DNA of 64,000 bases, taken from Ilumatobacter sp. (GTDB taxonomy: Bacteria; Actinomycetota; Acidimicrobiia; Acidimicrobiales; Ilumatobacteraceae). The position numbers and the translations under genes are program-made. The stretch spans positions 1 through 64,000 of the forward strand of contig NZ_JASJCS010000003.1 of the NCBI RefSeq assembly GCF_030065885.1, in the 5' to 3' direction. The first letter of the stretch is position 1. Every line of letters begins with the position of its first letter. Positions 1 to 64,000 of this stretch are shown here, piece after piece. The notes beneath the pieces are model-generated. The model ran no database searches, was not told where the DNA came from, and worked only from the letters and a program-made list of their open reading frames with translations.

Positions 1-1
1 C

Positions 2-28
2 ACGGCCGGCCTCATCGACCTGACTTGA
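2..28 (+). CDS. C-terminal tail of an upstream gene cut by the window edge
   Basis: The frame starting at base 2 reads eight sense codons (TAGLIDLT) and then TGA at 26-28. It lies on the same strand just upstream of tpiA, where actinobacteria usually carry pgk, so a phosphoglycerate kinase tail is possible. Eight residues are too few to identify the family. The palindrome at 29-59 begins at the very next base after this stop codon. Confidence 0.3.
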   Translation, partial: TAGLIDLT

Positions 29-59
29 GTCGCGAGATGTGCCTGGCACATCTCGCGAC
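29..59. repeat. 31-bp perfect palindrome, copy 1 of 2
   Basis: Two 15-base arms, GTCGCGAGATGTGCC and its exact reverse complement, surround a single central T. It fills the gap between the upstream stop codon and the tpiA ribosome binding site (GGAGGAG at 61-67). A related copy with the same length and the same central T is at 26164-26194. No T-run follows, so it is not a typical intrinsic terminator. It could be a dispersed repeat, a protein-binding palindrome or an mRNA processing hairpin. Confidence 0.85.
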
Positions 60-71
60 GGGAGGAGACTC

Positions 72-848
72 ATGAGCGACCGCAAGCCCATCATCAGCGG
101 CAACTGGAAGATGAACCTCAACCACTTCGAGGCCATCCAGACGGTGCAGAAGCTGCACTACTCGCTGCCGAAGGAGGTCTACGACTCGGTCGACGTGAGC
201 GTGCACCCGCCGTTCACCGACATCCGCAGCGTGCAGACGGTCATCGAGGCCGACGACCTCGACATCCTGCTCGGCGCCCAGCACTGCCACTGGGAGGAGA
301 CGGGGGCGTTCACCGGCGAGGTGTCGCCGGCGTTCCTCGCCAAGCTCGACGTGCAACTCGTGGTGTGCGGGCACAGCGAGCGGCGTGACCTGTTCGGTGA
401 GACCGACGAGATGGTCAACCAGAAGGTCCACGCCATCTTCAAGCACGCGATGACGCCGATCATGTGCTGCGGCGAGTCGCTGGACGAGCGTGAGGCCGGC
501 GAGACCGAGGCCAAGGTGCTGTCCCAGGTCGCCGCAGGTCTCGATCGCCTGAAGGCCGACCAGGTGGCGTCGATGGTGATCGCCTACGAGCCGATCTGGG
601 CGATCGGCACCGGCAAGACCGCCACCGCCGATGATGCACAGACGGTGTGCAACGCGATACGCAACGCGGTCGCAGCCCAGTTCGGTGCCGATGCGGCCGC
701 CGCGGTGCGGATCCAGTACGGCGGTTCGGTCAAGGCCGGCACGACCGAGGAGCTGATGGCCCAGCCCGACGTCGACGGTGCGCTGGTCGGCGGGGCCAGC
801 CTCGATCCGGACGAGTTCGCCCGGATCGTTCAGTTCGCGATCGCCTGA
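72..848 (+). CDS. tpiA: Triosephosphate isomerase
   Basis: Interconverts dihydroxyacetone phosphate and glyceraldehyde 3-phosphate in glycolysis and gluconeogenesis, in the cytoplasm. The 258-residue product has the usual TIM length. It shows the catalytic lysine in GNWKMN (Lys13), catalytic His101 in CGHSERR, catalytic Glu173 in AYEPIWAIGTGK, and the phosphate-binding YGGSVKAG. The ORF track begins at base 39 inside the palindrome. I chose ATG 72 because GGAGGAG lies 4 nt upstream and the protein then begins MSDRKPIISGNWK as in the family. In most actinobacteria secG follows tpiA closely. Here a five-gene ABC operon lies between them. Confidence 0.97.
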   Translation: MSDRKPIISGNWKMNLNHFEAIQTVQKLHYSLPKEVYDSVDVSVHPPFTDIRSVQTVIEADDLDILLGAQHCHWEETGAFTGEVSPAFLAKLDVQLVVCGHSERRDLFGETDEMVNQKVHAIFKHAMTPIMCCGESLDEREAGETEAKVLSQVAAGLDRLKADQVASMVIAYEPIWAIGTGKTATADDAQTVCNAIRNAVAAQFGADAAAAVRIQYGGSVKAGTTEELMAQPDVDGALVGGASLDPDEFARIVQFAIA

Positions 849-1065
849 GCTCCGGAACATCCGCGCCGAGATTTTGCGGAGCCGTAACGGGGATGGCTAC
901 CGCACGGTAGGCGGACTTGGTATGGTTGCTGCGCTCGACATGATCGGGGAGGACCAGTCGGGCGCCCGGAATTCACAACTCAGCAGACGTGCAGCGTGAA
1001 CAAGCGCTCTGGACGATCCCCCGAGTTGCCGGGTTTCTCCCACCCAAACCACGAGGAGGACCCAC

Positions 1066-2922
1066 GTGACGAAGAAGAGGCGCACGACGCGTTTTCTTGC
1101 TGTCGCTGTCGGCCTGTCGCTGGTCGCCGCCGCTTGCGGTGACGATGACGACGACGACGCGACGACCGACACCGAAGCAGACGCCGACGCCGATGCCGAT
1201 GCCGACGCCGACGCCGATGCCGACGCCGATGAGGGCGACGACATGGCCGAGGACGAAGGCGACGACATGGCCGAGGACGAAGGCGACGACATGGCCGAGG
1301 ACGAAGGCGACGACATGGCCGAGGACGAAGGCCTCGACACGTCCGCCGCGGCCATGATCATCACGGTCGACCTGAACCCCGACGCGGTCTGGGACGACGG
1401 CACGCCGATCACGGTGACCGACCTCCAGTGCACCCTGGACGCCAACCTCAACACGCCGGGCTCGCTGAGCACCACCGGTTTCGATCAGATGATCGGCATC
1501 GAGGCGGGCGAGTCCGACAAGCAGGCGATCATGTACTTCTCGACGGTGTACGCGCCCTACAAGACGCTGTTCAACCCGATCCTGAAGGCCGATCGCCACG
1601 CCGACTGCAACGACGTGTCGCTCGACTTCGAGGACGCACCGCCGGACTCCGGCCGCCCGTTCAAGTTCCAGGACTGGACCACGGGTCAGTCGATCCTCGT
1701 CCCGAACGAGAACTACTGGGGCGACGCCCCGGCTGCGCCGCAGATCGTGATGGTGCCGTTCGCCGATCAGGACACCGAGAAGGCGGCCATCGCCTCCGGT
1801 GAGGTCGACTACATCTACCCGCAGTGGGACCCCGGCTTCCGTGAGGTCGGCGAGGACGCGGCGGTCGACATCGACCTCCAGTTCGGCGCCAACTACGAGG
1901 GCTTCTACTTCCAGCAGTCCGACGACCCGCAGCACATCGGTCCGTTCTCGGATCCGGTCTACCGCGAGGCGTTCTGGATGTCGATCGACCGTGCGTCGGT
2001 GTTCCAGCAGATCTACGTGCCGATCGGCGGCGAGACCGCCGAGCTGCTCAACTGCGGCCCGATCACGCCCGGCCCGTACTGCGAGGACAACGCGGCCGCT
2101 CCGTTCGCCGACAGCTACGACCCCGACGGCGCCGCGGCGCTGCTCGAGGAGGCCGGCTGGTCGCTGAACGGCGACGGCTTCTGGCAGAACCCCGACGGTG
2201 AGGTGCCCGAGGTCCGCTGGATCATCAACACCGGCAACACCCGTCGTGAGAGCACCCAGGCCTTCCTGATCCCGCTCCTCGCCGAGCAGGGCTTCAACGT
2301 CGTGCCGAGCAACTGCGACGCCGCCTGCTACTTCCAGCAGCGTCTGCCAGCGCTCGACTACGACATGGCCATGTACATCTCGACGGCTCCGCCGGACCCG
2401 GCGTACCTGACCTCGTCGTTCACCTGTGACCAGATCCCGGTCGAGGCCAACGACTACGTCGGTCAGAACTCGGGTGGTTGGTGCAACGAGGCGGCTTCGG
2501 ACGCCCTGCTGCAGGCCGACCAGACGGTCGACGAGGCCGAGCGCGCCGACCTGATCGTCGGTGCCCTCGAGGCCATGGCTGCCGACCACCACATGCTGCC
2601 GCTGTTCCAGTTCCCGAACTCGGGTCTCTGGCGCAACGACAAGGTGGGCCCGCCCGAGGTCATGGGTGCCAACTCGAACAACTACATGGCATTCGCCCGC
2701 AGCCTCGACGCGATGGAGGACCTGGACGGTGACGGCCAGATCGTCATCGGTGCCGAGCAGTGGCCCGAGTGCCTCAACCCGATCACCGAGTGCGCGAACT
2801 CGTCCTGGTACGTGTGGACGGTTTCGTTCGCCGTGATGCCGGGTCTGTGGGACACCACGAACGATCAGCGTTTCGTGCCCACCGACCTGCTCGCGAGCGA
2901 GCCGGTGGTCGAGGTCCTCTGA
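1066..2922 (+). CDS. ABC transporter substrate-binding lipoprotein (SBP_bac_5 family), apparently circularly permuted
   Basis: Extracellular peptide or solute receptor for the permease and ATPase genes downstream. The GTG start has GAGGAGG 6 nt upstream. Residues 1-24 form a lipoprotein signal peptide ending in the lipobox VAAAC (Cys24). Residues 25-91 are an Asp/Glu/Ala linker made of tandem repeats. The folded part starts at about residue 95 with VWDDGTPITVTD, a motif that normally lies 70-90 residues into this family. The segment that should precede it (IVIGAEQWPECLNPITE to VPTDLLASEPVVE) is instead at the C-terminus, residues about 552-618. Total fold length is still normal, about 525 residues. 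This is best read as a circular permutation. Substrate is not predictable. The preceding 217-nt gap holds a TATGGT box at 921-926 that could be a -10 element. Confidence 0.92.
   Translation: MTKKRRTTRFLAVAVGLSLVAAACGDDDDDDATTDTEADADADADADADADADADEGDDMAEDEGDDMAEDEGDDMAEDEGDDMAEDEGLDTSAAAMIITVDLNPDAVWDDGTPITVTDLQCTLDANLNTPGSLSTTGFDQMIGIEAGESDKQAIMYFSTVYAPYKTLFNPILKADRHADCNDVSLDFEDAPPDSGRPFKFQDWTTGQSILVPNENYWGDAPAAPQIVMVPFADQDTEKAAIASGEVDYIYPQWDPGFREVGEDAAVDIDLQFGANYEGFYFQQSDDPQHIGPFSDPVYREAFWMSIDRASVFQQIYVPIGGETAELLNCGPITPGPYCEDNAAAPFADSYDPDGAAALLEEAGWSLNGDGFWQNPDGEVPEVRWIINTGNTRRESTQAFLIPLLAEQGFNVVPSNCDAACYFQQRLPALDYDMAMYISTAPPDPAYLTSSFTCDQIPVEANDYVGQNSGGWCNEAASDALLQADQTVDEAERADLIVGALEAMAADHHMLPLFQFPNSGLWRNDKVGPPEVMGANSNNYMAFARSLDAMEDLDGDGQIVIGAEQWPECLNPITECANSSWYVWTVSFAVMPGLWDTTNDQRFVPTDLLASEPVVEVL
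1177..1326 (+). repeat. In-frame tandem repeats coding an acidic linker
   Basis: Bases 1177-1230 are nine 6-bp units alternating GCCGAC and GCCGAT (first unit GCAGAC), coding (Ala-Asp)9. Bases 1231-1326 are four copies of a 24-bp unit coding EGDDMAED. The last three copies are identical and the first differs by one base (GAG for GAA). Both lengths keep the reading frame, so unit gain or loss would only change the tether between lipid anchor and binding domain. This is a likely length-variable locus. Confidence 0.95.
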
Positions 2923-2953
2923 TCCGCAAGGATCGCGAGGGCGATACTCGAGA

Positions 2954-3031
2954 CGTGGCGTCAGGTCGTGAGGCCTGACGCCACGCAACACCGACAAGGG
3001 GGGCCGACCGGCAATCGGTCGGCCCCCCTTT
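2954..3031 (+). terminator. Two consecutive hairpins after the binding-protein gene
   Basis: The first hairpin has 12-bp arms (CGTGGCGTCAGG, 2954-2965, with 2974-2985) and an 8-nt loop. The second has 15-bp perfect arms (2996-3010 with 3016-3030) around GCAAT and ends in CCCCCCTTTCGTT. The second is a convincing intrinsic terminator. It would uncouple the abundant binding protein from the permease genes or attenuate read-through into them. Confidence 0.85.
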
Positions 3032-3193
3032 CGTTCATCTGTTCGACTAGGTTTGCGCCATGGGGCGCATCAGCGGGATGCTGGCCGCACACTTCGGCCG
3101 TCTGACTCGGGTTGTCTCGGGTGGTCGACGATCCGTTGACAACTCGAGGTCATCAGTCTGGGCCGACTCGATCCGGGCCATGGAGGAGGACGC

Positions 3194-4186
3194 ATGACGC
3201 GTTTCATCTTGAGGCGATTGCTCTGGGCAATCCCGACGCTCTTACTCGTGACATTCATGGTCTATGTCGCGATCCGTCTCGGCACGAATCCGTCCGAGGC
3301 GTACCAACGTTCGAATCCGCGGGCCAACGCCGCGAAGATCCGTGAGTACGAAGAGCTCAACAACCTCACGGGCAACTACTTCCAGGGCTATTGGGGCTGG
3401 TTCAGCGGCTTCCTCGAGGGCCTCACCAACGGCGGCGAGTCCTGGCAGCGCAGCATCAAGGGTCGCCGCGAGGTGTGGCCCGAGCTGCGTGACGCGATGG
3501 CGAACTCGTTGCGGCTGGGTGCCGCCGCCTCGTTCGTCGGCATCACGATCGGTCTCTCGCTCGGCGTGTTCGCGGCGCTCCGCCCCGGCAGCCTGCGCGA
3601 CGCCACCGTCAACACCGGCGCCTTCGTCGCCTTCAGCATCCCGCCGTACGTCTCGGCGGTGCTGCTGCAGCTGCTCTTCGCCGTGATGTGGAGCAAGTGG
3701 TTCGGCGAGACGCTGCTGCCGACGTCGGGTGTCTACCCGGCCGGCCAGCAGGGCTTCGACCTGTGGCTGATGCTCAAGCACATGATCCTGCCGGTCTCGG
3801 TGGTGGCCATCCAGATCATCGCCGTCTACGCCCGCTACATGCGTGCCTCGCTGCTCGAGGTGCTCAACAGCGACTACATGCGCACGGCACGGTCGAAGGG
3901 CATCAGCGAGCGCCGTGTGCTGGTGAGCCACGCCGTGCGCAACTCGATGATCCCGGTCGTCACGGTCGCCGCGATCGACATCGGCGGCATCCTCGGCGGG
4001 CTGATCATCACCGAGCGGGTGTTCTCCTACCCGGGCATGGGCGACTTCTTCCTCACGGCGTTCGACAACGGCGACTTCCCGCAGTTGATGCCGTTCATGG
4101 TGATCATCGTCACCGCCGTCATCATGTTCAACCTGCTGGCGGACGTGTCGTACGCCTGGCTCGACCCGAGGATCCGTCTTGACTGA
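3194..4186 (+). CDS. dppB: ABC transporter permease, DppB/OppB type
   Basis: Integral membrane subunit of a dipeptide/oligopeptide (PepT family) importer. The 330-residue protein starts with the family signature MTRFILRRLLWAIPTLLLVTF and has about six membrane spans. The EAA loop that contacts the ATPase is visible as YMRTARSKGISERRV near residues 231-245. The spans continue through ERVFSYPGMGDFF near the end. ATG 3194 is preceded by GGAGGAGGA. Its stop overlaps the TTG start of dppC, so the two permeases are translationally coupled. An insert after the first span (GNYFQGYWGWFSGFLEG) resembles the extended periplasmic loop of some family members. Confidence 0.94.
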   Translation: MTRFILRRLLWAIPTLLLVTFMVYVAIRLGTNPSEAYQRSNPRANAAKIREYEELNNLTGNYFQGYWGWFSGFLEGLTNGGESWQRSIKGRREVWPELRDAMANSLRLGAAASFVGITIGLSLGVFAALRPGSLRDATVNTGAFVAFSIPPYVSAVLLQLLFAVMWSKWFGETLLPTSGVYPAGQQGFDLWLMLKHMILPVSVVAIQIIAVYARYMRASLLEVLNSDYMRTARSKGISERRVLVSHAVRNSMIPVVTVAAIDIGGILGGLIITERVFSYPGMGDFFLTAFDNGDFPQLMPFMVIIVTAVIMFNLLADVSYAWLDPRIRLD

Positions 4187-5183
4187 GCTCGTCGAACCCA
4201 CCACTCCGCACGAGTTGCCCGACGAGGCCGACGCGTTCATCGAAGGTTCCGCCGAGGGCCTGACCGACAAGTCGTTGTCGCCGCGCCAGATGGCGGTGCG
4301 CCGCTACTTCAAGCACAAGGGCGCCTTCATGGCCACCATCATCATGGCGATCATGGTGCTGTTCGTGTTGCTGTCGCCGCTGACGACGCGGTACGGCGTC
4401 AACGAGGCGATCTTCAAGGCCGAGCCCGGCCAACCGAACTCGTACCTGTCGCCGCGCGGCGACGCGTGGTTCGGCACCGACGACATCGGCCGCGACATCT
4501 ACAGCCGCATGATCTACGGGCTCCGGGTGTCGCTGATCATCGGCATCTCGGCGGCGATCTTCGCCACGATCGTCGGCGTGACCGTCGGTTCGTTCGCCGG
4601 GCTGCACGGCGGCCGCTTCGACGACCTGCTGATGCGGGTGACCGACATCTTCCTGGCGTTCCCGTTCCTCGTGGCGCTGCTGGTGGTGCGCAACTTCCTC
4701 GGCGAGCTCGAGTGGTTGACGCCGATCGTCGGCGACCGAACATCGATCAGATTCATCATCCTGCTGTTCGTGATCTTCGGATGGATGGGAGTGGCGCGCC
4801 TCGTCAGAGGCTCGGTGCTCGCCTTGAAGGAGCGAGAATTCGTGGAGGCGGCGCGTGCGCTCGGCGCCTCCAACTTCCGGATCGTGTTCCGCCACCTGCT
4901 GCCCAACTCGATCGGGCCGATCCTGGTGGCGCTCACCAACACCGTGGTCGCCGCGATCATCGGCGAGGCGACGCTGTCGTTCTTCGGCTTCGGCCCCGAC
5001 GCCGGCTCGGGCCAGACGTCGCTCGGCCTGCTGGTGTCCGCCGCCAAGGGCGGCGTGACCGCCGGCTTCTGGTGGATGGTGGTGTTCCCCTGTACGTTGC
5101 TCGTGCTCGTGGCACTGTGCATCAACTTCATCGGCGACGGCCTGCGTGACGCAACCGATCCCAAGCTGGTCCACGGAGGCTGA
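4179..5183 (+). CDS. dppC: ABC transporter permease, DppC/OppC type
   Basis: Second permease subunit of the same importer, 334 residues. It has the N-terminal cytoplasmic extension of DppC proteins, then FGTDDIGRDIYSRMIYGLRVSL, the typical entry to the BPD_transp_1 domain. The EAA loop is FVEAARALGASNFRIVFRHLLPN, and the C-terminal INFIGDGLRDATDPK is diagnostic of OppC-like subunits. TTG 4179 overlaps the dppB stop by 8 nt. A later start would cut into the conserved leader but not the membrane domain, so the exact start is less sure than the function. Confidence 0.94.
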   Translation: MTELVEPTTPHELPDEADAFIEGSAEGLTDKSLSPRQMAVRRYFKHKGAFMATIIMAIMVLFVLLSPLTTRYGVNEAIFKAEPGQPNSYLSPRGDAWFGTDDIGRDIYSRMIYGLRVSLIIGISAAIFATIVGVTVGSFAGLHGGRFDDLLMRVTDIFLAFPFLVALLVVRNFLGELEWLTPIVGDRTSIRFIILLFVIFGWMGVARLVRGSVLALKEREFVEAARALGASNFRIVFRHLLPNSIGPILVALTNTVVAAIIGEATLSFFGFGPDAGSGQTSLGLLVSAAKGGVTAGFWWMVVFPCTLLVLVALCINFIGDGLRDATDPKLVHGG

Positions 5184-5185
5184 AC

Positions 5186-6161
<976 letters not shown>

Positions 6162-6169
<8 letters not shown>

Positions 6170-7202
6170 GTCGGTGCTCGAGGTTCGCGACCTCGTCAAG
6201 ACGTTCCAGGTTCGCCGCGCGCGTGGCATCCGGGTCGAGAAGGCCACGGTGCAGGCCGTGTCGGGGGTGTCGTTCGAGGTCGGTGCCGGCGACACGCTCG
6301 GTCTGGTGGGGGAGTCGGGGTCCGGCAAGACCACCGTCGGGCGCTGCGTGCTGCGGCTGCTCGAGCCGACCGACGGCTCGGTTCGGTTCAAGGGCCAGGA
6401 GCTGATCGGTATGGAGCGTCACGAGCTGCGCAGCCTCCGCAAGCACATGCAGATCGTGTTCCAGGACCCGTACGCGTCGCTCGACCCGAAGCGCACGGTC
6501 GGCGCGGCGATCGCCGAGCCGTTCGAGATCCAGGGCATCGACGGTGATCATCGCAAGATGGTCGGCGACCTGCTCGAGCTCGTCGGTCTGGCGCCCGACC
6601 ACTCGCGGCGCTTCCCGCACGAGTTCTCCGGCGGTCAGCGGCAGCGCATCGGCATCGCCCGTGCGCTCGCGCTCAACCCCGAGCTGATCGTGCTCGACGA
6701 GCCGGTGTCGGCGCTCGACGTGTCGATCCAGGCCGGTGTCGTCAACCTGCTCGAGGACCTCCAGAAGGAGCTCGGGGTGGCGTACATCTTCATCGCCCAT
6801 GACCTGTCGGTGGTGCGCCACATCTCGGACACGGTGGCGGTGATGTACCTCGGCAAGCTGGTCGAGATGGCGTCGGCGACGGCGATCTACGAGCGGCCGG
6901 CGCACCCGTACACGCAGGCGTTGCTGTCGGCCGTGCCCGAGCCCGACCCAGAGGGCGAGCGTCATCGTCGCCGGATCGTGCTCGAGGGTGACGTGCCGTC
7001 GCCGATCGACCCGCCGTCGGGCTGCCGGTTCCGCACCCGCTGCCCGAAGGCCGAGGAGATCTGCGCGGTGGAGGAGCCGGCGCTGATCGACCGCGGCCAG
7101 GGTCACCCGGTGGCATGCCACTTCGCCGATGCGGTGCCGGTGACGGTGTGGCAGGACGGCTCGTCGTTCGAGCGCCCCGAGGCCGCCCCGGCCGAGAGCT
7201 GA
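6162..7202 (+). CDS. dppF: ABC transporter ATP-binding protein, DppF/OppF type
   Basis: Second ATPase of the importer. It has Walker [10 protein letters not shown], signature [15 protein letters not shown], Walker [13 protein letters not shown], the H-loop [11 protein letters not shown], and the OppF-type C-terminal [15 protein letters not shown]. The ORF track starts at 6123, deep inside dppD. I prefer GTG 6162, which has GAGGAGGG 8 nt upstream and overlaps the dppD stop by 8 nt, giving 346 residues beginning [15 protein letters not shown]. It ends the operon, with 60 nt to secG. Confidence 0.95.
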
Positions 7203-7248
7203 CCGAGCTGACCTCCTGGCGTGCGGGCCGTTCGCCCGGTCGCGCCGA

Positions 7249-7254
7249 TAGGAT
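7249..7254 (+). promoter_or_regulatory. Probable -10 box of a leaderless secG transcript
   Basis: TAGGAT lies 8 nt before the secG GTG, with no Shine-Dalgarno sequence between. This spacing places the transcription start at or within a couple of bases of the start codon. The same arrangement recurs at several other genes in the window. Confidence 0.5.
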
Positions 7255-7262
7255 CGTTGCCC

Positions 7263-7505
7263 GTGCGTGACGTGATGTTGTACATCGTGCTGGTCATCAA
7301 CGTGGTGTCCATGTTCGCCCTGATCGCCGGGATCCTGCTGCACAGCGGGCGCGGCGGCGGCCTGTCGGACATGTTCGGCGGTGGTGGCGGCGCGGCCCTC
7401 GGTTCCACTGCGGCCGAGCGCAACCTGAACCGCATCACGTTCGTGTTCGCCCTGGTCTGGATCCTCACGGTCGTCGCCCTGAGTTTCCTGTTCGTGCGAA
7501 CCTGA
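7263..7505 (+). CDS. secG: Preprotein translocase subunit SecG
   Basis: Small membrane subunit of the SecYEG channel. The 80-residue protein has two membrane helices (VMLYIVLVINVVSMFALIAGILL and ITFVFALVWILTVVALSFLF). Between them lie the conserved Gly-rich cytoplasmic loop GRGGGLSDMFGGGG and the AERNLNRITF motif typical of SecG. The ORF track begins at 7221. I chose GTG 7263 from the family's usual N-terminus and the leaderless promoter spacing. ATG 7275 is also possible. The gene is followed closely by tRNA-Leu. Confidence 0.9.
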   Translation: MRDVMLYIVLVINVVSMFALIAGILLHSGRGGGLSDMFGGGGGAALGSTAAERNLNRITFVFALVWILTVVALSFLFVRT

Positions 7506-7539
7506 TTCGGGCGGTAGCCTGGTCACCCGCACAAGTCAC

Positions 7540-7630
7540 GTCGGAGTGGCGGAATTGGCAGACGCGCTAGCTTGAGGTGCTAGTGCCCTACTTAATGGGC
7601 GTGGGGGTTCAAGTCCCCCCTCCGACACCA
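7540..7630 (+). tRNA. tRNA-Leu, anticodon GAG
   Basis: The 7-bp acceptor stem GTCGGAG pairs with CTCCGAC, followed by discriminator A and an encoded CCA (7628-7630). The anticodon arm is CTAGC-TTGAGGT-GCTAG, giving anticodon GAG for CUC/CUU codons. The long variable arm (TGCCCTACTTAATGGGCGT) makes it class II, as expected for leucine. The T-arm reads GGGGGTTCAAGTCCCCC. A TAGCCT box about 26 nt upstream may be its -10. The 3' end abuts a serine-recombinase remnant, suggesting past use as an integration site. Confidence 0.97.
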
Positions 7631-7889
7631 CACTTCCCGTACCAGCCGGCCGCAAGCCCACCTCATCGAGGGTGACGAGGAGCGGAGGTGCCCCGGTCAC
7701 GGTGACTTCCAGCCTGTCGGCGTAGATCACCACGGTTTCGATCAGCTCTTCAACGAGGACCCGTCGCTCCCGGTCGTTGGCGTGCTCCCAGATGGCGTCG
7801 AAGTAGAAGGCAGGATCGCGGAGGAGTGCAGCAGCTTCCTCGAACGCTTCCGCCAGTGCGTTCGGGACTGCCGCGCGATGAGGTGACAT
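7631..7889 (-). pseudogene. Serine site-specific recombinase, C-terminal remnant
   Basis: The minus-strand frame contains RRVLVEELIETVVIYADRLEVTVTGAPPLLVTLDEVGLRP, which matches the end of large serine recombinases just before the stop. The catalytic resolvase domain and the zinc-ribbon region are absent, and an in-frame TAG lies 12 codons upstream of the first ATG. Downstream the frame runs antisense through tRNA-Leu, so the tail (GGLEPPRP...SANSATPT) is a translation artefact of the tRNA. I read this as the dead end of an integrated element. Confidence 0.7.
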
Positions 7890-7953
7890 CTGAGCTGGCT
7901 TGCTCTGGCAGGTCTAGGCGACGAGCACGATCGATCGAGATCGCAGGGCAGTG

Positions 7954-8595
7954 TCAGTTGGTTGCTGGACGACCTGCTGCGACCCACTTGCGCATGGCGT
8001 CGAGCAGTTCAGGGGTGCGGCGTTCGCGGATGTCGGTCTCGTCCCAGCCCTTGCCCAGGAGGCGTTCGTAGTCCCACTCCTGGAATCCGATGTAGTGCCC
8101 GATGATGGTCGAAGCCGACGGAGTCGAGGTGTGATGGCTCGCGAGCCAGGTTCGAACACATCGGATCGCCTTGTCGTACGCGCCGCCGTGGGAATCGATG
8201 TCCCACCCGGCGATGTCGGACAGTGCGATCCGATGCTTGTGCCGGTCTTCGGCGACAACAAGCAGACGCTTGGAGCGGAGCCTCGCGTCCCCTCCTTGGG
8301 CGAGTCCATGGTCGATGCCGAGCTCGAAGGGCATGTTGAGCCGGGCGTACTCACCTCGCGCCGATGCTTGGACGCGGCTGAGATCGTGGATCGAGTATCG
8401 ACTCGCCGTCATCAACTCAACGATCTTGGCGAGTCTGGCCTCGCCGCTGTCGAGCCGTTCAGTGGAGACCCGAGGAGCGAGTCCACAGTCGACGACGCAG
8501 AAGGCGATTGCCTCGAGTATTGGCCGGTAGTCGTCGTCGAACGGGCAGTTGATGAAGACGCTTGCGTCGAAGTCGCCGGCGGGGTGTTCTTGCAC
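7954..8595 (-). CDS. TIR-like conserved hypothetical protein (FINCPFD family)
   Basis: A 213-residue protein. It begins FDASVFINCPFDDDYRPILEAI and continues with IHDLSR, NMPFELG, ISDIAG-like (LSDIAGWDIDSH) and IRCVRTWL, the landmarks of a small conserved family with a TIR- or flavodoxin-like fold. The early beta-strand followed by an acidic loop resembles TIR domains, but I cannot see a definite NADase glutamate. GTG 8595 directly follows the stop codon of the DUF2188 gene, so the two are co-translated. The position next to a tRNA and a recombinase remnant fits an accessory, possibly defensive, role. Function is unknown. Confidence 0.75.
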   Translation of the reverse strand: MQEHPAGDFDASVFINCPFDDDYRPILEAIAFCVVDCGLAPRVSTERLDSGEARLAKIVELMTASRYSIHDLSRVQASARGEYARLNMPFELGIDHGLAQGGDARLRSKRLLVVAEDRHKHRIALSDIAGWDIDSHGGAYDKAIRCVRTWLASHHTSTPSASTIIGHYIGFQEWDYERLLGKGWDETDIRERRTPELLDAMRKWVAAGRPATN

Positions 8596-8820
8596 TCAGC
8601 CCTTCGGTGGGTGAGGATCGTTGCCGTACGAGTCGCGCTCTCGAATCTTGCCGTCGCGGCCGTGGATGTACAGCTCGGTCTTCTGCTTCTTGGCGATGCT
8701 GCGGGCGTGGTTGATCGCATCGCGCTGTGTCGAGAACGTCTTCGAGGCCCGTGACGAGCCGGACTTCCGCGTCGCCCATTTCTCCCCGGCGGGCACTACG
8801 TGTTGTCCTGGCTTCCCCAT
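8596..8820 (-). CDS. DUF2188 domain protein
   Basis: A 74-residue protein, MGKPGQHVVPAGEKWATRK...ASKTFSTQRDAINHARSIAKKQKTELYIHGRDGKIRERDSYG, matching the whole DUF2188 pattern. That pattern is a basic, one-domain fold with an alternating Val-Pro/Trp start and an H-G-R-D-G-K-I-R end. The ORF track extends to 8940. I chose ATG 8820 because GAAAGG lies 8 nt upstream and the family starts here. Members are small, widespread and uncharacterised. It is the first gene of a two-gene unit with the TIR-like gene. Confidence 0.85.
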   Translation of the reverse strand: MGKPGQHVVPAGEKWATRKSGSSRASKTFSTQRDAINHARSIAKKQKTELYIHGRDGKIRERDSYGNDPHPPKG

Positions 8821-8991
8821 CGATATTGCCTTTCGTGAGGTTCGGCCTGTCATCGTACCAGGCCGGCTCTCGTCCACGCCGGGCCTCGAGCCACCCGGAC
8901 GGAATCTGCGCCTCCCTACTGCGACGACCGGCGAGCCCACTCCAACCGCCGGCGATCGGCTGGTGGAAGCAATCGCTCGGCGTGACCGACG

Positions 8992-10224
8992 CTAGCTGGC
9001 GCTCACGAACTGGTCGGCGAGCAACTCGCCCTTCGTCACTGGCTCGCCGTCGGCGACGTAGTTCGAGAAGGCAATCGGGATGCCGATCGCGCCCGCTCCG
9101 AACGTCGGCTGATCCTGCACGTGGATGTGGATGTGCGGCTCGGTCGTATTGCCGGAGTTGCCGACCAGGCCGATCAGCTGACCGCTGGTGACCGCGTCGC
9201 CTTCGGCCACGGCGATGCTGCCGGGCTGCATGTGGGCGATCAGCACGTACTCACCGTTCGCCACCTCGATGACCACGTGATTCCCAGCCGGATTCGACGG
9301 GTCGCGCTCGATCTGCGGCGTCTGGTCGGGCAGGCCGTCGACAACGGTCACCACGGTGCCGTCCGCGGGGGCAATAACCGTTTGGCCGTAGGCCCAGTAA
9401 TCCTCGTTGGCCGTCCCGTCGCCGGTGTGGGTTGCTCCGTCCTTCCAGATGAGAAGGTCGACTGCATGCCGCTGGTCGGGAGCGGGCACGTGGTAGTTCT
9501 GGAGCTCTGTCCTGCCACCCCAGGCGACGAACCACACGCCTTCGAACGGCACCCGGTACTCGATCGAGCTCGCGTGATCGCCATATGGATCCTCCGGAAG
9601 CGGCGTTCGCGGCTTGAGGAAGAATCCGGCGATCAGCCCGGCGTCGTCGAACGACGTCGAGGCCGAGACGATTCCGTCTCCCCACGCGAGATCCGCCTGG
9701 TAGACGCGCTGTCCGGCGACGAGCACGGAGACACGTTCGGTGATCGGGGCGCCAAGCGGGGCCTGGGCGTCGAGGTCGCTCCAACCAGCTTGGAGGTCCT
9801 CGACCGAGACAGCCGCCGTCATCGTCTCGTCGAACTGGTCGACGACCGACTGGAAGTCGCCGGCGAGCATGTCGTCGGCGACCGCTCGGCCCGCCGCCAG
9901 AATCCCTGCGGTCGAGGCCTCGAAGTCAGCCTGAACCTCGGAGTACGACGCCGGCGGGGGTTCCGAAGCCGCACTGGCGATGGGGGCGAGCGCCGTAGTC
10001 GTAGTCGTCGTCGTGGTCGGAGGCTCAGGCGCGCTGGTCTGCGGCGACGGAGTCACTGGAACGGTCGTGGAACCATCCCCACTCCCGACGTCGGTGGCCA
10101 CCGGCGTCGTGGACGCGGTGTCGCCGTCACCGTCACCGCAGGACGCTGCGAGCAGCACGACCGAGGCGATCACCACCGCGCGTGCTGCCACGTTGACGGT
10201 CTTCGTCGTGTGCGTGTTCTGCAT
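8992..10224 (-). CDS. M23-family metallopeptidase lipoprotein
   Basis: Probably an exported peptidoglycan or peptide hydrolase anchored to the membrane. Start ATG 10224 has AGGAGGT 7 nt upstream and gives 410 residues. Residues 1-32 form a signal peptide with lipobox LLAASC. A Thr/Pro-rich linker follows (PPTTTTTTTTALAP). The middle part (AGDFQSVVDQFDETMTAAV...LQAGWSDL) resembles DUF3887. The C-terminal M23 domain has the zinc-binding RHAVDLLIW and HIHIHVQ motifs and GNSGNT before them. The first metal motif is the H-x2-D variant rather than the common H-x3-D. A family of M23 proteins with this QRHAVDL form is known. It appears monocistronic. Confidence 0.88.
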   Translation of the reverse strand: MQNTHTTKTVNVAARAVVIASVVLLAASCGDGDGDTASTTPVATDVGSGDGSTTVPVTPSPQTSAPEPPTTTTTTTTALAPIASAASEPPPASYSEVQADFEASTAGILAAGRAVADDMLAGDFQSVVDQFDETMTAAVSVEDLQAGWSDLDAQAPLGAPITERVSVLVAGQRVYQADLAWGDGIVSASTSFDDAGLIAGFFLKPRTPLPEDPYGDHASSIEYRVPFEGVWFVAWGGRTELQNYHVPAPDQRHAVDLLIWKDGATHTGDGTANEDYWAYGQTVIAPADGTVVTVVDGLPDQTPQIERDPSNPAGNHVVIEVANGEYVLIAHMQPGSIAVAEGDAVTSGQLIGLVGNSGNTTEPHIHIHVQDQPTFGAGAIGIPIAFSNYVADGEPVTKGELLADQFVSAS

Positions 10225-10474
10225 TCGGTGTACCTCCTGAGGTGCGCCGCTCGTCGACGTCGCGTGACCGCCCGCACACGTCACTCGCCCGATTCGATCG
10301 ACTCCGGCAACGCTGGAGTCGAGAAGCCCGGTCGGAGCCACAGACTGATTGCTCCATGAGACACCCTGTTCCGATTGAAACCCGTCAACGGGCGATTGGT
10401 CCAGCCCCTCAGCTCGGAGCAGCAGTGCTCGGGCTGCTCGGGAGCTGGCTTCCGGTCCGATCGGCCGGCGGGGC

Positions 10475-11170
10475 TCAGGCCTCGTCGGCCGCTGCGAGCT
10501 CGAGGCCGTCGAGGACGAGGTTCAGGCCGAAGTCGAACTCCTTGCCGAAGTCGTAGCCCGGCTGGAGGACGTGGTCGGCGGTGAACTCGGTCAGGTGCGG
10601 GTAGAGGTCGGCCGGCATCTGATCGGCGATCGAGCCGGCGAGCTCGGCCATCTCGTCGCCGCCGGTCGCGGGGAGCGTCGTCTCCTGCAGGGCGAAGCCG
10701 TACATGAACGCATCGATCATGGCGTAGGCATGGCCGGTCAGCTCGAGCGAGAAGCCGGCACGCCGGAAGCAGCCGAGCACGGCGTCGTGGTGGCGGAGCG
10801 TGGCCGGGCCGGGGGAGGTGCGGCTCTCCATGAGCGCTGCGGCCCACGGGTGCGCGACGAGCACCCGTCGCATCGAGTCGCACCGCACCAGGATCGCCGT
10901 CCGCCAGTCGGTGTCGGTCGGGGGGAGCTCGATCTCGCCGAAGACGCGGTCCACCATCCCGTCGATGATCGCCTCCTTCCTCGGCACGTGGTGGTAGATG
11001 GTCATCGGCTTGGCGTCGATGGCCTCGGCCAGCTTGCGGATGGTGAACGCCTCGGTCCCGATCCGATCGGCCAGCGCGACGGCTCCGTCGATCACGACGT
11101 CGGCCGTGAGGCGCCGCGTCTCGGCACGGGTCGCCGGTGCCTGCTCGGTGGGGGATGTCGTGGGGGCCAT
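10475..11170 (-). CDS. TetR-family transcriptional repressor
   Basis: The N-terminal helix-turn-helix spans about residues 20-65 (VVIDGAVALADRIGTEAFTIRKLAEAIDAKPMTIYHHVPRKEAII). The C-terminal ligand and dimer domain resembles TetR_C tetracycline-repressor-like proteins. ATG 11170 (231 residues) has AAGGAGC 7 nt upstream and is preferred over the ATG at 11200, which lies inside an operator. It is divergent from an MDR dehydrogenase, and two copies of TCGTACT-A-AGTACGA lie between them. It very likely represses itself and that operon. The ligand is unknown. Confidence 0.93.
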   Translation of the reverse strand: MAPTTSPTEQAPATRAETRRLTADVVIDGAVALADRIGTEAFTIRKLAEAIDAKPMTIYHHVPRKEAIIDGMVDRVFGEIELPPTDTDWRTAILVRCDSMRRVLVAHPWAAALMESRTSPGPATLRHHDAVLGCFRRAGFSLELTGHAYAMIDAFMYGFALQETTLPATGGDEMAELAGSIADQMPADLYPHLTEFTADHVLQPGYDFGKEFDFGLNLVLDGLELAAADEA

Positions 11171-11193
11171 CGGTCGCTCCTTCGTCGATCGGG

Positions 11194-11241
11194 TTGACAT
11201 CGTACTAAGTACGACTATAGTGCGTTCGTACTAAGTACGAA
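11194..11241. promoter_or_regulatory. Divergent promoter with two TetR operators
   Basis: A near-consensus promoter TTGACA (11194-11199), 16 bp, TATAGT (11216-11221) faces the MDR gene. Operator 1, TCGTACTAAGTACGA (11200-11214), fills the spacer. Operator 2, TTCGTACTAAGTACGAA (11225-11241), covers the likely start point. Both are perfect palindromes around a central A, 26 bp apart centre to centre. ACTATAGT (11214-11221) is itself a palindrome and gives a -10 on both strands, so one repressor can shut both directions. Confidence 0.88.
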
Positions 11242-11268
11242 AGTGATCATCACCGAAGGAGCACCGTC

Positions 11269-12345
11269 ATGTTCACCACGACCGATCCGCAGACACCACC
11301 CGCGACACCACCCACGACGCCACCCGCGACACCACCCACGCCGGCGTCAACCGCCACGATGCGTGCCGTGACGCAGCGCCGCTACGGCGACAGCTCGGCG
11401 CTGACCGTCAACCAGATCGACCGACCGCAGCCCGGCCCGGACCAGGTCCTCATCGAGGTGCACGCCGCCGCCCTCGATCGCGGCACCGAGCACCTCATGA
11501 CAGGGCGACCGTGGCTGGTGCGCCTGGCCGGCTACGGCCTGCTCCGTCCGAAGCAGCCGGTGCCCGGCCTCGACGTCGCCGGCATCGTGACGGCCGTCGG
11601 CGCCGACGTCACGCGCTTCGAGGTCGGCGACGAGGTGTTCGGCATCGCCGATGGTTCGTTCGCCGAGTTCGCCGTCGCCTCCGAGTCGAAGCTGGCGAGC
11701 AAGCCGGCGGGCCTCTCCTTCGAGCAGGCCGCCGCGTCCGCCGTGTCGGGCATCGCTGCGCTGCAGGCGCTCACCGACGTCGGTGGTCTCGAGCCTGGTC
11801 AGCGGGTGCTCGTGATCGGCGCGTCCGGCGGCGTCGGCACGTTCGCGGTGCAGCTCGCCCGGGCGCTCGGCGGTGTCGTCGACGGCGTCGCAGGAACTCA
11901 GAACCTCGAGCTCGTGTCGTCGCTCGGTGCCGACGTGGTGCACGACCACCGCACCACCGACATCGCCGACATCGACCAGCGCTACGACCTGATCCTCGAC
12001 ATCGGGGGCCGCAACCCGGTCCGCAAGCTGCGCCGCCTCCTCACGCCGACGGGCACCCTGGTCATCGTCGGCGGCGAGCACGGCAATCGCATCACGGGTG
12101 GCATCGGCCGGCAGCTGCGAGCCGTCGCGCTCTCACCCTTCGTCGGCCAACGGCTCGCCATGTTCGTCAGCACCGAACACCACTCGTTCATCGATCGCCT
12201 GGCGGTCCACCTCGACTCGGGCGACGTCGTCCCCGTCATCGGCAGCCGCTTCCCGCTCGACCAGGCCGCCGACGCCATGCTCCAGATGGAAGCCGGCCGG
12301 GCCAAGGGCAAGACTGTCATCGAGGTCACGGGAGCCCGCTCATGA
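11269..12345 (+). CDS. Zinc-type alcohol dehydrogenase-like / NADPH:quinone reductase (MDR superfamily)
   Basis: A 358-residue oxidoreductase of the quinone-reductase branch of the medium-chain superfamily. After residue 27 it reads MRAVTQRRYGDSSALTVNQIDRPQPG, the usual start of this family. It contains the Rossmann motif VLVIGASGGVGTFAVQLA and the conserved GLDVAGIVTAVG. No structural zinc cysteines are seen. GAAGGAGC precedes ATG 11269, so the extra N-terminal segment is probably translated. That segment is Pro/Thr rich (TPPATPPTTPPATPPT) and is encoded by two 24-bp direct repeats (11296-11343). Divergent TetR control suggests a role in detoxifying an electrophile or quinone. Confidence 0.9.
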   Translation: MFTTTDPQTPPATPPTTPPATPPTPASTATMRAVTQRRYGDSSALTVNQIDRPQPGPDQVLIEVHAAALDRGTEHLMTGRPWLVRLAGYGLLRPKQPVPGLDVAGIVTAVGADVTRFEVGDEVFGIADGSFAEFAVASESKLASKPAGLSFEQAAASAVSGIAALQALTDVGGLEPGQRVLVIGASGGVGTFAVQLARALGGVVDGVAGTQNLELVSSLGADVVHDHRTTDIADIDQRYDLILDIGGRNPVRKLRRLLTPTGTLVIVGGEHGNRITGGIGRQLRAVALSPFVGQRLAMFVSTEHHSFIDRLAVHLDSGDVVPVIGSRFPLDQAADAMLQMEAGRAKGKTVIEVTGARS

Positions 12346-12539
12346 CCCCGGCGGCAGACGACACCGAGCGCGAGGAGCAGCACGGGAACGAACGCAACAT
12401 CGGAGACGAGAGCCGCTTGCTGCAGCAGCGGTGGCACGGATGGGGGTCACCGGTCGGTCTGGGAGTCGGCCTGCTCAGCGTCGGCGGCTTCTTCGTGCTG
12501 TTGGCCGAGGGGCTCTCGATCCTCGCGTCGATCGACTAG
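12342..12539 (+). CDS. Small single-span membrane protein
   Basis: A 65-residue ORF whose ATG overlaps the MDR stop codon (ATGA), indicating translational coupling. The first 40 residues are polar and acidic. The rest forms one hydrophobic helix (GVGLLSVGGFFVLLAEGLSILASI). I do not recognise the family. It may anchor or modulate the neighbouring oxidoreductase. It is buried in a longer shadow frame of the ORF track. Confidence 0.6.
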   Translation: MTPAADDTEREEQHGNERNIGDESRLLQQRWHGWGSPVGLGVGLLSVGGFFVLLAEGLSILASID

Positions 12540-12622
12540 CGAAACACCGACATGACGTTGTCGCTGAGCATCACGAGAGTGCTCCCATGTACACAGCTCA
12601 GGTCAAGGGAGAGGAAGCTTCG

Positions 12623-13081
12623 ATGAGGAACGTCAAGGTCGAACGGATGGTGGCCGCACCGCGGTCCAGCGTGTGGGCCGTGTTGGCCGACTACCCCAAC
12701 ATCGTCGACTGGAACGACGGCATCGCGAACAGCTACGCCATCGGCGACGCCACCGAGGGCGTCGGTGCTCAACGGCAGTGCGAGCTGGCCCCGAACGGAT
12801 CGATGCGAATGCGCGAGACCGTCGCCGAGTGGGTGCCGGAGGAGCGGATGGTGATCGACATCGACCAGATCGAGAAGATGCCCGTCAAGGCGGCCACCAT
12901 GACGTTCACCATGTCCGACAGCGGTGACACCACGCCGTTCACGATGAGCTACGCCTACGAACCCAAGGGTGGACCGCTGGCCTTCATCTTCGGGCCCCTG
13001 CTCGACCGGCAGATGACGAAGGGCTTCAACGGGTTCGTCGACAGCCTCGAACCCGCGGCGCAGGCTCGCACCTCCGCCTGA
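12623..13081 (+). CDS. SRPBCC / polyketide cyclase-like protein
   Basis: A 152-residue protein starting MRNVKVERMVAAPRSSVWAVLADYPNIVDWNDGI, the typical first strand and helix of the START-like SRPBCC fold. Later strands (MRMRETVAEWVPEERMVIDI, PFTMSYAYEP) complete the lipid- or aromatic-binding cavity. GGGAGAGGAAG lies upstream of ATG 12623. An alternative ATG at 12587 has no good ribosome site. The actual ligand is unknown. It lies 83 nt downstream of the MDR unit and may belong to it. Confidence 0.8.
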   Translation: MRNVKVERMVAAPRSSVWAVLADYPNIVDWNDGIANSYAIGDATEGVGAQRQCELAPNGSMRMRETVAEWVPEERMVIDIDQIEKMPVKAATMTFTMSDSGDTTPFTMSYAYEPKGGPLAFIFGPLLDRQMTKGFNGFVDSLEPAAQARTSA

Positions 13082-13419
13082 CGAGCGAGCGCCGTGGGCG
13101 ACCGTCGTCGTCGTTGATCGACACGGTCCGCGCTCGTACACCGGCATCGGCCCAGCGTGGGCCGTGTCCGTCGCCCGGTCGATGCCGGGACCATCGCCTC
13201 TGGATGCTGGACCTGCGCCGACCTTGGATGGAGACGAAGGCAGACCGGAGACGCGCTCTCCGGACGGAGGTTTGCATGGCAGCGCACCGGATCGGCCCGG
13301 CGGTCGTCGTGTTCCGCGCCGCACGTGACGCGGCGGCGAGCATGATCGTGGTCGGGCAGTCGGCACATGTCGCCCACGAGGTCTGAGAGGCCTCGGCGGG
13401 CTGTGTGGGAGGCGTGACG
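13082..13419. other. Gene-poor interval before the P-type ATPase
   Basis: This 338-base stretch has no convincing gene. A plus-strand frame ending MIVVGQSAHVAHEV at 13384-13386 is faintly like the core of a universal stress protein (UspA), a family often next to cation ATPases. It is too short and unsupported to call. A ribosome-site-like GGGAGG at 13407-13412 belongs to the ATPase gene. Confidence 0.4.
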
Positions 13420-16281
13420 GTGGGCATGGGGCCCCGAGCGCCGTGGTCGACACCGACCGACCACGTCACCGACGCCGTCGCCGCCGACCTCGCGCAGGGC
13501 CTGACCAGCGAGGAGGCCGCCGAGCGCCTCGAGCGCGACGGTCCGAACGAGATCGCGGCCGCACCCCCGACGCCGTGGTGGATCCGACTGGGTCGCCAGT
13601 TCACCGACCCGCTGGTGGTCCTGCTGCTGATCGCGATCGCGATCTCATTCGTGGCGTGGTGGAGTGAAGGTGCCGACGGGACCCCGCTCGAAGTGGTCGT
13701 CATCGCCGCGATCGTGATCCTCAACGCCGGCATCGGCTACTGGCAAGAAGCGAAGGCGATCGAGGCGGTCGCCGCCCTCCGCCGCCTCAGCGCCACCCAC
13801 GCCACCGTGCTGCGCGACGGACAGGTGATGCACATCCCCACCGCCGACCTCGTCGTCGGCGATGTGGTCGCGCTCGCCGAAGGCGACGCCGTCGGCGCCG
13901 ATTGCCGCCTGACGTCGGCGGCCTCGCTCCACATCGCCGAGGCGTCGCTCACCGGTGAGAGCACGCCCGTCGTGAAGGACACGGCGACGGTCGACACCGA
14001 TGCCCCGCTCGCCGACCGCACCAACATGGCGTTCAGCGGCACCGCCGTCGTGCGTGGTCGCGGCGAGGCCCTTGTCGTCGCGACCGGCATGGACACCGAG
14101 ATCGGCCGCATCGCGACCCTGATCGGCGAGCAGGAGGAAGGGGAGACGCCGCTCCAGCGACAGGTGTCCTGGCTCGGCCGCCAGCTCGGCATCACCGTCG
14201 TCGTGCTGTCCGCGATCGTCGTCGGCGCCGTGGTCATCACCGCCGAGTCGCGCACGTTCGACAGCATCGTCGACGCCGCCCTCGTCGGGGTCTCACTCGC
14301 CGTCGCCGCCGTGCCCGAGGGGCTCCCCGCCATCCTCTCGGTCGTGTTGGCGCTCGGCGTCCAGCGCATGGCCCGCGAGCGCGCGATCGTGAAACGCCTG
14401 TCCTCGGTCGAGACGCTCGGCTCCGCGTCGGTGATCTGCACCGACAAGACCGGCACACTGACCCGCAACGAGATGACCATCGTCCGCGTCGCCACCGGCG
14501 GCGGTCATGTCGACGTGACGGGGGTCGGCTACGAACCGGTCGGGCACGCGGCCGTCGACGGCAGTCCGGTGGAGCCCGGTGTGCTGCTCGACGACGTGGT
14601 CGCCCTGCTCACCGCCGGCAGCCTCGCCAACGATGCCTCGCTCCAGGAGGAGTCACCCGGGCGATGGACGGTGCATGGCGACCCCACCGAGGCGGCATTC
14701 CTCGTCGCCGAGGAGAAGATCGGTGACGGACACCGCCGAGCCGGCTACGAGCGCGTCATCGAGATCCCCTTCACCTCGGAGCGGCGACGGATGTCGACGG
14801 TCCACCGTGGCATCGCCGACGACGGGACGATCGAGTACGTGCTCTCCGCCAAGGGGGCGCCCGACGTCATCCTCGAGCGGTGCACCCACGAGCGCCGCAA
14901 CGGCCACACCCTCCCACTCGACGCCGGCCGGCGCAACGAGCTGGAACAGGAGGCCGAGCTGCTGGCGGCCGACGCCCTCCGCACGATCGCGGTCGGTCAC
15001 CGATGCCTCGACGAGCCACCCCGACTCGACGCACCGCTCGACGATGACGAGGAGCGCGATCTGGTGCACCTCGGCATCGTCGGCATCCTCGACCCGCCGC
15101 GTCCCGAGGTCGCCCACTCGATCGCCGAGGCCCACAACGCCGGGATCCGGATCATCATGATCACCGGCGACCATCCCACCACCGCGGCGCGGATCGGGGG
15201 CTCGCTCGGCATCGTGGCCGACGACGGGAGCGAGCGAGGAGTCACGGGCCGTGAGCTCGGCGAGTGTGACGACGACGCCCTGCAGGAGACGATTCGGGAG
15301 CGCGCGGTGTTCGCACGGGTCGAACCCGAGCACAAGCTCAAGATCGTCGAGGCGCTCCAGGCCGACGGCGAGATCGTCGCGATGACCGGCGACGGGGTGA
15401 ACGACGCGCCCGCCCTGCGGCGGGCCGACATCGGTGTGGCGATGGGGATCACCGGCACCGAGGTCTCGAAGGAGGCGTCGGACATGATCCTCGCCGACGA
15501 CAACTTCGCCACCATCCTGAGTGCCGTCCGCGAGGGTCGCGAGATCTTCGCCGACATCCGCAAGGTGCTGCGCTACCTCCTGGCGTCGAACGGCGGTGAG
15601 GTGCTGGTCATGTTCGTGGGCGTGCTGGCGGCCGGCCTGCTCGGACTCCGTGCGGCCGGTGCCGAGCAGGCGGTGCCGCTGCTCGCCACCCAGATCCTGT
15701 GGATCAACCTGCTGACGGACGGGGCGCTGGCGCTCGCGCTCGGCGTCGACCCCGCCGTCGACGACGCGATGACCCGGCCCCCGCGGCGGGTCGGCGATCG
15801 GATCATCGACCGCGACATGCTGAACCGCATCTTCCTGTTGGCGGTGGTGTCGGCGATCTCGGCCCTGGCTGCGCTCGATCTCGGCCTCGACGGAGGGCTG
15901 ATCGGAGGCAGCGGCGACATCGACACGGCGCGCACGATGGCGTTCTCGACCCTCGTGCTCGGGCAGGTCTGCGATGCGTTCAACTCGCGCTCGCCCTGGT
16001 CGAGTGCGTTCGTGCGGCCGTTCGACAACCGGCTCCTGTGGGCCTCGGCGGTGGTCACGATCCTGCTCCAGGTCGCCGTCGTGCACCTGCCGTTCATGCA
16101 GACGGCCTTCGACACCGCCCCGCTCGGCTTCGGCGAGTGGGCGATCGTCATCGCGCTCGCGAGCACCGTGCTGTGGGCGGACGAGATCCGGAAGCTCGTG
16201 GTGCGCCGTCAGTCCCGCCGCACGAGCCCCACGATCTCGTCGGCGACGACCTCCGGCGCACTCCCGTCGGTGTCGACCTGA
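13420..16281 (+). CDS. Cation-transporting P-type ATPase, Ca2+/SERCA-like (P2 type)
   Basis: Membrane pump of about 950 residues. Motifs in order are the N-terminal cation ATPase domain (LTSEEAAERLERDGPNEI), actuator TGES, the M4 motif PEGLPA, phosphorylation site DKTGTLT (Asp near residue 342), and hinge GDGVNDAPAL. The M5 motif SNGGEV and M6 motif NLLTDG follow. The PEGL glutamate, the M5 Asn/Glu pair and the M6 Asn/Asp match the calcium ligands of SERCA, so Ca2+ efflux is the best guess. Mn2+ or another divalent ion remains possible. The track starts at GTG 13405. I prefer GTG 13420, 7 nt after GGGAGG. Confidence 0.93.
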   Translation: MGMGPRAPWSTPTDHVTDAVAADLAQGLTSEEAAERLERDGPNEIAAAPPTPWWIRLGRQFTDPLVVLLLIAIAISFVAWWSEGADGTPLEVVVIAAIVILNAGIGYWQEAKAIEAVAALRRLSATHATVLRDGQVMHIPTADLVVGDVVALAEGDAVGADCRLTSAASLHIAEASLTGESTPVVKDTATVDTDAPLADRTNMAFSGTAVVRGRGEALVVATGMDTEIGRIATLIGEQEEGETPLQRQVSWLGRQLGITVVVLSAIVVGAVVITAESRTFDSIVDAALVGVSLAVAAVPEGLPAILSVVLALGVQRMARERAIVKRLSSVETLGSASVICTDKTGTLTRNEMTIVRVATGGGHVDVTGVGYEPVGHAAVDGSPVEPGVLLDDVVALLTAGSLANDASLQEESPGRWTVHGDPTEAAFLVAEEKIGDGHRRAGYERVIEIPFTSERRRMSTVHRGIADDGTIEYVLSAKGAPDVILERCTHERRNGHTLPLDAGRRNELEQEAELLAADALRTIAVGHRCLDEPPRLDAPLDDDEERDLVHLGIVGILDPPRPEVAHSIAEAHNAGIRIIMITGDHPTTAARIGGSLGIVADDGSERGVTGRELGECDDDALQETIRERAVFARVEPEHKLKIVEALQADGEIVAMTGDGVNDAPALRRADIGVAMGITGTEVSKEASDMILADDNFATILSAVREGREIFADIRKVLRYLLASNGGEVLVMFVGVLAAGLLGLRAAGAEQAVPLLATQILWINLLTDGALALALGVDPAVDDAMTRPPRRVGDRIIDRDMLNRIFLLAVVSAISALAALDLGLDGGLIGGSGDIDTARTMAFSTLVLGQVCDAFNSRSPWSSAFVRPFDNRLLWASAVVTILLQVAVVHLPFMQTAFDTAPLGFGEWAIVIALASTVLWADEIRKLVVRRQSRRTSPTISSATTSGALPSVST

Positions 16282-16478
16282 CGCGACCGCCCTGAGAGAA
16301 TGGCCGCCGACTGAGCAACGCCGGAGGGGCCCGCTCCCCGTGTTTCGCCGTTCGGCACAGCCAGTCGATACGGTCCGAACCAGCCGGCACGACGGTCTCG
16401 ACGAGCTGTCGTGGACGAGCCGTACCGGCTCGGCAGCCTGGCGCACCGGCATCGACACGACACGAGAGGCGACGCATC

Positions 16479-17132
16479 ATGAAGGGCGACATCATCGTTC
16501 TCGAAGAGCACCACAAGCGGGCAGCGCACCTCATCGTGCCCAACATCGTGGACGCGATCCGGGCCAAGGCGGGGCGATACACGATCACGGTCGCCGGCGA
16601 GTCGGGGAGCGGGAAGTCGGAGACGGGCAAGGCGATCGCCGACGAGCTCGCCGCGCACGACATCGCCGCGGTCCTGCTCGGGCAGGACGACTACTTCGTG
16701 CTCCCGCCGAAGTCCAACGACGCCAAGCGCCGCGAGGACGACAGCTGGCTCGGCCCCCACGTCGAAGTGCACCTCGACGTCCTCGAACGGAACCTGATCG
16801 ACGCCATCGACGGCGCCGACGAGATCGAGAAGCCGCTGATCGACTACGACGCGAACTCCGTCGAGGCCGAGACGATCGACCTCCGCGGCATCGACGTGGT
16901 GGTCGCGGAGGGCACGTACACCTCGCTGCTCAAGCACGTCGACACCAAGGTGTTCATCGCCCGCAACCGGCTGGACACCCTCGAGCACCGCCAGAAGCGG
17001 AACCGGGGCGACGAGGTCGGCGACCCGTTCATCGAGAACGTGTTGAAGATCGAGCACAAGATCATCGCCGGCCATCGCCAGCTCGCCGACTTCGTGATCA
17101 CCCGCGACTACGACGTGATCGACGTCCGATGA
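16479..17132 (+). CDS. Uridine kinase / phosphoribulokinase-like P-loop kinase
   Basis: A 217-residue kinase. It has the P-loop GESGSGKSETGKAI at about residues 38-51, a Walker-B-like VVVAEGTY, and LGQDDYFVLPP, the acceptor-binding strand of the uridine kinase fold. The region DTLEHRQKRNRGDE is a lid-type Arg cluster. It is not a standard Udk because the nucleoside-binding residues are not recognisable. The stop overlaps the start of the GH13 gene (ATGA), so the kinase probably phosphorylates a product or acceptor of that enzyme. Its exact substrate cannot be read from sequence. Confidence 0.8.
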   Translation: MKGDIIVLEEHHKRAAHLIVPNIVDAIRAKAGRYTITVAGESGSGKSETGKAIADELAAHDIAAVLLGQDDYFVLPPKSNDAKRREDDSWLGPHVEVHLDVLERNLIDAIDGADEIEKPLIDYDANSVEAETIDLRGIDVVVAEGTYTSLLKHVDTKVFIARNRLDTLEHRQKRNRGDEVGDPFIENVLKIEHKIIAGHRQLADFVITRDYDVIDVR

Positions 17133-18685
17133 AGGGCGGCCTCCCCAACGGCGTGATGCTCAACGCCTACCCCGACAGCTTGGGCGGCGATCTCGCCGCG
17201 ACGGTGCGGATGCTGCAGCGCCCCGAGCTGGCCGACGTGTTCTCGCTGTTCTACGTGCTGCCCACCGTCTTCAACAGCGACCTCGACCGCGGCTTCTCGA
17301 TCATCGACTACGACCTCAACGACGAGCTCGTGACCGCCGACGATCTCGCCGCGCTCGACCAGCTCGGGGTCGAGCTGAAGTTCGACCTCGTGCTCAACCA
17401 CCTGTCGGTCGGATCGCCCCAGTTCCAGGACATGCTCGCCCGGGGCGACGAGTCCGAGTTCGCCGACTTCTTCATCGACTGGAACCGGTTCTGGGAGGGC
17501 GAGGGAGAGCTCCACGACGACGGCTACGTCGTCCCATCGCCCCACCATCTCGAGAAGCTGTTCATGAGGAAGCCCGGTCTGCCGATCCTCCGGGTGAGGT
17601 TCCCGGACGGCTCGGATCGCTTCTACTGGAACACCTTCTACCAGCAGGTCGACGTGGTCGACGGCGAGCGCACCTACCTCGGCCAGATGGACCTCAACGC
17701 CGAGTCCGAGCAGGTGTGGGAGTTCTACCGCGACACCGTGGCAAAGGTGCGCGACTTCGGCGCCACGATCCTGCGCCTCGACGCGTTCGCCTACCTCCAC
17801 AAGGCGGTCGGCGAGCGCAACTTCTTCAACCGGCCCGGCACGTGGGACTACCTCGCACGGCTGCGAACCATCGCCGACGAGCACGGCCTGACGCTGCTGC
17901 CCGAGATCCACGCCGAGTACGGCGCGAAGCTCCACCTCGAGCTGTCGGAGCAGGGTTACCCGGTCTACGACTTCTTCCTCCCCGGCCTGGTGATCGACGC
18001 GATCGACAGCGGGAACAACCGCAACCTCCTGCGCTGGATCGGCGAGCTCCTCGAACACGAGATCGCCACCGTGAACATGCTGGGCTGCCACGACGGCATT
18101 CCCGTGCTCGACCTCCGGGGTGGCGGAGACGCCGACGGGTTGCTGCCCGACGCCGAGATCGAGGCGATCATCGAGCGGCTGCTCGAACGGGGTGGCCGGG
18201 TCAAGAACCTCTACGGTCCCGACGGCACGAAGATCTCGTACTACCAGGTGAACGCCACCTTCTTCAGCGCGCTCGGCGAGAGCGAGAACCGGCTGCGCCT
18301 CGCCCGTGCCATCCAGCTGTTCGTGCCGGGGACACCGCAGGTCTGGTACCTCGATCTCTTCGCCGGCGCCAACGACGACGAAGCGGCCGACCGGGGCGGT
18401 CCCGGCGGCCACAAGGAGATCAACCGCACGAACCTGACCGCAGCGGACATCGAGGCCGGGTTGACCCGCGCCGTCGTGTTGGACCAGCTCGAGATGATGC
18501 GACTCCGCAACACCTCGGATGCCTTCGACGGCCGGCTCGAGGTCCTCGCGACCGAACCGCACCGCCTCGCGCTGCGATGGACCAACGGCGCGACGCACGC
18601 CACGCTCGACGCCGACCTCGCCGCCGAGACCTTCACGATCACGCACGTCTCGGGCGGTAGCCAGACCGTCTACGACTACGGCTGA
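17129..18685 (+). CDS. GH13_18 sucrose-phosphorylase-like enzyme
   Basis: A 518-residue family 13 glycoside phosphorylase or hydrolase. Catalytic landmarks are FDLVLNHLSVGSPQFQD, the nucleophile Asp in ILRLDAFAYLHK, the acid/base Glu in LLPEIHAEYG, and the His-Asp pair in LGCHDGIPVLDLRG. The phrase SPQFQD and the FAYLHK lysine are typical of sucrose phosphorylase and glucosylglycerate phosphorylase rather than amylases. It likely splits an alpha-glucoside with phosphate to glucose 1-phosphate. The ATG overlaps the kinase stop. The track ORF starting at 15974 is a shadow extension through the ATPase gene. Confidence 0.88.
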   Translation: MKGGLPNGVMLNAYPDSLGGDLAATVRMLQRPELADVFSLFYVLPTVFNSDLDRGFSIIDYDLNDELVTADDLAALDQLGVELKFDLVLNHLSVGSPQFQDMLARGDESEFADFFIDWNRFWEGEGELHDDGYVVPSPHHLEKLFMRKPGLPILRVRFPDGSDRFYWNTFYQQVDVVDGERTYLGQMDLNAESEQVWEFYRDTVAKVRDFGATILRLDAFAYLHKAVGERNFFNRPGTWDYLARLRTIADEHGLTLLPEIHAEYGAKLHLELSEQGYPVYDFFLPGLVIDAIDSGNNRNLLRWIGELLEHEIATVNMLGCHDGIPVLDLRGGGDADGLLPDAEIEAIIERLLERGGRVKNLYGPDGTKISYYQVNATFFSALGESENRLRLARAIQLFVPGTPQVWYLDLFAGANDDEAADRGGPGGHKEINRTNLTAADIEAGLTRAVVLDQLEMMRLRNTSDAFDGRLEVLATEPHRLALRWTNGATHATLDADLAAETFTITHVSGGSQTVYDYG

Positions 18686-18715
18686 CGTCAATCGACGAGA
18701 TCAGCGGATCGTCGG

Positions 18716-18730
18716 GAGCGAGCGTCGCTC
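18716..18730. terminator. Short hairpin between convergent genes
   Basis: GAGCGA-GCG-TCGCTC forms a 6-bp stem with a 3-nt loop just past the GH13 stop, overlapping the stop codon of the convergent DUF1353 gene. It has no T-run, so termination is only a possibility. Confidence 0.3.
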
Positions 18731-19196
18731 AGCTCTCGTTCGGCGTTGGCTCGTCGCGGACGAAGATCCTCGGGCCGCGCTCCTGGTTGCCGCGGTAGGC
18801 GGGCCAGCCGCCGACGACCACTGCGACGTACATCATCTTGCGCTTGAACCAGCCGGCGCCCTCGGCCACCAGGACCGCACGGAAGACGTTGTCTGCGTGC
18901 AACTTCCCGACACCCGGTTGGGCGTACAGCCAGTCGTGCACGATCCCGGCCCATCGCTGCGGGTCCTCCCAGGGTTCCCACCCGGTGATCCGCTGCGCCC
19001 ATGCCGGGACCGACGCCCCGTCGGTGGTGAACCCGGTCGGGATCTCGATGCGTTCGTCGCGGGCCTGGACGACGAGCGGCTCGCCGAGGATCCAGAACCT
19101 CTCGTCGCCCGGCAGGACCTCCTCGCCGACGACTTCCTTGACGCGGTCGACCCGATCGAACCGTTCGGGCCTGACGGTGATGGTGGCGGTCAGCAT
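18729..19196 (-). CDS. DUF1353 domain protein
   Basis: A 155-residue protein with the DUF1353 core: IEIPTGFTTDGASVPAWAQR, then HDWLYAQPGVGKLHADNVF, the His-Asp segment of the family, and a C-terminal hydrophobic stretch (YVAVVVGGWPAYRG). Members occur in bacteria and in phage. Function is not known, although the conserved HDWLY suggests a hydrolase. The track starts at 19397. ATG 19196, with GAAGGGA upstream, gives the natural start MLTATITVRPERFDR. Confidence 0.82.
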   Translation of the reverse strand: MLTATITVRPERFDRVDRVKEVVGEEVLPGDERFWILGEPLVVQARDERIEIPTGFTTDGASVPAWAQRITGWEPWEDPQRWAGIVHDWLYAQPGVGKLHADNVFRAVLVAEGAGWFKRKMMYVAVVVGGWPAYRGNQERGPRIFVRDEPTPNES

Positions 19197-19329
19197 CTCG
19201 GCTGCTCCCTTCGGGTGCCCACTTCGATGATGCACCCCGATGGAGGCACGGGTCCAGCGGTATTCCGCGCCATCGATGGCGTCGCGGGCCGGTGCTACCG
19301 TTCCGGCGATCACGACCTGGAGTGAGCCG

Positions 19330-20031
19330 ATGACGACGACACCGATCGACCGCGAGTTCGCAGAGAAGTTCATGAAGTCGGTCGACGAACCGTTCAAGTA
19401 CGGCGTGTACTGGCTCTTCCACGAGTGGTGGGACGAGGCGCCCGACCCGGCGATCGATGCGTACCGGGCCGAGCTGGGGTTGATCGAGGGCTCCGATTCG
19501 TTCCTCGCCGAGCGCTTCCTGCCCGAGCCGACGACGCTCGACCGGCTGGCGGAGTGCCCGCCCGAGTCGCTCGGCGCCTACTTCCGTCAGTTCGTCGTCG
19601 AGAACAACCTCGAGGCCGACCTCGCCCGCAACTACCGCGAGTACAACGAGGAGCTCACGCAGTCGGGCAAGCTCGATCGCCTGCCCGACGACCTCAGCTA
19701 CATGATGCTGCGCGGCTTCCAGATCCACGACATCTTGCACGTGCTCACCGGCTACACGTCGCGCCCGATGGGCGAGCTCGGGCTGGCGGCGTTCTACCTC
19801 GCACAGCTCCGCTTCCCGTACCACGCGATGCGCATGGCGGTGACCGCCGCCCACGTCGCGTTCGTGAGCCCGGCGGGCATCACCAAGGCGATGGATGCGA
19901 TCGCCGAGGGATGGCTGTACGGCCGGCGCACGCCGAACCTGAGCTTCCACCGCTGGGAGGACGAGCTCGACGCGCCCCTCCACGAGCTGCGCGAGCGGTT
20001 CGGCATCGAGACCGAGGCAATGGCCGTCTGA
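19330..20031 (+). CDS. Coq4-like protein
   Basis: A 233-residue protein. It carries HDILHVLTGYTSRPMGE, an exact HDxxH-x11-E motif that binds zinc in Coq4, the ubiquinone-biosynthesis scaffold and C1 decarboxylase/hydroxylase. It also has YREYNEELTQSGKLDRLPDDLSYMMLRGFQ upstream, as in the family. Actinobacteria make menaquinone rather than ubiquinone, so the bacterial role probably differs. ATG 19330 follows a GGAG 8-11 nt upstream and a TACCGT box near 19293. It stands alone, convergent with the lig operon. Confidence 0.85.
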   Translation: MTTTPIDREFAEKFMKSVDEPFKYGVYWLFHEWWDEAPDPAIDAYRAELGLIEGSDSFLAERFLPEPTTLDRLAECPPESLGAYFRQFVVENNLEADLARNYREYNEELTQSGKLDRLPDDLSYMMLRGFQIHDILHVLTGYTSRPMGELGLAAFYLAQLRFPYHAMRMAVTAAHVAFVSPAGITKAMDAIAEGWLYGRRTPNLSFHRWEDELDAPLHELRERFGIETEAMAV

Positions 20032-20043
20032 ACCTGGCGCCGC

Positions 20044-20915
20044 TCAGTCGCGGCCGTTCAGGCCGAGCACGTCGATCGCGTTCTGCTTCATGATCAGCGG
20101 GCGGACCTCCGGCTTGATCTCGAGGTCGTCGAAGCTCGCGATCCACCGGTCGGGTGAGATCACCGGGTAGTCCGATCCGAACAGCACCTTCCGGCGCAGC
20201 GGACCGTTCGCGGCGCGGACGAGCTGCGCCGGGAAGTACTTGGGCAGCCAGCCGGACAGATCGATGTAGACGTTCGCCTTGTGGGTCGCCATCGAGATCG
20301 CAGCGTCCTGCCACGGCACCGACGGGTGGGCGAGGATGACGGTGAGCGTGGGGAAGTCGGCGGCGACGTCGTCGAGGAGCATCGGGTCGCTGTAGCGCAG
20401 CTTGATGCCCCGGCCGCCCGGCAGGCCGGCGCCGATGCCGGTCTGGCCGGTGTGGAACACGGTCGGCGCACCGGCCTCGGCGATCGCTTCGTAGATGGGG
20501 TAGTAGCGCTCGTCGTTCGGCTCGAACGCCTGCAGGCTCGGGTGGAACTTGAAGCCCTTCGCACCGTGTGCGACGAGTGATCGCACCCGGGCCGCAGCGT
20601 CGTCGGCGAGCGGGTCGACCGAGCCGAACGGGATGAGGATGTCGTCGTGCCGGGCCACGAGATCGATGATCTCCTCGCTCGACAGGGCGGGATGCCCCAG
20701 CGCCGTGGTGGCGTCGACGGTGAAGACGACGGCGCCGATCTGCCGCTCGCGGTAGTACGCGGCGAGGTCGGCGACGGTCGGCGTCCGGTTGTCGTCGCCC
20801 TTGAAGTACTTCGCCGACGCGTCGAGCAGCTCCTGATCGAGCGCGCAACACCCCTGCGAGTCCTGCTCGACGTGCACGTGGGTGTCGATGGCGACCAGTG
20901 CGTCGGGGTCGAAGC

Positions 20916-20919
<4 letters not shown>
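20044..20919 (-). CDS. Amidohydrolase, last gene of the pobA-ligABC operon
   Basis: A 291-residue amidohydrolase-2 protein. It has the metal-binding start AIDTHVHVEQD, GFKFHPS (helix end), FHTGQTG (metal His), AHPSVPW, and the catalytic Asp in VLFGSDYPVISPDRW. It overlaps the ligC stop codon (ATGA) and so belongs to the operon. The pathway already has LigI (2-pyrone-4,6-dicarboxylate hydrolase) and LigJ. This is a third, distinct family member. It could be a second lactonase or a hydratase/decarboxylase for a substituted ring-fission product. Confidence 0.85.
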
Positions 20920-23145
<2,226 letters not shown>

Positions 23146-23165
23146 GCTGTCTCCTGGTCGGCGGG

Positions 23166-24356
<1,191 letters not shown>

Positions 24357-24360
24357 TCAC

Positions 24361-24382
24361 TGTCGACAAGATTGTCGACAAT
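24361..24382. promoter_or_regulatory. GntR-type operator between pobA and ligJ
   Basis: TGTCGACA-AGAT-TGTCGACA spans 24361-24380, two 8-bp palindromes with a 4-bp spacer. The second is part of ATTGTCGACAAT (24371-24382), a perfect 12-bp palindrome and the classic shape of FadR/VanR-type GntR sites. Nineteen of the first 20 bases recur at 28851-28870. It lies between divergent pobA and ligJ, so it can control both. Confidence 0.85.
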
Positions 24383-24445
24383 CCGGTACCTTACTCGGGG
24401 CACCGACCCCTGCGTCAACGGGCGGTGCCGACGGAGGGACGTCAC

Positions 24446-25456
24446 GTGCACCGGATCATCGATTGCCACGGCCACTACACCACCACACCGCCGGGCGTGG
24501 CTGCGTGGCGTGACGCACAGAAGGCCGCCGTGGCCGCCGACGCGGCGTTCGTGGGCGAGAAGGGCGCCCTGGCGGTCACCGACGACGAGATCCGCGAGAG
24601 CCTGGAGTCGGCACAGCTCGCGTTCCAGCGCGAACGAGGGTCCGACCTGACGATCTTCTCGCCGCGGGCGTCGTGGATGGCGCACCACATCGGCAACGAG
24701 CACACGTCCCGGTTCTGGACCGAGCACCAGAACGAACTGATCCGCCGCGTCTGCGACCTGTACCCGGACAACTTCGCACCCGCCTGCCAGCTGCCGCAGT
24801 CGCCCGGTGCGTCGATCGACGGGTCGGTCCATGAGCTCCGGCGCTGCATCGACGAGATGGGCTTCATCGGCTGCAACGTCAACCCCGACCCGAGTGGCGG
24901 CTTCTGGACCGGGCCGCCGCTGTTCGACCGATACTGGTGGCCGCTGTGGGAAGCGATGATCGAGCTCGACGTTCCTGCGATGATCCACGTGTCCGCGGCC
25001 TGCAACCGGAGCTTCCACACCACGGGTTCGCACTACCTCGGTGCCGACACGACCGCCTTCATGCAGGCGCTGGCGTCCGGGTTCATGGCCGACTTCCCGG
25101 GTCTCCGGTGGATCATTCCGCACGGCGGTGGTGCCGTGCCGTACCACTGGGGTCGCTTCACCGGCATGGCCGCCGACCAGGGATGGGACTTCGATGCGCT
25201 GCTCGACCACATCTGGTTCGACACGTGCGTGTACCACCAGCCCGGCATCGACCTGCTGCTCGACGTGGTGCCCACCGAGAACGTGCTGTTCGCCTCCGAG
25301 ATGGTCGGCGCGGTGCGTGGCGTCAACCCCGACACGGGTCGACACTACGACGACACCAAGGTGTACCTCGACGCTTCGTCGCTCGACGACGACGGCCGAC
25401 GGCTCGTCTTCGAAGAGAACGCCCGCAAGGTCTTCCCGAGATTGGAGCTGCCATGA
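24446..25456 (+). CDS. ligJ: 4-oxalomesaconate hydratase (amidohydrolase type)
   Basis: Hydrates the enol form of 4-oxalomesaconate to 4-carboxy-4-hydroxy-2-oxoadipate. The 336-residue amidohydrolase begins VHRIIDCHGHYTTTP and carries FSPRASWMAHHIG, NVNPDPSGGFWTGPPL, MIHVSAACN, IPHGGGAVPYHWGRF and FASEMVGAVRGVNP, the pattern of LigJ. GTG 24446 has ACGGAGGGA upstream. The larger track ORF (from 23960) is a shadow of pobA. The stop overlaps the ligK start. Confidence 0.94.
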   Translation: MHRIIDCHGHYTTTPPGVAAWRDAQKAAVAADAAFVGEKGALAVTDDEIRESLESAQLAFQRERGSDLTIFSPRASWMAHHIGNEHTSRFWTEHQNELIRRVCDLYPDNFAPACQLPQSPGASIDGSVHELRRCIDEMGFIGCNVNPDPSGGFWTGPPLFDRYWWPLWEAMIELDVPAMIHVSAACNRSFHTTGSHYLGADTTAFMQALASGFMADFPGLRWIIPHGGGAVPYHWGRFTGMAADQGWDFDALLDHIWFDTCVYHQPGIDLLLDVVPTENVLFASEMVGAVRGVNPDTGRHYDDTKVYLDASSLDDDGRRLVFEENARKVFPRLELP

Positions 25457-26160
25457 ACCAGCCTTCCCACGGCCGCCACGTGGTGGTCACCGAGATCGAC
25501 CGGGCCGGCATCGCGACCGTCGACGGGCTTGCGTCGATGGGCACGGCGACGGTGCACGAGGCGATCGGGCGGCGCGGGTTCCTCGGCGCCGAGCTGCGCC
25601 CGATCCAGCAGGACGTGCGGGTCGGCGGCTCGGCGGTCACGGTGTCGAGCCACCCCGGCGACAACATGATGATCCACGCCGCGGTCGAGGTCTGCCGGCC
25701 GGGCGACGTCCTCGTCGTGACGACCACCGCACCGTCGACGCACGGCATGTTCGGCGAGCTGCTGGCGACGTCGCTGATGACGCGAGGCGTTCGAGGTCTC
25801 GTCATCGACGCCGGCGTGCGCGACACGTCCGAGCTGCGCGACATGGGCTTCCCGGTCTGGACGCGCCACGTGTCGTGCCAGGGGACGGTCAAGGCGACGC
25901 CGGGTTCGGTCAACGTGCCGGTATCGATCGGTGGGGTCGTCATCGAGCCGGGCGACGTGGTGTGCGCCGACGACGACGGCGTCGTGGTCGTGTCGCTCGG
26001 CGAGGCCGAGTGGGCGCTTGCGCAGTCGCAGGCCCGGCTCGACAAGGAGGCGGCAACCCGCGCCCGGCTCGATGCCGGTGAGCTGGGCCTCGACTTCTAC
26101 GGCCTGCGCGACGAGCTCGCCGACCTCGGCGTCGAGTACGTCGACCGCCTCGACCCCTGA
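25453..26160 (+). CDS. ligK: 4-carboxy-4-hydroxy-2-oxoadipate aldolase
   Basis: Class II aldolase of the RraA-like family, splitting the last pathway intermediate to pyruvate and oxaloacetate. The 235-residue protein shows SHPGDNMMIHAAVEVCRPGDVLVV, MTRGVRGLVIDAGVRDTSELRDMGFPVW and the GDVVCADDDGVVVV strand. The metal/phosphate-handling D-x-G-x-R-D signature is intact. ATG overlaps the ligJ stop. The 31-bp palindrome starts 3 nt after its own stop codon. Confidence 0.94.
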   Translation: MNQPSHGRHVVVTEIDRAGIATVDGLASMGTATVHEAIGRRGFLGAELRPIQQDVRVGGSAVTVSSHPGDNMMIHAAVEVCRPGDVLVVTTTAPSTHGMFGELLATSLMTRGVRGLVIDAGVRDTSELRDMGFPVWTRHVSCQGTVKATPGSVNVPVSIGGVVIEPGDVVCADDDGVVVVSLGEAEWALAQSQARLDKEAATRARLDAGELGLDFYGLRDELADLGVEYVDRLDP

Positions 26161-26163
26161 CAC

Positions 26164-26194
26164 GTCGCGAGTTGTGTCTGACGCAACTCGCGAC
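26164..26194. repeat. 31-bp palindrome, copy 2 of 2
   Basis: Arms GTCGCGAGTTGTGTC and GACGCAACTCGCGAC surround a single T. Fourteen of 15 positions pair as Watson-Crick and the remaining one is T:G. It fits exactly between the ligK stop (26158-26160) and the stop of the convergent gntR (26195-26197). Compared with copy 1 at 29-59, two positions changed on both arms so that pairing is kept. Confidence 0.85.
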
Positions 26195-26851
26195 TCAGGT
26201 GGGGCGGCGGGCGTCGCGCCAGCGGTGCAACACCTCGATCACCGACTGCAGGTGGTCGCGCATCGCAGCAGCTGCGGCGTGCTCGTCTCCGGCGACCACC
26301 GCTTCGACGATCGATGCGTGCTGCCCGAGCGACTCGCCGGGGCGCCCCGGCATCAGCGCGAGTCGATACTGATGATGTGCAGCGCGGTTGCGCAGGTTCG
26401 CGACGAGCTGACTCGCGATCGTGTGCCCACTCATCTCCCGCAGGCGGCGGTGGAGCAGGGCGTTGAGCTCGGAGTAGTCGCCGTCGCGATCCTCGGCGAC
26501 CGCGGCGCGCATGTCGTCGACGATGCCGCGTAGCTCATCGCGCTCGTCGCTGGTGGCGTGATGCGCGGCCTGCGCTGCGATCAAGCCTTCGAGCGCGGCC
26601 CGGGCCTCGGTGATCTGGATCGCCTCCTCGATCGAGATCCGACGGACCGTTGCGCCCCGGTTCGCCTCCCGTTCGACCAGCCCCTCCGACGTCAGCTCGA
26701 CGAGGGCCGACCGCACGGCGGCCCGCCCGCACCGGTACAGCTCGGCCAGTGGGACCTCGAGCAGCCGGTCGCCCGGCTCGAAGCGACCGGTGAGGATGTC
26801 CTGCCGGAGCTCGTCGGTCACGGAGCCTGTGGCCATGTCACGAGAAGTCAT
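26195..26851 (-). CDS. GntR-family regulator, FCD domain
   Basis: A 218-residue transcription factor. The winged helix is DELRQDILTGRFEPGDRLLEVPLAELYRCGRAAVRSALVELTSEGLVEREANRGATVR. The FCD effector domain follows, with EARAALEGLIAA, the metal-binding-type LLHRRLREMSGH and QHASIVEAVVAGD. It ends the galD-ligI-gntR operon, overlapping the ligI stop by 14 nt. ATG 26836 is an alternative start. The likely targets are the two TGTYGACA-AGAT-TGTCGACA sites at 24361 and 28851. A pathway intermediate such as protocatechuate or 2-pyrone-4,6-dicarboxylate is the plausible inducer. Confidence 0.92.
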   Translation of the reverse strand: MTSRDMATGSVTDELRQDILTGRFEPGDRLLEVPLAELYRCGRAAVRSALVELTSEGLVEREANRGATVRRISIEEAIQITEARAALEGLIAAQAAHHATSDERDELRGIVDDMRAAVAEDRDGDYSELNALLHRRLREMSGHTIASQLVANLRNRAAHHQYRLALMPGRPGESLGQHASIVEAVVAGDEHAAAAAMRDHLQSVIEVLHRWRDARRPT

Positions 26852-27746
26852 ACAGCACCTGCGGGTTGTCGACCAGGATCCGATCCCTGCTGGCCTGATC
26901 GGGAGCGAACGCCGCGAGGAGGTCGAGCAGCCGGCCCTCGTCGGGCATGTCGACCAGGTTCGGGTGCGGCCAGTCGGTTCCCCAAAGCACACGATCCGGG
27001 GCGCACTCGACCAGGGCGCGCCCGAACGGCACCACGTCGTCGTACGGCGCGATGCGTCCTTCGGTCAGACGCTCGGCGCAGGAGACCTTCACCCAGCACC
27101 GCTCGTCGGACGCCAGCCGTTCGAGCAGGCGCTGGAACGGCTCCTGGTCGACGCCGTCGGCGGCGGGTACTCGCGCCATGTGGTCGATCACATAGGGCAC
27201 GGGCATCGCGTCGAGCAGCCCCGAGTACGTGCCGAAGTCCCTCGCGTCGAGGTGGAGCACCACGTGCCAGCGCAGCGCCGCGACGCGATGGACGAGGTCC
27301 CGGAACTCGTCGAGGTCCGGGGCGCCGCCGAGATGGGCCACGAAGTTGAAGCGGATGCCGCGGACCTGATGCTCGTGCAGCTCGGCGAGGTCGTCGTCGG
27401 TGAACGACGGGTCGATCATGGCGACGCCCGCGTAGCGGCCGGCGCCGCGCTCGATCGCATCGAGCATCGCCGAGTTGTCGGCACCGTGGCAGCTGGCCTG
27501 CACGAACACCGCTCGCTCCAATCCGAGCCGGCGCTGCAGGCGCTCGAAGTCGTCGATCCCGGAGTCGGGCGGCGTGTACGTCCGGGTCGGCGAGAAGGGG
27601 AACCGCTCGGCGGGGCCGAAGATGTGGCAGTGGGCGTCGCACGCGAGAGCCGGCGGGCGGACCGCCGCGGGCGGCGAGGCTTCGGCAATCGGCCCGGGCA
27701 CGGTCCGTTCGAGGGGGAAGTCGTGCGGCGGATTGCGAGGAGCCAC
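26838..27746 (-). CDS. ligI: 2-pyrone-4,6-dicarboxylate lactonase
   Basis: Amidohydrolase-2 enzyme opening 2-pyrone-4,6-dicarboxylate to 4-oxalomesaconate. The 302-residue protein has CDAHCHIFGPAERFPFSPTRTYTPPD, the typical LigI start. VQASCHGADN, GIRFNFVAHLG, VLHLDA, YVIDHMARVP, WVKVSCAERL and the catalytic Asp in LWGTDWPHPN follow. GTG 27746 lies 3 nt after the upstream tautomerase stop. The first 35 residues are a less conserved leader. Confidence 0.95.
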   Translation of the reverse strand: MAPRNPPHDFPLERTVPGPIAEASPPAAVRPPALACDAHCHIFGPAERFPFSPTRTYTPPDSGIDDFERLQRRLGLERAVFVQASCHGADNSAMLDAIERGAGRYAGVAMIDPSFTDDDLAELHEHQVRGIRFNFVAHLGGAPDLDEFRDLVHRVAALRWHVVLHLDARDFGTYSGLLDAMPVPYVIDHMARVPAADGVDQEPFQRLLERLASDERCWVKVSCAERLTEGRIAPYDDVVPFGRALVECAPDRVLWGTDWPHPNLVDMPDEGRLLDLLAAFAPDQASRDRILVDNPQVLYDFS

Positions 27747-27749
27747 CGC

Positions 27750-28832
27750 TCAACGCTCCGTGTCGACCCGCGGGAACACCGTGCCGTCCATCAGCTTGCG
27801 GGCGGTGCGGATGATCCCGGCTCGCGAGACCTGGACGCCGCCGTCGGCCAGCGCGTCGACCTCGACGACGGCGTCGAAACAGCCGGTCGGATGCTCGAGC
27901 CGCACGACGTCGCCCCCGGGCGCGGTCGCGCAGGCGTGGGCGGGTGAGCCCTCGAGGAGGGCCGCCGTCGCGACCGACACCGCGCCGAGCACGCCGATCG
28001 CGTCGTGGCATCGATGGGGGATGAACGTGCGGGTCGAGAGATGGCCGCCGGCGCTCGGCGGCGAGACGAGCGTCAGCTTGGGCACGGTGGTCTCGCGCAC
28101 GTCGCCGAGACCCATCAGCTCGCCGGCCTTCAGCCGGATCGCCTCCAGCGCAGCGCGGAGGTCGGCGTCCTGTTCGAGCTCGGCGCACGTCTCGTCGCCC
28201 GACACGCCGAGCGAGTCGGCGCGCAGGACCGCGACGGGCATCCCGTTGTCGATCAGCGTGCACGCGGTGCCCTCGACCGTGTCGACGACGTTGCCGGTCG
28301 GCAGGAGCGCTCCCGTGCTCCCACCGGCGAGCCCCTCGAAGTCGAGGTGGATCGCGGCGGCCGTGCCCGGCACGCCGGAGATCGCGGTCGCGCCGCCGTA
28401 GACCGGCGCGCCGTCGAGCACGGCGAAGCGAGCGGTTGCGATCGAGTCGGTGTTCAGCATCCTGATCCGGACCGTGCACTCGCCGTGCTCGGGGCCCGTG
28501 AGCAGGCCGCGTTCGAGCGCGAACGGGCCCACGCCGGCCAGGACGTTGCCGCAGTTCTGGCGGTCGGACACGACGTCGTCGGCGACGCCGACCTGCAGGA
28601 AGAGGTAGTCGACGTCGGCGGCGTCGTCGCTCGCCGACGAGACGATGGCGACCTTGGAGGTGAGCGGGTGCGCCCCACCGATGCCGTCGATCTGACGGGC
28701 GTCGGGGGAGCCCATGACCCGCCGGAGGAGCGAGTCGCGAGCGTCGGGATCCCTCGGCAGGTCGTCGCGAAGGAAGTAGGCGCCCTTGGACGAGCCGCCA
28801 CGGAGGATCATGCACGGGATGCCGTCGCTCAC
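27750..28832 (-). CDS. galD: 4-oxalomesaconate tautomerase, PrpF family (GalD/LigU type)
   Basis: Isomerises keto and enol or cis/trans forms of 4-oxalomesaconate so LigJ can act. The PrpF/diaminopimelate-epimerase fold is shown by IPCMILRGGSSKGAYF, IDGIGGAHPLTSKVAIV (active Lys) and SDRQNCGNVLAGVGPFA (active Cys). Later come RTFIPHRCHDAIGVLGAVSVATA and VRLEHPTG. The track gives a TTG start at 28859 that falls inside the operator. GTG 28832 starts VSDGIPCMILRGG, as in the family. No clear ribosome site is visible at either. First gene of galD-ligI-gntR. Confidence 0.92.
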   Translation of the reverse strand: MSDGIPCMILRGGSSKGAYFLRDDLPRDPDARDSLLRRVMGSPDARQIDGIGGAHPLTSKVAIVSSASDDAADVDYLFLQVGVADDVVSDRQNCGNVLAGVGPFALERGLLTGPEHGECTVRIRMLNTDSIATARFAVLDGAPVYGGATAISGVPGTAAAIHLDFEGLAGGSTGALLPTGNVVDTVEGTACTLIDNGMPVAVLRADSLGVSGDETCAELEQDADLRAALEAIRLKAGELMGLGDVRETTVPKLTLVSPPSAGGHLSTRTFIPHRCHDAIGVLGAVSVATAALLEGSPAHACATAPGGDVVRLEHPTGCFDAVVEVDALADGGVQVSRAGIIRTARKLMDGTVFPRVDTER

Positions 28833-28850
28833 CGAAGGCAGTCTGCCAAA

Positions 28851-28870
28851 TGTTGACAAGATTGTCGACA
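28851..28870. promoter_or_regulatory. GntR-type operator between galD and the LLM gene
   Basis: TGTTGACA-AGAT-TGTCGACA differs by one base from the operator at 24361-24380. It lies 18 nt upstream of the galD GTG and 31 nt upstream of the divergent LLM oxidoreductase ATG. Sharing this sequence ties both promoter regions to one regulator, most simply the GntR encoded at 26195-26851. Confidence 0.83.
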
Positions 28871-28901
28871 GAGCCGGGCTCGTCGATCAGACTGGTCGGG
28901 C

Positions 28902-29738
28902 ATGGGACGACACGCCATCAAGACGCCGCCACACCACGCCCCGTGGGCCGACTTCCTCGACGTGTGGCGTGAGGCCGACGGCATCCCGATCTTCGAATCG
29001 GCGTGGACCTGGGATCACTTCTATCCGCTCGCCGAGCCGTTCGACGGCCCCAACCTCGAAGGCTGGACGATGCTCGGTGCGCTGGCGCAGGCGACGTCGC
29101 GGATCCGCATCGGCGCGATGGTCAACGGCATGCACCACCGGCACCCCGCCGTGACCGCCAACATGGCGGCGACGCTCGACCACATCTCCGGCGGGCGGTT
29201 CGAGCTCGGCATCGGCGCCGGCTGGAACGAGATGGAATCGAGCGCGTACGGCATCGAGCTCGGCACGCTCAAGCAGCGGTCGGACCGCTTCGAGGAGGGG
29301 GTCCAGGTCATCGAGTCGTTGCTCACGAGCCACACGACCACCTTCGAGGGGGAGTGGTACCGCCTGACCGACGCGTGGTGCGAGCCGAAGCCGGTCCAGG
29401 AGCGGATCCCCATCGTCGTCGGGGGCAAGGGTCGCCGCCGCACGCTCCGGACCGCAGCCCGGTTCGCGGATCAGTGGGACATGACCTTCCCGGCGAGCCC
29501 CGCCGAGTGGGTCGAGCTCGACGCCGTGCTCTGCGGTCACTGCGAGGCCGTCGGTCGCGACCCGGCGCAGATCACCCGATCGGTGCACCTGGCGTTCGAC
29601 GAGGAGCGCTCGATGCAGGCGCACGCCGAGGAGGCGGCAGGCTTCTTCGAGGTCGGCGTCGACGTCGTCGTCTGGTCGATGCGCGGCGCCGTCGATCCGG
29701 CTCGCCTCGAGCCGCTTGCGATCGCAGTGGCGATGTAG
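28902..29738 (+). CDS. LLM-class (luciferase-like) F420- or flavin-dependent oxidoreductase
   Basis: A 278-residue TIM-barrel protein with ESAWTWDHFYPL (the cofactor-site WDH), LEGWTMLGALAQATSRIRIGAMVNGMHHRHPAVTANMAATLDHISGGRFELGIGAGW and PIVVGGKGRRRTLRTAARFADQWD, typical of F420-dependent LLM enzymes of actinobacteria. Its promoter region shares the GntR operator with galD, so it should be induced with aromatic degradation. It may reduce or oxidise a substituted aromatic or side product. The substrate is unknown. No ribosome site is seen before ATG 28902. Confidence 0.88.
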   Translation: MGRHAIKTPPHHAPWADFLDVWREADGIPIFESAWTWDHFYPLAEPFDGPNLEGWTMLGALAQATSRIRIGAMVNGMHHRHPAVTANMAATLDHISGGRFELGIGAGWNEMESSAYGIELGTLKQRSDRFEEGVQVIESLLTSHTTTFEGEWYRLTDAWCEPKPVQERIPIVVGGKGRRRTLRTAARFADQWDMTFPASPAEWVELDAVLCGHCEAVGRDPAQITRSVHLAFDEERSMQAHAEEAAGFFEVGVDVVVWSMRGAVDPARLEPLAIAVAM

Positions 29739-29864
29739 CGGAGGGGCCGACCCGCTGACCTCGGCCGACTCGTGACGCCGGTGCGCCGGTGACCTCTGAG
29801 GCGGCGAGCTCGCGGGTGAGCGCGTAACGTTCGGTCCCGGACGTCGTCACGGATCGGGGGACCC

Positions 29865-31781
29865 ATGACCGAGCTCGCCACCACGCCCACCACCGCGACC
29901 CATCCGCTCGACCCGTTGTCGGCGGACGAGATCACCGCCGCTATGGCCGTGTTGCGCGATGGTCGGGAGCTGCCGCCTCGGCTCCGTATCACGTCGATCG
30001 CCCTGGAGGAGCCGGCGAAGTCGATCGTCAGAGCCTTCAGGTCCGGCGACCCGATCGAGCGGGTCGCCCGCATCGTCTGCTACGACCGTGACACCCGGAC
30101 GACAGCGGTTGCGCTGGTCTCGATCACGAACGGAGCGGTCACGTCCTGGGAGGAGATCGCCGGCGTGCAGCCGCACCTCATGCTCGAGGAGTTCTTCATG
30201 CTCGAGGACATCCTCAAGGCCGACGAGCGCTACGTCGCCGCGCTCGCCACACGAGGCGTCACCGATCTCGACAAGGTCCAGGCCGACCCGTGGCCGGCCG
30301 GCAACTTCGGGAGCGACGGCGAGTGGCAGGGCCGTCGTGTCTGTCGGGCCGTCAGCTACGTCCGCGATCGACCCGACGACAACGGCTACGCACACCCGAT
30401 CGAGAACTTCGTCGCGATCGTCGACTTCGACGCCGGCGAGGTGCTCGAGCTGATCGAGGGCGACATCGTGCCGGTGCCCGAGCCGCACGGCCGCTACGAC
30501 GTCGAGGCGGCGACCGAGGGCGGTGGGTCGCTGCGCACACCGGCGCCGCTCGACATCACGCAACCCGACGGGCCGGGCTTCACGCTCGACGGCCAGCTGC
30601 TGACGTGGGAGCGGTGGTCGATGCGAGTCTCGGTCGCCCCGATCGAGGGCCTCGTCCTCCACCAGATCACCTGGCACGACGACGACGGCCCGCGCCCGAT
30701 CCTCTACCGCGCCGCGCTGGGCGACATGGTCGTCCCGTACGGGTCGACGGCGACCAACCACTGGTGGAAGAACGCGTTCGACGCCGGCGAGATCGGGCTC
30801 GGGCAGCTGCTCAACAGCCTCGAGCTCGGCTGCGACTGCCTCGGTGAGATCCGCTACCTCGACAGCGTCTCGGTCGACCAGGAGGGCCAACCGTTCGCGC
30901 AGCAGAACACGGTGTGCATCCACGAGGAGGACTTCGGGATGCTCTGGAAGCACTGGGACTTCGCCAGCGACTCCACCGAGGTCCGCCGGTCTCGCCGGCT
31001 GGTGGTGAGCTCGATCGCCACGGTCGGCAACTACGAGTACGCCTTCTACTGGCACTTCTACCTCGACGGGAACATCGAACTGCTGATCAAGATGACCGGC
31101 ATCGTGCAGACCCAGGCGTTGGCAGACGGCGAGGAGCCGGTCGGCGCCACCCGCATCGGCCCGAACCTCGCCGCGCCCCATCACCAGCACATGTTCTGCG
31201 TCCGGCTCGACGTCGACGTCGACGGCGGGCCGAACACCGTCAGCGAGCTCGACGTCGTACCGGTCGAGGGCGACCACCCTCATGCGTTCGACACCGTCAC
31301 GACCACGCTCACGACCGAGCAGCAGGCCCAGCGGATCTCCGACGCCGGGGCCAGCCGGACGTGGCTGATCGAGAACCACGGCAAGCTGAACGCCCACGGA
31401 CAACCGGTCGCGTACAGACTGATGCCCGGGTACTCGCCGACGATGCTGGCGCAACCGGGCGCCGCGATCCGAGAGCGTGCCACGTTCGCCACGCAGAACC
31501 TGTGGGTCACCCCCTTCGACCCCGACGAACGTCATCCGGCCGGCGACTTCCCGGCGCGGCACCCCGGCGGCGACGGGTTGCCGAGGTGGACGGCAGCCGA
31601 CCGCTCGATCGAGGACACCGACATCGTGGTGTGGCACACGTTCGGCGCCACCCACATCGTGCGGCCCGAGGACTACCCGGTGATGCCGGTCGAGATGCTG
31701 GGCTTCATGCTGAAGCCGAACGGCTTCTTCGACCGCAACCCGGCCCTCGACCTCGCACCGAGCCCGAAGCACTGCGACTGA
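29865..31781 (+). CDS. Copper-containing primary amine oxidase
   Basis: Oxidatively deaminates primary amines such as tyramine or phenethylamine to the aldehyde, ammonia and H2O2. The 638-residue protein has the topaquinone site Tyr390 in TVGNYEYAFYW, the catalytic base Asp306 in FDAGEIG, copper ligands in HHQHMFCVRLD and the third His in WHTFGATHIVRPEDYPVMP. Positions agree with Arthrobacter-type enzymes. No signal peptide is present. GGGGGAC precedes ATG 29865. With the hpa cluster 5 kb away it would supply 4-hydroxyphenylacetaldehyde from tyramine. Confidence 0.95.
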   Translation: MTELATTPTTATHPLDPLSADEITAAMAVLRDGRELPPRLRITSIALEEPAKSIVRAFRSGDPIERVARIVCYDRDTRTTAVALVSITNGAVTSWEEIAGVQPHLMLEEFFMLEDILKADERYVAALATRGVTDLDKVQADPWPAGNFGSDGEWQGRRVCRAVSYVRDRPDDNGYAHPIENFVAIVDFDAGEVLELIEGDIVPVPEPHGRYDVEAATEGGGSLRTPAPLDITQPDGPGFTLDGQLLTWERWSMRVSVAPIEGLVLHQITWHDDDGPRPILYRAALGDMVVPYGSTATNHWWKNAFDAGEIGLGQLLNSLELGCDCLGEIRYLDSVSVDQEGQPFAQQNTVCIHEEDFGMLWKHWDFASDSTEVRRSRRLVVSSIATVGNYEYAFYWHFYLDGNIELLIKMTGIVQTQALADGEEPVGATRIGPNLAAPHHQHMFCVRLDVDVDGGPNTVSELDVVPVEGDHPHAFDTVTTTLTTEQQAQRISDAGASRTWLIENHGKLNAHGQPVAYRLMPGYSPTMLAQPGAAIRERATFATQNLWVTPFDPDERHPAGDFPARHPGGDGLPRWTAADRSIEDTDIVVWHTFGATHIVRPEDYPVMPVEMLGFMLKPNGFFDRNPALDLAPSPKHCD

Positions 31782-31829
31782 AGGAGCGGTGGCGCGGCGA
31801 CAACCCGACTCCTGGACGCCCCGTCGGCC

Positions 31830-33926
31830 ATGAAGCTGTTCTCGCACAGGAAGCGCCCGGTGCACCTCGGGCCGTATCCGCTGGAGCGGCTGCCACGCCT
31901 CGACGATCCGACCGAGGAGCCCCGACACCTCGGCGGAACCCGACCCGTCGAGCAGCGGCCGGAGGGTCCGGACGGAGCGAGCCACGCATTCCGGCTCTAC
32001 CTCGACCTGTTCGATGCGCAGCGCTCGGGCGAGGTCGCCGAGCCGGCACCGATTCCGGACGACCCGGTCGAGCGAGCGCACAACCTGAAGGCCGGCCTCT
32101 ACTTCCTCGATGCCGACATGGTCGGCTGCGCGGTCGTCCCGGAGGACGCGTGGTCGAACCCCGAGGCTCGACGGCACGGCCACGCGGTCGTCGCGCTCGT
32201 CGCACACACCCGGACGGTCGGCCGCGGTCAACCCGGTGACGAGTGGATCGACGGCACCCGTCAGGTCAACGCCGATCTACGCGCAGCTGAGCTCGCCGTG
32301 CTCACCGCCGGCTACATCCGCCGCCTCGGATTCGACGCTGTCGCCCACACGCCGTCGGCGACCGACCTCGACCTGGAGCGTGTCGCACTCCAGTGCGGCC
32401 TGATCGAGTCGGTCGGCGGCGCACTGAAGGCGCCGTACCTGCGTGGCGGCTTCGCGCTGTCGGTCGTGTCGACCGAGATGGAGATCGCCGCCGATGCTCC
32501 GCTCGCACCCCGTGGTCTGGTCGGCTCGCTGCGGACGACCCGCTCGATCGGTTGGCTGCTGGGCCGGCGCGGCACCCGCGCCGGCATCGGCCGCCTGAAC
32601 GGCGATCACCGGCCGCTGCACATGGGCCGCCAGCCGATGGAGCGGATCAAGCGCGTCGACGAGCCCACCACGCTGATCATCGCCGACGAGGTGCAGCGGG
32701 TACCCGTACGGGCCGGCGGGTTCCCGCGCGCCGCCCACGGTGACCTGGGCCCGAAGTTCCAGAACGACGTGAAGGTCTTCGCGTACAAGACGCCCCAGGC
32801 GCAGACCTACATCCAGCAGATCGACGCGATGGTGCCGCACCAGGACGGACCGGTTGCCGACGCGGTCGCCGCGGGCACCAAGGATCCCGACCGGAACGCC
32901 GACGCGGTCAAGGCCCTGGCGTACCACCTCGGCGGCGACATGGTCGGCGTCTGCGAGGTGCCCGAGTACGTCTGGTACTCCCACAACGGGAAGGGCGAGG
33001 TCATCGAGCCCCGGCACCGCAACGCCATCGTGATCCTGCTCGACCAGGGGTACGAGACGATGGAGGGCGCCAGTGGCGACGACTGGGTGTCGGGCGCACA
33101 GTCGATGCGGGCGTACATGCGCGGTGCCCAGATCGCCGGCATCATCGCCGAGCACCTCCGATCGCTCGGCCACGGCGCCCGCAGTCACACCAATCGCGAC
33201 TCCGAGGTGCTGCACATCCCGCTCGTGCTCGAGGCCGGGCTCGGCGAGATGAGCCGGATCGGCGAGCTCGTGCTCAATCCGTTCGTCGGGCCGCGGTTCA
33301 AATCGGTCGTGGTCACCACCGACCTGCCGCTCACGCCCGACCGGAAGATCGACTTCGGGTTGCAGGACTTCTGCCAGAAGTGCACGAAGTGCGCCCGCGA
33401 GTGTCCGTGCGGGGCGATCCCGTTCGGCGACAAGATCATGTTCAACGGCTACGAGACGTGGAAGCCCGACGTCGAGAAGTGCACCAAGTACCGGCTCGGC
33501 AACCTGAAGGGGTCGGCGTGCGGGCGCTGCATGAAGACCTGCCCGTTCAACACCGAGGGCGTGCTGTCGGAGCGCTCCTTCCTCTGGGCGGCGATCAAGC
33601 TGCCGTTCGCCCGTTCGTGGATCGCCCGCCTCGACGACCAGGTCGGCAACGGCTCGATCAACCCGGTCAAGAAGTGGTGGTGGGACCTCCAGTGGAAGGA
33701 CGGCCGCACGATCGTCCCGGAGAAGGGCACCAATGCCCGTGGTCTCGACCCCGACGGCGGCCGGATCGCCGACAAGCAGCGGATCGCGCTCTACGAGCCC
33801 GACATGCTGCCGCCGGGCGACAACCAGGGTGTCCCGGTGAAGCTCGACCGGAAGGAGGCCATCCGCCGCGGCGAGCGGGCCGAGACGCCAGCGAGTGCGA
33901 GGACCCGCCTCGCCCGGCGAGGCTGA
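31830..33926 (+). CDS. Aerobic (NpRdhA-like) corrinoid reductive dehalogenase
   Basis: A 698-residue cytoplasmic protein with no Tat signal. The C-terminal half has the two [4Fe-4S] motifs: Cys515 in CQKCTKCARECPCGAI (CX2CX2CX3C) and, later, C...CGRCMKTCPF. The corrinoid domain precedes them (YHLGGDMVGVCEVPEYVWYSHNG, IAEHLRSLGHGARSHTN, VLEAGLGEMSRIGELV). Residues about 80-240 repeat this pattern in degenerate form (LYFLDADMVGCAVVPEDAW, AGYIRRLGFDAVAHT), as in catabolic RdhA enzymes. There is no C-terminal reductase extension as in BhbA. It follows the amine oxidase by 48 nt. Dehalogenation of ortho-halogenated phenolic acids or amines is the likely role. Confidence 0.88.
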   Translation: MKLFSHRKRPVHLGPYPLERLPRLDDPTEEPRHLGGTRPVEQRPEGPDGASHAFRLYLDLFDAQRSGEVAEPAPIPDDPVERAHNLKAGLYFLDADMVGCAVVPEDAWSNPEARRHGHAVVALVAHTRTVGRGQPGDEWIDGTRQVNADLRAAELAVLTAGYIRRLGFDAVAHTPSATDLDLERVALQCGLIESVGGALKAPYLRGGFALSVVSTEMEIAADAPLAPRGLVGSLRTTRSIGWLLGRRGTRAGIGRLNGDHRPLHMGRQPMERIKRVDEPTTLIIADEVQRVPVRAGGFPRAAHGDLGPKFQNDVKVFAYKTPQAQTYIQQIDAMVPHQDGPVADAVAAGTKDPDRNADAVKALAYHLGGDMVGVCEVPEYVWYSHNGKGEVIEPRHRNAIVILLDQGYETMEGASGDDWVSGAQSMRAYMRGAQIAGIIAEHLRSLGHGARSHTNRDSEVLHIPLVLEAGLGEMSRIGELVLNPFVGPRFKSVVVTTDLPLTPDRKIDFGLQDFCQKCTKCARECPCGAIPFGDKIMFNGYETWKPDVEKCTKYRLGNLKGSACGRCMKTCPFNTEGVLSERSFLWAAIKLPFARSWIARLDDQVGNGSINPVKKWWWDLQWKDGRTIVPEKGTNARGLDPDGGRIADKQRIALYEPDMLPPGDNQGVPVKLDRKEAIRRGERAETPASARTRLARRG

Positions 33927-34033
33927 TGGTGATGCTCGCGTGAGCACGTCGATCACGATCACGGGCTGGCGAGGACGGTGACGTGGTCGTCGCCGACGAT
34001 CAGTCCACCCAAGCAGCGGCCTCAGCCGCCGGC

Positions 34034-35323
34034 TCACCCGTCCCAGGTCACGTCGAGGCGGCTCGGTCCTCGGAACGTGATGTTGGGGAACCGCGTGACC
34101 TGCTGATCGTGCACGAGGCGCATGGAGGGGAGCTGCTGCGTGAGCGTCTCCATGATCGCGTTCGCCTCGAGGCGGGCGAACATCGCACCGAGGCAGTAGT
34201 GGTTGCCCTTCCCGAACGAGATGTTCTGGCGAGCGTTCGACCGCTCGAGGTCGTAGCGCTCGGGGTCCTCGAACACCGCCGGATCGTGGTTCGCCGCACC
34301 GAGGTTGAGGAAGACCTGCGTGCCGGCCGGGATGTCGACCCCGCCGAGGGTCGTGTCCTCCGTGGTCACCCGGCGCCAGCCGACCTGCGGTGAGTTCCAC
34401 CGGATGACCTCCTCCATCGCGAGCGGCACGACGGCGGGGTCGGCGCACATCGCGTCCCACACCTCGCGCCGGGGGAGCAGCGTCAGCAGCGCGTTGCCGA
34501 GGTAGAGCGTGACCGGCTCGTGGCCCGCGAAGGACAGGCCGTAGAGGATCGACTCGACCTCGCGATAGGTGAGGTCGTCGGGGTTCGCCTCGTGGTCGGC
34601 CAGCAGCTCGGAGGCGAGGTCGTCGCCCGGTTGGTCGCGCTTGCGGGCCGTGAACTCGCGCACGTACTTCCAGTAGGCCACCATCTTGGTGGCGATCTCG
34701 ACCTGCTCGTCGGGCGTCGGCCGACCCCACGAGAACGCCAGCCGATCGCCGCACCACTCCTTGAGCTGGGCGTCGTCCGACTCGGGGAACCCCATGAAGC
34801 GGAACACGACCTCACCCGGCAACGGGTTGGCGACGGCGGCCACGAAGTCGGCGGGTGGTCCGCCGGCGATCATCTCGTCGATCAGCTCACCGGCCCTGCG
34901 CCGGATGTACGGCTCGAGCACCTTGTTGCGGCGGTTGGAGAAGCCTTTCTTCGTGTACTGGCGGATGCGCCCGTGGTCGGGTTCCTGGCGGTTCGACATC
35001 ACCGCGACGGGGTCGAACTCCGGGTCGGCGAGGATGGCCGCGGCCTCGTCGCAGAGCGGGAAGACCGGGTCCTGCACGTTCTCGGACGAGTAGACGTCGG
35101 GGTTCATGAACACCTCGGTGACGTCCGCCATCCGGGAGACGACGACGTAGCCGAGGTCCTCGGCGAACACCACGGGCGTCTCCTCGCGCAGGCGTGCAGC
35201 GGTGGGGTACGGGTCGGCGACGTACTCGGCCGAGAGCGGCCGGAACGACGAGTGGTCGACCGGGCAGCCGGGCGGCGGCCCACTCGGACCGGTTCGGATC
35301 TGGTGGTACGCGGCCTCGCTCAT
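34034..35323 (-). CDS. Cytochrome P450
   Basis: A 429-residue soluble bacterial P450. The haem loop is FGKGNHYCLGAMFAR (Cys ligand near residue 367). The K-helix is EEVIR. The I-helix reads LSFAGHEPVTL, where the usual acidic-alcohol pair AGxD/ET is altered to AGHEPVT. The N-terminal Pro-rich segment and Asp/Pro pattern fit class I P450s that need a separate ferredoxin, and none is encoded nearby. It converges on the dehalogenase gene and lies beside aromatic genes. Aromatic hydroxylation or O-demethylation is a guess. AGGGGGCACG precedes ATG 35323. Confidence 0.93.
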   Translation of the reverse strand: MSEAAYHQIRTGPSGPPPGCPVDHSSFRPLSAEYVADPYPTAARLREETPVVFAEDLGYVVVSRMADVTEVFMNPDVYSSENVQDPVFPLCDEAAAILADPEFDPVAVMSNRQEPDHGRIRQYTKKGFSNRRNKVLEPYIRRRAGELIDEMIAGGPPADFVAAVANPLPGEVVFRFMGFPESDDAQLKEWCGDRLAFSWGRPTPDEQVEIATKMVAYWKYVREFTARKRDQPGDDLASELLADHEANPDDLTYREVESILYGLSFAGHEPVTLYLGNALLTLLPRREVWDAMCADPAVVPLAMEEVIRWNSPQVGWRRVTTEDTTLGGVDIPAGTQVFLNLGAANHDPAVFEDPERYDLERSNARQNISFGKGNHYCLGAMFARLEANAIMETLTQQLPSMRLVHDQQVTRFPNITFRGPSRLDVTWDG

Positions 35324-35416
35324 CGTGCCCCCTGGATGGGAACACTACGGTGCGGGCGGCCCCACTGTCCCGAGCGGGCGAACTCGCTGCTCGTCAGCGG
35401 GCGAACCCGCTGCTTG

Positions 35417-36046
35417 TCAGCGGGCGCCTTCGAGCGGGCTCGGTTCGGGGACCTGCCAGTCGGCGGGCATCTTCGAGAAGTCGAAGAACGGGGCCTCGTC
35501 GCCGGCCTCGACCGCGTTGGCCACCTGGTCGTAGAAGCCCTTGCCGGTCTCCTCGGCGAACGTGATGCTGACGTCCTCGCCGGTCTCGGCGTTGGGCCGC
35601 TCGACGTACTCGGGGAAGTTGGTCTCGTCGGCGGCGCCCTCGGTGTACCCGCGGGCGAACATCTGCTTGAGCACGCCGAACCCGTCGTTGCGCACGAGCA
35701 CCTCGCCGCGCGGGCTGCCGCCGAGGCGCTTCATGTGGGCGATGAAGGCGTCGAGGTCGTAGGTGTCGTAGGCGACGTGCTGCACCGAGTGGTCGCCGTG
35801 CGCCTCGACGAACGCCGTCACCTGGCTCTTCTTGGCGCGGTCGATCCCCTCGATGAGGGCGACGCCGAACTCGCCGTAGTCGATGCACCAGATCTTCATG
35901 CTGTCGTTCGGGTCGTCGGGCCGCACGTCGTCGATGCGGTTGATCAGCCGGCCGCCCTCGACCTCGGTGTGGAACCAGGTCCACTTCTCGATCGTGCCCG
36001 TGGCGCAGGCGTAGCTGATGTGATCGACCCGCTTGAGGTGCGACAT
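35417..36046 (-). CDS. VOC-family protein resembling the catalytic half of HPPD
   Basis: A 209-residue single vicinal-oxygen-chelate unit. It starts MSHLKRVDHISYAC (His ligand), continues with VEAHGDHSVQHVAYDTYDLDAFIAHM (second His) and LKQMFARGYTEG, and has FPEYVERP, where the Glu aligns with the third Fe ligand of 4-hydroxyphenylpyruvate dioxygenase. GKGFYDQVANAVEAGD resembles the HPPD C-terminal helix. Full HPPD is about 350-380 residues, so the N-terminal half is missing while the metal triad looks complete. The track start at 36148 is replaced by ATG 36046, which has GGAG upstream. Confidence 0.75.
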   Translation of the reverse strand: MSHLKRVDHISYACATGTIEKWTWFHTEVEGGRLINRIDDVRPDDPNDSMKIWCIDYGEFGVALIEGIDRAKKSQVTAFVEAHGDHSVQHVAYDTYDLDAFIAHMKRLGGSPRGEVLVRNDGFGVLKQMFARGYTEGAADETNFPEYVERPNAETGEDVSITFAEETGKGFYDQVANAVEAGDEAPFFDFSKMPADWQVPEPSPLEGAR

Positions 36047-36158
36047 GTGATGACTCCGATCTCGACGACGCGTCGTGTTCGACGACGATGTCGCACCAGG
36101 CTGACCGAACGCGCCCTGAACCGCAAGAACGTTGTGCGAACTGATCACCCATCGGCAG

Positions 36159-36164
36159 TACGGT
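36159..36164 (+). promoter_or_regulatory. -10-like box of a leaderless Lrp-family gene
   Basis: TACGGT followed by GGACAGA and GTG 36172, with no ribosome site. The 7-nt gap places transcription start at the start codon. Confidence 0.5.
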
Positions 36165-36171
36165 GGACAGA

Positions 36172-36642
36172 GTGAGCGACTCGACCTACCAGATCGACAA
36201 CGCCGACCGCAGATTGATCGGCGCGCTGCGGCGCGGCGGTCGTCTGTCGAACAGCGACCTGGCCCGTTCGCTGGGCATGGCGCGCGGCACCGTGCAGTCG
36301 CGCCTCCATCGGTTGGTCGACACGGGGGTGATCACCGGGTGGGGCCCCGACCTCGATCCGCGCACGTCCGATCTCGCCGTGACGGCCTTCACCACGCTGA
36401 CGATCGCCCAGGGCGCACACGACCGTGTCGTCGCAGCGCTCGAAGCGACGCCCGAGGTGATGGAGGTCCACGTGATCACCGGTGCCGGCGACCTGCTGTG
36501 CCGCCTCGCCGCCCGCAGCAACGACCACCTCCACGACGTGATCCAGGCGATCGTCGCCACCGAGGGCGTGCTGCGCTCGTCGAGCCAGCTCGCCCTGCAC
36601 ACGCCGCTGCGACGGACGCTCGCCGACCTCGTCGGCCGCTGA
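36172..36642 (+). CDS. Lrp/AsnC-family transcriptional regulator
   Basis: A 156-residue regulator. The N-terminal AsnC-type helix-turn-helix is IDNADRRLIGALRRGGRLSNSDLARSLGMARGTVQSRLHRLVDTGVITGW. The C-terminal RAM ligand domain is LAVTAFTTLTIAQGAHDRVVAALEATPEVMEVHVITGAGDLLCRLAARSNDHLHDVI. It is divergent from the HPPD-like VOC gene with 125 nt between. Control of tyrosine or aromatic amino-acid breakdown is a reasonable inference. GTG 36163 is an alternative start. Confidence 0.92.
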   Translation: MSDSTYQIDNADRRLIGALRRGGRLSNSDLARSLGMARGTVQSRLHRLVDTGVITGWGPDLDPRTSDLAVTAFTTLTIAQGAHDRVVAALEATPEVMEVHVITGAGDLLCRLAARSNDHLHDVIQAIVATEGVLRSSSQLALHTPLRRTLADLVGR

Positions 36643-36688
36643 GCAGCCGTTCGCCCGATCGATGACCAGGTGAACACCTGATCGTTGA

Positions 36689-37495
36689 TCAGGTGAAAGC
36701 CAGCTCGAAGCTGCCGAGGTCGCCGTAGTCGAAGCGGAACTCGTCGCCGGGACGGATGTCGATCGGGCGCGTGAACGAGCCGGCCAGGATCGTGTGGCCG
36801 GCCTCGAGCGTCAGCCCCTGCTCGGCGTAACGGCGCGCGAGCCACACGATGCCGGCGGCCGGATGGTCGAGCACGCCGGCCGCAAGGCCCGTCTCCTCGA
36901 CGATGCCGGCGCGATACGCGAGCGCGCCGACCCATCGCAGGTCGATGTCGCGCGGCCCGACCCGGCGGCCGCCGCAGACGATGCCGGCGTCGGCGGCGTT
37001 GTCGGCGATCGTGTCGACGACCGTTCGGGTGCGACCGGTCTCCGGGTCGCGCCGGAACGAGCGAGCGGCGATCAACTCGACGGCGGGCACCACGTGGTCG
37101 GTCGCGTCGAGTACGTCGTCGATCGTCAGGTCGGCGCCGGCGAGATCGGTCGCCAGCACGAACGCCAGCTCGATCTCCAGCTTGGGGTCGCAGAACCGTG
37201 CGGCTTCGAGCGTGCTCCCCGGCTCGAACACCATGTCGCGGGTGAGGAACCCCGAGTCGGGCGTGGTGATGTTCATCGCTGCCTGCATGGCGCGCGATGT
37301 GAGCCCGATCTTGTGGCCGACGAGCTGCTCGCCGCGGGCGAGCTTCCGGTCGAGCCATGCGGCCTGCACGCGGTAGGCGTCGTCCATCGTCATGCCGGGA
37401 TGGACCGACGTGGTCTGGCGGATCTGCGTCGCGGTGCTCTCGGCCTCGTCGAGCAGTGCCGCCTCGGCCTGCACCTCGACGTCACTCAAGCTCAT
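36689..37495 (-). CDS. hpaH: 2-oxo-hept-4-ene-1,7-dioate hydratase
   Basis: Hydratase of the homoprotocatechuate meta pathway, 268 residues against 267 in E. coli HpaH. It belongs to the FAH-like hydratase/decarboxylase fold. It shows GHKIGLTSRAMQAAMNITTPDSGFLTRDMVF (metal and substrate loop), CDPKLEIELAFVL with the two metal-binding Glu residues, and the C-terminal HTILAGSFTRPIDIRPGDEFRFDYGDLGSF. ATG 37495 lies inside hpaR and overlaps it by 14 nt. The track start 37528 is further into hpaR. Confidence 0.94.
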   Translation of the reverse strand: MSLSDVEVQAEAALLDEAESTATQIRQTTSVHPGMTMDDAYRVQAAWLDRKLARGEQLVGHKIGLTSRAMQAAMNITTPDSGFLTRDMVFEPGSTLEAARFCDPKLEIELAFVLATDLAGADLTIDDVLDATDHVVPAVELIAARSFRRDPETGRTRTVVDTIADNAADAGIVCGGRRVGPRDIDLRWVGALAYRAGIVEETGLAAGVLDHPAAGIVWLARRYAEQGLTLEAGHTILAGSFTRPIDIRPGDEFRFDYGDLGSFELAFT

Positions 37496-37973
37496 CGCCG
37501 GGCTCCTCGTCGACGACCTCGTGAGCATCGGCGCCGAGGTCGAGGGTCGCGAGGTCGTAGAGCTCGTCGAGCAGCCGGCTCAGGCGCTCGGCGCCGAACG
37601 CCTCCTCGATCGCGGCGTAGCGCTGCTCCGACTCAGGGGCGATGAGGCGCACCTGTGCGAGACCGTGCTCGCTCAGCGCGATCAGCGACCGGCGCTGGTC
37701 GGTGGTGTCGACGGTGCGGACGATCAGATTGCGATCCTCGAGGTTGGTCAGGATGCGCGACAGGCTCGGCGGGAGGAGGAACGTGCGCTCGGCGAGGTCG
37801 CTCACGTCGACGGCGGCCGCCGTGGCCGTCAGCGCCCGGAGCACCCGCCACTGCTGCTCGGTCAGGCCGTGTTCTGCCAGCAGCGGCCGGAACAGCCGCA
37901 TCGCGGCCTCCCGCGCCTGGAGGAGCGCCATCGGCAGCGACGCTGCGAACGGACGCATGGCCGGCGTGCTCAT
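37482..37973 (-). CDS. hpaR: MarR-family regulator, HpaR type
   Basis: A 163-residue winged-helix repressor. LPMALLQAREAAMRLFRPLLAEHGLTEQQWRVLRALTATA, the HTH LPPSLSRILTNLEDRNLIVRT and the wing DQRRSLIALSEHG match HpaR, which represses homoprotocatechuate genes and is released by the substrate. Its ATG overlaps the hpaG stop by 4 nt. The likely target is the AACATGTT palindrome in the hpaG-hpaF divergent gap. Confidence 0.92.
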   Translation of the reverse strand: MSTPAMRPFAASLPMALLQAREAAMRLFRPLLAEHGLTEQQWRVLRALTATAAAVDVSDLAERTFLLPPSLSRILTNLEDRNLIVRTVDTTDQRRSLIALSEHGLAQVRLIAPESEQRYAAIEEAFGAERLSRLLDELYDLATLDLGADAHEVVDEEPGDELE

Positions 37974-38875
37974 TGTGGCTCCGGTGCGGCGAACGAGGCC
38001 GCGAGCGTGCCCGGCGCGAACTCGTCGGCGACCGTGTTGCGGAGCGTGCCGATCTCGGGAACCGACACCTCGACCACGTCACCGGGCTGCAACCACACCG
38101 GCGGGTCGAACCGGGCCCCGGCGCCGGTCGGCGTGCCGGTGAAGATCAGGTCGCCGGGGCGGAGCTCGGTGAACGTCGAGAGGTAGTGGATCTGGTACTC
38201 GATCGAGTACTTCATCGTGGCCGGCGTGTCGTCCTGGCGGAGCGCGCCGTTGACCCGCGTCGTCAGGTGCAGCTGTTCGAGGTCGCCGAACTCGTCGATC
38301 GGGACGAGCCACGGGCCGATCGCGCCGCTCGCCGTCCAGTTCTTGCCCTGGGTGACGTTGAACTTCGCGTGGCGAACCCAGTCGCGGATCGTCCCTTCGT
38401 TGCCGAGCGTCAGCGCGGCGATGTGATCGCGGGCGTCGGCGACCTCGATGCGCCGGCCGCTACGGCCGATCACCACGACGATCTCTCCCTCGTAGTCGAG
38501 CTGCGGGCTCTCGGGTGGCCGGATCAAGCTGCGCCCGTGGCCGGTGAACGAGTCGGGGAAGCGGACGAAGACCGACGGGTACGCAGCATCGCCGGCGTCG
38601 GTGTACTCGGCGGCGCGACCCCCGTAGTTGACGCCGATGCAGAGGACCTTGCCCGGCCAGGGGAGCGGACGCTCGAACGTGATCCCGTCGAGTGCGTGGT
38701 CGGCGGGCTCGCGCTCGAACGTGCGAGCCTCGGTGAGTCGACCGGCGCCGACGAGTGCTCCGAGGTCGGGCACGCCGGGCATCCGGCGCCGGAGGTCGAC
38801 CACGCCGGTGCCGCGGGCATCGACGTTGCCGAAGCTCGTCTCGCCCTCGACGGTGTAGGAGAGGAGTCGGGTCAT
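37970..38875 (-). CDS. hpaG: Fumarylacetoacetate-hydrolase-family protein (HpaG-like isomerase/decarboxylase)
   Basis: A 301-residue FAH-fold enzyme. It shows KVLCIGVNYGGRAAEYTD, PSVFVRFPDSFTGHG, LDYEGEIVVVIGR (metal-binding Glu pair), NVTQGKNWTASGAIGPW and LRPGDLIFTGTPTGAGARFDPPVWLQPGD. In the hpa context it should decarboxylate 5-oxopent-3-ene-1,2,5-tricarboxylate. E. coli HpaG is a fused two-domain protein, whereas this is one domain. It starts the minus-strand unit hpaG-hpaR-hpaH, divergent from hpaF. Confidence 0.88.
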   Translation of the reverse strand: MTRLLSYTVEGETSFGNVDARGTGVVDLRRRMPGVPDLGALVGAGRLTEARTFEREPADHALDGITFERPLPWPGKVLCIGVNYGGRAAEYTDAGDAAYPSVFVRFPDSFTGHGRSLIRPPESPQLDYEGEIVVVIGRSGRRIEVADARDHIAALTLGNEGTIRDWVRHAKFNVTQGKNWTASGAIGPWLVPIDEFGDLEQLHLTTRVNGALRQDDTPATMKYSIEYQIHYLSTFTELRPGDLIFTGTPTGAGARFDPPVWLQPGDVVEVSVPEIGTLRNTVADEFAPGTLAASFAAPEPQ

Positions 38876-38908
38876 CGCGAACTGGTTGCCGGGGCTTTCC
38901 GTGAACTG

Positions 38909-38925
38909 CTGAACATGTTAAACAG
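38909..38925. promoter_or_regulatory. Candidate HpaR operator
   Basis: CTGAACATGTTAAACAG contains the perfect 8-bp palindrome AACATGTT (38912-38919) with partly symmetric flanks. It lies in the 71-nt gap between divergent hpaG and hpaF, the natural place for a MarR-type site. The exact HpaR specificity cannot be verified here. Confidence 0.5.
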
Positions 38926-38946
38926 ATTGCCGCCACGGGTACAGCG

Positions 38947-39327
38947 ATGCCGCACATCACGATCGAACACTCGGCCAACGTCTCGGACCACCACGACGTC
39001 GACGCGCTCGTCGCCGCCGTCCACGCGGCAGCGCTCGCCAACGGCCTCCCCGAGGTCGCCGGCCTGCGCACGCGGGCCGCCGAGCGCCGTCACTACCGTG
39101 TCGCCACCGGTGATCCCGGCTTCGCGTTCGTCGCGATCCACTGCCGGATCGGGCCGGGCCGCGACGATGTGGCGAAGCGCTCGTTCGTCGCCGACGTGCT
39201 CGACGCCGCCGAGCAGGCGGTCACCGGCACACCGCTCGCGATCGCCTGGTCGATCGAGCTCACCGAGATCGACCCCGAGCTCCGCATCAATCGCAACCAC
39301 GTCCGCACCGCCATGGAGGACATCTGA
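38947..39327 (+). CDS. hpaF: 5-carboxymethyl-2-hydroxymuconate delta-isomerase
   Basis: A 126-residue member of the 4-oxalocrotonate-tautomerase superfamily. Pro1, the catalytic base after Met removal, is in MPHITIEHSANV. The rest (HYRVATGDPGFAFVAIHCRIGPGRD, RNHVRTAMEDI) matches HpaF/CHMI rather than short 4-OT. It opens the plus-strand hpa unit and its stop overlaps the hpaE start by one base (TGATG). Confidence 0.93.
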   Translation: MPHITIEHSANVSDHHDVDALVAAVHAAALANGLPEVAGLRTRAAERRHYRVATGDPGFAFVAIHCRIGPGRDDVAKRSFVADVLDAAEQAVTGTPLAIAWSIELTEIDPELRINRNHVRTAMEDI

Positions 39328-40856
39328 TGGTCGCCGCCGGCTACACCTACGACGACAACCTCGCCGTCGCCGACGAGCATCTCGCCCGATTCGCCGCCGA
39401 GCCGCTGCCCCACCTGATCGCAGGCGAGGCCGTCCCGTCACCATCGGGCGAGACGTTCGAGAACACGTCGCCGATCGACGGCACCCGCCTCGGCGACGTC
39501 GCCGCCGGAGACGCCGCCGACGTCGATGCCGCCGCATGCGCCGCGGCCGAGGCGTTCGACGCATGGGGCAGCGCGCCGGGAACGGAACGCCGGCGCATCC
39601 TGCACCGCGTCGCCGACCTGATCGAGCATCGCGCCCACCAGATCGCCGTCACCGAGTGCGTCGACACCGGCCAGACCATGCGCTTCATGGCACAGGCCGC
39701 GCTCCGCGGCGCGCAGAACTTCCGCTTCTTCGCCGACCGGGCACCATCGGCCGCCGACGGCCTGTCGCTGCCGTCGCCCGACCACGTGAACTACACCACC
39801 CGCCATCCGATCGGTCCGGTCGGCGTGATCACGCCCTGGAACACGCCGTTCATGCTGTCGACGTGGAAGATCGCGCCGGCGCTCGCGGCCGGCTGCACGG
39901 TGGTCCACAAGCCGGCCGAGTGGAGCCCGCTGACCGCTCACCTGCTCGCCGAGATCGCACACGAGGCCGGGCTGCCGCCCGGCGTGCTCAACGTGGTGCA
40001 CGGCACGGGTGAGACCGCCGGCAAGAGCCTCACCGAGCACCCGGCCATCAAGGCGATCGCCTTCGTCGGCGAGTCCGCCACCGGGTCGCGCATCCAGGCT
40101 CAGGGTGCCCCGACGCTGAAGCGCGTGCACTTCGAGCTCGGCGGCAAGAACCCGGTGATCGTCTTCGACGACGCCGACCTCGAGCGTGCCGTCGACGCGG
40201 TCGTGTTCATGATCTACAGCCTCAACGGCGAGCGCTGCACCAGTTCGTCACGGCTGCTCGTCCAGGACTCGATCCACGACGAGGTCACGGCAAGGGTGGC
40301 CGAGAAGATGCGCCACGTGCCGGTCGGCCATCCGCTCGACCCCGGCGCTGTGATCGGGCCGCTGATCCACCCGCGCCACCACGAGAAGGTCCGCAGCTAC
40401 CTCGACGTCGCAGCCGACGACGGCGCGACGGTCGTCGAGGGCACCCCGTGGGACGACGCACCAGCGGGCGGCAACTGGATCGCTCCGGTGCTGTTCACCG
40501 GCGCCCGCTCGGACATGCGCATCGCGCAGGAGGAGATCTTCGGGCCCGTGCTGACGGCGATCCCGTTCGCCGACGAGGCCGACGCCGTGAAGATCGCCAA
40601 CGACGTCGACTACGGGCTCGCCGGCTACGTGTGGACCCGCGACGTCGGACGTGCGCACCGGGTCGCCCATGCCCTCGAGGCGGGCATGGTCTGGGTGAAC
40701 TCTCAGAACGTCCGCCACCTGCCGACCCCCTTCGGCGGCACGAAGGCGTCCGGCATCGGCCGCGACGGCGGCGACTGGAGCTTCGACTTCTACATGGAGA
40801 CCAAGAACATCAGCGTGGCGCTCGACACCCACGCCGTCCCCGAGCTCGGAGGCTGA
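39327..40856 (+). CDS. hpaE: 5-carboxymethyl-2-hydroxymuconate-semialdehyde dehydrogenase
   Basis: NAD-dependent aldehyde dehydrogenase, 509 residues. It has [48 protein letters not shown] (catalytic Glu) and [10 protein letters not shown] (catalytic Cys). The C-terminal [25 protein letters not shown] is typical of HpaE/BetB-like enzymes. It oxidises the ring-fission semialdehyde to the tricarboxylate acted on by HpaF and HpaG. It is coupled to hpaF, with 2 nt to the next dehydrogenase. Confidence 0.93.
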
Positions 40857-40858
40857 AC

Positions 40859-42286
40859 ATGCGTGACCAGATGCTCATCGATGGTGAGTGGCTCGATGGC
40901 ACCGACGGCGAACGCATCGCAGTGATCGACCCTGCCAGCGGCGACGAGATCACCACCGTCGCCGGCGGCACGCCCGCCGACGCGACCGCCGCCGTCGATG
41001 CCGCGGCGGCGGCACAGGGGCCGTGGGCGGCGGCTGCTCCCAGGGAGCGGGCCGAGGTCCTGCGATCGTGCTGGGTGACGCTGCTCGACCATGCCGACGA
41101 GCTGGCCGGGCTGATCACCCGCGAGCACGGCAAGCCGCTCGCCGACGCACGCGGCGAGATCGCGTACGCGGCCGAGTTCTTCCGCTGGAACAGCGAGGAG
41201 ACCGTCCGGATCCACGGCACGATCGGCACCGCGCCGGCCGGAACGAACAGGATCATCGTGCGCCACCCGCCGGTCGGCGTCGTCGTGATGGTGACGCCGT
41301 GGAACTTCCCCGCTGCGATGATCACCCGCAAGGTGGCGCCGGCGCTCGGCGCCGGCAACGCCGTCGTCATCAAGCCGCCCAAGGAGACGCCGCTCACGGC
41401 GCTCCGCGTCGCCGACCTGTTGCAGGAGGCCGGTGTTCCACCGGGTGTCGTCAACGTCGTGCCCACAGGGAACGCGGGCGCCTGGTTCGACGCGGCCACC
41501 GAGCACCGGGCAACCCGCATGGTCTCGTTCACCGGGTCGACCGAGGTCGGTCGGGTCCTGCTCCGGCGCTGCGCCGACCGCGTGCTCAAGGTGGCGATGG
41601 AGCTGGGCGGCAACGCGCCCTTCGTCGTGTTCGACGACGCCGACCTCGACGCGGCTGTCGAGGGCGCGATGGTCGCCAAGATGCGTCACTCCGCCGAGAC
41701 GTGCACCGCCGCCAACCGCTTCTTCGCGGAGGCCGGCATCGCGCCTGCGTTCACCGAAGCGCTCGCCGCCGCCATGGCCGACGTGAAGGTGGGGAACGGC
41801 TTCGAGGAGGGTGTCACGTGCGGCCCCATGATCAACGCGGCGGCGATCGAGTCGATCGGTGGCCTCGTCGATGCGGCGGTCGGCGCAGGGGCGACGGTGG
41901 CGACCGGCGGCGCCGCCATCGACGGCCCCGGCTTCTTCTACGAGCCGACCGTGCTGGCCGACGTCGCCTCGACCGCAGCGATCACCCGGGAGGAGATCTT
42001 CGGGCCCGTGGCGCCCGTCATCCCCTTCACCGACCACGATGCGATGATCGCCGACGCCAACGACACCGAGATGGGCCTCACGGCCTACGTCTACACGGCC
42101 GACCTGGCCAAGGGGCTCGCCACCGCGGAGCGGCTCGAGTCGGGCATGGTCGGTGTCAACCGTGGGGCCGTGTCGGATCCCGCTGCACCGTTCGGCGGGA
42201 TGAAGCAGTCCGGGCTCGGCCGCGAGGGCGCGAGCGAGGGCATCTACGAGTTCTGCGAGACTCAGTACATCGCCGCGAGCTGGTGA
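40859..42286 (+). CDS. gabD: NAD(P)-dependent succinate-semialdehyde dehydrogenase
   Basis: A 475-residue aldehyde dehydrogenase with the GabD signature. Motifs are REHGKPLADARGEIAYAAEFFRWNSEE (active-site entry), VTPWNFPAAMITRKVAPALGAGNAVVIKP, FTGSTEVGRVLL, MELGGNAPFVVFDDAD (Glu) and SAETCTAANRF (Cys). Succinic semialdehyde is the end product of the homoprotocatechuate pathway, so this gene closes the route to succinate. The aldolase HpaI that would make it is not in the window. The start is ATG 40859. The track gives an upstream shadow. Confidence 0.93.
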   Translation: MRDQMLIDGEWLDGTDGERIAVIDPASGDEITTVAGGTPADATAAVDAAAAAQGPWAAAAPRERAEVLRSCWVTLLDHADELAGLITREHGKPLADARGEIAYAAEFFRWNSEETVRIHGTIGTAPAGTNRIIVRHPPVGVVVMVTPWNFPAAMITRKVAPALGAGNAVVIKPPKETPLTALRVADLLQEAGVPPGVVNVVPTGNAGAWFDAATEHRATRMVSFTGSTEVGRVLLRRCADRVLKVAMELGGNAPFVVFDDADLDAAVEGAMVAKMRHSAETCTAANRFFAEAGIAPAFTEALAAAMADVKVGNGFEEGVTCGPMINAAAIESIGGLVDAAVGAGATVATGGAAIDGPGFFYEPTVLADVASTAAITREEIFGPVAPVIPFTDHDAMIADANDTEMGLTAYVYTADLAKGLATAERLESGMVGVNRGAVSDPAAPFGGMKQSGLGREGASEGIYEFCETQYIAASW

Positions 42287-42296
42287 TCGAGCGAGC

Positions 42297-42677
42297 ATGA
42301 GCCTCTACTACGTCCAGAAGTTCCTCTACGAGCTCAACCGCGACGAGGCGATCCAAGAGCACTACCGGGCCGACCGGCACGCCGTGCTGGCGCCGTACGA
42401 GCTGACCGAGGAGGAGGTCGATGCGTTGGTGCAGCCCGACATCGGGCGGCTGTTCCACTTCGGCGTCAACGGCCAGATCCTCATGCACTTCGCCGCGTTC
42501 CACCAGATCGCGTGGGCCGACTACCTCCAGCTGATGCGCGACGGCATCGCCGAGCACGGTCCGGTTCGTGAGGGTGTCTACGCGATGACCGGGTACGAAG
42601 GGGTGGACGCACACGCCGCGAGCCTCGGCCAGGAGTCGCACGCCGCCGATGGTGGCGGGAACGACGGGGAGGTCTGA
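42297..42677 (+). CDS. LigA-like small subunit of a second extradiol dioxygenase
   Basis: A 126-residue helical protein: MSLYYVQKFLYELNRDEAIQEHYRADRHAVLAPYELTEEEVDALVQPDIGRLFHFGVNGQILMHFAAFHQ. This is the LigA fold with the conserved Gly-Val-Asn-Gly loop of the alpha subunit of LigAB enzymes. A poorly conserved Gly/Asn tail follows. Its stop overlaps the catalytic subunit start (TGATG). In E. coli the homoprotocatechuate dioxygenase has no separate alpha subunit, so this pairing is unusual. Confidence 0.88.
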   Translation: MSLYYVQKFLYELNRDEAIQEHYRADRHAVLAPYELTEEEVDALVQPDIGRLFHFGVNGQILMHFAAFHQIAWADYLQLMRDGIAEHGPVREGVYAMTGYEGVDAHAASLGQESHAADGGGNDGEV

Positions 42678-43519
42678 TGGGGCTCGTGTACGCCGGCGTG
42701 TGCAGCCACGCGCCCGGGATCACCGGACGCGCCGACCAGGCCGACCCAGCGGTTCGCGACGCGTTCTACGCGGCGCTCGACGAGATGCGCGAGGCGATCG
42801 AGGCGAGCGGCGCCGACGCCGTCATCGTGATCGCAGCCGAGCACTTCGCCAACTTCTTCATGAACAACATGCCGAGCTTCGCGATCGGGATGGCCGACTT
42901 CTACGACGGCCCGATCGAGGACCCGGGGTGGCTCGGCATCGACCGCTTCCGTGCCCCCGGCGACCGTGACCTGTCGCAGCGGCTCATCGCCGAGGTGATG
43001 CAGACGGTCGACATCGCCTATGCGGAGGAATGGAAGTTCGACCACGGCATCGCCGTGCCGCTGCACTTCCTGACCCCGCGGTTCGACCTGCCCGTCGTCC
43101 CGGTCAACATCAACTGCCAGGGCCCGCCGCTCGCACCGCTCGGTCGCGCTTGGGCGCTGGGCGAGGCCCTCCGCCGCGCCGCCGACGCGGTGCCCGAGAA
43201 GATCGCGCTGGTCGGCACCGGCGGCATCTCGCACTGGCCGGCGACACCCGACTCCGGGAAGATCAACGAGGCCTGGGACCGCGACTTCCTCGGCCGCTGG
43301 TGCCGCAACGACCGCGACGCCCTGCTCGACTACGACGACCTCACCGTCTACGCCGACGCCGGCCAGGGCGGCTTCGAGATCAGGACGTTCATCGCCGTCA
43401 GCGCGGCGGCGGCTGGGGCGCCGGGCACGGTCCACTTCTGTGAGCCGATCCCGATCTTCGCGGTGAGCTGCACGGTGGCGAGCTACCAGCTCGAGGCGGC
43501 CGGCTCGACGCCGGGCTGA
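42677..43519 (+). CDS. LigB-like extradiol dioxygenase, probable homoprotocatechuate 2,3-dioxygenase
   Basis: A 280-residue class III extradiol dioxygenase. Metal-ligand regions are His in YAGVCSHAPGITG, His in VIAAEHFANFF, acid-base His in LVGTGGISHWP, and Glu in GGFEIRTF. Since it terminates a transcription unit with hpaF and hpaE, and hpaG and hpaH lie opposite, cleavage of 3,4-dihydroxyphenylacetate is the best inference. It is clearly distinct from LigB at 21869. Confidence 0.9.
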   Translation: MGLVYAGVCSHAPGITGRADQADPAVRDAFYAALDEMREAIEASGADAVIVIAAEHFANFFMNNMPSFAIGMADFYDGPIEDPGWLGIDRFRAPGDRDLSQRLIAEVMQTVDIAYAEEWKFDHGIAVPLHFLTPRFDLPVVPVNINCQGPPLAPLGRAWALGEALRRAADAVPEKIALVGTGGISHWPATPDSGKINEAWDRDFLGRWCRNDRDALLDYDDLTVYADAGQGGFEIRTFIAVSAAAAGAPGTVHFCEPIPIFAVSCTVASYQLEAAGSTPG

Positions 43520-43550
43520 CCGACGCCGCGCCGACCGATACCGGCGACGG

Positions 43551-44054
43551 CTACACCGCAGCCGGTGCCGCGCGGCCGCCGAGCTCGTTGTCGATCATCA
43601 GCAACCCGTAGCCGTCCTCGCCGACCAAGCGGAGCTTGGCGATGATCGCTCCGACGCTGGCCTCCTCCTCGACCTGCTCGTTGACGAACCACTGGAGCAG
43701 GTTGTAGGTGGCGTGGTCCTTCTCGCTCAGGGCCTGGTTGCTGAGATCGTTGAGCCGCGCGGTCATGTGCTGCTCGTGCTCGAGCGAGGCCTCGAACACC
43801 GCGAGCAGCGAGCCGAACTCGCCGGGCGGCTGCTCGATCGGACGGAGCGGCACCTCGACGCCTTGCTCGATCAGGTAGTCGTAGACCTTCGTCGCATGCA
43901 TGTGCTCTTCCTCGTACTGCAGCCGGAACCAGTGCGCGGCGCCGTTGAAGTCGGCATGGCTGCAGTACGCCGACATCGCGAGGTACAGGTAGGCCGAGCT
44001 GAACTCGCGGTTGAGCTGCTCGGACAGGGCGGTGCGAATCGGTTCCGAAATCAT
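43551..44054 (-). CDS. ftnA: Non-haem ferritin (Ftn type)
   Basis: Iron-storage protein of 167 residues. The four-helix ferroxidase centre is visible as NREFSSAYLYLAMSAYC (Glu), RLQYEEEHMHATKVYDYLIEQG (EExxH), LEHEQHMTARL and FVNEQVEEEASV. No haem-ligating Met of bacterioferritin is present. GAGGAGC precedes ATG 44054. The gene stands alone between the hpa cluster and the dehalogenase regulator. Confidence 0.94.
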   Translation of the reverse strand: MISEPIRTALSEQLNREFSSAYLYLAMSAYCSHADFNGAAHWFRLQYEEEHMHATKVYDYLIEQGVEVPLRPIEQPPGEFGSLLAVFEASLEHEQHMTARLNDLSNQALSEKDHATYNLLQWFVNEQVEEEASVGAIIAKLRLVGEDGYGLLMIDNELGGRAAPAAV

Positions 44055-44157
44055 CTGATGGATGCTCCTCGTCTCGGGCCGGATCGTAGTGCGACGCTCG
44101 GCCCGAGACGTCGAGTGCGACCCCGCCCGGAGCGCCGACAGGCCGGAGCCGCTCGGC

Positions 44158-44781
44158 TCACCGGTCGATCGCCCAGGTGGCCACCGTCGACCGGATGCCG
44201 TCGAGCATCGCTCGGGCGGCAGCGGCGCCGGCGTGCCGTGCGGACAGGTTGGCGCCGATGATCGCGCCGGTCGCGGTCTTGGCCATCGCCTCGACGTGCT
44301 CGGGGCGCACTTCGTTGCGATCGGCCGCGCGTTGCAGCGCGGCGAGCAGGCCGTCCTCGAGGCCCGTCAGGTACCGATTCGTCTGGTCGACGTCGCGGCC
44401 CGGGGAGCCGAGGTCGTTGACGATGAAGCAGCCTGCGGGATTCCGCTGCGAGGTGATCTGGTCGCTGAGGCGATCGACGAACTCGACGATGTCGGCCAGC
44501 CCGGCAGTGCCGTGGTCGAGTGGCTCGAACAGCATGCGCTCGACCTCGTCGACGTACAGCGCTGCGGCTGCTCGGTGGAGGCCGTCCTTGCCGTCGAAGC
44601 TGTTGTACAGCGTCGACCTGTCGGCGCCGGTGGCCGCCTCGAGGTCGCTCAGCGTCGTGTCGGTGACGCCTCGCTCCCAGAACGCGCGCATCGCACCGGC
44701 AACGACCGCATCTCGGTCGAACGTGGGAGGTCGACCACGCCGGCGAGGCCCCGAGGTTGATTTCTGTACCACGTCGTGCAT
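44158..44781 (-). CDS. TetR-family repressor beside the haloalkane dehalogenase
   Basis: A 207-residue TetR protein. The HTH is FDRDAVVAGAMRAFWERGVTDTTLSDLEAATGADRSTLYNSFDGKDGLHRAAAALY, and the C-terminal domain carries NPAGCFIVNDLGSPG, the usual loop of AcrR-like proteins. ATG 44781 is the natural start. The track start at 44847 is inside the divergent gene's leader. Two near-palindromes TGYACCACGTSGTG lie between it and the dehalogenase, one overlapping its own start codon. Confidence 0.92.
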   Translation of the reverse strand: MHDVVQKSTSGPRRRGRPPTFDRDAVVAGAMRAFWERGVTDTTLSDLEAATGADRSTLYNSFDGKDGLHRAAAALYVDEVERMLFEPLDHGTAGLADIVEFVDRLSDQITSQRNPAGCFIVNDLGSPGRDVDQTNRYLTGLEDGLLAALQRAADRNEVRPEHVEAMAKTATGAIIGANLSARHAGAAAARAMLDGIRSTVATWAIDR

Positions 44782-44813
44782 AATAGCCGGAGACATTTGC
44801 ACCACGTGGTGGA
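44757..44813. promoter_or_regulatory. Dehalogenase promoter with two TetR operators
   Basis: Promoter TTGATT (44757-44762), 16 bp, CATAAT (44779-44784) with an extended TG faces the dehalogenase. Operator 1 TGTACCACGTCGTGCA (44765-44780) fills the spacer. Operator 2 TGCACCACGTGGTGGA (44798-44813) lies downstream of the start point. The layout mirrors the unrelated TetR locus at 11194-11241. Confidence 0.8.
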
Positions 44814-44834
44814 AAACGACCGAAAGGACCATCG

Positions 44835-45737
44835 ATGGCACCGGCACCCTCCTCAGCGTTCCCGTACGAATCGCGGTTCGTCGACGTGCTCGGCTCGCGG
44901 ATGCACTACGTCGAGGAGGGGCGGGGCGAGCCGATCCTCTTCGTCCACGGCAACCCGACGTCGTCGTACCTGTGGCGCAACGTCATCCCGTACGCGGCAC
45001 CGCACGGCCGGGCGATCGCCCTCGACCTGATCGGGATGGGCAAGAGCGACAAGCCCGATCTCGACTACCGGTTCGTCGACCACCTCCGCTACGTGGAGGG
45101 GTTGATCGAGGCGCTCGACCTCCGGAACGTGACGCTGGTCCTGCACGACTGGGGCGGCGGACTCGGACTGTCGTACGCCAGGCGTCATCCCGACAACGTC
45201 CGCGGCATCGCCTTCATGGAGGCGGTCATCAAGCCGATCGACTGGTCGGACGCGAACGCCGTCGAGCGATTCATGTTCGGCCGCATGCGCGACCCGGTGA
45301 AGGGCGACCGCATGAACCTCCAGAGGGCCTTCTTCCTCAAGCGGGTCATGCCGATGATGATCCGTCGCCGACTCACCGCGGAGGAGAAGGCGGCCTACAT
45401 GGCGCCCTACCCCACACCCGAGAGCCGCAAGCCGGTCGCGGTCTGGCCCCGCGAGATCCCCATCTCGGGCGAGCCCGAGGACATGCACCGCGAGATCGAC
45501 GCCAACTACGAGTGGTTCCAGACCGTCGATCTGCCGAAGCTCTTCCTGCACGCGCGGCCAGGTGTCATCTTCAAGCCGTCGGAGGCGGCGAAGATCCGCG
45601 CGTCGGTCGAGCACCTCGAATCGGTCGACGTCGGCAAGGGCAAGCACTACCTCCAGGAGGACGTGCCCGACGCGATCGGGTCGGCGCTGAGCTCATGGCT
45701 CGAGACGACGGTCGGGTTGCGAGCAGGCACGACGTAG
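44835..45737 (+). CDS. Haloalkane dehalogenase, HLD-II (DhaA/LinB type)
   Basis: Alpha/beta hydrolase releasing halide from haloalkanes by hydrolysis. The 300-residue protein has the halide-binding Asn in HGNPTSSYLWRN, nucleophile Asp105 in LHDWGGGLGL with the adjacent halide-binding Trp, catalytic Glu in IAFMEAVIKP and the base His in GKHYLQED. Asp-Glu-His with Asn+Trp is the HLD-II pattern. AAAGGACC precedes ATG 44835. TetR control implies substrate induction. Confidence 0.95.
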   Translation: MAPAPSSAFPYESRFVDVLGSRMHYVEEGRGEPILFVHGNPTSSYLWRNVIPYAAPHGRAIALDLIGMGKSDKPDLDYRFVDHLRYVEGLIEALDLRNVTLVLHDWGGGLGLSYARRHPDNVRGIAFMEAVIKPIDWSDANAVERFMFGRMRDPVKGDRMNLQRAFFLKRVMPMMIRRRLTAEEKAAYMAPYPTPESRKPVAVWPREIPISGEPEDMHREIDANYEWFQTVDLPKLFLHARPGVIFKPSEAAKIRASVEHLESVDVGKGKHYLQEDVPDAIGSALSSWLETTVGLRAGTT

Positions 45738-45755
45738 CGGTCGTGCGGGGCCGAC

Positions 45756-47222
45756 TCAGCGCTGTGGCTGCGGCAGCCCCGGTCGGTCGACCACCACGGC
45801 AACGCCGTCTCGCCGCTCATCGCCGGCACCCGACAGCTCGCCGTCGACCGATCGACGAGCAGCGTGGACGCCTCCGAAGAAGAGGTCCGGTCGTGCCCAG
45901 CCCCGGTGATCCGGGAACGCCTCGGTCAGCCGCGTGCGCTGCTCGTCGTCGAACCGGTCCTCGAACTCGAGGCGACCGCGCTCGACGTGGAGCCGAGGTG
46001 CTGCGACGGCGTCGGCCAGGTCGGCGCGATCGACGCACAACCGGACCAGGAACTGCGCGATCGCCGAGCGGATGCGGTTGGAACCGCCCGAGCCGAGCAC
46101 CGTCAGGCTGCCGTCGGCCCCCTCGACGATCGTCGGGCACATCATCGACGAGAGCCGCGTCGCGGTCGGCCAGTCGTCCGGGCCGTGAGCGTTGACGTCC
46201 TCCTCGCCGAGCACGTTGTTGAGCATGAAGCCGAACTCGCCCACGAGCGCACCGTTGCCCTCGCCGTTCGAGACCGTCACCGCACATGCGTGACCCGCGG
46301 CGTCGATCACCGAGACGTGCGTCGTGCCGCGCTGGCGCACGACCAAGCCGTTGAGGTCGTCGAGTGCGGCGCGACTGCGCGCCTCGCCGGTCGCCGCGAT
46401 CGCGTTCGCCAGCGCGACCGGGTCGTGCGCGCGCAGCTGGTGGAGCGTGTGTGCCACCAGCGTGCCGCCCGCGGCCGGCAGCGGGTTGAGGTGGACGGTG
46501 TCGCCCGCGAGGTCGACGGTCAGGGGCGGCCGCTCGATCGCCTCGTAGGCGGCGAGGTCGTGCGCCGTCAGGTGGCCGGCGTCGGCCTGCGCGGCGACGC
46601 ATGCATCGCCGACCCCGCTGCCGGCGAACCCGTCGGTCGCCATCAGCTCGAGGGCGTCGGCCAGTCCCGGGTTCCGGAACGAGTCGCCGGGCGCGAGCAA
46701 CGACCCACCGGGTGCGAAGAGCTCCGCCGCAGCTGGCGTCGCCCGGAGGATCGGTTCGACCACGGTGGCGAGATGGTGCTGGAAGGGCGTGACCGTGACG
46801 CCGCCTCGGGCGGCGGCGGCCGCAGGTGCGAACAGGTCGGCGAGCGACCACGTCGCCCCGATGCGATGCAGGGCTTCGATGCCGGCGAACAGGCCCGGTG
46901 TCGCCGCCGTGGCGGGACCGATGTGGAACGCCTGCGTGGCGGTGCCGAAGTCGGCGAACACCTCGTGCACGCCGGCCCCGCTGGGCTGGCGCCGAGCGGC
47001 AGGGGTGTGCGAGAAGCAGTCGAGGAACGACACCGAGTCGCCGCGCCGGAAGGCGGCGAAGCCGCCGCCCCCCGGCGAGCACAGGATCGGCTCGCAGACG
47101 CACGCCATCGCGATCGCAGCGATCGCTGCATCGAACGCGGTGCCACCCGATCGGAGCACGTTGGCGGCAGCGCCCGCCGTGCGACGGTGACCCGCGGCGA
47201 CGACACCCGGATGCGGACTCAC
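45756..47222 (-). CDS. ggt: Gamma-glutamyltransferase family protein
   Basis: An Ntn-hydrolase precursor of 488 residues. Landmarks are GGTAFDAAIAAIAMACVCEPILCSPGGGGF, the auto-processing/nucleophile Thr in QRGTTHVSVIDAAGHACAVTVSNGEGNG, and GSGGSNRIRSAIAQFL with the substrate-binding Ser/Arg. No signal peptide is seen and the protein is shorter than secreted E. coli GGT, so a cytoplasmic acylase or oxamate-type GGT homologue is possible. The start overlaps the stop of the preceding unknown gene. Confidence 0.9.
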   Translation of the reverse strand: MSPHPGVVAAGHRRTAGAAANVLRSGGTAFDAAIAAIAMACVCEPILCSPGGGGFAAFRRGDSVSFLDCFSHTPAARRQPSGAGVHEVFADFGTATQAFHIGPATAATPGLFAGIEALHRIGATWSLADLFAPAAAAARGGVTVTPFQHHLATVVEPILRATPAAAELFAPGGSLLAPGDSFRNPGLADALELMATDGFAGSGVGDACVAAQADAGHLTAHDLAAYEAIERPPLTVDLAGDTVHLNPLPAAGGTLVAHTLHQLRAHDPVALANAIAATGEARSRAALDDLNGLVVRQRGTTHVSVIDAAGHACAVTVSNGEGNGALVGEFGFMLNNVLGEEDVNAHGPDDWPTATRLSSMMCPTIVEGADGSLTVLGSGGSNRIRSAIAQFLVRLCVDRADLADAVAAPRLHVERGRLEFEDRFDDEQRTRLTEAFPDHRGWARPDLFFGGVHAARRSVDGELSGAGDERRDGVAVVVDRPGLPQPQR

Positions 47223-47728
47223 GCCGACGCCCGCTCGCCGGGTTCGTAGATCTCGGCCGCGGCTCCGTCGACGGCGGTGACCGCCTCGCGAACGCGGTGC
47301 TCGACCACCTCGGCCGACGATCCGTGTCCCTCGTCGAGCAGGTCGAACTCGTCGTCGAGCGATGCGAGCCGCTCGACCAGCGGATGGCAGTCGTGGCCGA
47401 AGACGCGATGCACGTCGCCCGTCAGCGCCCGTGCCTGCTGCTCGCCGTTCCGGAACGGTGTCGTCATGGCCGCCGCGACGAGCACGTCGTGGCCGGGGTC
47501 GGTGACCTCGACGACGGGGACGCCGAGCTCCTCGAGCGCGGCTGGCAGCAGCTCGGCCAGCTCGACGTCGGCTTCGGTTCGCGTCAGCCCTGCGACACGG
47601 AGGAAGGTCGGCGACTCGACGCCGGCCACGAGCGCGTCGACGGCAGCGTCGACGACGGCGGCAGCCGACGACAGACCGCGACGCCAGAGTGCCACTGCGT
47701 CGAGCACGGATCGGAGTGCCGGATTCAT
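47219..47728 (-). CDS. Uncharacterised protein coupled to the gamma-glutamyltransferase
   Basis: A 169-residue protein starting MNPALRSVLDAVALWRRGLSSAAAVVDAAVDALVAGV. It is mostly alpha helical, with Asp/Glu-rich ends and no signal peptide or membrane span. Family not recognised. Its stop overlaps the GGT start by 4 nt. The track start at 47845 adds an unconserved basic leader, and the leaderless promoter of the divergent transporter lies inside it, so ATG 47728 is preferred. Confidence 0.7.
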   Translation of the reverse strand: MNPALRSVLDAVALWRRGLSSAAAVVDAAVDALVAGVESPTFLRVAGLTRTEADVELAELLPAALEELGVPVVEVTDPGHDVLVAAAMTTPFRNGEQQARALTGDVHRVFGHDCHPLVERLASLDDEFDLLDEGHGSSAEVVEHRVREAVTAVDGAAAEIYEPGERASA

Positions 47729-47816
47729 GAGCGCCGACAGGCTGGCCGAGATCGTCCCCTCTCGCAACCGGGAGGTATGTGTCCGCAGCTCCTCACGACC
47801 CGGCGTGCGACCGCGG

Positions 47817-47822
47817 TAGCGT
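47817..47822 (+). promoter_or_regulatory. -10-like box of a leaderless SLC13 transcript
   Basis: TAGCGT, seven bases, then GTG 47830. The competing GTG 47779 sits only 3 nt after GGGAGG, which is too close for translation. Confidence 0.45.
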
Positions 47823-47829
47823 CGGAGCC

Positions 47830-49254
47830 GTGGCAGATCGTGCATCGTCGGATCGTTCCGGCCCGCCGATCACACTTCGCCAGGCGGGCATCGCACTGGC
47901 GGTGGCCTGGTTCGTCGTGGTCGTTGCGATCGGCGATGCCGGCGACCTGACCGGCGAGTCGAGTCGCATGCTGGCCGTGTTCGGCGCAGCCGTCATCTTG
48001 TGGATCACCGAGGCGATCCCGCTCGCGGCGACCTCGATCGGCGTGATCCTCGCCGAGATCCTCCTCATCTCCGACGAGGCCGTCGTGGGCCTCTCCGACG
48101 GTTACGACGCACCCGCCTACCAGAGCTTCTTCGCGACGTTGGCGCACCCGGTGTTGATGCTGTTCCTGGGGGGCTTCGTGCTCGCCGATGCGGCCGCCAA
48201 GTACCGGCTCGACCGCAACCTCGCAGGGGTCCTGCTGCGGCCGTTCGGCCGTTCCCCGCGGGCGCTCGTCGGTGGTCTGATGGCGATCACGGCGACGCTG
48301 TCGATGTTCATGTCGAACACCGCGACCACCGCTGCGATGATGGCGGTCGTGCTGCCCGTGGCCGCCGGGCTGGACGCCGCCGATCCGCTCCGGGTCAGCC
48401 TCGTGCTGTCGGTCCCCGTCGCGGCCAACGTCGGCGGCCTCGGCACGCCGGTCGGCTCGCCGCCGAATGCGATCGCGCTCGGCCGGCTGTCCGACGAGGG
48501 CATCGACGTCAATTTCCTCGAGTGGATGCTGCTCGGGGTGCCGGTCGCGATCGTCGCGCTGGCATCGGCCTGGGCGATCCTCGTGCGGCGGTACCCGGCC
48601 GGGATCGATCAGGTCGAGCTGTCGATCGGAGGCGCGTTCGATCGGAGCCGCGACGCGATGCTGCTGTACGTCGTGTTCGGCGCCACGGTGCTCGGCTGGA
48701 TCACCGAGCCGTTCCACGGCATTCCGTCGTCGATCGTCGGATTCACACCCGTCGTGCTGTTGCTCGCCACCAAGGTCGTCGGCGTCGACGACCTCCGGCA
48801 CATCAGCTGGCACGTGCTGTGGCTGGTCGGCGGTGGCATCGCGCTCGGCAACGGCGTCACCGCGACGGGACTCGACGACTGGCTCGTCGGACTGTTCGAC
48901 TGGTCCTCGCTCAGTACGTTGTTGCTGCTGGCCGCGCTCGCGGCGCTGTCGATCGTGATGAGCACCCTGATCTCCAACTCGGCAACGGCCAACCTCGTGG
49001 TCCCGATCGGCGTCGGCCTGGCCACGTCGGCGGCGATCGATCTCGACCCGCTGCTCGCCGGCGTCGTGATCGCCATGTCGTGCTCGCTGGCGATGGCGCT
49101 TCCCGTGAGCACACCACCGAACGCGGTGGCCTACGCGACCGGCAACGTGGCGACCAGGGACCTGGCGATCGTCGGGCTGCTCGTCGGTGCGATCGGCCTC
49201 GTCCTGGTCGTGCTCGTGGCACCACCGATCTGGGAGGCGGTGGGCCTGCTGTGA
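47830..49254 (+). CDS. SLC13/DASS-family anion:Na+ symporter
   Basis: A 474-residue transporter of dicarboxylates, tricarboxylates or sulphate. It shows about 11 spans and both inverted-repeat substrate loops: MFMSNTATTAAMMAVVLPV in the first half and LISNSATANLVVPIGVGLA in the second (SNT and SNS motifs). GLGTPVGSPPNAIALG and VSTPPNAVAYATGN are paired glycine/proline hairpins. It is coupled (GTGA) to the hybrid histidine kinase, and glcDEF follow, so glycolate or a related acid may be the substrate. That is an inference. Confidence 0.92.
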   Translation: MADRASSDRSGPPITLRQAGIALAVAWFVVVVAIGDAGDLTGESSRMLAVFGAAVILWITEAIPLAATSIGVILAEILLISDEAVVGLSDGYDAPAYQSFFATLAHPVLMLFLGGFVLADAAAKYRLDRNLAGVLLRPFGRSPRALVGGLMAITATLSMFMSNTATTAAMMAVVLPVAAGLDAADPLRVSLVLSVPVAANVGGLGTPVGSPPNAIALGRLSDEGIDVNFLEWMLLGVPVAIVALASAWAILVRRYPAGIDQVELSIGGAFDRSRDAMLLYVVFGATVLGWITEPFHGIPSSIVGFTPVVLLLATKVVGVDDLRHISWHVLWLVGGGIALGNGVTATGLDDWLVGLFDWSSLSTLLLLAALAALSIVMSTLISNSATANLVVPIGVGLATSAAIDLDPLLAGVVIAMSCSLAMALPVSTPPNAVAYATGNVATRDLAIVGLLVGAIGLVLVVLVAPPIWEAVGLL

Positions 49255-51161
49255 GCGGCGACGTCGTCATGCTCGTCGGCGGGAGCGACCGCGAGGTCGT
49301 CGAGTCGATCGCGGACGACGTGCGCGACCTGCTCGAGGGGCTCGTCGTGGTGGAGATCGTGAGCGGCGTCGCCGAGGCGATGGCCACCGTCGAGGCGGTG
49401 CGGGCCGCAGGCGGCATCGTGCCCCTCGCATTCGTCGCCGTCGACGTCGACGACGACGAGGGCATCGACGTGGTGCTGGCACTGCACGCCGACGACGAGA
49501 TCGAACGCACTCGCAAGGTGCTGATCACGTCACGAGCCTCACTGCAGCGCGTCGACATCGCGCTGCAACGGGGAGCCGTCCACGGCATGCTCACGAGGCC
49601 ATGGACGCGGCATGGCCTGCACCGTCTGGTCGACGCGCACCTCGCGACGTTCCTGGTCGAGTACGCACCCGAGCGGCTCGACGACTTCGGCGCCGTCATC
49701 GACGATGCCGAGCTCGAGCGGGCACGGACCCGCGTCGAGCAAGAGCGCGCCGCACCGACCGCAGCGGCCGAGGCCGAACACCCTCTGCTCGACAGCGACG
49801 TCGACGACGCGGCGGTCGAGGCGCAGATGGTCCGGCTCCTCGATCGGGCGCTCGGGCACCCGCCGCGGTTGCGGGTCGCGCCCGGCACGATCCTCATCGA
49901 GTCGGGCGAGGACGTGGGCGGCATCTACGTCGTCCTCGAGGGCATCGTGCAGCTCACATCACTGACCGAGCAGGGGGAGCGGATCCTCCACGAGGACTCC
50001 ACCGGCAGGATCCTCGGCCTCTTGTCGCTCGCCAGCCACCGGCGGGCGATGCTCCGCTGCAAGGCGGTCACCGACGTGCGGGCGATCCCCGTCAGCGTCG
50101 ACCAGCTCGCCCGGGCGATCGACGCCGAGCCGGCGCTGGCCGGCCTGCTGACGCGCGTGCTGATCGGATCGCTGGCGCGTCGGCTGCGGCGCTCCGACGA
50201 GCTCCAGGTCGAGCTCGATCAGAGCCTGGCGGCGCTGTCCGAGGCGAGGGCGCAGCTGGTCGCCAGTGCCCGGTTCGCGACGCTCGGCGAGATGTCGGCC
50301 GGGATGGCGCACGAGCTGAACAACCCGACCGCCGCGCTGACCCGAGCGGTCGAGCACCTCGCCGACGACCTCGCGCTCGTCGTCGGCGACCCCGAGATCG
50401 TCGACCGGGTCCACCGGCAGCTCGACGCGCCATCGCAGTCGACGTCCGAGCAGCGTGCCCATCGACGCTCGCTCGCCGACCGGCTCGGCGACCGACGGTT
50501 GGCCGAGCGGCTCGTCGGCATGGGCGTCACCGAACCGCGCGAGGCCCAGGCGCTGGCCCGACTCGACGGGTCGACGCTGGACCGGCTCGAGGCCGCGGCT
50601 CGCCTCGGCAGGACGATCCGCAACACGACCAGCGCCGCCGAGCGGATCCGATCCCTGGTCGACAGCCTCCGTGCCTATGCCCGCGGCGACGACGGTCGCG
50701 GCCCGGTCGCGGCCGACGTCGACGTGGCCGAGGGTGTCGACAACGCACTGCGTCTGGTGTCGCACCGGCTCGACGACGTCGAGGTCGAGCGTCACGTCGA
50801 CGACGTGCCGAGCATCTCCGCGCGGCCCGGCGCGCTGCAGCAGGTCTGGACCAACCTGATCACGAATGCCCTCGACGCCGTCGACGATCACGGCAGGATC
50901 GAACTGCGGGTCTCCCAGGCGGCGCCGCGCACGGTCCGGGTCGAGGTGATCGACGACGGCCCCGGCATTCCGACGCAGCTGCAGTCGAGGATCTTCGAGC
51001 CGAGATTCACCACGAAGAACGGTCGCGTCCAGTTCGGCCTCGGGCTCGGGCTGTCGATCGCTCGCCAGATCGTGGAGGAGCACCACGGCTCGATCACCGT
51101 CGAGAGTCGACCCGGCCGCACCCGTTTCGCCGTCGTCCTGCCCGTGGAGGGAAGCCCATGA
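49251..51161 (+). CDS. Hybrid sensor: receiver-like, cyclic-nucleotide-binding and histidine kinase domains
   Basis: A 636-residue protein. Residues 1-150 resemble a response-regulator receiver (VVMLVGGSDREVVESI, VLITSRASLQRVDIALQRGAVHGMLTRPW), but the invariant Lys before Pro is Arg, so it is probably degenerate. Residues about 200-325 are a cyclic-nucleotide/CAP effector-like domain (ILIESGEDVGGIYVVLEGIVQL). HisKA follows with the H-box FATLGEMSAGMAHELNNPTAAL. HATPase_c has N-box WTNLITNALDAVDDHG, G-box DDGPGIP and GLGLGLSIARQIVEEH. It starts with GTG overlapping the SLC13 stop. There are no transmembrane helices, so it is a cytosolic sensor. Confidence 0.9.
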   Translation: MSGDVVMLVGGSDREVVESIADDVRDLLEGLVVVEIVSGVAEAMATVEAVRAAGGIVPLAFVAVDVDDDEGIDVVLALHADDEIERTRKVLITSRASLQRVDIALQRGAVHGMLTRPWTRHGLHRLVDAHLATFLVEYAPERLDDFGAVIDDAELERARTRVEQERAAPTAAAEAEHPLLDSDVDDAAVEAQMVRLLDRALGHPPRLRVAPGTILIESGEDVGGIYVVLEGIVQLTSLTEQGERILHEDSTGRILGLLSLASHRRAMLRCKAVTDVRAIPVSVDQLARAIDAEPALAGLLTRVLIGSLARRLRRSDELQVELDQSLAALSEARAQLVASARFATLGEMSAGMAHELNNPTAALTRAVEHLADDLALVVGDPEIVDRVHRQLDAPSQSTSEQRAHRRSLADRLGDRRLAERLVGMGVTEPREAQALARLDGSTLDRLEAAARLGRTIRNTTSAAERIRSLVDSLRAYARGDDGRGPVAADVDVAEGVDNALRLVSHRLDDVEVERHVDDVPSISARPGALQQVWTNLITNALDAVDDHGRIELRVSQAAPRTVRVEVIDDGPGIPTQLQSRIFEPRFTTKNGRVQFGLGLGLSIARQIVEEHHGSITVESRPGRTRFAVVLPVEGSP

Positions 51162-51649
51162 CCGAGCTCGTCATCCTCGTCGTCGAGGACGAACCCGAGG
51201 TCCGGGCGGCGATCGTCCGCGACCTCGCGCCGCTGTCCGGCACGATCCGCGTCGACGAGGCCGACACCGTCGACGATGCGTTGGCCGCCCTCGAGGAGTG
51301 CACGGCCGCCGGTGATCGCGTCGGGCTGATCCTGGCCGATCACCGTCTGCCCGGCCGGAGCGGTGTCGACCTGCTCGTGTCGCTGCACGCCGAGCCGGCC
51401 ACGAGGCCGATCAGGAAGGTGCTCATCACCGGGCAGGCGGGCCATCAGGACACGATCCGGGCGATCAACGACGCCGGCCTCGCCCACTACATCGCCAAGC
51501 CGTGGGAGCCGGACGACCTCCGGGCAACCGCGATCGACCAGCTGACCGACTACGTCATCGACGAGGGCCTGGATCCGCTGGCGTTCGTCCAGGTGCTCGA
51601 CGGACCGCGCCTGCTCGACGAGTACTCCAGGGCGAGTCGCTCGGACTGA
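51158..51649 (+). CDS. Single-domain response regulator
   Basis: A 163-residue receiver with an intact active site: acidic pair in ILVVEDEPEV, phosphorylation Asp in LILADHRLPGRSG, Thr in VLITGQAG and Lys in YIAKPWEPDDL. No DNA-binding domain follows. The C-terminal 30 residues form a helix. The start overlaps the kinase stop. Without an output domain it may act through protein contacts, perhaps with the kinase's own N-terminal receiver or the transporter. Confidence 0.9.
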   Translation: MTELVILVVEDEPEVRAAIVRDLAPLSGTIRVDEADTVDDALAALEECTAAGDRVGLILADHRLPGRSGVDLLVSLHAEPATRPIRKVLITGQAGHQDTIRAINDAGLAHYIAKPWEPDDLRATAIDQLTDYVIDEGLDPLAFVQVLDGPRLLDEYSRASRSD

Positions 51650-51723
51650 ACCGACCAGTTGGCCTCTCGGACCCCGCGCCGGCACCGTCGGCCGTCCAGA
51701 CGGTCGTGTTAACTGGACACGCG

Positions 51724-53199
51724 ATGTTCGACCGGATCAAGCAGATCGTCAGGCGCGAGGAGCCCGACTCAGACCAGTGCTTCGCCGACCTCTGTGCCGC
51801 CCTCTCGCCGGACCGGGTCAAGCGGGACGGTGCGCATCGCGCGCTGCTCGCGCACGACGCCTCGCTCTTCGGCGGCGGCGTGGCCGGTCCGCTCTGCTAT
51901 CCCGAGAACGCCTTCGAGGTCGCCGCCGTCATGCGGATCGCGATCGAGCACGGGCGCGGCGTGGTGCCGCGCGGCGCAGGCACCGGCCTCGCCGGGGGAG
52001 CGATCCCGCTCGGCGCACCGATCGTGGTCGCGCTCACGCGCATGAACCGCGTGCTCGACGTCGACGTCGACGATCGCGTCGCGTGGGTCGAGCCCGGCGT
52101 GATCAACCTCGACCTCGACAAGCACCTCGGTCCACTCGGCTACCACTTCGCGCCCGATCCGTCGAGCCAGCAGGTGTGCACGATCGGCGGCAACGTCGCC
52201 AACAACTCGGGCGGTCCGCACTGCCTGCAGTACGGCGTCACCAACGCCCACATCCTGGCCCTGGAGGTCGTGTTGCCGTCGGGCGACATCGCGATGTTCG
52301 GTGGTCTCGACGCCGAGCCGGCCGGGCTCGATCTCCGGGGCGCCTTCGTCGGCAGCGAGGGCACGCTCGGCATCGTCACCCGAGTCGCCGTCCGCCTCAC
52401 GAAGAACGCCCCGTCGGTTCGAACGCTCCTGCTGTCGTTCGGCTCGGTGCACGACGCCGCCAACACCGTGAGCGCTGTCATCGCTGCGGGTGTCGTGCCG
52501 GCCGCGATGGAGGTCATGGACCAGAAGATCACGGTTGCGGTCGAGAACTACGTCGGTGCGGGCTATCCCGTCGACGCGGCCGCCGTCCTCCTCGCCGAGG
52601 TCGAGGGGCTCCCGGGCGGCACCGAGGTCGACGCCGCGACCATCGAGCGGCTCGGCCGCGAACACGGCGCCACCGATGTCCGGCTGGCCGCGACCGACGA
52701 GGAGCGCGCCTTGCTCTGGAAGGGCCGCAAGACGGCGTTCGGCGCGATCGCGCAGATTGCGCCCGACTACTACCTGCACGACACGGTGGTGCCGCGTTCG
52801 AAGCTCGCCGAGGTGCTCGAGCAGGTCTACGAGATCGCCGACCGTCACGACGTCATCGTGATGAACGTCTTCCACGCCGGCGACGGCAACCTGCATCCGC
52901 TGCTGCTGTTCGACGCCCGCGAGCCCGGCGTGATCGACCGGGTCCACGCGGCGGGCGAGGAGATCCTGCGGGCGTCGCTCGACGCCGGCGGTGTGCTGTC
53001 GGGCGAGCACGGCATCGGTGTCGAGAAGCAGAAGTTCATGGCCGAGCAGTTCAGCGACGACGACCTCGACCACCAGGCGCGCCTCCGGAGGGCCTTCGAT
53101 CCGGACTGCCGCGCCAACCCCGGCAAGGTGCTGCCGGCCAGCCACAGCTGCGCCGACATCCAGGCACTGCGCAGCGTGCCGACCGGGGTCTGGGGGTGA
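51724..53199 (+). CDS. glcD: Glycolate oxidase FAD subunit
   Basis: FAD-linked oxidase of 491 residues. It has GRGVVPRGAGTGLAGGAIPLGAPIVVAL (FAD-binding PP-loop), PDPSSQQVCTIGGNVANNSGGPHCLQYG, GSEGTLGIVTRVAV, and the C-terminal FHAGDGNLHPLLLFD and GVLSGEHGIGVEKQKFM of GlcD. Oxidises glycolate or D-lactate to the keto acid. The upstream 74 nt contain GTGTTAACTGGACAC, a partial palindrome that may bind a regulator. No clear ribosome site is seen. It opens glcD-glcE-glcF. Confidence 0.94.
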   Translation: MFDRIKQIVRREEPDSDQCFADLCAALSPDRVKRDGAHRALLAHDASLFGGGVAGPLCYPENAFEVAAVMRIAIEHGRGVVPRGAGTGLAGGAIPLGAPIVVALTRMNRVLDVDVDDRVAWVEPGVINLDLDKHLGPLGYHFAPDPSSQQVCTIGGNVANNSGGPHCLQYGVTNAHILALEVVLPSGDIAMFGGLDAEPAGLDLRGAFVGSEGTLGIVTRVAVRLTKNAPSVRTLLLSFGSVHDAANTVSAVIAAGVVPAAMEVMDQKITVAVENYVGAGYPVDAAAVLLAEVEGLPGGTEVDAATIERLGREHGATDVRLAATDEERALLWKGRKTAFGAIAQIAPDYYLHDTVVPRSKLAEVLEQVYEIADRHDVIVMNVFHAGDGNLHPLLLFDAREPGVIDRVHAAGEEILRASLDAGGVLSGEHGIGVEKQKFMAEQFSDDDLDHQARLRRAFDPDCRANPGKVLPASHSCADIQALRSVPTGVWG

Positions 53200-54110
53200 G
53201 CACGGCCCTCACGGCCTTCGCCGACGAGGTCGGCCCGGACGGCCCGGTGGCGGTCGAGGGCGGCCTCACCAGGTGGGACGCCGCCGGCCCGCTCGACGAC
53301 GGCGTCCGCGTGTTGCGGGCCCCGGTCGGACTCGTCGAGTACCAGCCGGCCGAGATGACCGTCAGGGTGCTCGCCGGGACCACGGTCGCCGACCTGCACG
53401 ACGAGCTGGCGAGCGCCGGCCAGCGAACCGCGCTGCCCGACCGCGGCGGCACGGTGGGCGGCGCCGTCGTCGTCGGCGAGAACGCCCCGACGATGCTCGG
53501 CGTCGGGCGCATCCGCGAAGCGGTGCTGCAGGTCACCTACGTCTCGGCCGACGGCCGGCTCGTCGTCGGCGGCGGGCCGACTGTGAAGAACGTCAGCGGG
53601 TTCGACCTGCCACGCCTGTTCGTCGGGTCGTTCGGCACGCTCGGCCTCGTCGGCGAGGTGATCCTCAGGACCAATCCCGTGCCCGCCGCTTCGGTCTGGC
53701 TGGCGGCCGACGACGCCGACCCGGCCGCGGTGTTCGACACCCTGCTGCGGCCCGGAGCGATCTTCCACGACGGCGCTCGGACGACGGTGCTGCTCGAGGG
53801 CCACGCCGTCGACGTCGAGCACCAGACCGAGCAGCTGCGCTCGATGGGCACGTTCCTGCCCGCCGACGGCCCGCCGGCGTTGCCCGAGCACCGCTGGTCG
53901 GTCGCGCCGTCCGAGCTCCGTCGCCTCGACACGTCGACGACGGGGGAGTACGTGGCCGCCATCGGGGTCGGGCTCCTGTGGGCCGCGCGGCGCCAGCCAC
54001 GGCGAGCACCCGAGCCGTCGGCGTCCGAGGTCGCCCGCCGGATCAAGGCCGAGTTCGATCCCACGCGCCGCCTCAATCCCGGCAGGTTCGTCGCCGGCAT
54101 GGAGCACTGA
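53196..54110 (+). CDS. glcE: Glycolate oxidase FAD-binding subunit
   Basis: A 304-residue FAD_binding_4 protein, shorter than GlcD as expected for GlcE: VRVLAGTTVADLHDELASAGQRTALPDRGGTVGGAVVVGENA, GGGPTVKNVSGFDLPRLFVGSFGTLG, and a C-terminal FDPTRRLNPGRF. GTG 53196 overlaps the glcD stop, and its stop overlaps the glcF ATG by one base. The track start 51777 is a shadow of glcD. Confidence 0.92.
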   Translation: MSTALTAFADEVGPDGPVAVEGGLTRWDAAGPLDDGVRVLRAPVGLVEYQPAEMTVRVLAGTTVADLHDELASAGQRTALPDRGGTVGGAVVVGENAPTMLGVGRIREAVLQVTYVSADGRLVVGGGPTVKNVSGFDLPRLFVGSFGTLGLVGEVILRTNPVPAASVWLAADDADPAAVFDTLLRPGAIFHDGARTTVLLEGHAVDVEHQTEQLRSMGTFLPADGPPALPEHRWSVAPSELRRLDTSTTGEYVAAIGVGLLWAARRQPRRAPEPSASEVARRIKAEFDPTRRLNPGRFVAGMEH

Positions 54111-55273
54111 TGGACCTGCAGATCGGCGCAGCCGACCTGAACACCTGCGTGCAGTGCGGCCTGTGCCTGCCCCACTGCCCGACGTTCCGCGTGACCGGCG
54201 ACGAGGCGATGTCGCCGCGGGGTCGGATCGGGCTGATGCGAGCGGTGCAGAACGACGGCGCTCCCGTCACCGGCGACGTGCTCGACTCGTTGGAGACCTG
54301 CGTGCAGTGCCGGGGGTGCGAGCCCGCCTGCCCCAGCGGCGTCCCGTTCGGCCACATGATGGAACAGGCGAGGGAGACGTTGGCCGACCGTCGCCGCATG
54401 ACGCCGCGCTGGCAGCGGTTGGCGTTCGCACCGCTGACGCGCCCTGCGGTGTTGCGGGCGGGGTCGACCGCGCTCGCCCTGGCGCAGCGCGCACGGCTCG
54501 TTCCGCGGCGATTCGCACTGCCGGCCGAGCTGCCGGTGCGCCGGAGGCCGCTGCCGGTCTCGGGCGACGACGTCTACCTGTTCACGGGGTGCGTGATGGA
54601 TGCGTGGCAGCGCGACGTGCACGCGGCTGCGCAGCGCGTCGTCGAGGCCGCCGGCTTCGGTGTCACACCGACCGGTGACCGGGCACCGTGCTGCGGCGCC
54701 CTACATGCACATGCCGGGCTGACCGCCACGACGCGCCGACTCGCCACGACGATGATGCGCGAGCTCGGTGGTGGCGATCGCGACCGCCGGCCGATCCTGG
54801 TCGACTCGGCCGGATGCGGCGCGGCGATGAAGGAGTACGGCCACCTGCTCGGCACGCCCGAGGCAGCGGCGTTCTCGGCGCGGGTGTACGACATCCACGA
54901 ATGGCTCGCCGAGCGCCTCGATCTGGTGCCGGCCGTCGCACCGCTCGATCTCAGCGTCGCCGTGCAGGACCCGTGCCACCTGCGGCACGTCCAGCGCGTG
55001 CACGCGGCGACCCGAACCGTGCTCCGTCCGTTCGTGCGCGAGCTGCGCGAGCTCGACGACGAGGGACTGTGTTGCGGCGCCGGCGGGGCCTACTCGCTGC
55101 TCCAGCCCGGACTCGCCGGCGACATCCGTGATCGCAAGCTGGCGGCCGTCGACCGCGCCGGCGCGGACGTCGTCGCATCGGCCAACCCGGGCTGCTCGAT
55201 CCACCTCGGCGCCGCCGGCGCCGACGCGGTGCATCCGATGCAGCTCGTCGATCGTGCGCTCTCGCAGCGCTGA
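54110..55273 (+). CDS. glcF: Glycolate oxidase iron-sulphur subunit
   Basis: A 387-residue electron-transfer subunit. Two [4Fe-4S] motifs are visible near the N-terminus (CVQCGLCLPHCP and CVQCRGCEPACPSG). Two CCG-type cysteine domains follow (APCCGALHAHAG and LCCGAGGAYSLLQP), with DSAGCGAAMKEYG and QDPCHLRHVQ. It passes electrons from the FAD subunits to the quinone pool. The window's SLC13 transporter and two-component genes lie directly upstream of this operon. Confidence 0.94.
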   Translation: MDLQIGAADLNTCVQCGLCLPHCPTFRVTGDEAMSPRGRIGLMRAVQNDGAPVTGDVLDSLETCVQCRGCEPACPSGVPFGHMMEQARETLADRRRMTPRWQRLAFAPLTRPAVLRAGSTALALAQRARLVPRRFALPAELPVRRRPLPVSGDDVYLFTGCVMDAWQRDVHAAAQRVVEAAGFGVTPTGDRAPCCGALHAHAGLTATTRRLATTMMRELGGGDRDRRPILVDSAGCGAAMKEYGHLLGTPEAAAFSARVYDIHEWLAERLDLVPAVAPLDLSVAVQDPCHLRHVQRVHAATRTVLRPFVRELRELDDEGLCCGAGGAYSLLQPGLAGDIRDRKLAAVDRAGADVVASANPGCSIHLGAAGADAVHPMQLVDRALSQR

Positions 55274-55319
55274 GCGACGGGGAGACGGCTTAGGAGGGCG
55301 GAGGACGGCGGGGTGGCGG

Positions 55320-55838
55320 CTACAGGGAGTCGTCGAGCTCGATCTCGACCATGAGCTCGTGTGCCAGCGCCTCGAGCGCATCGCGCAGTGCGTCGAGGTC
55401 GGTCGTCTCGCCGACCTCGAGCTCGGCGGTTGCCTCGAAGATCGTGCCGCCCGCCATCGGGGCGTCACGGGTGGCGGCGTCGAGCAGCTCGATGTTGACC
55501 GCGTGCGCGGTGAGCACCTCGGTGATCTCGTGCACGATGCCGGGCCGGTCGGTGCCCATGATCTCGAGCTCGAGGCGCCGCGTCATCCGGTCGTCGACGG
55601 TGTCGGGCGCCAGCTGGACGGTGATGTCGAGCAGGCCTTGGAGGGGCTCGAGCGACGCGACCAGCTCGTCGCGCCGGCCATCGGGCACGGTGACCATGAC
55701 GATGCCGGCGAACTTCCCGCCCAGCTCGGCCATCTGGCTGCGTTCCCAGTTGCCGCCGTGGCTCGTGATCACGTCGGCCACGGCGTTGACGAGGCCGGCC
55801 CGATCGTCGCCGATCAGCGTGAGCACCAGAGTGGCCAT
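55320..55838 (-). CDS. GcvR-like protein with two ACT domains
   Basis: A 172-residue amino-acid-sensing protein. ACT 1 is TLVLTLIGDDRAGLVNAVADVITSHGGNWERSQMAELGGKFAGIVMV. ACT 2 is LELEIMGTDRPGIVHEITEVLTAHAVNIELLDAATRDAPMAGGTIFEATAEL. This is the GcvR arrangement (regulator of glycine cleavage) and is found as a stand-alone protein in many actinobacteria. ATG 55838 is chosen over the track start 55886, which has a non-family leader. Confidence 0.88.
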   Translation of the reverse strand: MATLVLTLIGDDRAGLVNAVADVITSHGGNWERSQMAELGGKFAGIVMVTVPDGRRDELVASLEPLQGLLDITVQLAPDTVDDRMTRRLELEIMGTDRPGIVHEITEVLTAHAVNIELLDAATRDAPMAGGTIFEATAELEVGETTDLDALRDALEALAHELMVEIELDDSL

Positions 55839-55950
55839 GTCGGCACTGTAGGGCGCTCTCCGGATCAACACCGTTTCGAGGCCCACCGCACGAGGCCGAC
55901 CGCACGGCGCCGGCGATCGGTGACACGATGTGCGTCCGAGGAGGCGAGCG

Positions 55951-56910
55951 ATGTCATCTCGGAATGCCGACCGACACCCGCATGCGAAGCCACACGATCA
56001 CGGCCACCGGTCGATGCTGCTCGCGCCGTCGTCCTGGCGGCCGCAGCGAATACATCGGATCGGCCGCCGCCAGTTCCTGACCGAGCTCGGCCGCAACGCG
56101 TTCGCCGTCGCTATCGTCGGTGGCGTCGTGGCCGCCTGTTCGAGTGACGATGCGGACGGAGAAGCCGGAACGACCGACTCGGCCGGCACGACCGCCACGA
56201 CACCCGAGGGCTCGCCCGGGACGACGGCACCGGCATCGCCGACGTCCCCTGCGACCACCGCTGCCTCGGAGGGCGAGAGCGAGGAGCCAGCGGCCGAGCA
56301 GACGCCGACCGACGCGTCGGTGCGTTGGGCGCAGGCGAACCTCGGATTCGTCTCCGCGTACGTGCTCGTACGTGGCACCGAGGCAGCCGTCGTCGACACG
56401 GGCATCGAGGGCAGCGCCGGCCAGATCGGTGATGCGCTCGCCACGCTCGGCGCCGGCTTCGACGATGTCGGCCACGTCGTGCTCACCCACCGCCATCCGG
56501 ACCACGTCGGCTCGCTCCCCGAGGTCATCGAGCTGGCGCCGACGGCGACCGCCTACGCCGGCGCAGGCGACATCCCGAACATCACGTCACCGGTCGACCT
56601 CGTCGCGGTCGGCGACGGCGACGACGTGTTGGGCCTCCAGGTCTACGACACGCCTGGTCACACAGCGGGTTCGATCTCGCTGCTCGACCCCGGGATCGGT
56701 CTTCTGATCGCCGGCGACGCCCTGAACGGCAACGACGACGGCACCGGTATCTCGGGCGCCAACGAGCAGTTCACCGACGACATGACCACCGCCAACGCGT
56801 CGATCGCCAAGCTCGCCGCGCTCGAGTTCGAGACGGCGCTGTTCGGCCACGGCCAGCCGGTGGAGACGGGTGCCGGCGCACTGGTGCGGGCGCTCGCCAC
56901 CGAGCTGTGA
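55951..56910 (+). CDS. Tat-exported metallo-beta-lactamase-fold lipoprotein
   Basis: A 319-residue hydrolase. The N-terminal segment has the twin-arginine motif GRRQFLTELGR, a hydrophobic core (AFAVAIVGGVVAA) and lipobox AAC, so export is by Tat with lipid anchoring. A Thr/Pro/Ser linker precedes the MBL fold. The zinc motif is VLTHRHPDHVGS (HxHxDH), with later ligands in DTPGHTAGS, AGDALN and FGHGQP. A thiolesterase or glyoxalase-II-type activity is typical of this branch. GAGGAGG precedes ATG 55951. Confidence 0.9.
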   Translation: MSSRNADRHPHAKPHDHGHRSMLLAPSSWRPQRIHRIGRRQFLTELGRNAFAVAIVGGVVAACSSDDADGEAGTTDSAGTTATTPEGSPGTTAPASPTSPATTAASEGESEEPAAEQTPTDASVRWAQANLGFVSAYVLVRGTEAAVVDTGIEGSAGQIGDALATLGAGFDDVGHVVLTHRHPDHVGSLPEVIELAPTATAYAGAGDIPNITSPVDLVAVGDGDDVLGLQVYDTPGHTAGSISLLDPGIGLLIAGDALNGNDDGTGISGANEQFTDDMTTANASIAKLAALEFETALFGHGQPVETGAGALVRALATEL

Positions 56911-56969
56911 CCGCGCTGTGACCTCGGGCGGGTGGTGAACACACCAGGACGAGCCACCTCACCGGTCGA

Positions 56970-56975
56970 TACGAT
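56970..56975 (+). promoter_or_regulatory. -10-like box of a leaderless pdxS transcript
   Basis: TACGAT, then GAACCC and ATG 56982. No ribosome binding site lies between, so translation probably starts at the transcript 5' end. Confidence 0.5.
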
Positions 56976-56981
56976 GAACCC

Positions 56982-57872
56982 ATGAGCGAACAGGTGTCGA
57001 TCACGGGCTCGTTCCCCGTCAAGCGGGGATTGGCCGAGATGCTCAAGGGCGGCGTCATCATGGACGTCGTCACACCCGAGCAGGCGAAGATCGCAGAAGA
57101 CGCCGGCGCCGTGGCCGTGATGGCGCTCGAGCGGGTGCCGGCCGACATCCGCGCCGACGGCGGCGTCGCCCGCATGAGCGACCCCGAGATGATCGAGGGC
57201 ATCAAGGCCGCCGTGTCCATCCCGGTGATGGCCAAGGCCCGCATCGGGCACTTCGTCGAGGCGCAGATCCTCGAAGCGCTCGGGGTGGACTTCATCGACG
57301 AGTCCGAGGTGCTGACGCCCGCCGACGAGGCGCACCACATTGACAAGTTCAAGTTCACGGTGCCGGTGGTCTGCGGCGCGACCAACCTCGGCGAGGCGCT
57401 GCGCCGCATCAGCGAGGGAGCGGCGCTGATCCGCTCGAAAGGCGAGGCCGGCACGGGCAACGTGGTCGAAGCCGTTCGCCACCTGCGCAGCATCGTCGGC
57501 GACGTCAAGAAGGTCGGTCAGGCCGATTCAGCCGAGCTGTTCGACTGGGCGAAGCGCCTGCAGGCCCCGCTGCCGCTGGTGCAAGAGATCGCCGAGACCG
57601 GCAAGCTGCCGGTGCCGCTCTTCTGTGCCGGTGGCCTCGCGACGCCCGCCGACGCGGCGCTCGCCATGCAGCTCGGCGCCGAGTCGGTCTTCGTCGGGTC
57701 GGGCATCTTCAAGAGCGCCGACCCCGGCCCGCGCGCTGCCGCGATCGTCGAGGCCACGACGCACTTCAACGACGCCTCGATCCTGGCGAAGGTGAGCCGC
57801 GGCCTCGGCGCACCGATGACCGGCATCGGTATGGACGAGGTCCACGAGCACTACGCCGATCGCGGTTGGTGA
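56982..57872 (+). CDS. pdxS: Pyridoxal 5'-phosphate synthase, PdxS subunit
   Basis: Synthase subunit of the deoxyxylulose-5-phosphate-independent vitamin B6 pathway, 296 residues, TIM barrel. It shows [55 protein letters not shown] (active Lys region), [33 protein letters not shown] and [30 protein letters not shown]. Coupled to pdxT by a GTGA overlap. Confidence 0.97.
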
Positions 57873-58570
57873 CCACCGCCTCGGCCGCCGGCGCCCCCGC
57901 GCCGCTGGTGGGCGTCCTCGCACTCCAGGGGGCGTTCGCTTCGCACCAGGAACGCCTCGCCCAGCTGGGTGCACCCACGCGCCAGGTGCGCACGCCCGCG
58001 GACCTCGCCGGGGTCGACGCGCTCGTCATGCCGGGTGGCGAATCGACGACGATGTCGAAGCTCCTGGTCACGAGCGGTCTGTACGACCCGATCGGCGAGC
58101 TGGTGACCGACGGCCTCCCTGTGCTCGGTACCTGCGCCGGGATGATCCTGCTCGCCACCGAGGTGCTCGACAGCCGGCCGGACCAGCTCTCGTACGGCGC
58201 GATCGACATCACGGTCCGCCGCAACGGCTACGGGCGTCAGCTCGACAGCTTCGAGACCGAGCTGGTCATGCGTGATCTGCCCGTCGGCTCGGCGACGTTC
58301 CACGGCGTGTTCATCCGTGCGCCCAAGGTCGAGCGCGTCGGCCAGGGTGTCGAGGTGCTCGCGGAGCACGACGGCGTCCCGGTGCTGCTCCGGCAGCGGG
58401 CGGTGACGGTGGCAGCCTTCCATCCCGAGCTCTCCAACGATCACCGGCTGCACGCCCAGTTCCTCAACACCTTCGCCTCTACCCTCGATGGCGGAGAGGC
58501 CGCTACCGTGCAAGGCGGTTCCGGACCGTCGGAACCGCAGACCGGCAGCGAACGGACCAGGAGCAGCTGA
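57869..58570 (+). CDS. pdxT: Pyridoxal 5'-phosphate synthase, glutaminase subunit PdxT
   Basis: A 233-residue class I glutamine amidotransferase. Its triad is in [13 protein letters not shown], the nucleophile Cys in [11 protein letters not shown] and His-Glu in [23 protein letters not shown] is the usual N-terminus. It supplies ammonia to PdxS. The start is GTG 57869 overlapping the pdxS stop. A 30-residue C-terminal tail after NTFASTL is less conserved. The stop overlaps the yebC start. Confidence 0.95.
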
Positions 58571-59319
58571 TGTCGGGTCATTCCAAGTGGGCAACCATCA
58601 AGCACAAGAAGGGTGCCGCCGACGCCAAGCGCGGCAAGCTCTTCGCGAAGCTCGCCCGCCAGATCGAGGTGAGCGCACGCGCCGGTGGTGGCGACGTCGA
58701 CGCCAACCCCACGTTGCGCACCGCGGTGCAGAAGGCCAAGGCGTCGCAGATGACGAACGACGCCATCGACCGGGCCATCAAGCGCGGCACCGGCGAGGGC
58801 GATGCGGGCACGTACGAGGACATCACCTACGAGGGGTACGCGCCCGGCGGCGTCGCGCTGCTCATCGACGTCCTCACCGACAACCGCAACCGCACCAGCG
58901 CCGACATCCGCAACATCCTCACCAAGACCGGCGGGTCGATGGCCGAGCCGGGCGCCGTCGGATGGCAGTTCAACCGGCGCGGCATCATCCTCATCGAGGG
59001 CCGGGTCGACGAGGACGAGTTGATGCTGGCTGCCCTCGATGCCGGCGCCGACGACGTCTCCAACGAGGGCGAGACGTGGCAGGTGACGTGCGAGCCGACC
59101 AACACGTTCGAGATCAAGGAAGCCCTCGAGGCGGCGGGCTTCACGGTGATGTCGGCCGACACGCCGATGGTGTCCGACAACCTCGTGCCGGTCACCACCG
59201 TCGAGGACGCCAAGAAGCTGATGCGCATCATGGAGGCGATCGAGGACAACGACGACGTGCAGGACGTCTACTCCAACTTCGACATCGCCGACGACGTCAT
59301 GGAAGCAGCAGCATCATGA
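58570..59319 (+). CDS. yebC: YebC/TACO1-family protein
   Basis: A 249-residue regulator or translation factor: [37 protein letters not shown], the diagnostic start, then [30 protein letters not shown] and [40 protein letters not shown]. Recent work links YebC to easing ribosome stalling at proline stretches, and older work to transcription regulation. Position between pdxT and ruvC is the usual actinobacterial order, apart from the inserted peroxiredoxin. Confidence 0.97.
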
Positions 59320-59768
59320 GTGTCGGCGTCGGCGATCGCGCGCCCGATTTCACGTTGCCGGGCACGGGGGGCACGACCTACTCCCTGAGCGACTTCCTCG
59401 GCAAGCCGCTCGTGCTGGTGTTCTACCCGGGGGACGACACGCCGGTCTGCACCAAGCAGCTCAACGCCTACAACGACGGCCTCGACCAGTTCGGCGACCT
59501 CGATGCCCAGATCGTCGGGATCTCGGCCCAGGACGTCGACAGCCACGAGGCGTTCTCGGGCAAGCACGGCTTCGAGTTCCCCCTCCTCGCGGACACGGAC
59601 AAGTCGGTCGCGGGGGCATACGGCACCCTCGGCCCGATCGGGTTCCCACGACGCAGCGTGTTCATCCTCGACGCCGAGGGCGTCATCCGGTACGCCCACA
59701 AGGCGATCGCCGGCCTGACCTACCGCCCGGTCGACGAGTTGATCGCCGAGCTCCGCAAGCTCGGCTGA
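59316..59768 (+). CDS. bcp: Thioredoxin-dependent peroxiredoxin (Bcp/PrxQ type)
   Basis: A 150-residue AhpC/TSA-fold peroxidase: [23 protein letters not shown], then [17 protein letters not shown] with the peroxidatic Cys, and [23 protein letters not shown]. No second Cys at the PrxQ +5 position is seen, so it is probably a 1-Cys form. Its ATG overlaps the yebC stop. It sits between yebC and ruvC, which are usually adjacent. A GC hairpin (CCGCCGGTCGGCGG) follows the stop. Confidence 0.94.
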
Positions 59769-59799
59769 GACCGTCCGCCGGTCGGCGGCGCGCCGTGAC

Positions 59800-59805
59800 T
59801 AGAGT
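59800..59805 (+). promoter_or_regulatory. -10-like box of a leaderless ruvC transcript
   Basis: TAGAGT followed by CGAACCT and GTG 59813. No ribosome site is seen. It would give ruvCAB a promoter separate from pdxST-yebC-bcp. Confidence 0.5.
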
Positions 59806-59812
59806 CGAACCT

Positions 59813-60364
59813 GTGTTCGCCAGCAACTTGGCCGACCGTGCCGCCGTGAGCCGGCGCGTGCTCGGCATCGACCCAGGGTTGACGCGCTGCGGGTTCGCGG
59901 TGGTCGACGGGCGCGGCCCCGGTTCCGCGACCGCCGTCTCGCTGGGGGTGATCCGCACGCCGTCGTCCGACGAGCTGCCCGCCCGGCTGGCATCACTGCG
60001 CCGTGAGCTCGTCGACCTGATCACCGAGTACGAGCCGCAGGTGGTGGCCGTCGAGCGGGTGTTCTTCCAGGTCAACGTCCGCACGGCCATGAGCGTCGGC
60101 CAGGCCAGCGGCCTCGCGCTGTGCGAAGCGGCGAGCGCCGGGTGCGAGGTGGTGCAGTACACGCCCAACGAGGTCAAGGACGCCGTGGCCGGCTACGGCG
60201 GCGCCAGCAAGGAGCAGGTCCAGAAGATGGTGCAGACGCGGCTCAGGTTGTCGAAGCCACCCAGGCCGGCCGATGCGGCCGACGCCGCTGCGCTGGCGCT
60301 CTGCTATCTCGCGACGTCGCCGATGAGCCGCCACATCGCGGCTGCGACGGCGGGCCGCCGATGA
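59813..60364 (+). CDS. ruvC: Crossover junction endodeoxyribonuclease RuvC
   Basis: Holliday-junction resolvase of 183 residues. Catalytic acids lie in VLGIDPGLTRCGFAVV (Asp), AVERVFFQVNVRTAMSVGQASG (Glu) and ADAADAAALALCYL (two Asp). GTG 59813 is chosen over GTG 59795 because of the leaderless spacing. Stop overlaps the ruvA start. Confidence 0.96.
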   Translation: MFASNLADRAAVSRRVLGIDPGLTRCGFAVVDGRGPGSATAVSLGVIRTPSSDELPARLASLRRELVDLITEYEPQVVAVERVFFQVNVRTAMSVGQASGLALCEAASAGCEVVQYTPNEVKDAVAGYGGASKEQVQKMVQTRLRLSKPPRPADAADAAALALCYLATSPMSRHIAAATAGRR

Positions 60365-60951
60365 TCGGTTCACTGCGAGGCGAGATCCTCGAGCGTGACC
60401 TCGACGGCTCGGTGCTGATCGAGGTCGCCGGCGTCGGGTACGTCGTCAACGTCTCGCAGCGCGCGCTCGCCGAGCTCGAACCGTCGACGTCGGCGTTCCT
60501 GTACGTCCATCACCACATCCGTGAGGACGCGCAGCAGCTCTTCGGCTTCCTGAGTCGCGACGAACGGGTCACCTTCCAGACGCTCATCGGCACCCACGGC
60601 GTCGGTCCGGCTCTGGCCATGGCCGTGATCGCGACGCATCCTCCGACGGCGCTCGTCGACATCGTCGCCAACCAGGACGTCGCGTCGCTGACGCTCGTCC
60701 CGGGCGTCGGCAAGAAGACCGCCGAGCGGCTGCTGATCGAGCTGAAGTCGCGCCTGAGCGTGCCGGTGCTCGAAGGCGCCGGTGGCACCGAGCCGGGCGG
60801 TTCGGCGATGGCCGACGTGCGCGAGGCCCTGGCGGGCCTCGGATACGGCGACGCCGAGATCCGCGACACGCTGCGCGAGCTCGAATCGACCGACGACGCG
60901 GCGTCGCTGCTGCGCGATGCGCTCAAGGCGCTGGGGGCACGCCGTGCGTGA
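60361..60951 (+). CDS. ruvA: Holliday junction DNA helicase subunit RuvA
   Basis: A 196-residue junction-binding protein: [32 protein letters not shown] (OB fold), [10 protein letters not shown], the helix-hairpin-helix [22 protein letters not shown], and the C-terminal RuvB-binding domain [19 protein letters not shown]. The ATG overlaps the ruvC stop (ATGA). GTG of ruvB lies inside its last codons. Confidence 0.96.
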
Positions 60952-61978
60952 TGAGTTCACCGACCCGGGTGTGGCCTCCGACAACGAAGAGGTGGTCGAG
61001 GCGGGCCTCCGGCCGCGAGCGCTCGACGAGTTCGTCGGCCAGCGCGAGCTGAAAGAGCATCTCTCGATCGTCCTCGAGGCGGCCCGCAACCGCGGCCAAT
61101 CGGTCGACCACCTGCTCTTCGCGGGCCCGCCCGGGCTGGGCAAGACCACCCTCGCCGGCATCGTGGCGACCGAGATGCAGTCGCACCTGCACGTCACGTC
61201 GGGACCGGCGCTCGAGCGCGCCGGCGACCTGGCGGCGATCCTCACCAAGCTCGAAGAGGGCGACGTGCTCTTCGTCGACGAGATCCATCGCCTCTCGCGG
61301 GCGGTCGAGGAGATCCTCTACCCGGCGATGGAGGACTTCCAGCTCGACATCGTCGTCGGCAAGGGTCCTGCGGCGTCGAGCATCCGGCTCACGATGCCGC
61401 CCTTCACGCTGGTCGGCGCCACCACACGGACCGGCATGATCACGGGCCCCCTCCGCGACCGATTCGGCCTCGTCGCGCGGCTCGACTACTACGAGGACGA
61501 GGAGCTCCAGGCGATCGTCGTCCGTGCGGCCGGCATCCTCGACGTCTCGATCGACACCGACGGCGCATGGGAGATCGCTCGTCGTTCGCGCGGTACACCG
61601 CGCATCGCCAACCGCCTCTTGCGCCGGGTCCGCGACTTCGCCGAGGTCCGCCACGACGGTTCGATCACGGCCGACGTCGCCCGCGAGGGCCTCAAGCTGT
61701 TCGGCGTCGACGACCTCGGGCTCGACAAGGTCGACCGGGCGATCCTGAGCGCGATGTGCCAGCAGTTCAACGGCGGTCCCGTTGGTCTGTCGACCGTGGC
61801 GATCAGCGTCGGCGAGCAGCCCGACACGGTCGAGGACGTCTACGAGCCGTTCCTCATCCAGCAAGGCATGATCGCCCGCACGCCACGAGGCCGCGTCGCC
61901 ATGCCGTCGGCCTACGCGCACCTCGGTCTGGCAGCGCCGTCACCGAGGCCCGGCCAACCCGGCCTGTTCGACGGCTGA
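60944..61978 (+). CDS. ruvB: Holliday junction DNA helicase subunit RuvB
   Basis: A 344-residue AAA+ motor: [19 protein letters not shown], Walker [16 protein letters not shown], Walker [26 protein letters not shown], sensor [18 protein letters not shown], and the C-terminal winged helix [44 protein letters not shown] 60944 overlaps the ruvA stop by 8 nt. Confidence 0.97.
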
Positions 61979-61993
61979 GGCAGCCGCCGCCGC

Positions 61994-62692
61994 TCAGCGG
62001 ACAGGTAGGTGCTCCGCGAGGAACGCCCTCGTCTTGGCCCACGCGGCGTTCGCGGCCGACTCGTCGTAGAACGTCTCGTTGTCGTGGTTGTCGAAGGCGT
62101 GCCCCGCATTCTCGACGTTGAGCACGAAGCCGGGGCGCCCATCGATCGCAACGTTCACGGCTTCGACGTGCTCGTTGGGGATGTACGCGTCGGCGTTGCC
62201 GAAGTGGAACAGCGTGGGACACTCGACCTCGTCGATCGAGTCGAGCATCTCGTGGACGCCCGATCCGTAGTAGCTGACGCACACGGCCGGCTCTGCAGCG
62301 ATCGCGACGGCGAACGCCAGGCTGCCGCCCAGGCAGAAGCCGATGGCACCCACATGGCCGGTGGTGGCGTCGTGGCCCCGCAGGGCGTCGAGCGCTGCGA
62401 CGCAGTCGAGAACCGCCTGCTCGCGATCGAGCTGGGCGACCTGGCCGCGGGAGGCGGCGAGCCCGCCCGCGTCGTGTGCGGCCTCCCAGCCCGGCGCGAA
62501 GCGCCAGAACACGTCGGGAGCGCCGACGACGTACCCGGCGTCGGCGAGGCGCTGGCCGACGGCGCGGATGTACGGCCCGACACCGAAGATCTCCTGGATC
62601 AGCAACAGGCCGGGTCCGCCGCCGGACGGCGGCGTCCAGACGTGCATCGTCATCTCGTCGCCCTCGCAGCCCACCATCACCGTGTCGCTCAT
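61994..62692 (-). CDS. Dienelactone hydrolase family protein
   Basis: An alpha/beta hydrolase of 232 residues with LLIQEIFGVGPYIRAVGQRLADAGYVV (oxyanion/Glu), the nucleophile Cys in AIGFCLGGSLAFA and the His in ENAGHAFDNHDN. The Cys-Asp-His triad is that of dienelactone hydrolase from (chloro)catechol pathways. The track start at 63196 is a shadow of queA. ATG 62692 gives the family start. The gene is convergent with ruvB. Confidence 0.9.
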   Translation of the reverse strand: MSDTVMVGCEGDEMTMHVWTPPSGGGPGLLLIQEIFGVGPYIRAVGQRLADAGYVVGAPDVFWRFAPGWEAAHDAGGLAASRGQVAQLDREQAVLDCVAALDALRGHDATTGHVGAIGFCLGGSLAFAVAIAAEPAVCVSYYGSGVHEMLDSIDEVECPTLFHFGNADAYIPNEHVEAVNVAIDGRPGFVLNVENAGHAFDNHDNETFYDESAANAAWAKTRAFLAEHLPVR

Positions 62693-62758
62693 GGCCGCAT
62701 GCTCGCACACGACCGCGACGTCGAACCGACCCCGGCCCACCCGTAGCCTGACTGGGCC

Positions 62759-63772
62759 ATGCACGTCGACGACTTCGACTACGAGTTGCCGAGCGAGCTG
62801 ATCGCGCAGACACCGATCGAGCCTCGCGATGCGGCGCGACTGCTGGTCGATCGGGGGAGTGCACCCGCCGAGCACCGGCACGTGCGCGATCTGCCCGATC
62901 TGTTCGGGCCGGGCGACCTGCTCGTGGTCAACGAGACGAAGGTGCTCCCGGCGCGGCTGGCGGTGCGCCGCGCCACCGGGGGAGCGGCCGAGGTGCTGTT
63001 GCTCGAGCCGCTCGACGCAGAGCGGAAGGTCTGGGAGGCCCTGGTCCGCCCGGCTCGCAAGCTCAAGCCAGGCGAGGTCCTCGAAGCGGCCGATGGCAGC
63101 CCGCTGGTCGAGATCGGGCGCCGAACCGAGGCCGGCGACACCTTCACGGTGACGCTCCTCGGCCCGGTCGAGTCGATGCGCCTCCTCGACGAGCACGGCG
63201 AGATGCCGCTGCCGCCGTACATCACGGAGCGGCTATTCGAACCCGACCGCTACCAGACCGTCTACGCCCGCGAGCCGGGGAGCGCCGCTGCGCCGACGGC
63301 CGGTCTGCACTTCACGCCGGAACTCCTGCGCGAGCTCGCCGCACGCGGTGTCGAGCAGGCCACCGTCGAGCTCGTCGTCGGCCTCGACACGTTCCAGCCG
63401 ATCACCGTCGACGACCCGCGCAAACATCGCATCCACACCGAGCGGTATCGCGTCTCCGAGGACACGCTCGAACGCTGCCGCCGGGCGGAACGCGTCGTCG
63501 CGGTGGGGACGACGACGGTACGAGCTCTGGAGTCGGCAGTTGCCCGAGGCGAGTTGGAGGGCCGCACCGACCTGTTCATCCACCGCGGGTTCGACTGGCA
63601 GGTCGTCGACGTGCTGATGACCAACTTCCACCTGCCCCGCACCACGCTGCTGATGATGATCGACGCATTCGTCGGCAACCGATGGCGGCGTCTGTACGAG
63701 GAGGCGATCCGCGAGCGATACCGCTTCCTCAGCTTCGGCGACGCGATGCTGCTCGACCGGCGCGCCGTCTGA
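62759..63772 (+). CDS. queA: tRNA preQ1(34) S-adenosylmethionine ribosyltransferase-isomerase
   Basis: Queuosine-pathway enzyme adding the cyclopentenediol from SAM to preQ1 in tRNA. The 337-residue protein has FDYELPSELIAQTPIEPRDAARLLV, LVVNETKVLPARL, PLPPYITERLFEPDRYQTVYA, GSAAAPTAGLHFTPELL, VELVVGLDTFQPI and LPRTTLLMMIDAFVG. All QueA landmarks are present. TAGCCT lies 9 nt before ATG 62759 with no ribosome site, another leaderless candidate. Confidence 0.96.
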   Translation: MHVDDFDYELPSELIAQTPIEPRDAARLLVDRGSAPAEHRHVRDLPDLFGPGDLLVVNETKVLPARLAVRRATGGAAEVLLLEPLDAERKVWEALVRPARKLKPGEVLEAADGSPLVEIGRRTEAGDTFTVTLLGPVESMRLLDEHGEMPLPPYITERLFEPDRYQTVYAREPGSAAAPTAGLHFTPELLRELAARGVEQATVELVVGLDTFQPITVDDPRKHRIHTERYRVSEDTLERCRRAERVVAVGTTTVRALESAVARGELEGRTDLFIHRGFDWQVVDVLMTNFHLPRTTLLMMIDAFVGNRWRRLYEEAIRERYRFLSFGDAMLLDRRAV

Positions 63773-63803
63773 GGAGCGGCTGCGCTGGGTAGCCCACCTT
63801 CGC

Positions 63804-63809
63804 TACGGT
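63804..63809 (+). promoter_or_regulatory. -10-like box before the last ORF
   Basis: TACGGT followed by CGCACC and GTG 63816. A 6-nt gap without a ribosome site fits the leaderless pattern. Confidence 0.4.
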
Positions 63810-63815
63810 CGCACC

Positions 63816-64000
63816 GTGTCGAAGGAGGCGCTCGAGGCAGCGGTGCAGCGATATGTGCGCGCCGTCGGACCGTTTGGGCTGGTGCCCGAGCGCTCCGACC
63901 CTGACGCTGCTGACTCGCTGATCGCGCCCATCGTCGATCGCATCGCGCCGGCCGGCCTCCCGGCCGACATCGAGTGGTTCTGGCGCCACTGGATGCCGTC
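63816..64000 (+). CDS. Uncharacterised ORF, truncated by the window end
   Basis: From GTG 63816 the frame stays open to the window end: VSKEALEAAVQRYVRAVGPFGLVPERSDPDAADSLIAPIVDRIAPAGLPADIEWFWRHWMP. The segment LPADIEWFW is reminiscent of SMI1/KNR4-type immunity or regulator proteins, but 61 residues are too few to assign a family. Confidence 0.45.
   Translation, partial: MSKEALEAAVQRYVRAVGPFGLVPERSDPDAADSLIAPIVDRIAPAGLPADIEWFWRHWMP

What the first reader, a model, noticed from the sequence alone, without database searches (positions are those of the whole stretch)
29..59. 31-bp palindrome placed exactly between a stop codon and a ribosome site
A perfect palindrome with 15-base arms and one central base begins on the base after the upstream stop and ends just before the tpiA ribosome site. 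There is no T-tract. A structured copy at 26164 has the same geometry. Such tight fit suggests an inserted repeat family or a conserved processing/regulatory element.
Basis: seen in the sequence. Interest (0 to 1): 0.6.

Follow-up and report, generated by a model that had tools for sequence, protein, structure and literature searches.

The report
RAYT-type palindromic repeat at gene ends
The perfect 31-base palindrome before tpiA is one of a few dozen dispersed copies of a small, probably once-mobile DNA repeat in this Ilumatobacter genome; it is related to the repeats that flank a known kind of domesticated transposase, and such copies tend to sit right against stop codons.

Summary
Observation confirmed: window 29-59 is a perfect palindrome (15-nt arms, 1-nt centre) between a TGA (26-28) and the tpiA ribosome site; 26164-26194 is a second copy (one T.G pair) filling the gap between two convergent genes. 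The genome (Ilumatobacter) has 23 copies at up to 3 mismatches, control 0. Congeners carry their own versions with compensated arms around a constant GTGYC-N-GRCAC core; I collected 142 distinct copies from 6 genomes. RAYT-type Y1/HUH transposase genes in the genus are flanked on both sides by such palindromes. In G067 the flanks of its only RAYT are the same subfamily as its 37 dispersed copies. The syntenic site of copy 26164 in G079 is empty (8-nt gap). So this is a RAYT-associated repetitive palindrome of the TIR/TIRYT type, without the GTAG tag of classical REPs. Copies abut stop codons far more than random placement predicts (44 of 72 versus 15), and end bases often complete the stop codon; both habits are published for REPs. 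No RAYT with the window's own arms was found, and G038 has copies but no RAYT. No U-tract and no transcript-strand G.U bias: a terminator role is unproven. New member of a known kind.

The parts
29..59 (.). Palindromic repeat, copy 1: GTCGCGAGATGTGCC-T-GGCACATCTCGCGAC
   Evidence: Direct reading and inverted-repeat scan; family in genome; the junction upstream of tpiA is also occupied in G038, G019 and G079
26164..26194 (.). Palindromic repeat, copy 2: GTCGCGAGTTGTGTC-T-GACGCAACTCGCGAC, between convergent stop codons
   Evidence: convergent genes end at 26160 (+) and 26195 (-); the syntenic gap in G079 is 8 nt and empty
26..28 (+). TGA stop codon of the upstream reading frame, directly abutting copy 1
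   Evidence: upstream gene identity not determinable (28 nt only)
72..848 (+). tpiA (triosephosphate isomerase), ribosome site at about 60-67
   Evidence: Codon-bias gene call; 83-91% identical proteins in congeners
25453..26160 (+). RraA-like aldolase gene ending 3 nt before copy 2
26195..26836 (-). GntR/FCD regulator gene whose stop codon abuts copy 2

Best explanation
The palindrome is a non-autonomous repetitive extragenic palindrome of a family associated with RAYT-type Y1 (HUH) transposases in the genus Ilumatobacter. Each subfamily is a near-perfect 31-bp (sometimes 33-35 bp) palindrome with a constant GTGYC-N-GRCAC core and subfamily-specific outer arms. Transposase genes carry one palindrome on each side. 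The transposase would recognise the hairpin formed by single-stranded DNA and copy or move it into new sites (inferred from the known behaviour of TnpA_REP and IS200/IS605 enzymes, not shown here). Copies survive between genes, preferably right at stop codons, where their first bases often complete the stop codon and reading frames stay intact. When transcribed they form a strong hairpin (about -25 kcal/mol) directly behind the stop codon, which could affect mRNA 3' ends or termination; that effect is inferred and untested.
For: 23 copies in the genome, control 0. Species-specific compensated arms in congeners. RAYT genes (Y1_Tnp above cut-off; only NCBIfam match REP-associated tyrosine transposase) flanked by palindromes of the same core and geometry at five loci in three genomes. 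In G067 one flank of the only RAYT is identical to the commonest dispersed copy and the other differs at 2 bases; 37 pattern matches there. The G054 contig-51 RAYT flanks match a small dispersed subfamily with a few changes. Invariant NHxH and Y-x-x-x-N motifs. Empty syntenic site in G079. pgk-tpiA junction filled in G038, G019 and G079, overlapping or nearly touching genes in G067, G054, G090 and G101. Stop-codon adjacency 44/72 versus 15.1 expected; convergent enrichment in G000 14/27 versus 17%. REPs are published to lie close to 3' ends and to supply TAG stop codons (PMC3733652).
Against: No RAYT with GTCGCGAG arms was found in the assembly (90.7% complete), and single-contig genome G038 has 23 collected copies but no RAYT by three searches. 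No GTAG or CGTC tag. Copy number is low (tens, not hundreds). NF047646 scores stay below the curated cut-off (45-62 versus 80 bits). Only one clean filled/empty pair was compared for the window's own subfamily.
Confidence: 0.85

Rival explanations
1. A U-tract-less bidirectional transcription terminator or 3'-end mRNA-stabilising hairpin, kept by selection at each gene end; its dispersal is secondary.
For: Strong hairpin on both strands (-25.2 kcal/mol for copy 1). Position at 3' ends and in convergent gaps. In codirectional gaps of at least 100 nt, 11 of 19 copies lie within 4 nt of the stop versus 0.5 expected. Some junctions are occupied in several species with different arms.
Against: No U-tract. 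Mismatched pairs are not biased to G.U on the transcript strand (17 wobble-keeping versus 25 wobble-breaking, P = 0.28). The repeat carries one fixed core sequence instead of any stable hairpin. Copy 1 lies before a codirectional gene with its own ribosome site. A terminator of ordinary type exists nearby (2996-3030). Orthologous junctions often lack it.
Confidence: 0.25
2. A palindromic operator or chromosome-organising site recognised as double-stranded DNA by a dimeric protein; the copies are its binding sites.
For: Near-invariant symmetric core GTGYC-N-GRCAC with odd centre in 142 copies (partly by construction of the search).
Against: Sites lie behind genes and are absent from divergent promoter gaps in G000 (0 of 27, although such gaps make up 34% of intergenic bases). 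Outer arms change in pairs between species. The same palindromes bracket transposase genes.
Confidence: 0.07
3. Chance palindromes or assembly artefacts at contig ends.
For: Copy 1 and one other copy (C88:3-33) lie at contig starts.
Against: Most copies are internal; counts exceed controls; single-contig genome G038 has the same family.
Confidence: 0.01

Closest known systems
TIR repeats and TIRYT/TIRtron genes (Di Nocera et al. 2013, PMC3733652; corresponds largely to TnpA_Y1 subclass 2.1 in Quentin et al. 2018, PMC6006769, and RAYT group 1)
   Same: Y1/HUH transposase of about 280-320 aa flanked on both sides by inverted repeats that are not GTAG-tagged; the repeats form moderately abundant dispersed families; some are self-complementary. 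RAYTs of G079 and G090 in this genus have repeats with a GGTCAGACC centre that resembles the published GGGGWSAS motif.
   Different: Here the flanking repeat is itself a near-perfect 31-bp palindrome with core GTGYC-N-GRCAC. The host is Ilumatobacter, while the 2018 survey reported only subclass 1.1 (IS200-type) genes in Actinobacteridae and no REP-like sequences near subclass 2.1 genes. No DnaA_C or HTH Pfam match was found in the C-terminal part.
GTAG-tagged REPs and RAYTs (E. coli, Pseudomonas, Stenotrophomonas; PMC2817692, PMC3733652)
   Same: Short extragenic palindromes, subfamily-specific transposase, preference for 3' ends and convergent gaps, repeat ends supplying TAG stop codons, occasional tandem pairs.
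   Different: No unpaired GTAG or CGTC tag, near-perfect palindromicity, copy number in the tens.
Bidirectional intrinsic terminator
   Same: GC-rich hairpin between convergent stop codons.
   Different: No U-tract on either strand; fixed core sequence; the same repeats flank transposase genes.

Membership tests
RAYT-associated repetitive palindromes (REP sensu lato, including TIR type) | 20-40 bp palindrome dispersed in intergenic space | tested here: met
   23 copies in G000, control 0; 142 distinct copies in 6 genomes, few inside genes
RAYT-associated repetitive palindromes (REP sensu lato, including TIR type) | RAYT gene bracketed by copies of the repeat, dispersed copies sharing its arms | tested here: met
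   Met in G067 (37 copies; one flank identical to the commonest copy, the other with 2 differences) and, with a few copies, in G054 contig 51
RAYT-associated repetitive palindromes (REP sensu lato, including TIR type) | Cognate RAYT for the window's own GTCGCGAG subfamily | tested here: inconclusive
   G000 has two RAYTs with other arms but the same core; none with GTCGCGAG; assembly 90.7% complete
RAYT-associated repetitive palindromes (REP sensu lato, including TIR type) | Location behind genes, close to stop codons, in convergent and unidirectional gaps | tested here: met
   published pattern in PMC3733652
RAYT-associated repetitive palindromes (REP sensu lato, including TIR type) | Mobilisation by the transposase | not testable with these tools
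   Only indirect: empty site in G079, species-specific arms
GTAG/CGTC-tagged REP superfamilies | Unpaired GTAG or CGTC tetranucleotide at one end | tested here: not met
   Flank composition shows no tag; end bases are paired on both sides
RAYT / REP-associated tyrosine transposase (the flanked genes) | HUH and Y-x-x-x-N motifs | tested here: met
   Invariant N58 H59 x H61 and Y118 xxx N122 in nine proteins; Y1_Tnp above cut-off
RAYT / REP-associated tyrosine transposase (the flanked genes) | NCBIfam NF047646 equivalog cut-off | tested here: not met
   45-62 bits against 80 required, though it is the only matching family
TIRYT / subclass 2.1 | C-terminal HTH-like extension (Bac_DnaA_C, HTH_23, HTH_28) | tested here: not met
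   A C-terminal extension beyond the Y1 core is present, but no Pfam match to it
TIRYT / subclass 2.1 | Flanking inverted repeats with GGGGWSAS | tested here: not met
   Core here is GTGYC-N-GRCAC; related GGTCAGACC repeats accompany the RAYTs of G079 and G090
Intrinsic (Rho-independent) terminator | Hairpin followed by U-tract | tested here: not met
   Hairpin present, following bases GGGAGGAG and TCAGGTGG

The most novel reading that the evidence does not exclude
In Ilumatobacter a RAYT/TIRYT lineage uses complete near-perfect palindromes instead of tagged REPs and places or keeps them exactly at stop codons, whose last bases they replace, so that the repeats have become a common 3'-end module re-used at the same gene junctions by different species.
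Probability: 0.25. Interest if true: 0.55.

Novelty: new member of a known kind. Interest (0 to 1): 0.35.

Why it matters
It extends RAYT-associated palindromes to Ilumatobacter and gives a clean natural system: five loci with transposase and matched palindromes in one genus, one genome (G067) whose only RAYT has flanks of the same subfamily as 37 dispersed copies, and one (G038) with copies but no enzyme. That makes open questions about REPs (what fixes arm specificity, why they sit at stop codons, whether they are kept after the enzyme is lost) directly comparable between close species. For annotation it explains hairpins without U-tracts at gene ends in this genus.

Tried and rejected
Exact degenerate 31-mer in the reference genome collection: none, since other species have changed arms and the own genome is left out. 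Core pattern GARTTGTGCCNGGCACAAYTC found Ilumatobacter and its relatives plus five single hits in other phyla, with arms of 7 to 11 perfect pairs and no HUH candidate beside them, treated as chance. Viral contigs: none. Rfam: only a tRNA in the window. Solved structures: the RAYT profile found none, one protein gave only weak hits to transposases. Class-wide search of 198 genomes: multi-copy palindromes only in this genus, one stray hit in another. RNA-level selection tested by the strand of G.U mismatches: no signal. A long query around four G067 copies gave mostly paralogous hits and no clean empty sites. The first gene calling was trained on antisense ORFs and discarded. Integron attC sites and CRISPR were considered from memory only and not pursued because the transposase link explained the anatomy.

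Full report
Observation. Bases 29-59 form a perfect palindrome with one central base, directly after a TGA at 26-28 and just before the ribosome site of tpiA (ATG 72). The copy at 26164-26194 keeps 14 Watson-Crick pairs and one T.G; it lies between two convergent genes, an RraA-like aldolase ending at 26160 and a GntR/FCD regulator ending at 26195. Two such hits in the window compare with 0.01 in shuffles.

Family in the genome. The 5.04-Mb assembly (200 contigs) holds 12 copies of the exact octamer pair (control 1) and 23 copies of the degenerate 31-mer with up to three mismatches (control 0). The consensus is GTCGCGAGTTGTGTC-W-GACACAACTCGCGAC; the window's first copy belongs to a GTCGCGAGATGTGCC variant.

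Family in the genus. Names of matching reference contigs place the genus as Ilumatobacter. Congeners carry their own versions: G038 RTCRCGAGTTGTGCC, G054 GTTGGGAGTTGTGCC and GTTACCAAAGGTGCC, G079/G019 GTGTCGAATNGTGCC, G067 GTTACGAAACGTGCC. Across 142 distinct copies, most outer pairs occur as two or more different Watson-Crick pairs, while GTGYC-N-GRCAC is nearly constant. The search required at least 12 of 15 pairs and a core-like centre, so pair counts are partly by construction; the different arms as such are not. A class-wide scan of 198 genomes found multi-copy families only in this genus.

Link to a transposase. Eight of ten genomes of the genus encode Y1_Tnp proteins. Five of these genes, in G067, G054 (two) and G000 (two), have a palindrome of the same core and geometry on each side, with gene-specific arms. 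In G067, one flank of the only RAYT is identical to the commonest dispersed copy and the other differs from it at two bases; 37 matches of the degenerate pattern were found in that genome, nearly all of this subfamily. In G054 the RAYT on contig 51 has GTTACC flanks that match a small dispersed subfamily with a few changes. The proteins share the HUH motif (NHxH), Y-x-x-x-N and W-S-S, match Pfam Y1_Tnp above its cut-off, and match only NF047646 REP-associated tyrosine transposase in NCBIfam, below its cut-off. The RAYT on G000 contig 198 is syntenic with that on G054 contig 82 although their palindromes differ, which suggests vertical inheritance of the gene with drifting repeats. No RAYT with the window's GTCGCGAG arms was found, and G038 has no RAYT at all by three searches, so for the window's own subfamily the enzyme is inferred: lost, missing from the assembly, or acting in trans.

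Insertion. In G079 the convergent gene pair corresponding to copy 2 is separated by 8 nt instead of 34 and has no palindrome. At pgk-tpiA the palindrome is present in G038, G019 and G079, while in G067, G054, G090 and G101 the genes overlap or nearly touch. G000 has a palindrome before tpiA too, but its upstream 28 nt do not look like pgk. A tpiA tree resolves only G067+G054 and, weakly, G079+G019, so whether the junction was filled once or several times is open. Several other junctions are occupied in two species with different arms.

Position. In codirectional gaps 44 of 72 copies start within 4 nt of the upstream stop, with 15.1 expected for random placement in the same gaps; none of 200,000 simulations reached 44. 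In gaps of 100 nt or more it is 11 of 19 versus 0.5, which ribosome-site avoidance alone does not explain; missed small genes could explain some of the longest gaps. Gene ends come from my own codon-bias caller. In G000 14 of 27 copies lie in convergent gaps (17% of gaps) and none in divergent gaps; the gap baseline was taken from stretches fetched around copies and the window, so it is not a random sample. The end bases often complete the stop codon: TAG 12 times in G067, TGA 5 times in G038. Both habits are described for REPs: closeness to 3' ends and TAG stop codons supplied by repeat ends (PMC3733652).

Function. The hairpin is strong on both strands (-25.2 kcal/mol for copy 1) but lacks a U-tract. 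If the RNA hairpin were selected, mismatches should be G.U on the transcript strand more often than A.C; the counts are 17 versus 25 (P = 0.28), so there is no such signal. A downstream effect on termination, mRNA stability or ribosome release is possible and untested.

Classification. Tagged REPs are excluded by the missing tag. The nearest published kind is the TIR family of TIRYT genes, whose repeats are not GTAG-tagged and sometimes self-complementary (PMC3733652; PMC6006769). Two of its reported features, the GGGGWSAS motif and a C-terminal HTH match, are not met here. I therefore call it a RAYT-associated palindromic repeat that works like the TIR type, a new member of a known kind.

Noticed in passing
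window 2996-3030: A perfect 15-nt inverted repeat with 5-nt loop and A/T ends (AAGGGGGGCCGACCG...CGGTCGGCCCCCCTT), 73 nt behind a solute-binding protein gene: looks like an ordinary bidirectional intrinsic terminator.
   Followed up: partly
window 1-28: The contig starts here; the visible upstream frame reads TAGLIDLT*, unlike pgk ends of relatives, so the upstream gene of tpiA in this genome is uncertain.
   Followed up: partly
L099 1005-1080 and L105 2286-2341: RAYTs of G090 and G079 are accompanied by longer double palindromes with a GGTCAGACC centre, a second repeat type in the same genus.
   Followed up: no
L153, L154, L156 (G067 contig 138): Tandem pairs of palindromes overlapping by one base (30-bp period), and clustering of copies on one 110-kb contig.
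   Followed up: no
G038 (single-contig genome): 23 collected palindrome copies, many perfect, but no RAYT gene in three searches.
   Followed up: yes
142 copies in 6 genomes: In codirectional gaps the central base is A on the coding strand 44 times and T 26 times (P = 0.04), a weak orientation bias.
   Followed up: partly
L121 (G123), pgk-tpiA junction: Contains GGGGTCAGGCAC, possibly a decayed palindrome of the other type.
   Followed up: no

Follow-up and report, generated by a model that had tools for sequence, protein, structure and literature searches.

What does a corrinoid and iron-sulfur protein do when its gene lies among genes for the breakdown of phenolic acids? The question is raised by a locus of Ilumatobacter sp. 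within a stretch of 64,000 nucleotides (the window; contig NZ_JASJCS010000003.1, positions 1 to 64,000), in which an earlier, sequence-only reading had recognized an aerobic reductive dehalogenase (RdhA). That interpretation is largely right. RdhA is quite likely a soluble, probably oxygen-tolerant dehalogenase of the reductase-less NpRdhA type that feeds the catabolism of 4-hydroxyphenyl acids.

The rdhA gene (Table 1) starts with ATG, runs for 698 codons without an internal stop and has a GC content by codon position (0.70/0.48/0.91) of the coding type. Residues 1-695 of its product match NpRdhA (4ras/6zxu; phmmer, E 1e-207), with identity at 343 of 689 positions (50%) in a 49-sequence alignment. 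The protein also passes TIGR02486, the NCBIfam reductive dehalogenase (RDH) model (175.9 bits; cut-off 160.35). In a Pfam scan only the ferredoxin portion is recognized, and the Dehalogenase family PF13486 matches a second gene of the genome and not rdhA; rdhA would thus escape an annotation based on Pfam alone. As the sequence-only reading had stated, RdhA has neither a twin-arginine motif in its first 70 residues nor a membrane-like stretch (highest 19-residue hydropathy 1.16), and the Pfam scan finds no C-terminal phthalate-dioxygenase-reductase domain in an open reading frame that ends at 698 amino acids. The source genome contains one NpRdhA-type gene.

An AlphaFold2 model of RdhA (49 sequences; pLDDT 86, pTM 0.92) is closest to NpRdhA in Foldseek (TM 0.93-0.94), far ahead of PceA (approximately 0.33) and epoxyqueuosine reductase (approximately 0.2). 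An internal repeat relates residues 9-222 to residues 260-503 (29% identity, E 5e-23), giving a vestigial corrinoid domain (approximately 9-222), a functional corrinoid domain (approximately 260-503) and two [4Fe-4S] sites (515-571); such a vestigial duplication has been described for catabolic RdhAs (PMC10463259). The NpRdhA residues S422, M423, Y426, N452, K488 and R552, whose roles are known (PMC7565698), align with S425, M426, Y429, N455, K491 and R555. Among them S425 and the halide-site residues Y429, K491 and R555, a trio singled out for checking in the sequence-only reading, are invariant in all 49 aligned sequences, as are the cluster cysteines C515, C518, C521, C525, C551, C564, C567 and C571. 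RdhA is thus supported as a soluble NpRdhA-type dehalogenase without a fused reductase by its sequence, its predicted fold and the conservation of its catalytic residues.

Respiratory RDHs of the PceA type share the core of a corrinoid and two [4Fe-4S] clusters (85-88 bits to two solved chains) but have a Tat signal, a membrane anchor partner and no duplicated domain. The absence of a Tat signal or membrane segment and the presence of the duplicated domain rule out this identity for RdhA. T7RdhA and A6RdhA of Acidimicrobiaceae are related corrinoid iron-sulfur proteins from the same bacterial group, reported as belonging to the PceA branch (PMC10008544), a description that sets them apart from RdhA.

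Scanning a single genome for each species yielded 80 rdhA loci, about 30 of them in acidimicrobial metagenome-assembled genomes (MAGs) at 72-82% identity. In a tree built by a quick method, RdhA falls in a supported group of eight inside a supported clade of 24. Distribution is patchy, since a close homologue occurs in 5 of 395 genomes sampled across the class and a full-length one in 3 of 61 genomes (its own and near relatives). The class-wide search added only two new loci, both without an amine oxidase or pobA. The gene adds a member to an established family, within a clade that is poorly described; the catabolic RdhAs characterized in the cited literature are proteobacterial, whereas this one belongs to a coherent, rare clade of Acidimicrobiia.

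Table 1. Genes of the window discussed in the text.
Feature	Coordinates	Strand	Evidence
PobA, 4-hydroxybenzoate 3-monooxygenase	23166..24332	-	TIGR02360 590 > 539
LigAB, protocatechuate 4,5-dioxygenase subunits	21869..23145	-	NF009903; TIGR02792
LigI-like lactone hydrolase + 4-oxalomesaconate tautomerase	26838..28832	-	PF04909; NF033377 475.6 > 440
Copper (TPQ) amine oxidase, phenylethylamine-oxidase type	29865..31781	+	PF01179 E 1e-145; NF008559 845.8 > 651
rdhA, catabolic (NpRdhA-type) reductive dehalogenase, 698 aa	31830..33926	+	phmmer, NCBIfam, residues, model
Cytochrome P450	34034..35323	-	PF00067; PDB P450 matches
VOC-fold protein, weakly like 4-hydroxyphenylpyruvate dioxygenase	35417..36046	-	TIGR01263 38.7 bits, far under cut-off; PDB HPPD E 3e-5
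HpaH, 2-oxo-hept-4-ene-1,7-dioate hydratase	36689..37495	-	TIGR02312 above cut-off
HpaG-like FAA-hydrolase family protein (decarboxylase/isomerase)	37970..38875	-	PF01557; TIGR02303 E 3e-44, under cut-off
5-carboxymethyl-2-hydroxymuconate isomerase-like	38947..39327	+	NF011605 E 8e-12, under cut-off
HpaE, 5-carboxymethyl-2-hydroxymuconate semialdehyde dehydrogenase	39327..40856	+	TIGR02299 791 > 638
Aldehyde dehydrogenase, nearest succinate-semialdehyde dehydrogenase	40859..42286	+	TIGR01780 521 bits, under cut-off
Class III extradiol dioxygenase, small alpha + LigB-type beta subunit	42297..43519	+	beta matches class III dioxygenases; L037 order conserved

The position given in the sequence-only reading, between an amine oxidase gene and the hpa cluster and 3 kb from the lig genes, is confirmed: the lig-side genes (tautomerase, lactone hydrolase, PobA and LigAB) lie 3 to 12 kb from rdhA, the nearest end at 3.0 kb. 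The P450 and VOC genes between rdhA and the hpa cluster went unmentioned there. The amine oxidase gene is upstream on the same strand with a gap of 48 bp, and the two genes may be co-transcribed. Its product best matches Arthrobacter-type phenylethylamine oxidase in the PDB (E 2.6e-163), contains the NYEY cofactor motif and the histidine motifs, and is the only copper amine oxidase of a genome whose relatives mostly have none (10 carriers among 61 related genomes). The P450 gene lies on the other side, 108 bp beyond the rdhA stop on the opposite strand; its best PDB match, 5gwe, is presumably the alkylphenol-oxidising CreJ. The dioxygenase of the hpa cluster is probably the homoprotocatechuate ring-cleaving enzyme.

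Genes in other rdhA loci were called by a codon-model script, with tblastn as a check. Within the clade, pobA lies 31 bp from rdhA in L014, 60 bp in L013, 197 bp in L027 and 5 kb in L012, and in the proteobacterial L063 it is 67 bp upstream; PobA of L014, L013, L027 and L063 all score over the 4-hydroxybenzoate hydroxylase cut-off. Four clade loci thus carry pobA within 10 kb of rdhA against 0.02-0.1 expected, the lower figure reflecting a background of ten true PobA genes across 210 Mb of related genomes. The Poisson probability is 7e-9, or 3e-6 if each genome had one pobA, figures that overstate independence because the loci are kin, but parsimony requires five changes on the tree. The hpa cluster also adjoins rdhA in L037 (individual genes 51-78% identical). 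This context ties the acidimicrobial RdhA clade to aromatic-acid catabolism, and ortho-halogenated 4-hydroxyphenyl acids fit it as substrates. Most clade relatives have other neighbours, many of their loci lacking phenolic-acid genes nearby; thus, pobA, hpa and the amine oxidase are not fixed partners of rdhA.

Sulfatase genes adjoin or lie near rdhA in seven loci (L010, L013, L027, L034, L038, L058 and L063), which suggests sulfated halophenols as upstream substrates, and P450 genes do so in the window, L012, L032 and L053. Sulfatase coordinates include L010:7827-9359, L013:13332-14894, L027:8290-9846 and L063:12194-13597; the L013 sulfatase gene directly abuts pobA. The recurring pobA, sulfatases, P450s and amine oxidases are testable hints on the natural organohalides met by these enzymes. 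In the literature searched, no paper joins a reductive dehalogenase with a sulfatase and bromophenol, or with Ilumatobacter, which is no proof of novelty.

The reaction can be proposed by analogy with NpRdhA. The C-terminal half of RdhA would hold cob(I)alamin, which would attack a halogen positioned ortho to the phenolic hydroxyl held by S425, K491 and R555; Y429 would donate a proton, and halide would be released. An unlinked donor, for example a ferredoxin, would supply two electrons, which would pass along the two [4Fe-4S] clusters. RdhA most probably acts on 3-halo-4-hydroxyphenylacetate and 3-halo-4-hydroxybenzoate, and the adjacent phenylethylamine-type oxidase may supply substrate from halotyramines via the aldehyde. 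Dehalogenation would yield 4-hydroxyphenylacetate or 4-hydroxybenzoate, which would be channelled into the hpa and pobA-lig pathways encoded on either side.

Characterized relatives offer precedents for this scheme. JtRdhA (Jhaorihella thermophila) and BhbA (Comamonas 7D-2), of the same catabolic family and reported as specific for ortho-halophenols (PMC10463259), carry a fused phthalate-dioxygenase-reductase domain that RdhA lacks. JtRdhA turns over 3,5-dibromo-4-hydroxybenzoate and 3-bromo-4-hydroxyphenylacetate, its best substrates, about equally, and allows E. coli W to grow on the latter; the bromoxynil pathway of BhbA ends in 4-carboxy-2-hydroxymuconate-6-semialdehyde, the product of protocatechuate 4,5-cleavage (PMC10463259). 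JtRdhA is inactive on chlorinated analogues (PMC10463259); NpRdhA is active on some (PMC7565698). NpRdhA itself (Nitratireductor pacificus pht-3B; PDB 4RAS, 6ZXU; PMC7565698) resembles RdhA in length (approximately 700 versus 698 residues), in its vestigial and functional corrinoid domains without a reductase fusion, in the catalytic residues and cluster cysteines, and in having an amine oxidase in its locus. The two differ in half of their residues, in the pocket and in their flanks, the hpa and pobA-lig genes of the window standing in place of an adjacent ferredoxin reductase and ferredoxins.

Several steps lack a visible gene. The source genome, approximately 91% complete, yielded no HpaB-type 4-hydroxyphenylacetate hydroxylase, so the 4-hydroxyphenylacetate branch misses a step; the P450, the VOC protein (34034-36046, - strand) or another oxygenase may supply the ring hydroxylation. 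With the Nitratireductor reductase and ferredoxins as queries, no ferredoxin or ferredoxin reductase was found near rdhA in the window, and the best match in the genome to the partner reductase of NpRdhA is only 25% identical. Such linked genes, present in L074 and L077, are reported for some members of the reductase-less subgroup only and are not strictly defining. Neither CobS nor CobN was found in the same approximately 91% complete assembly; thus, the corrinoid may need to be imported.

The strongest alternative, which we regard as rather unlikely, is that RdhA belongs to the same family but naturally acts on another ortho-halophenol, the hpa, lig and amine oxidase genes being merely nearby in a catabolic island. 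Candidates would be halophenols released when sulfate esters are cleaved, methoxylated halo-aromatics that a P450 opens, or larger bisphenol-like compounds. The recurring sulfatases and P450s agree with it, as do the many clade loci without phenolic-acid genes and the acceptance of tetrabromobisphenol A by JtRdhA (PMC10463259). So does pocket position 290 of NpRdhA, where glycine occurs in all 24 acidimicrobial clade sequences and in none of the other aligned sequences, and would open the hydrophobic wall beside the substrate. In all, NpRdhA F290, P311, A419 and K307 are replaced by G297, A318, G422 and V314, changes that count against a role in 4-hydroxyphenyl-acid catabolism; at the pocket entrance, K307 of NpRdhA forms a salt bridge to non-productively bound benzoate. 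Against this alternative, pobA adjacency far exceeds chance and both downstream pathways are present in the window. The fixed change from phenylalanine to glycine is also a handle for a simple substrate-scope test.

The amine oxidase raises a further issue. NpRdhA in N. pacificus and its homologue in N. soli likewise have a copper amine oxidase next to them, together with an aldehyde dehydrogenase, the amine oxidases being 32-33% identical to that of the window; with just two lineages, this pairing is a hint. Along with this amine oxidase and aldehyde dehydrogenase, the segments L074:12123-17497 and L077:12159-17350 (the NpRdhA locus) encode two ferredoxins and a ferredoxin-reductase-like protein. 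Every other acidimicrobial rdhA locus examined lacks a copper amine oxidase. Bromotyramine, also named in the sequence-only reading, is accordingly a plausible starting compound, given the adjacent oxidase and its distant Nitratireductor counterpart. An actinobacterial halotyramine operon, running from amine oxidase to RdhA to the 4-hydroxyphenylacetate pathway and with the same pairing arising independently in Nitratireductor, is possible though doubtful. If it exists, halogenated phenylethylamines would be a natural substrate source for catabolic RdhAs, NpRdhA included. The literature searched contains no mention of the amine oxidase of the NpRdhA locus and no paper joining a reductive dehalogenase with tyramine and an amine oxidase, an absence that does not prove novelty.

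It is improbable that RdhA dehalogenates 3-halotyramine itself before the amine oxidase acts, as part of a dedicated operon. The short same-strand gap and the single copy of each gene in the source genome favor such an order, but assays of characterized relatives used acids and phenols rather than amines (PMC10463259), and the amine oxidase is missing from the other acidimicrobial loci. Least probable is a corrinoid enzyme without dehalogenase function, such as one resembling epoxyqueuosine reductase, a possibility that the sequence-only reading had raised together with a loss of catalytic residues: RdhA has the class III cobalamin fold in common with QueG and matches TIGR00276 weakly, but a score of just 23.4 bits (cut-off 200) and the low TM value rule out that identity, the catalytic residues are intact and the duplicated domain is typical of catabolic RdhAs.

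The second RDH-like gene of the source genome encodes 388 amino acids (G000 contig C181 8485-9285 region; L008:1474-2640, - strand). Its product is 31-34% identical over the core, passes TIGR02486 and PF13486, and lacks the duplicated domain; comparable matches occur in G003, G008 and G051. It may belong with T7RdhA and A6RdhA (PMC10008544) and be nearer to those proteins than RdhA is. The MAG of L014 carries a second full-length NpRdhA-type gene (G350:C18:21953-24025, L096), 45-47% identical to RdhA. Elsewhere in the window, a sucrose-phosphorylase-like gene unrelated to rdhA lies at 17129-18685 (+ strand; TIGR03852 under cut-off).
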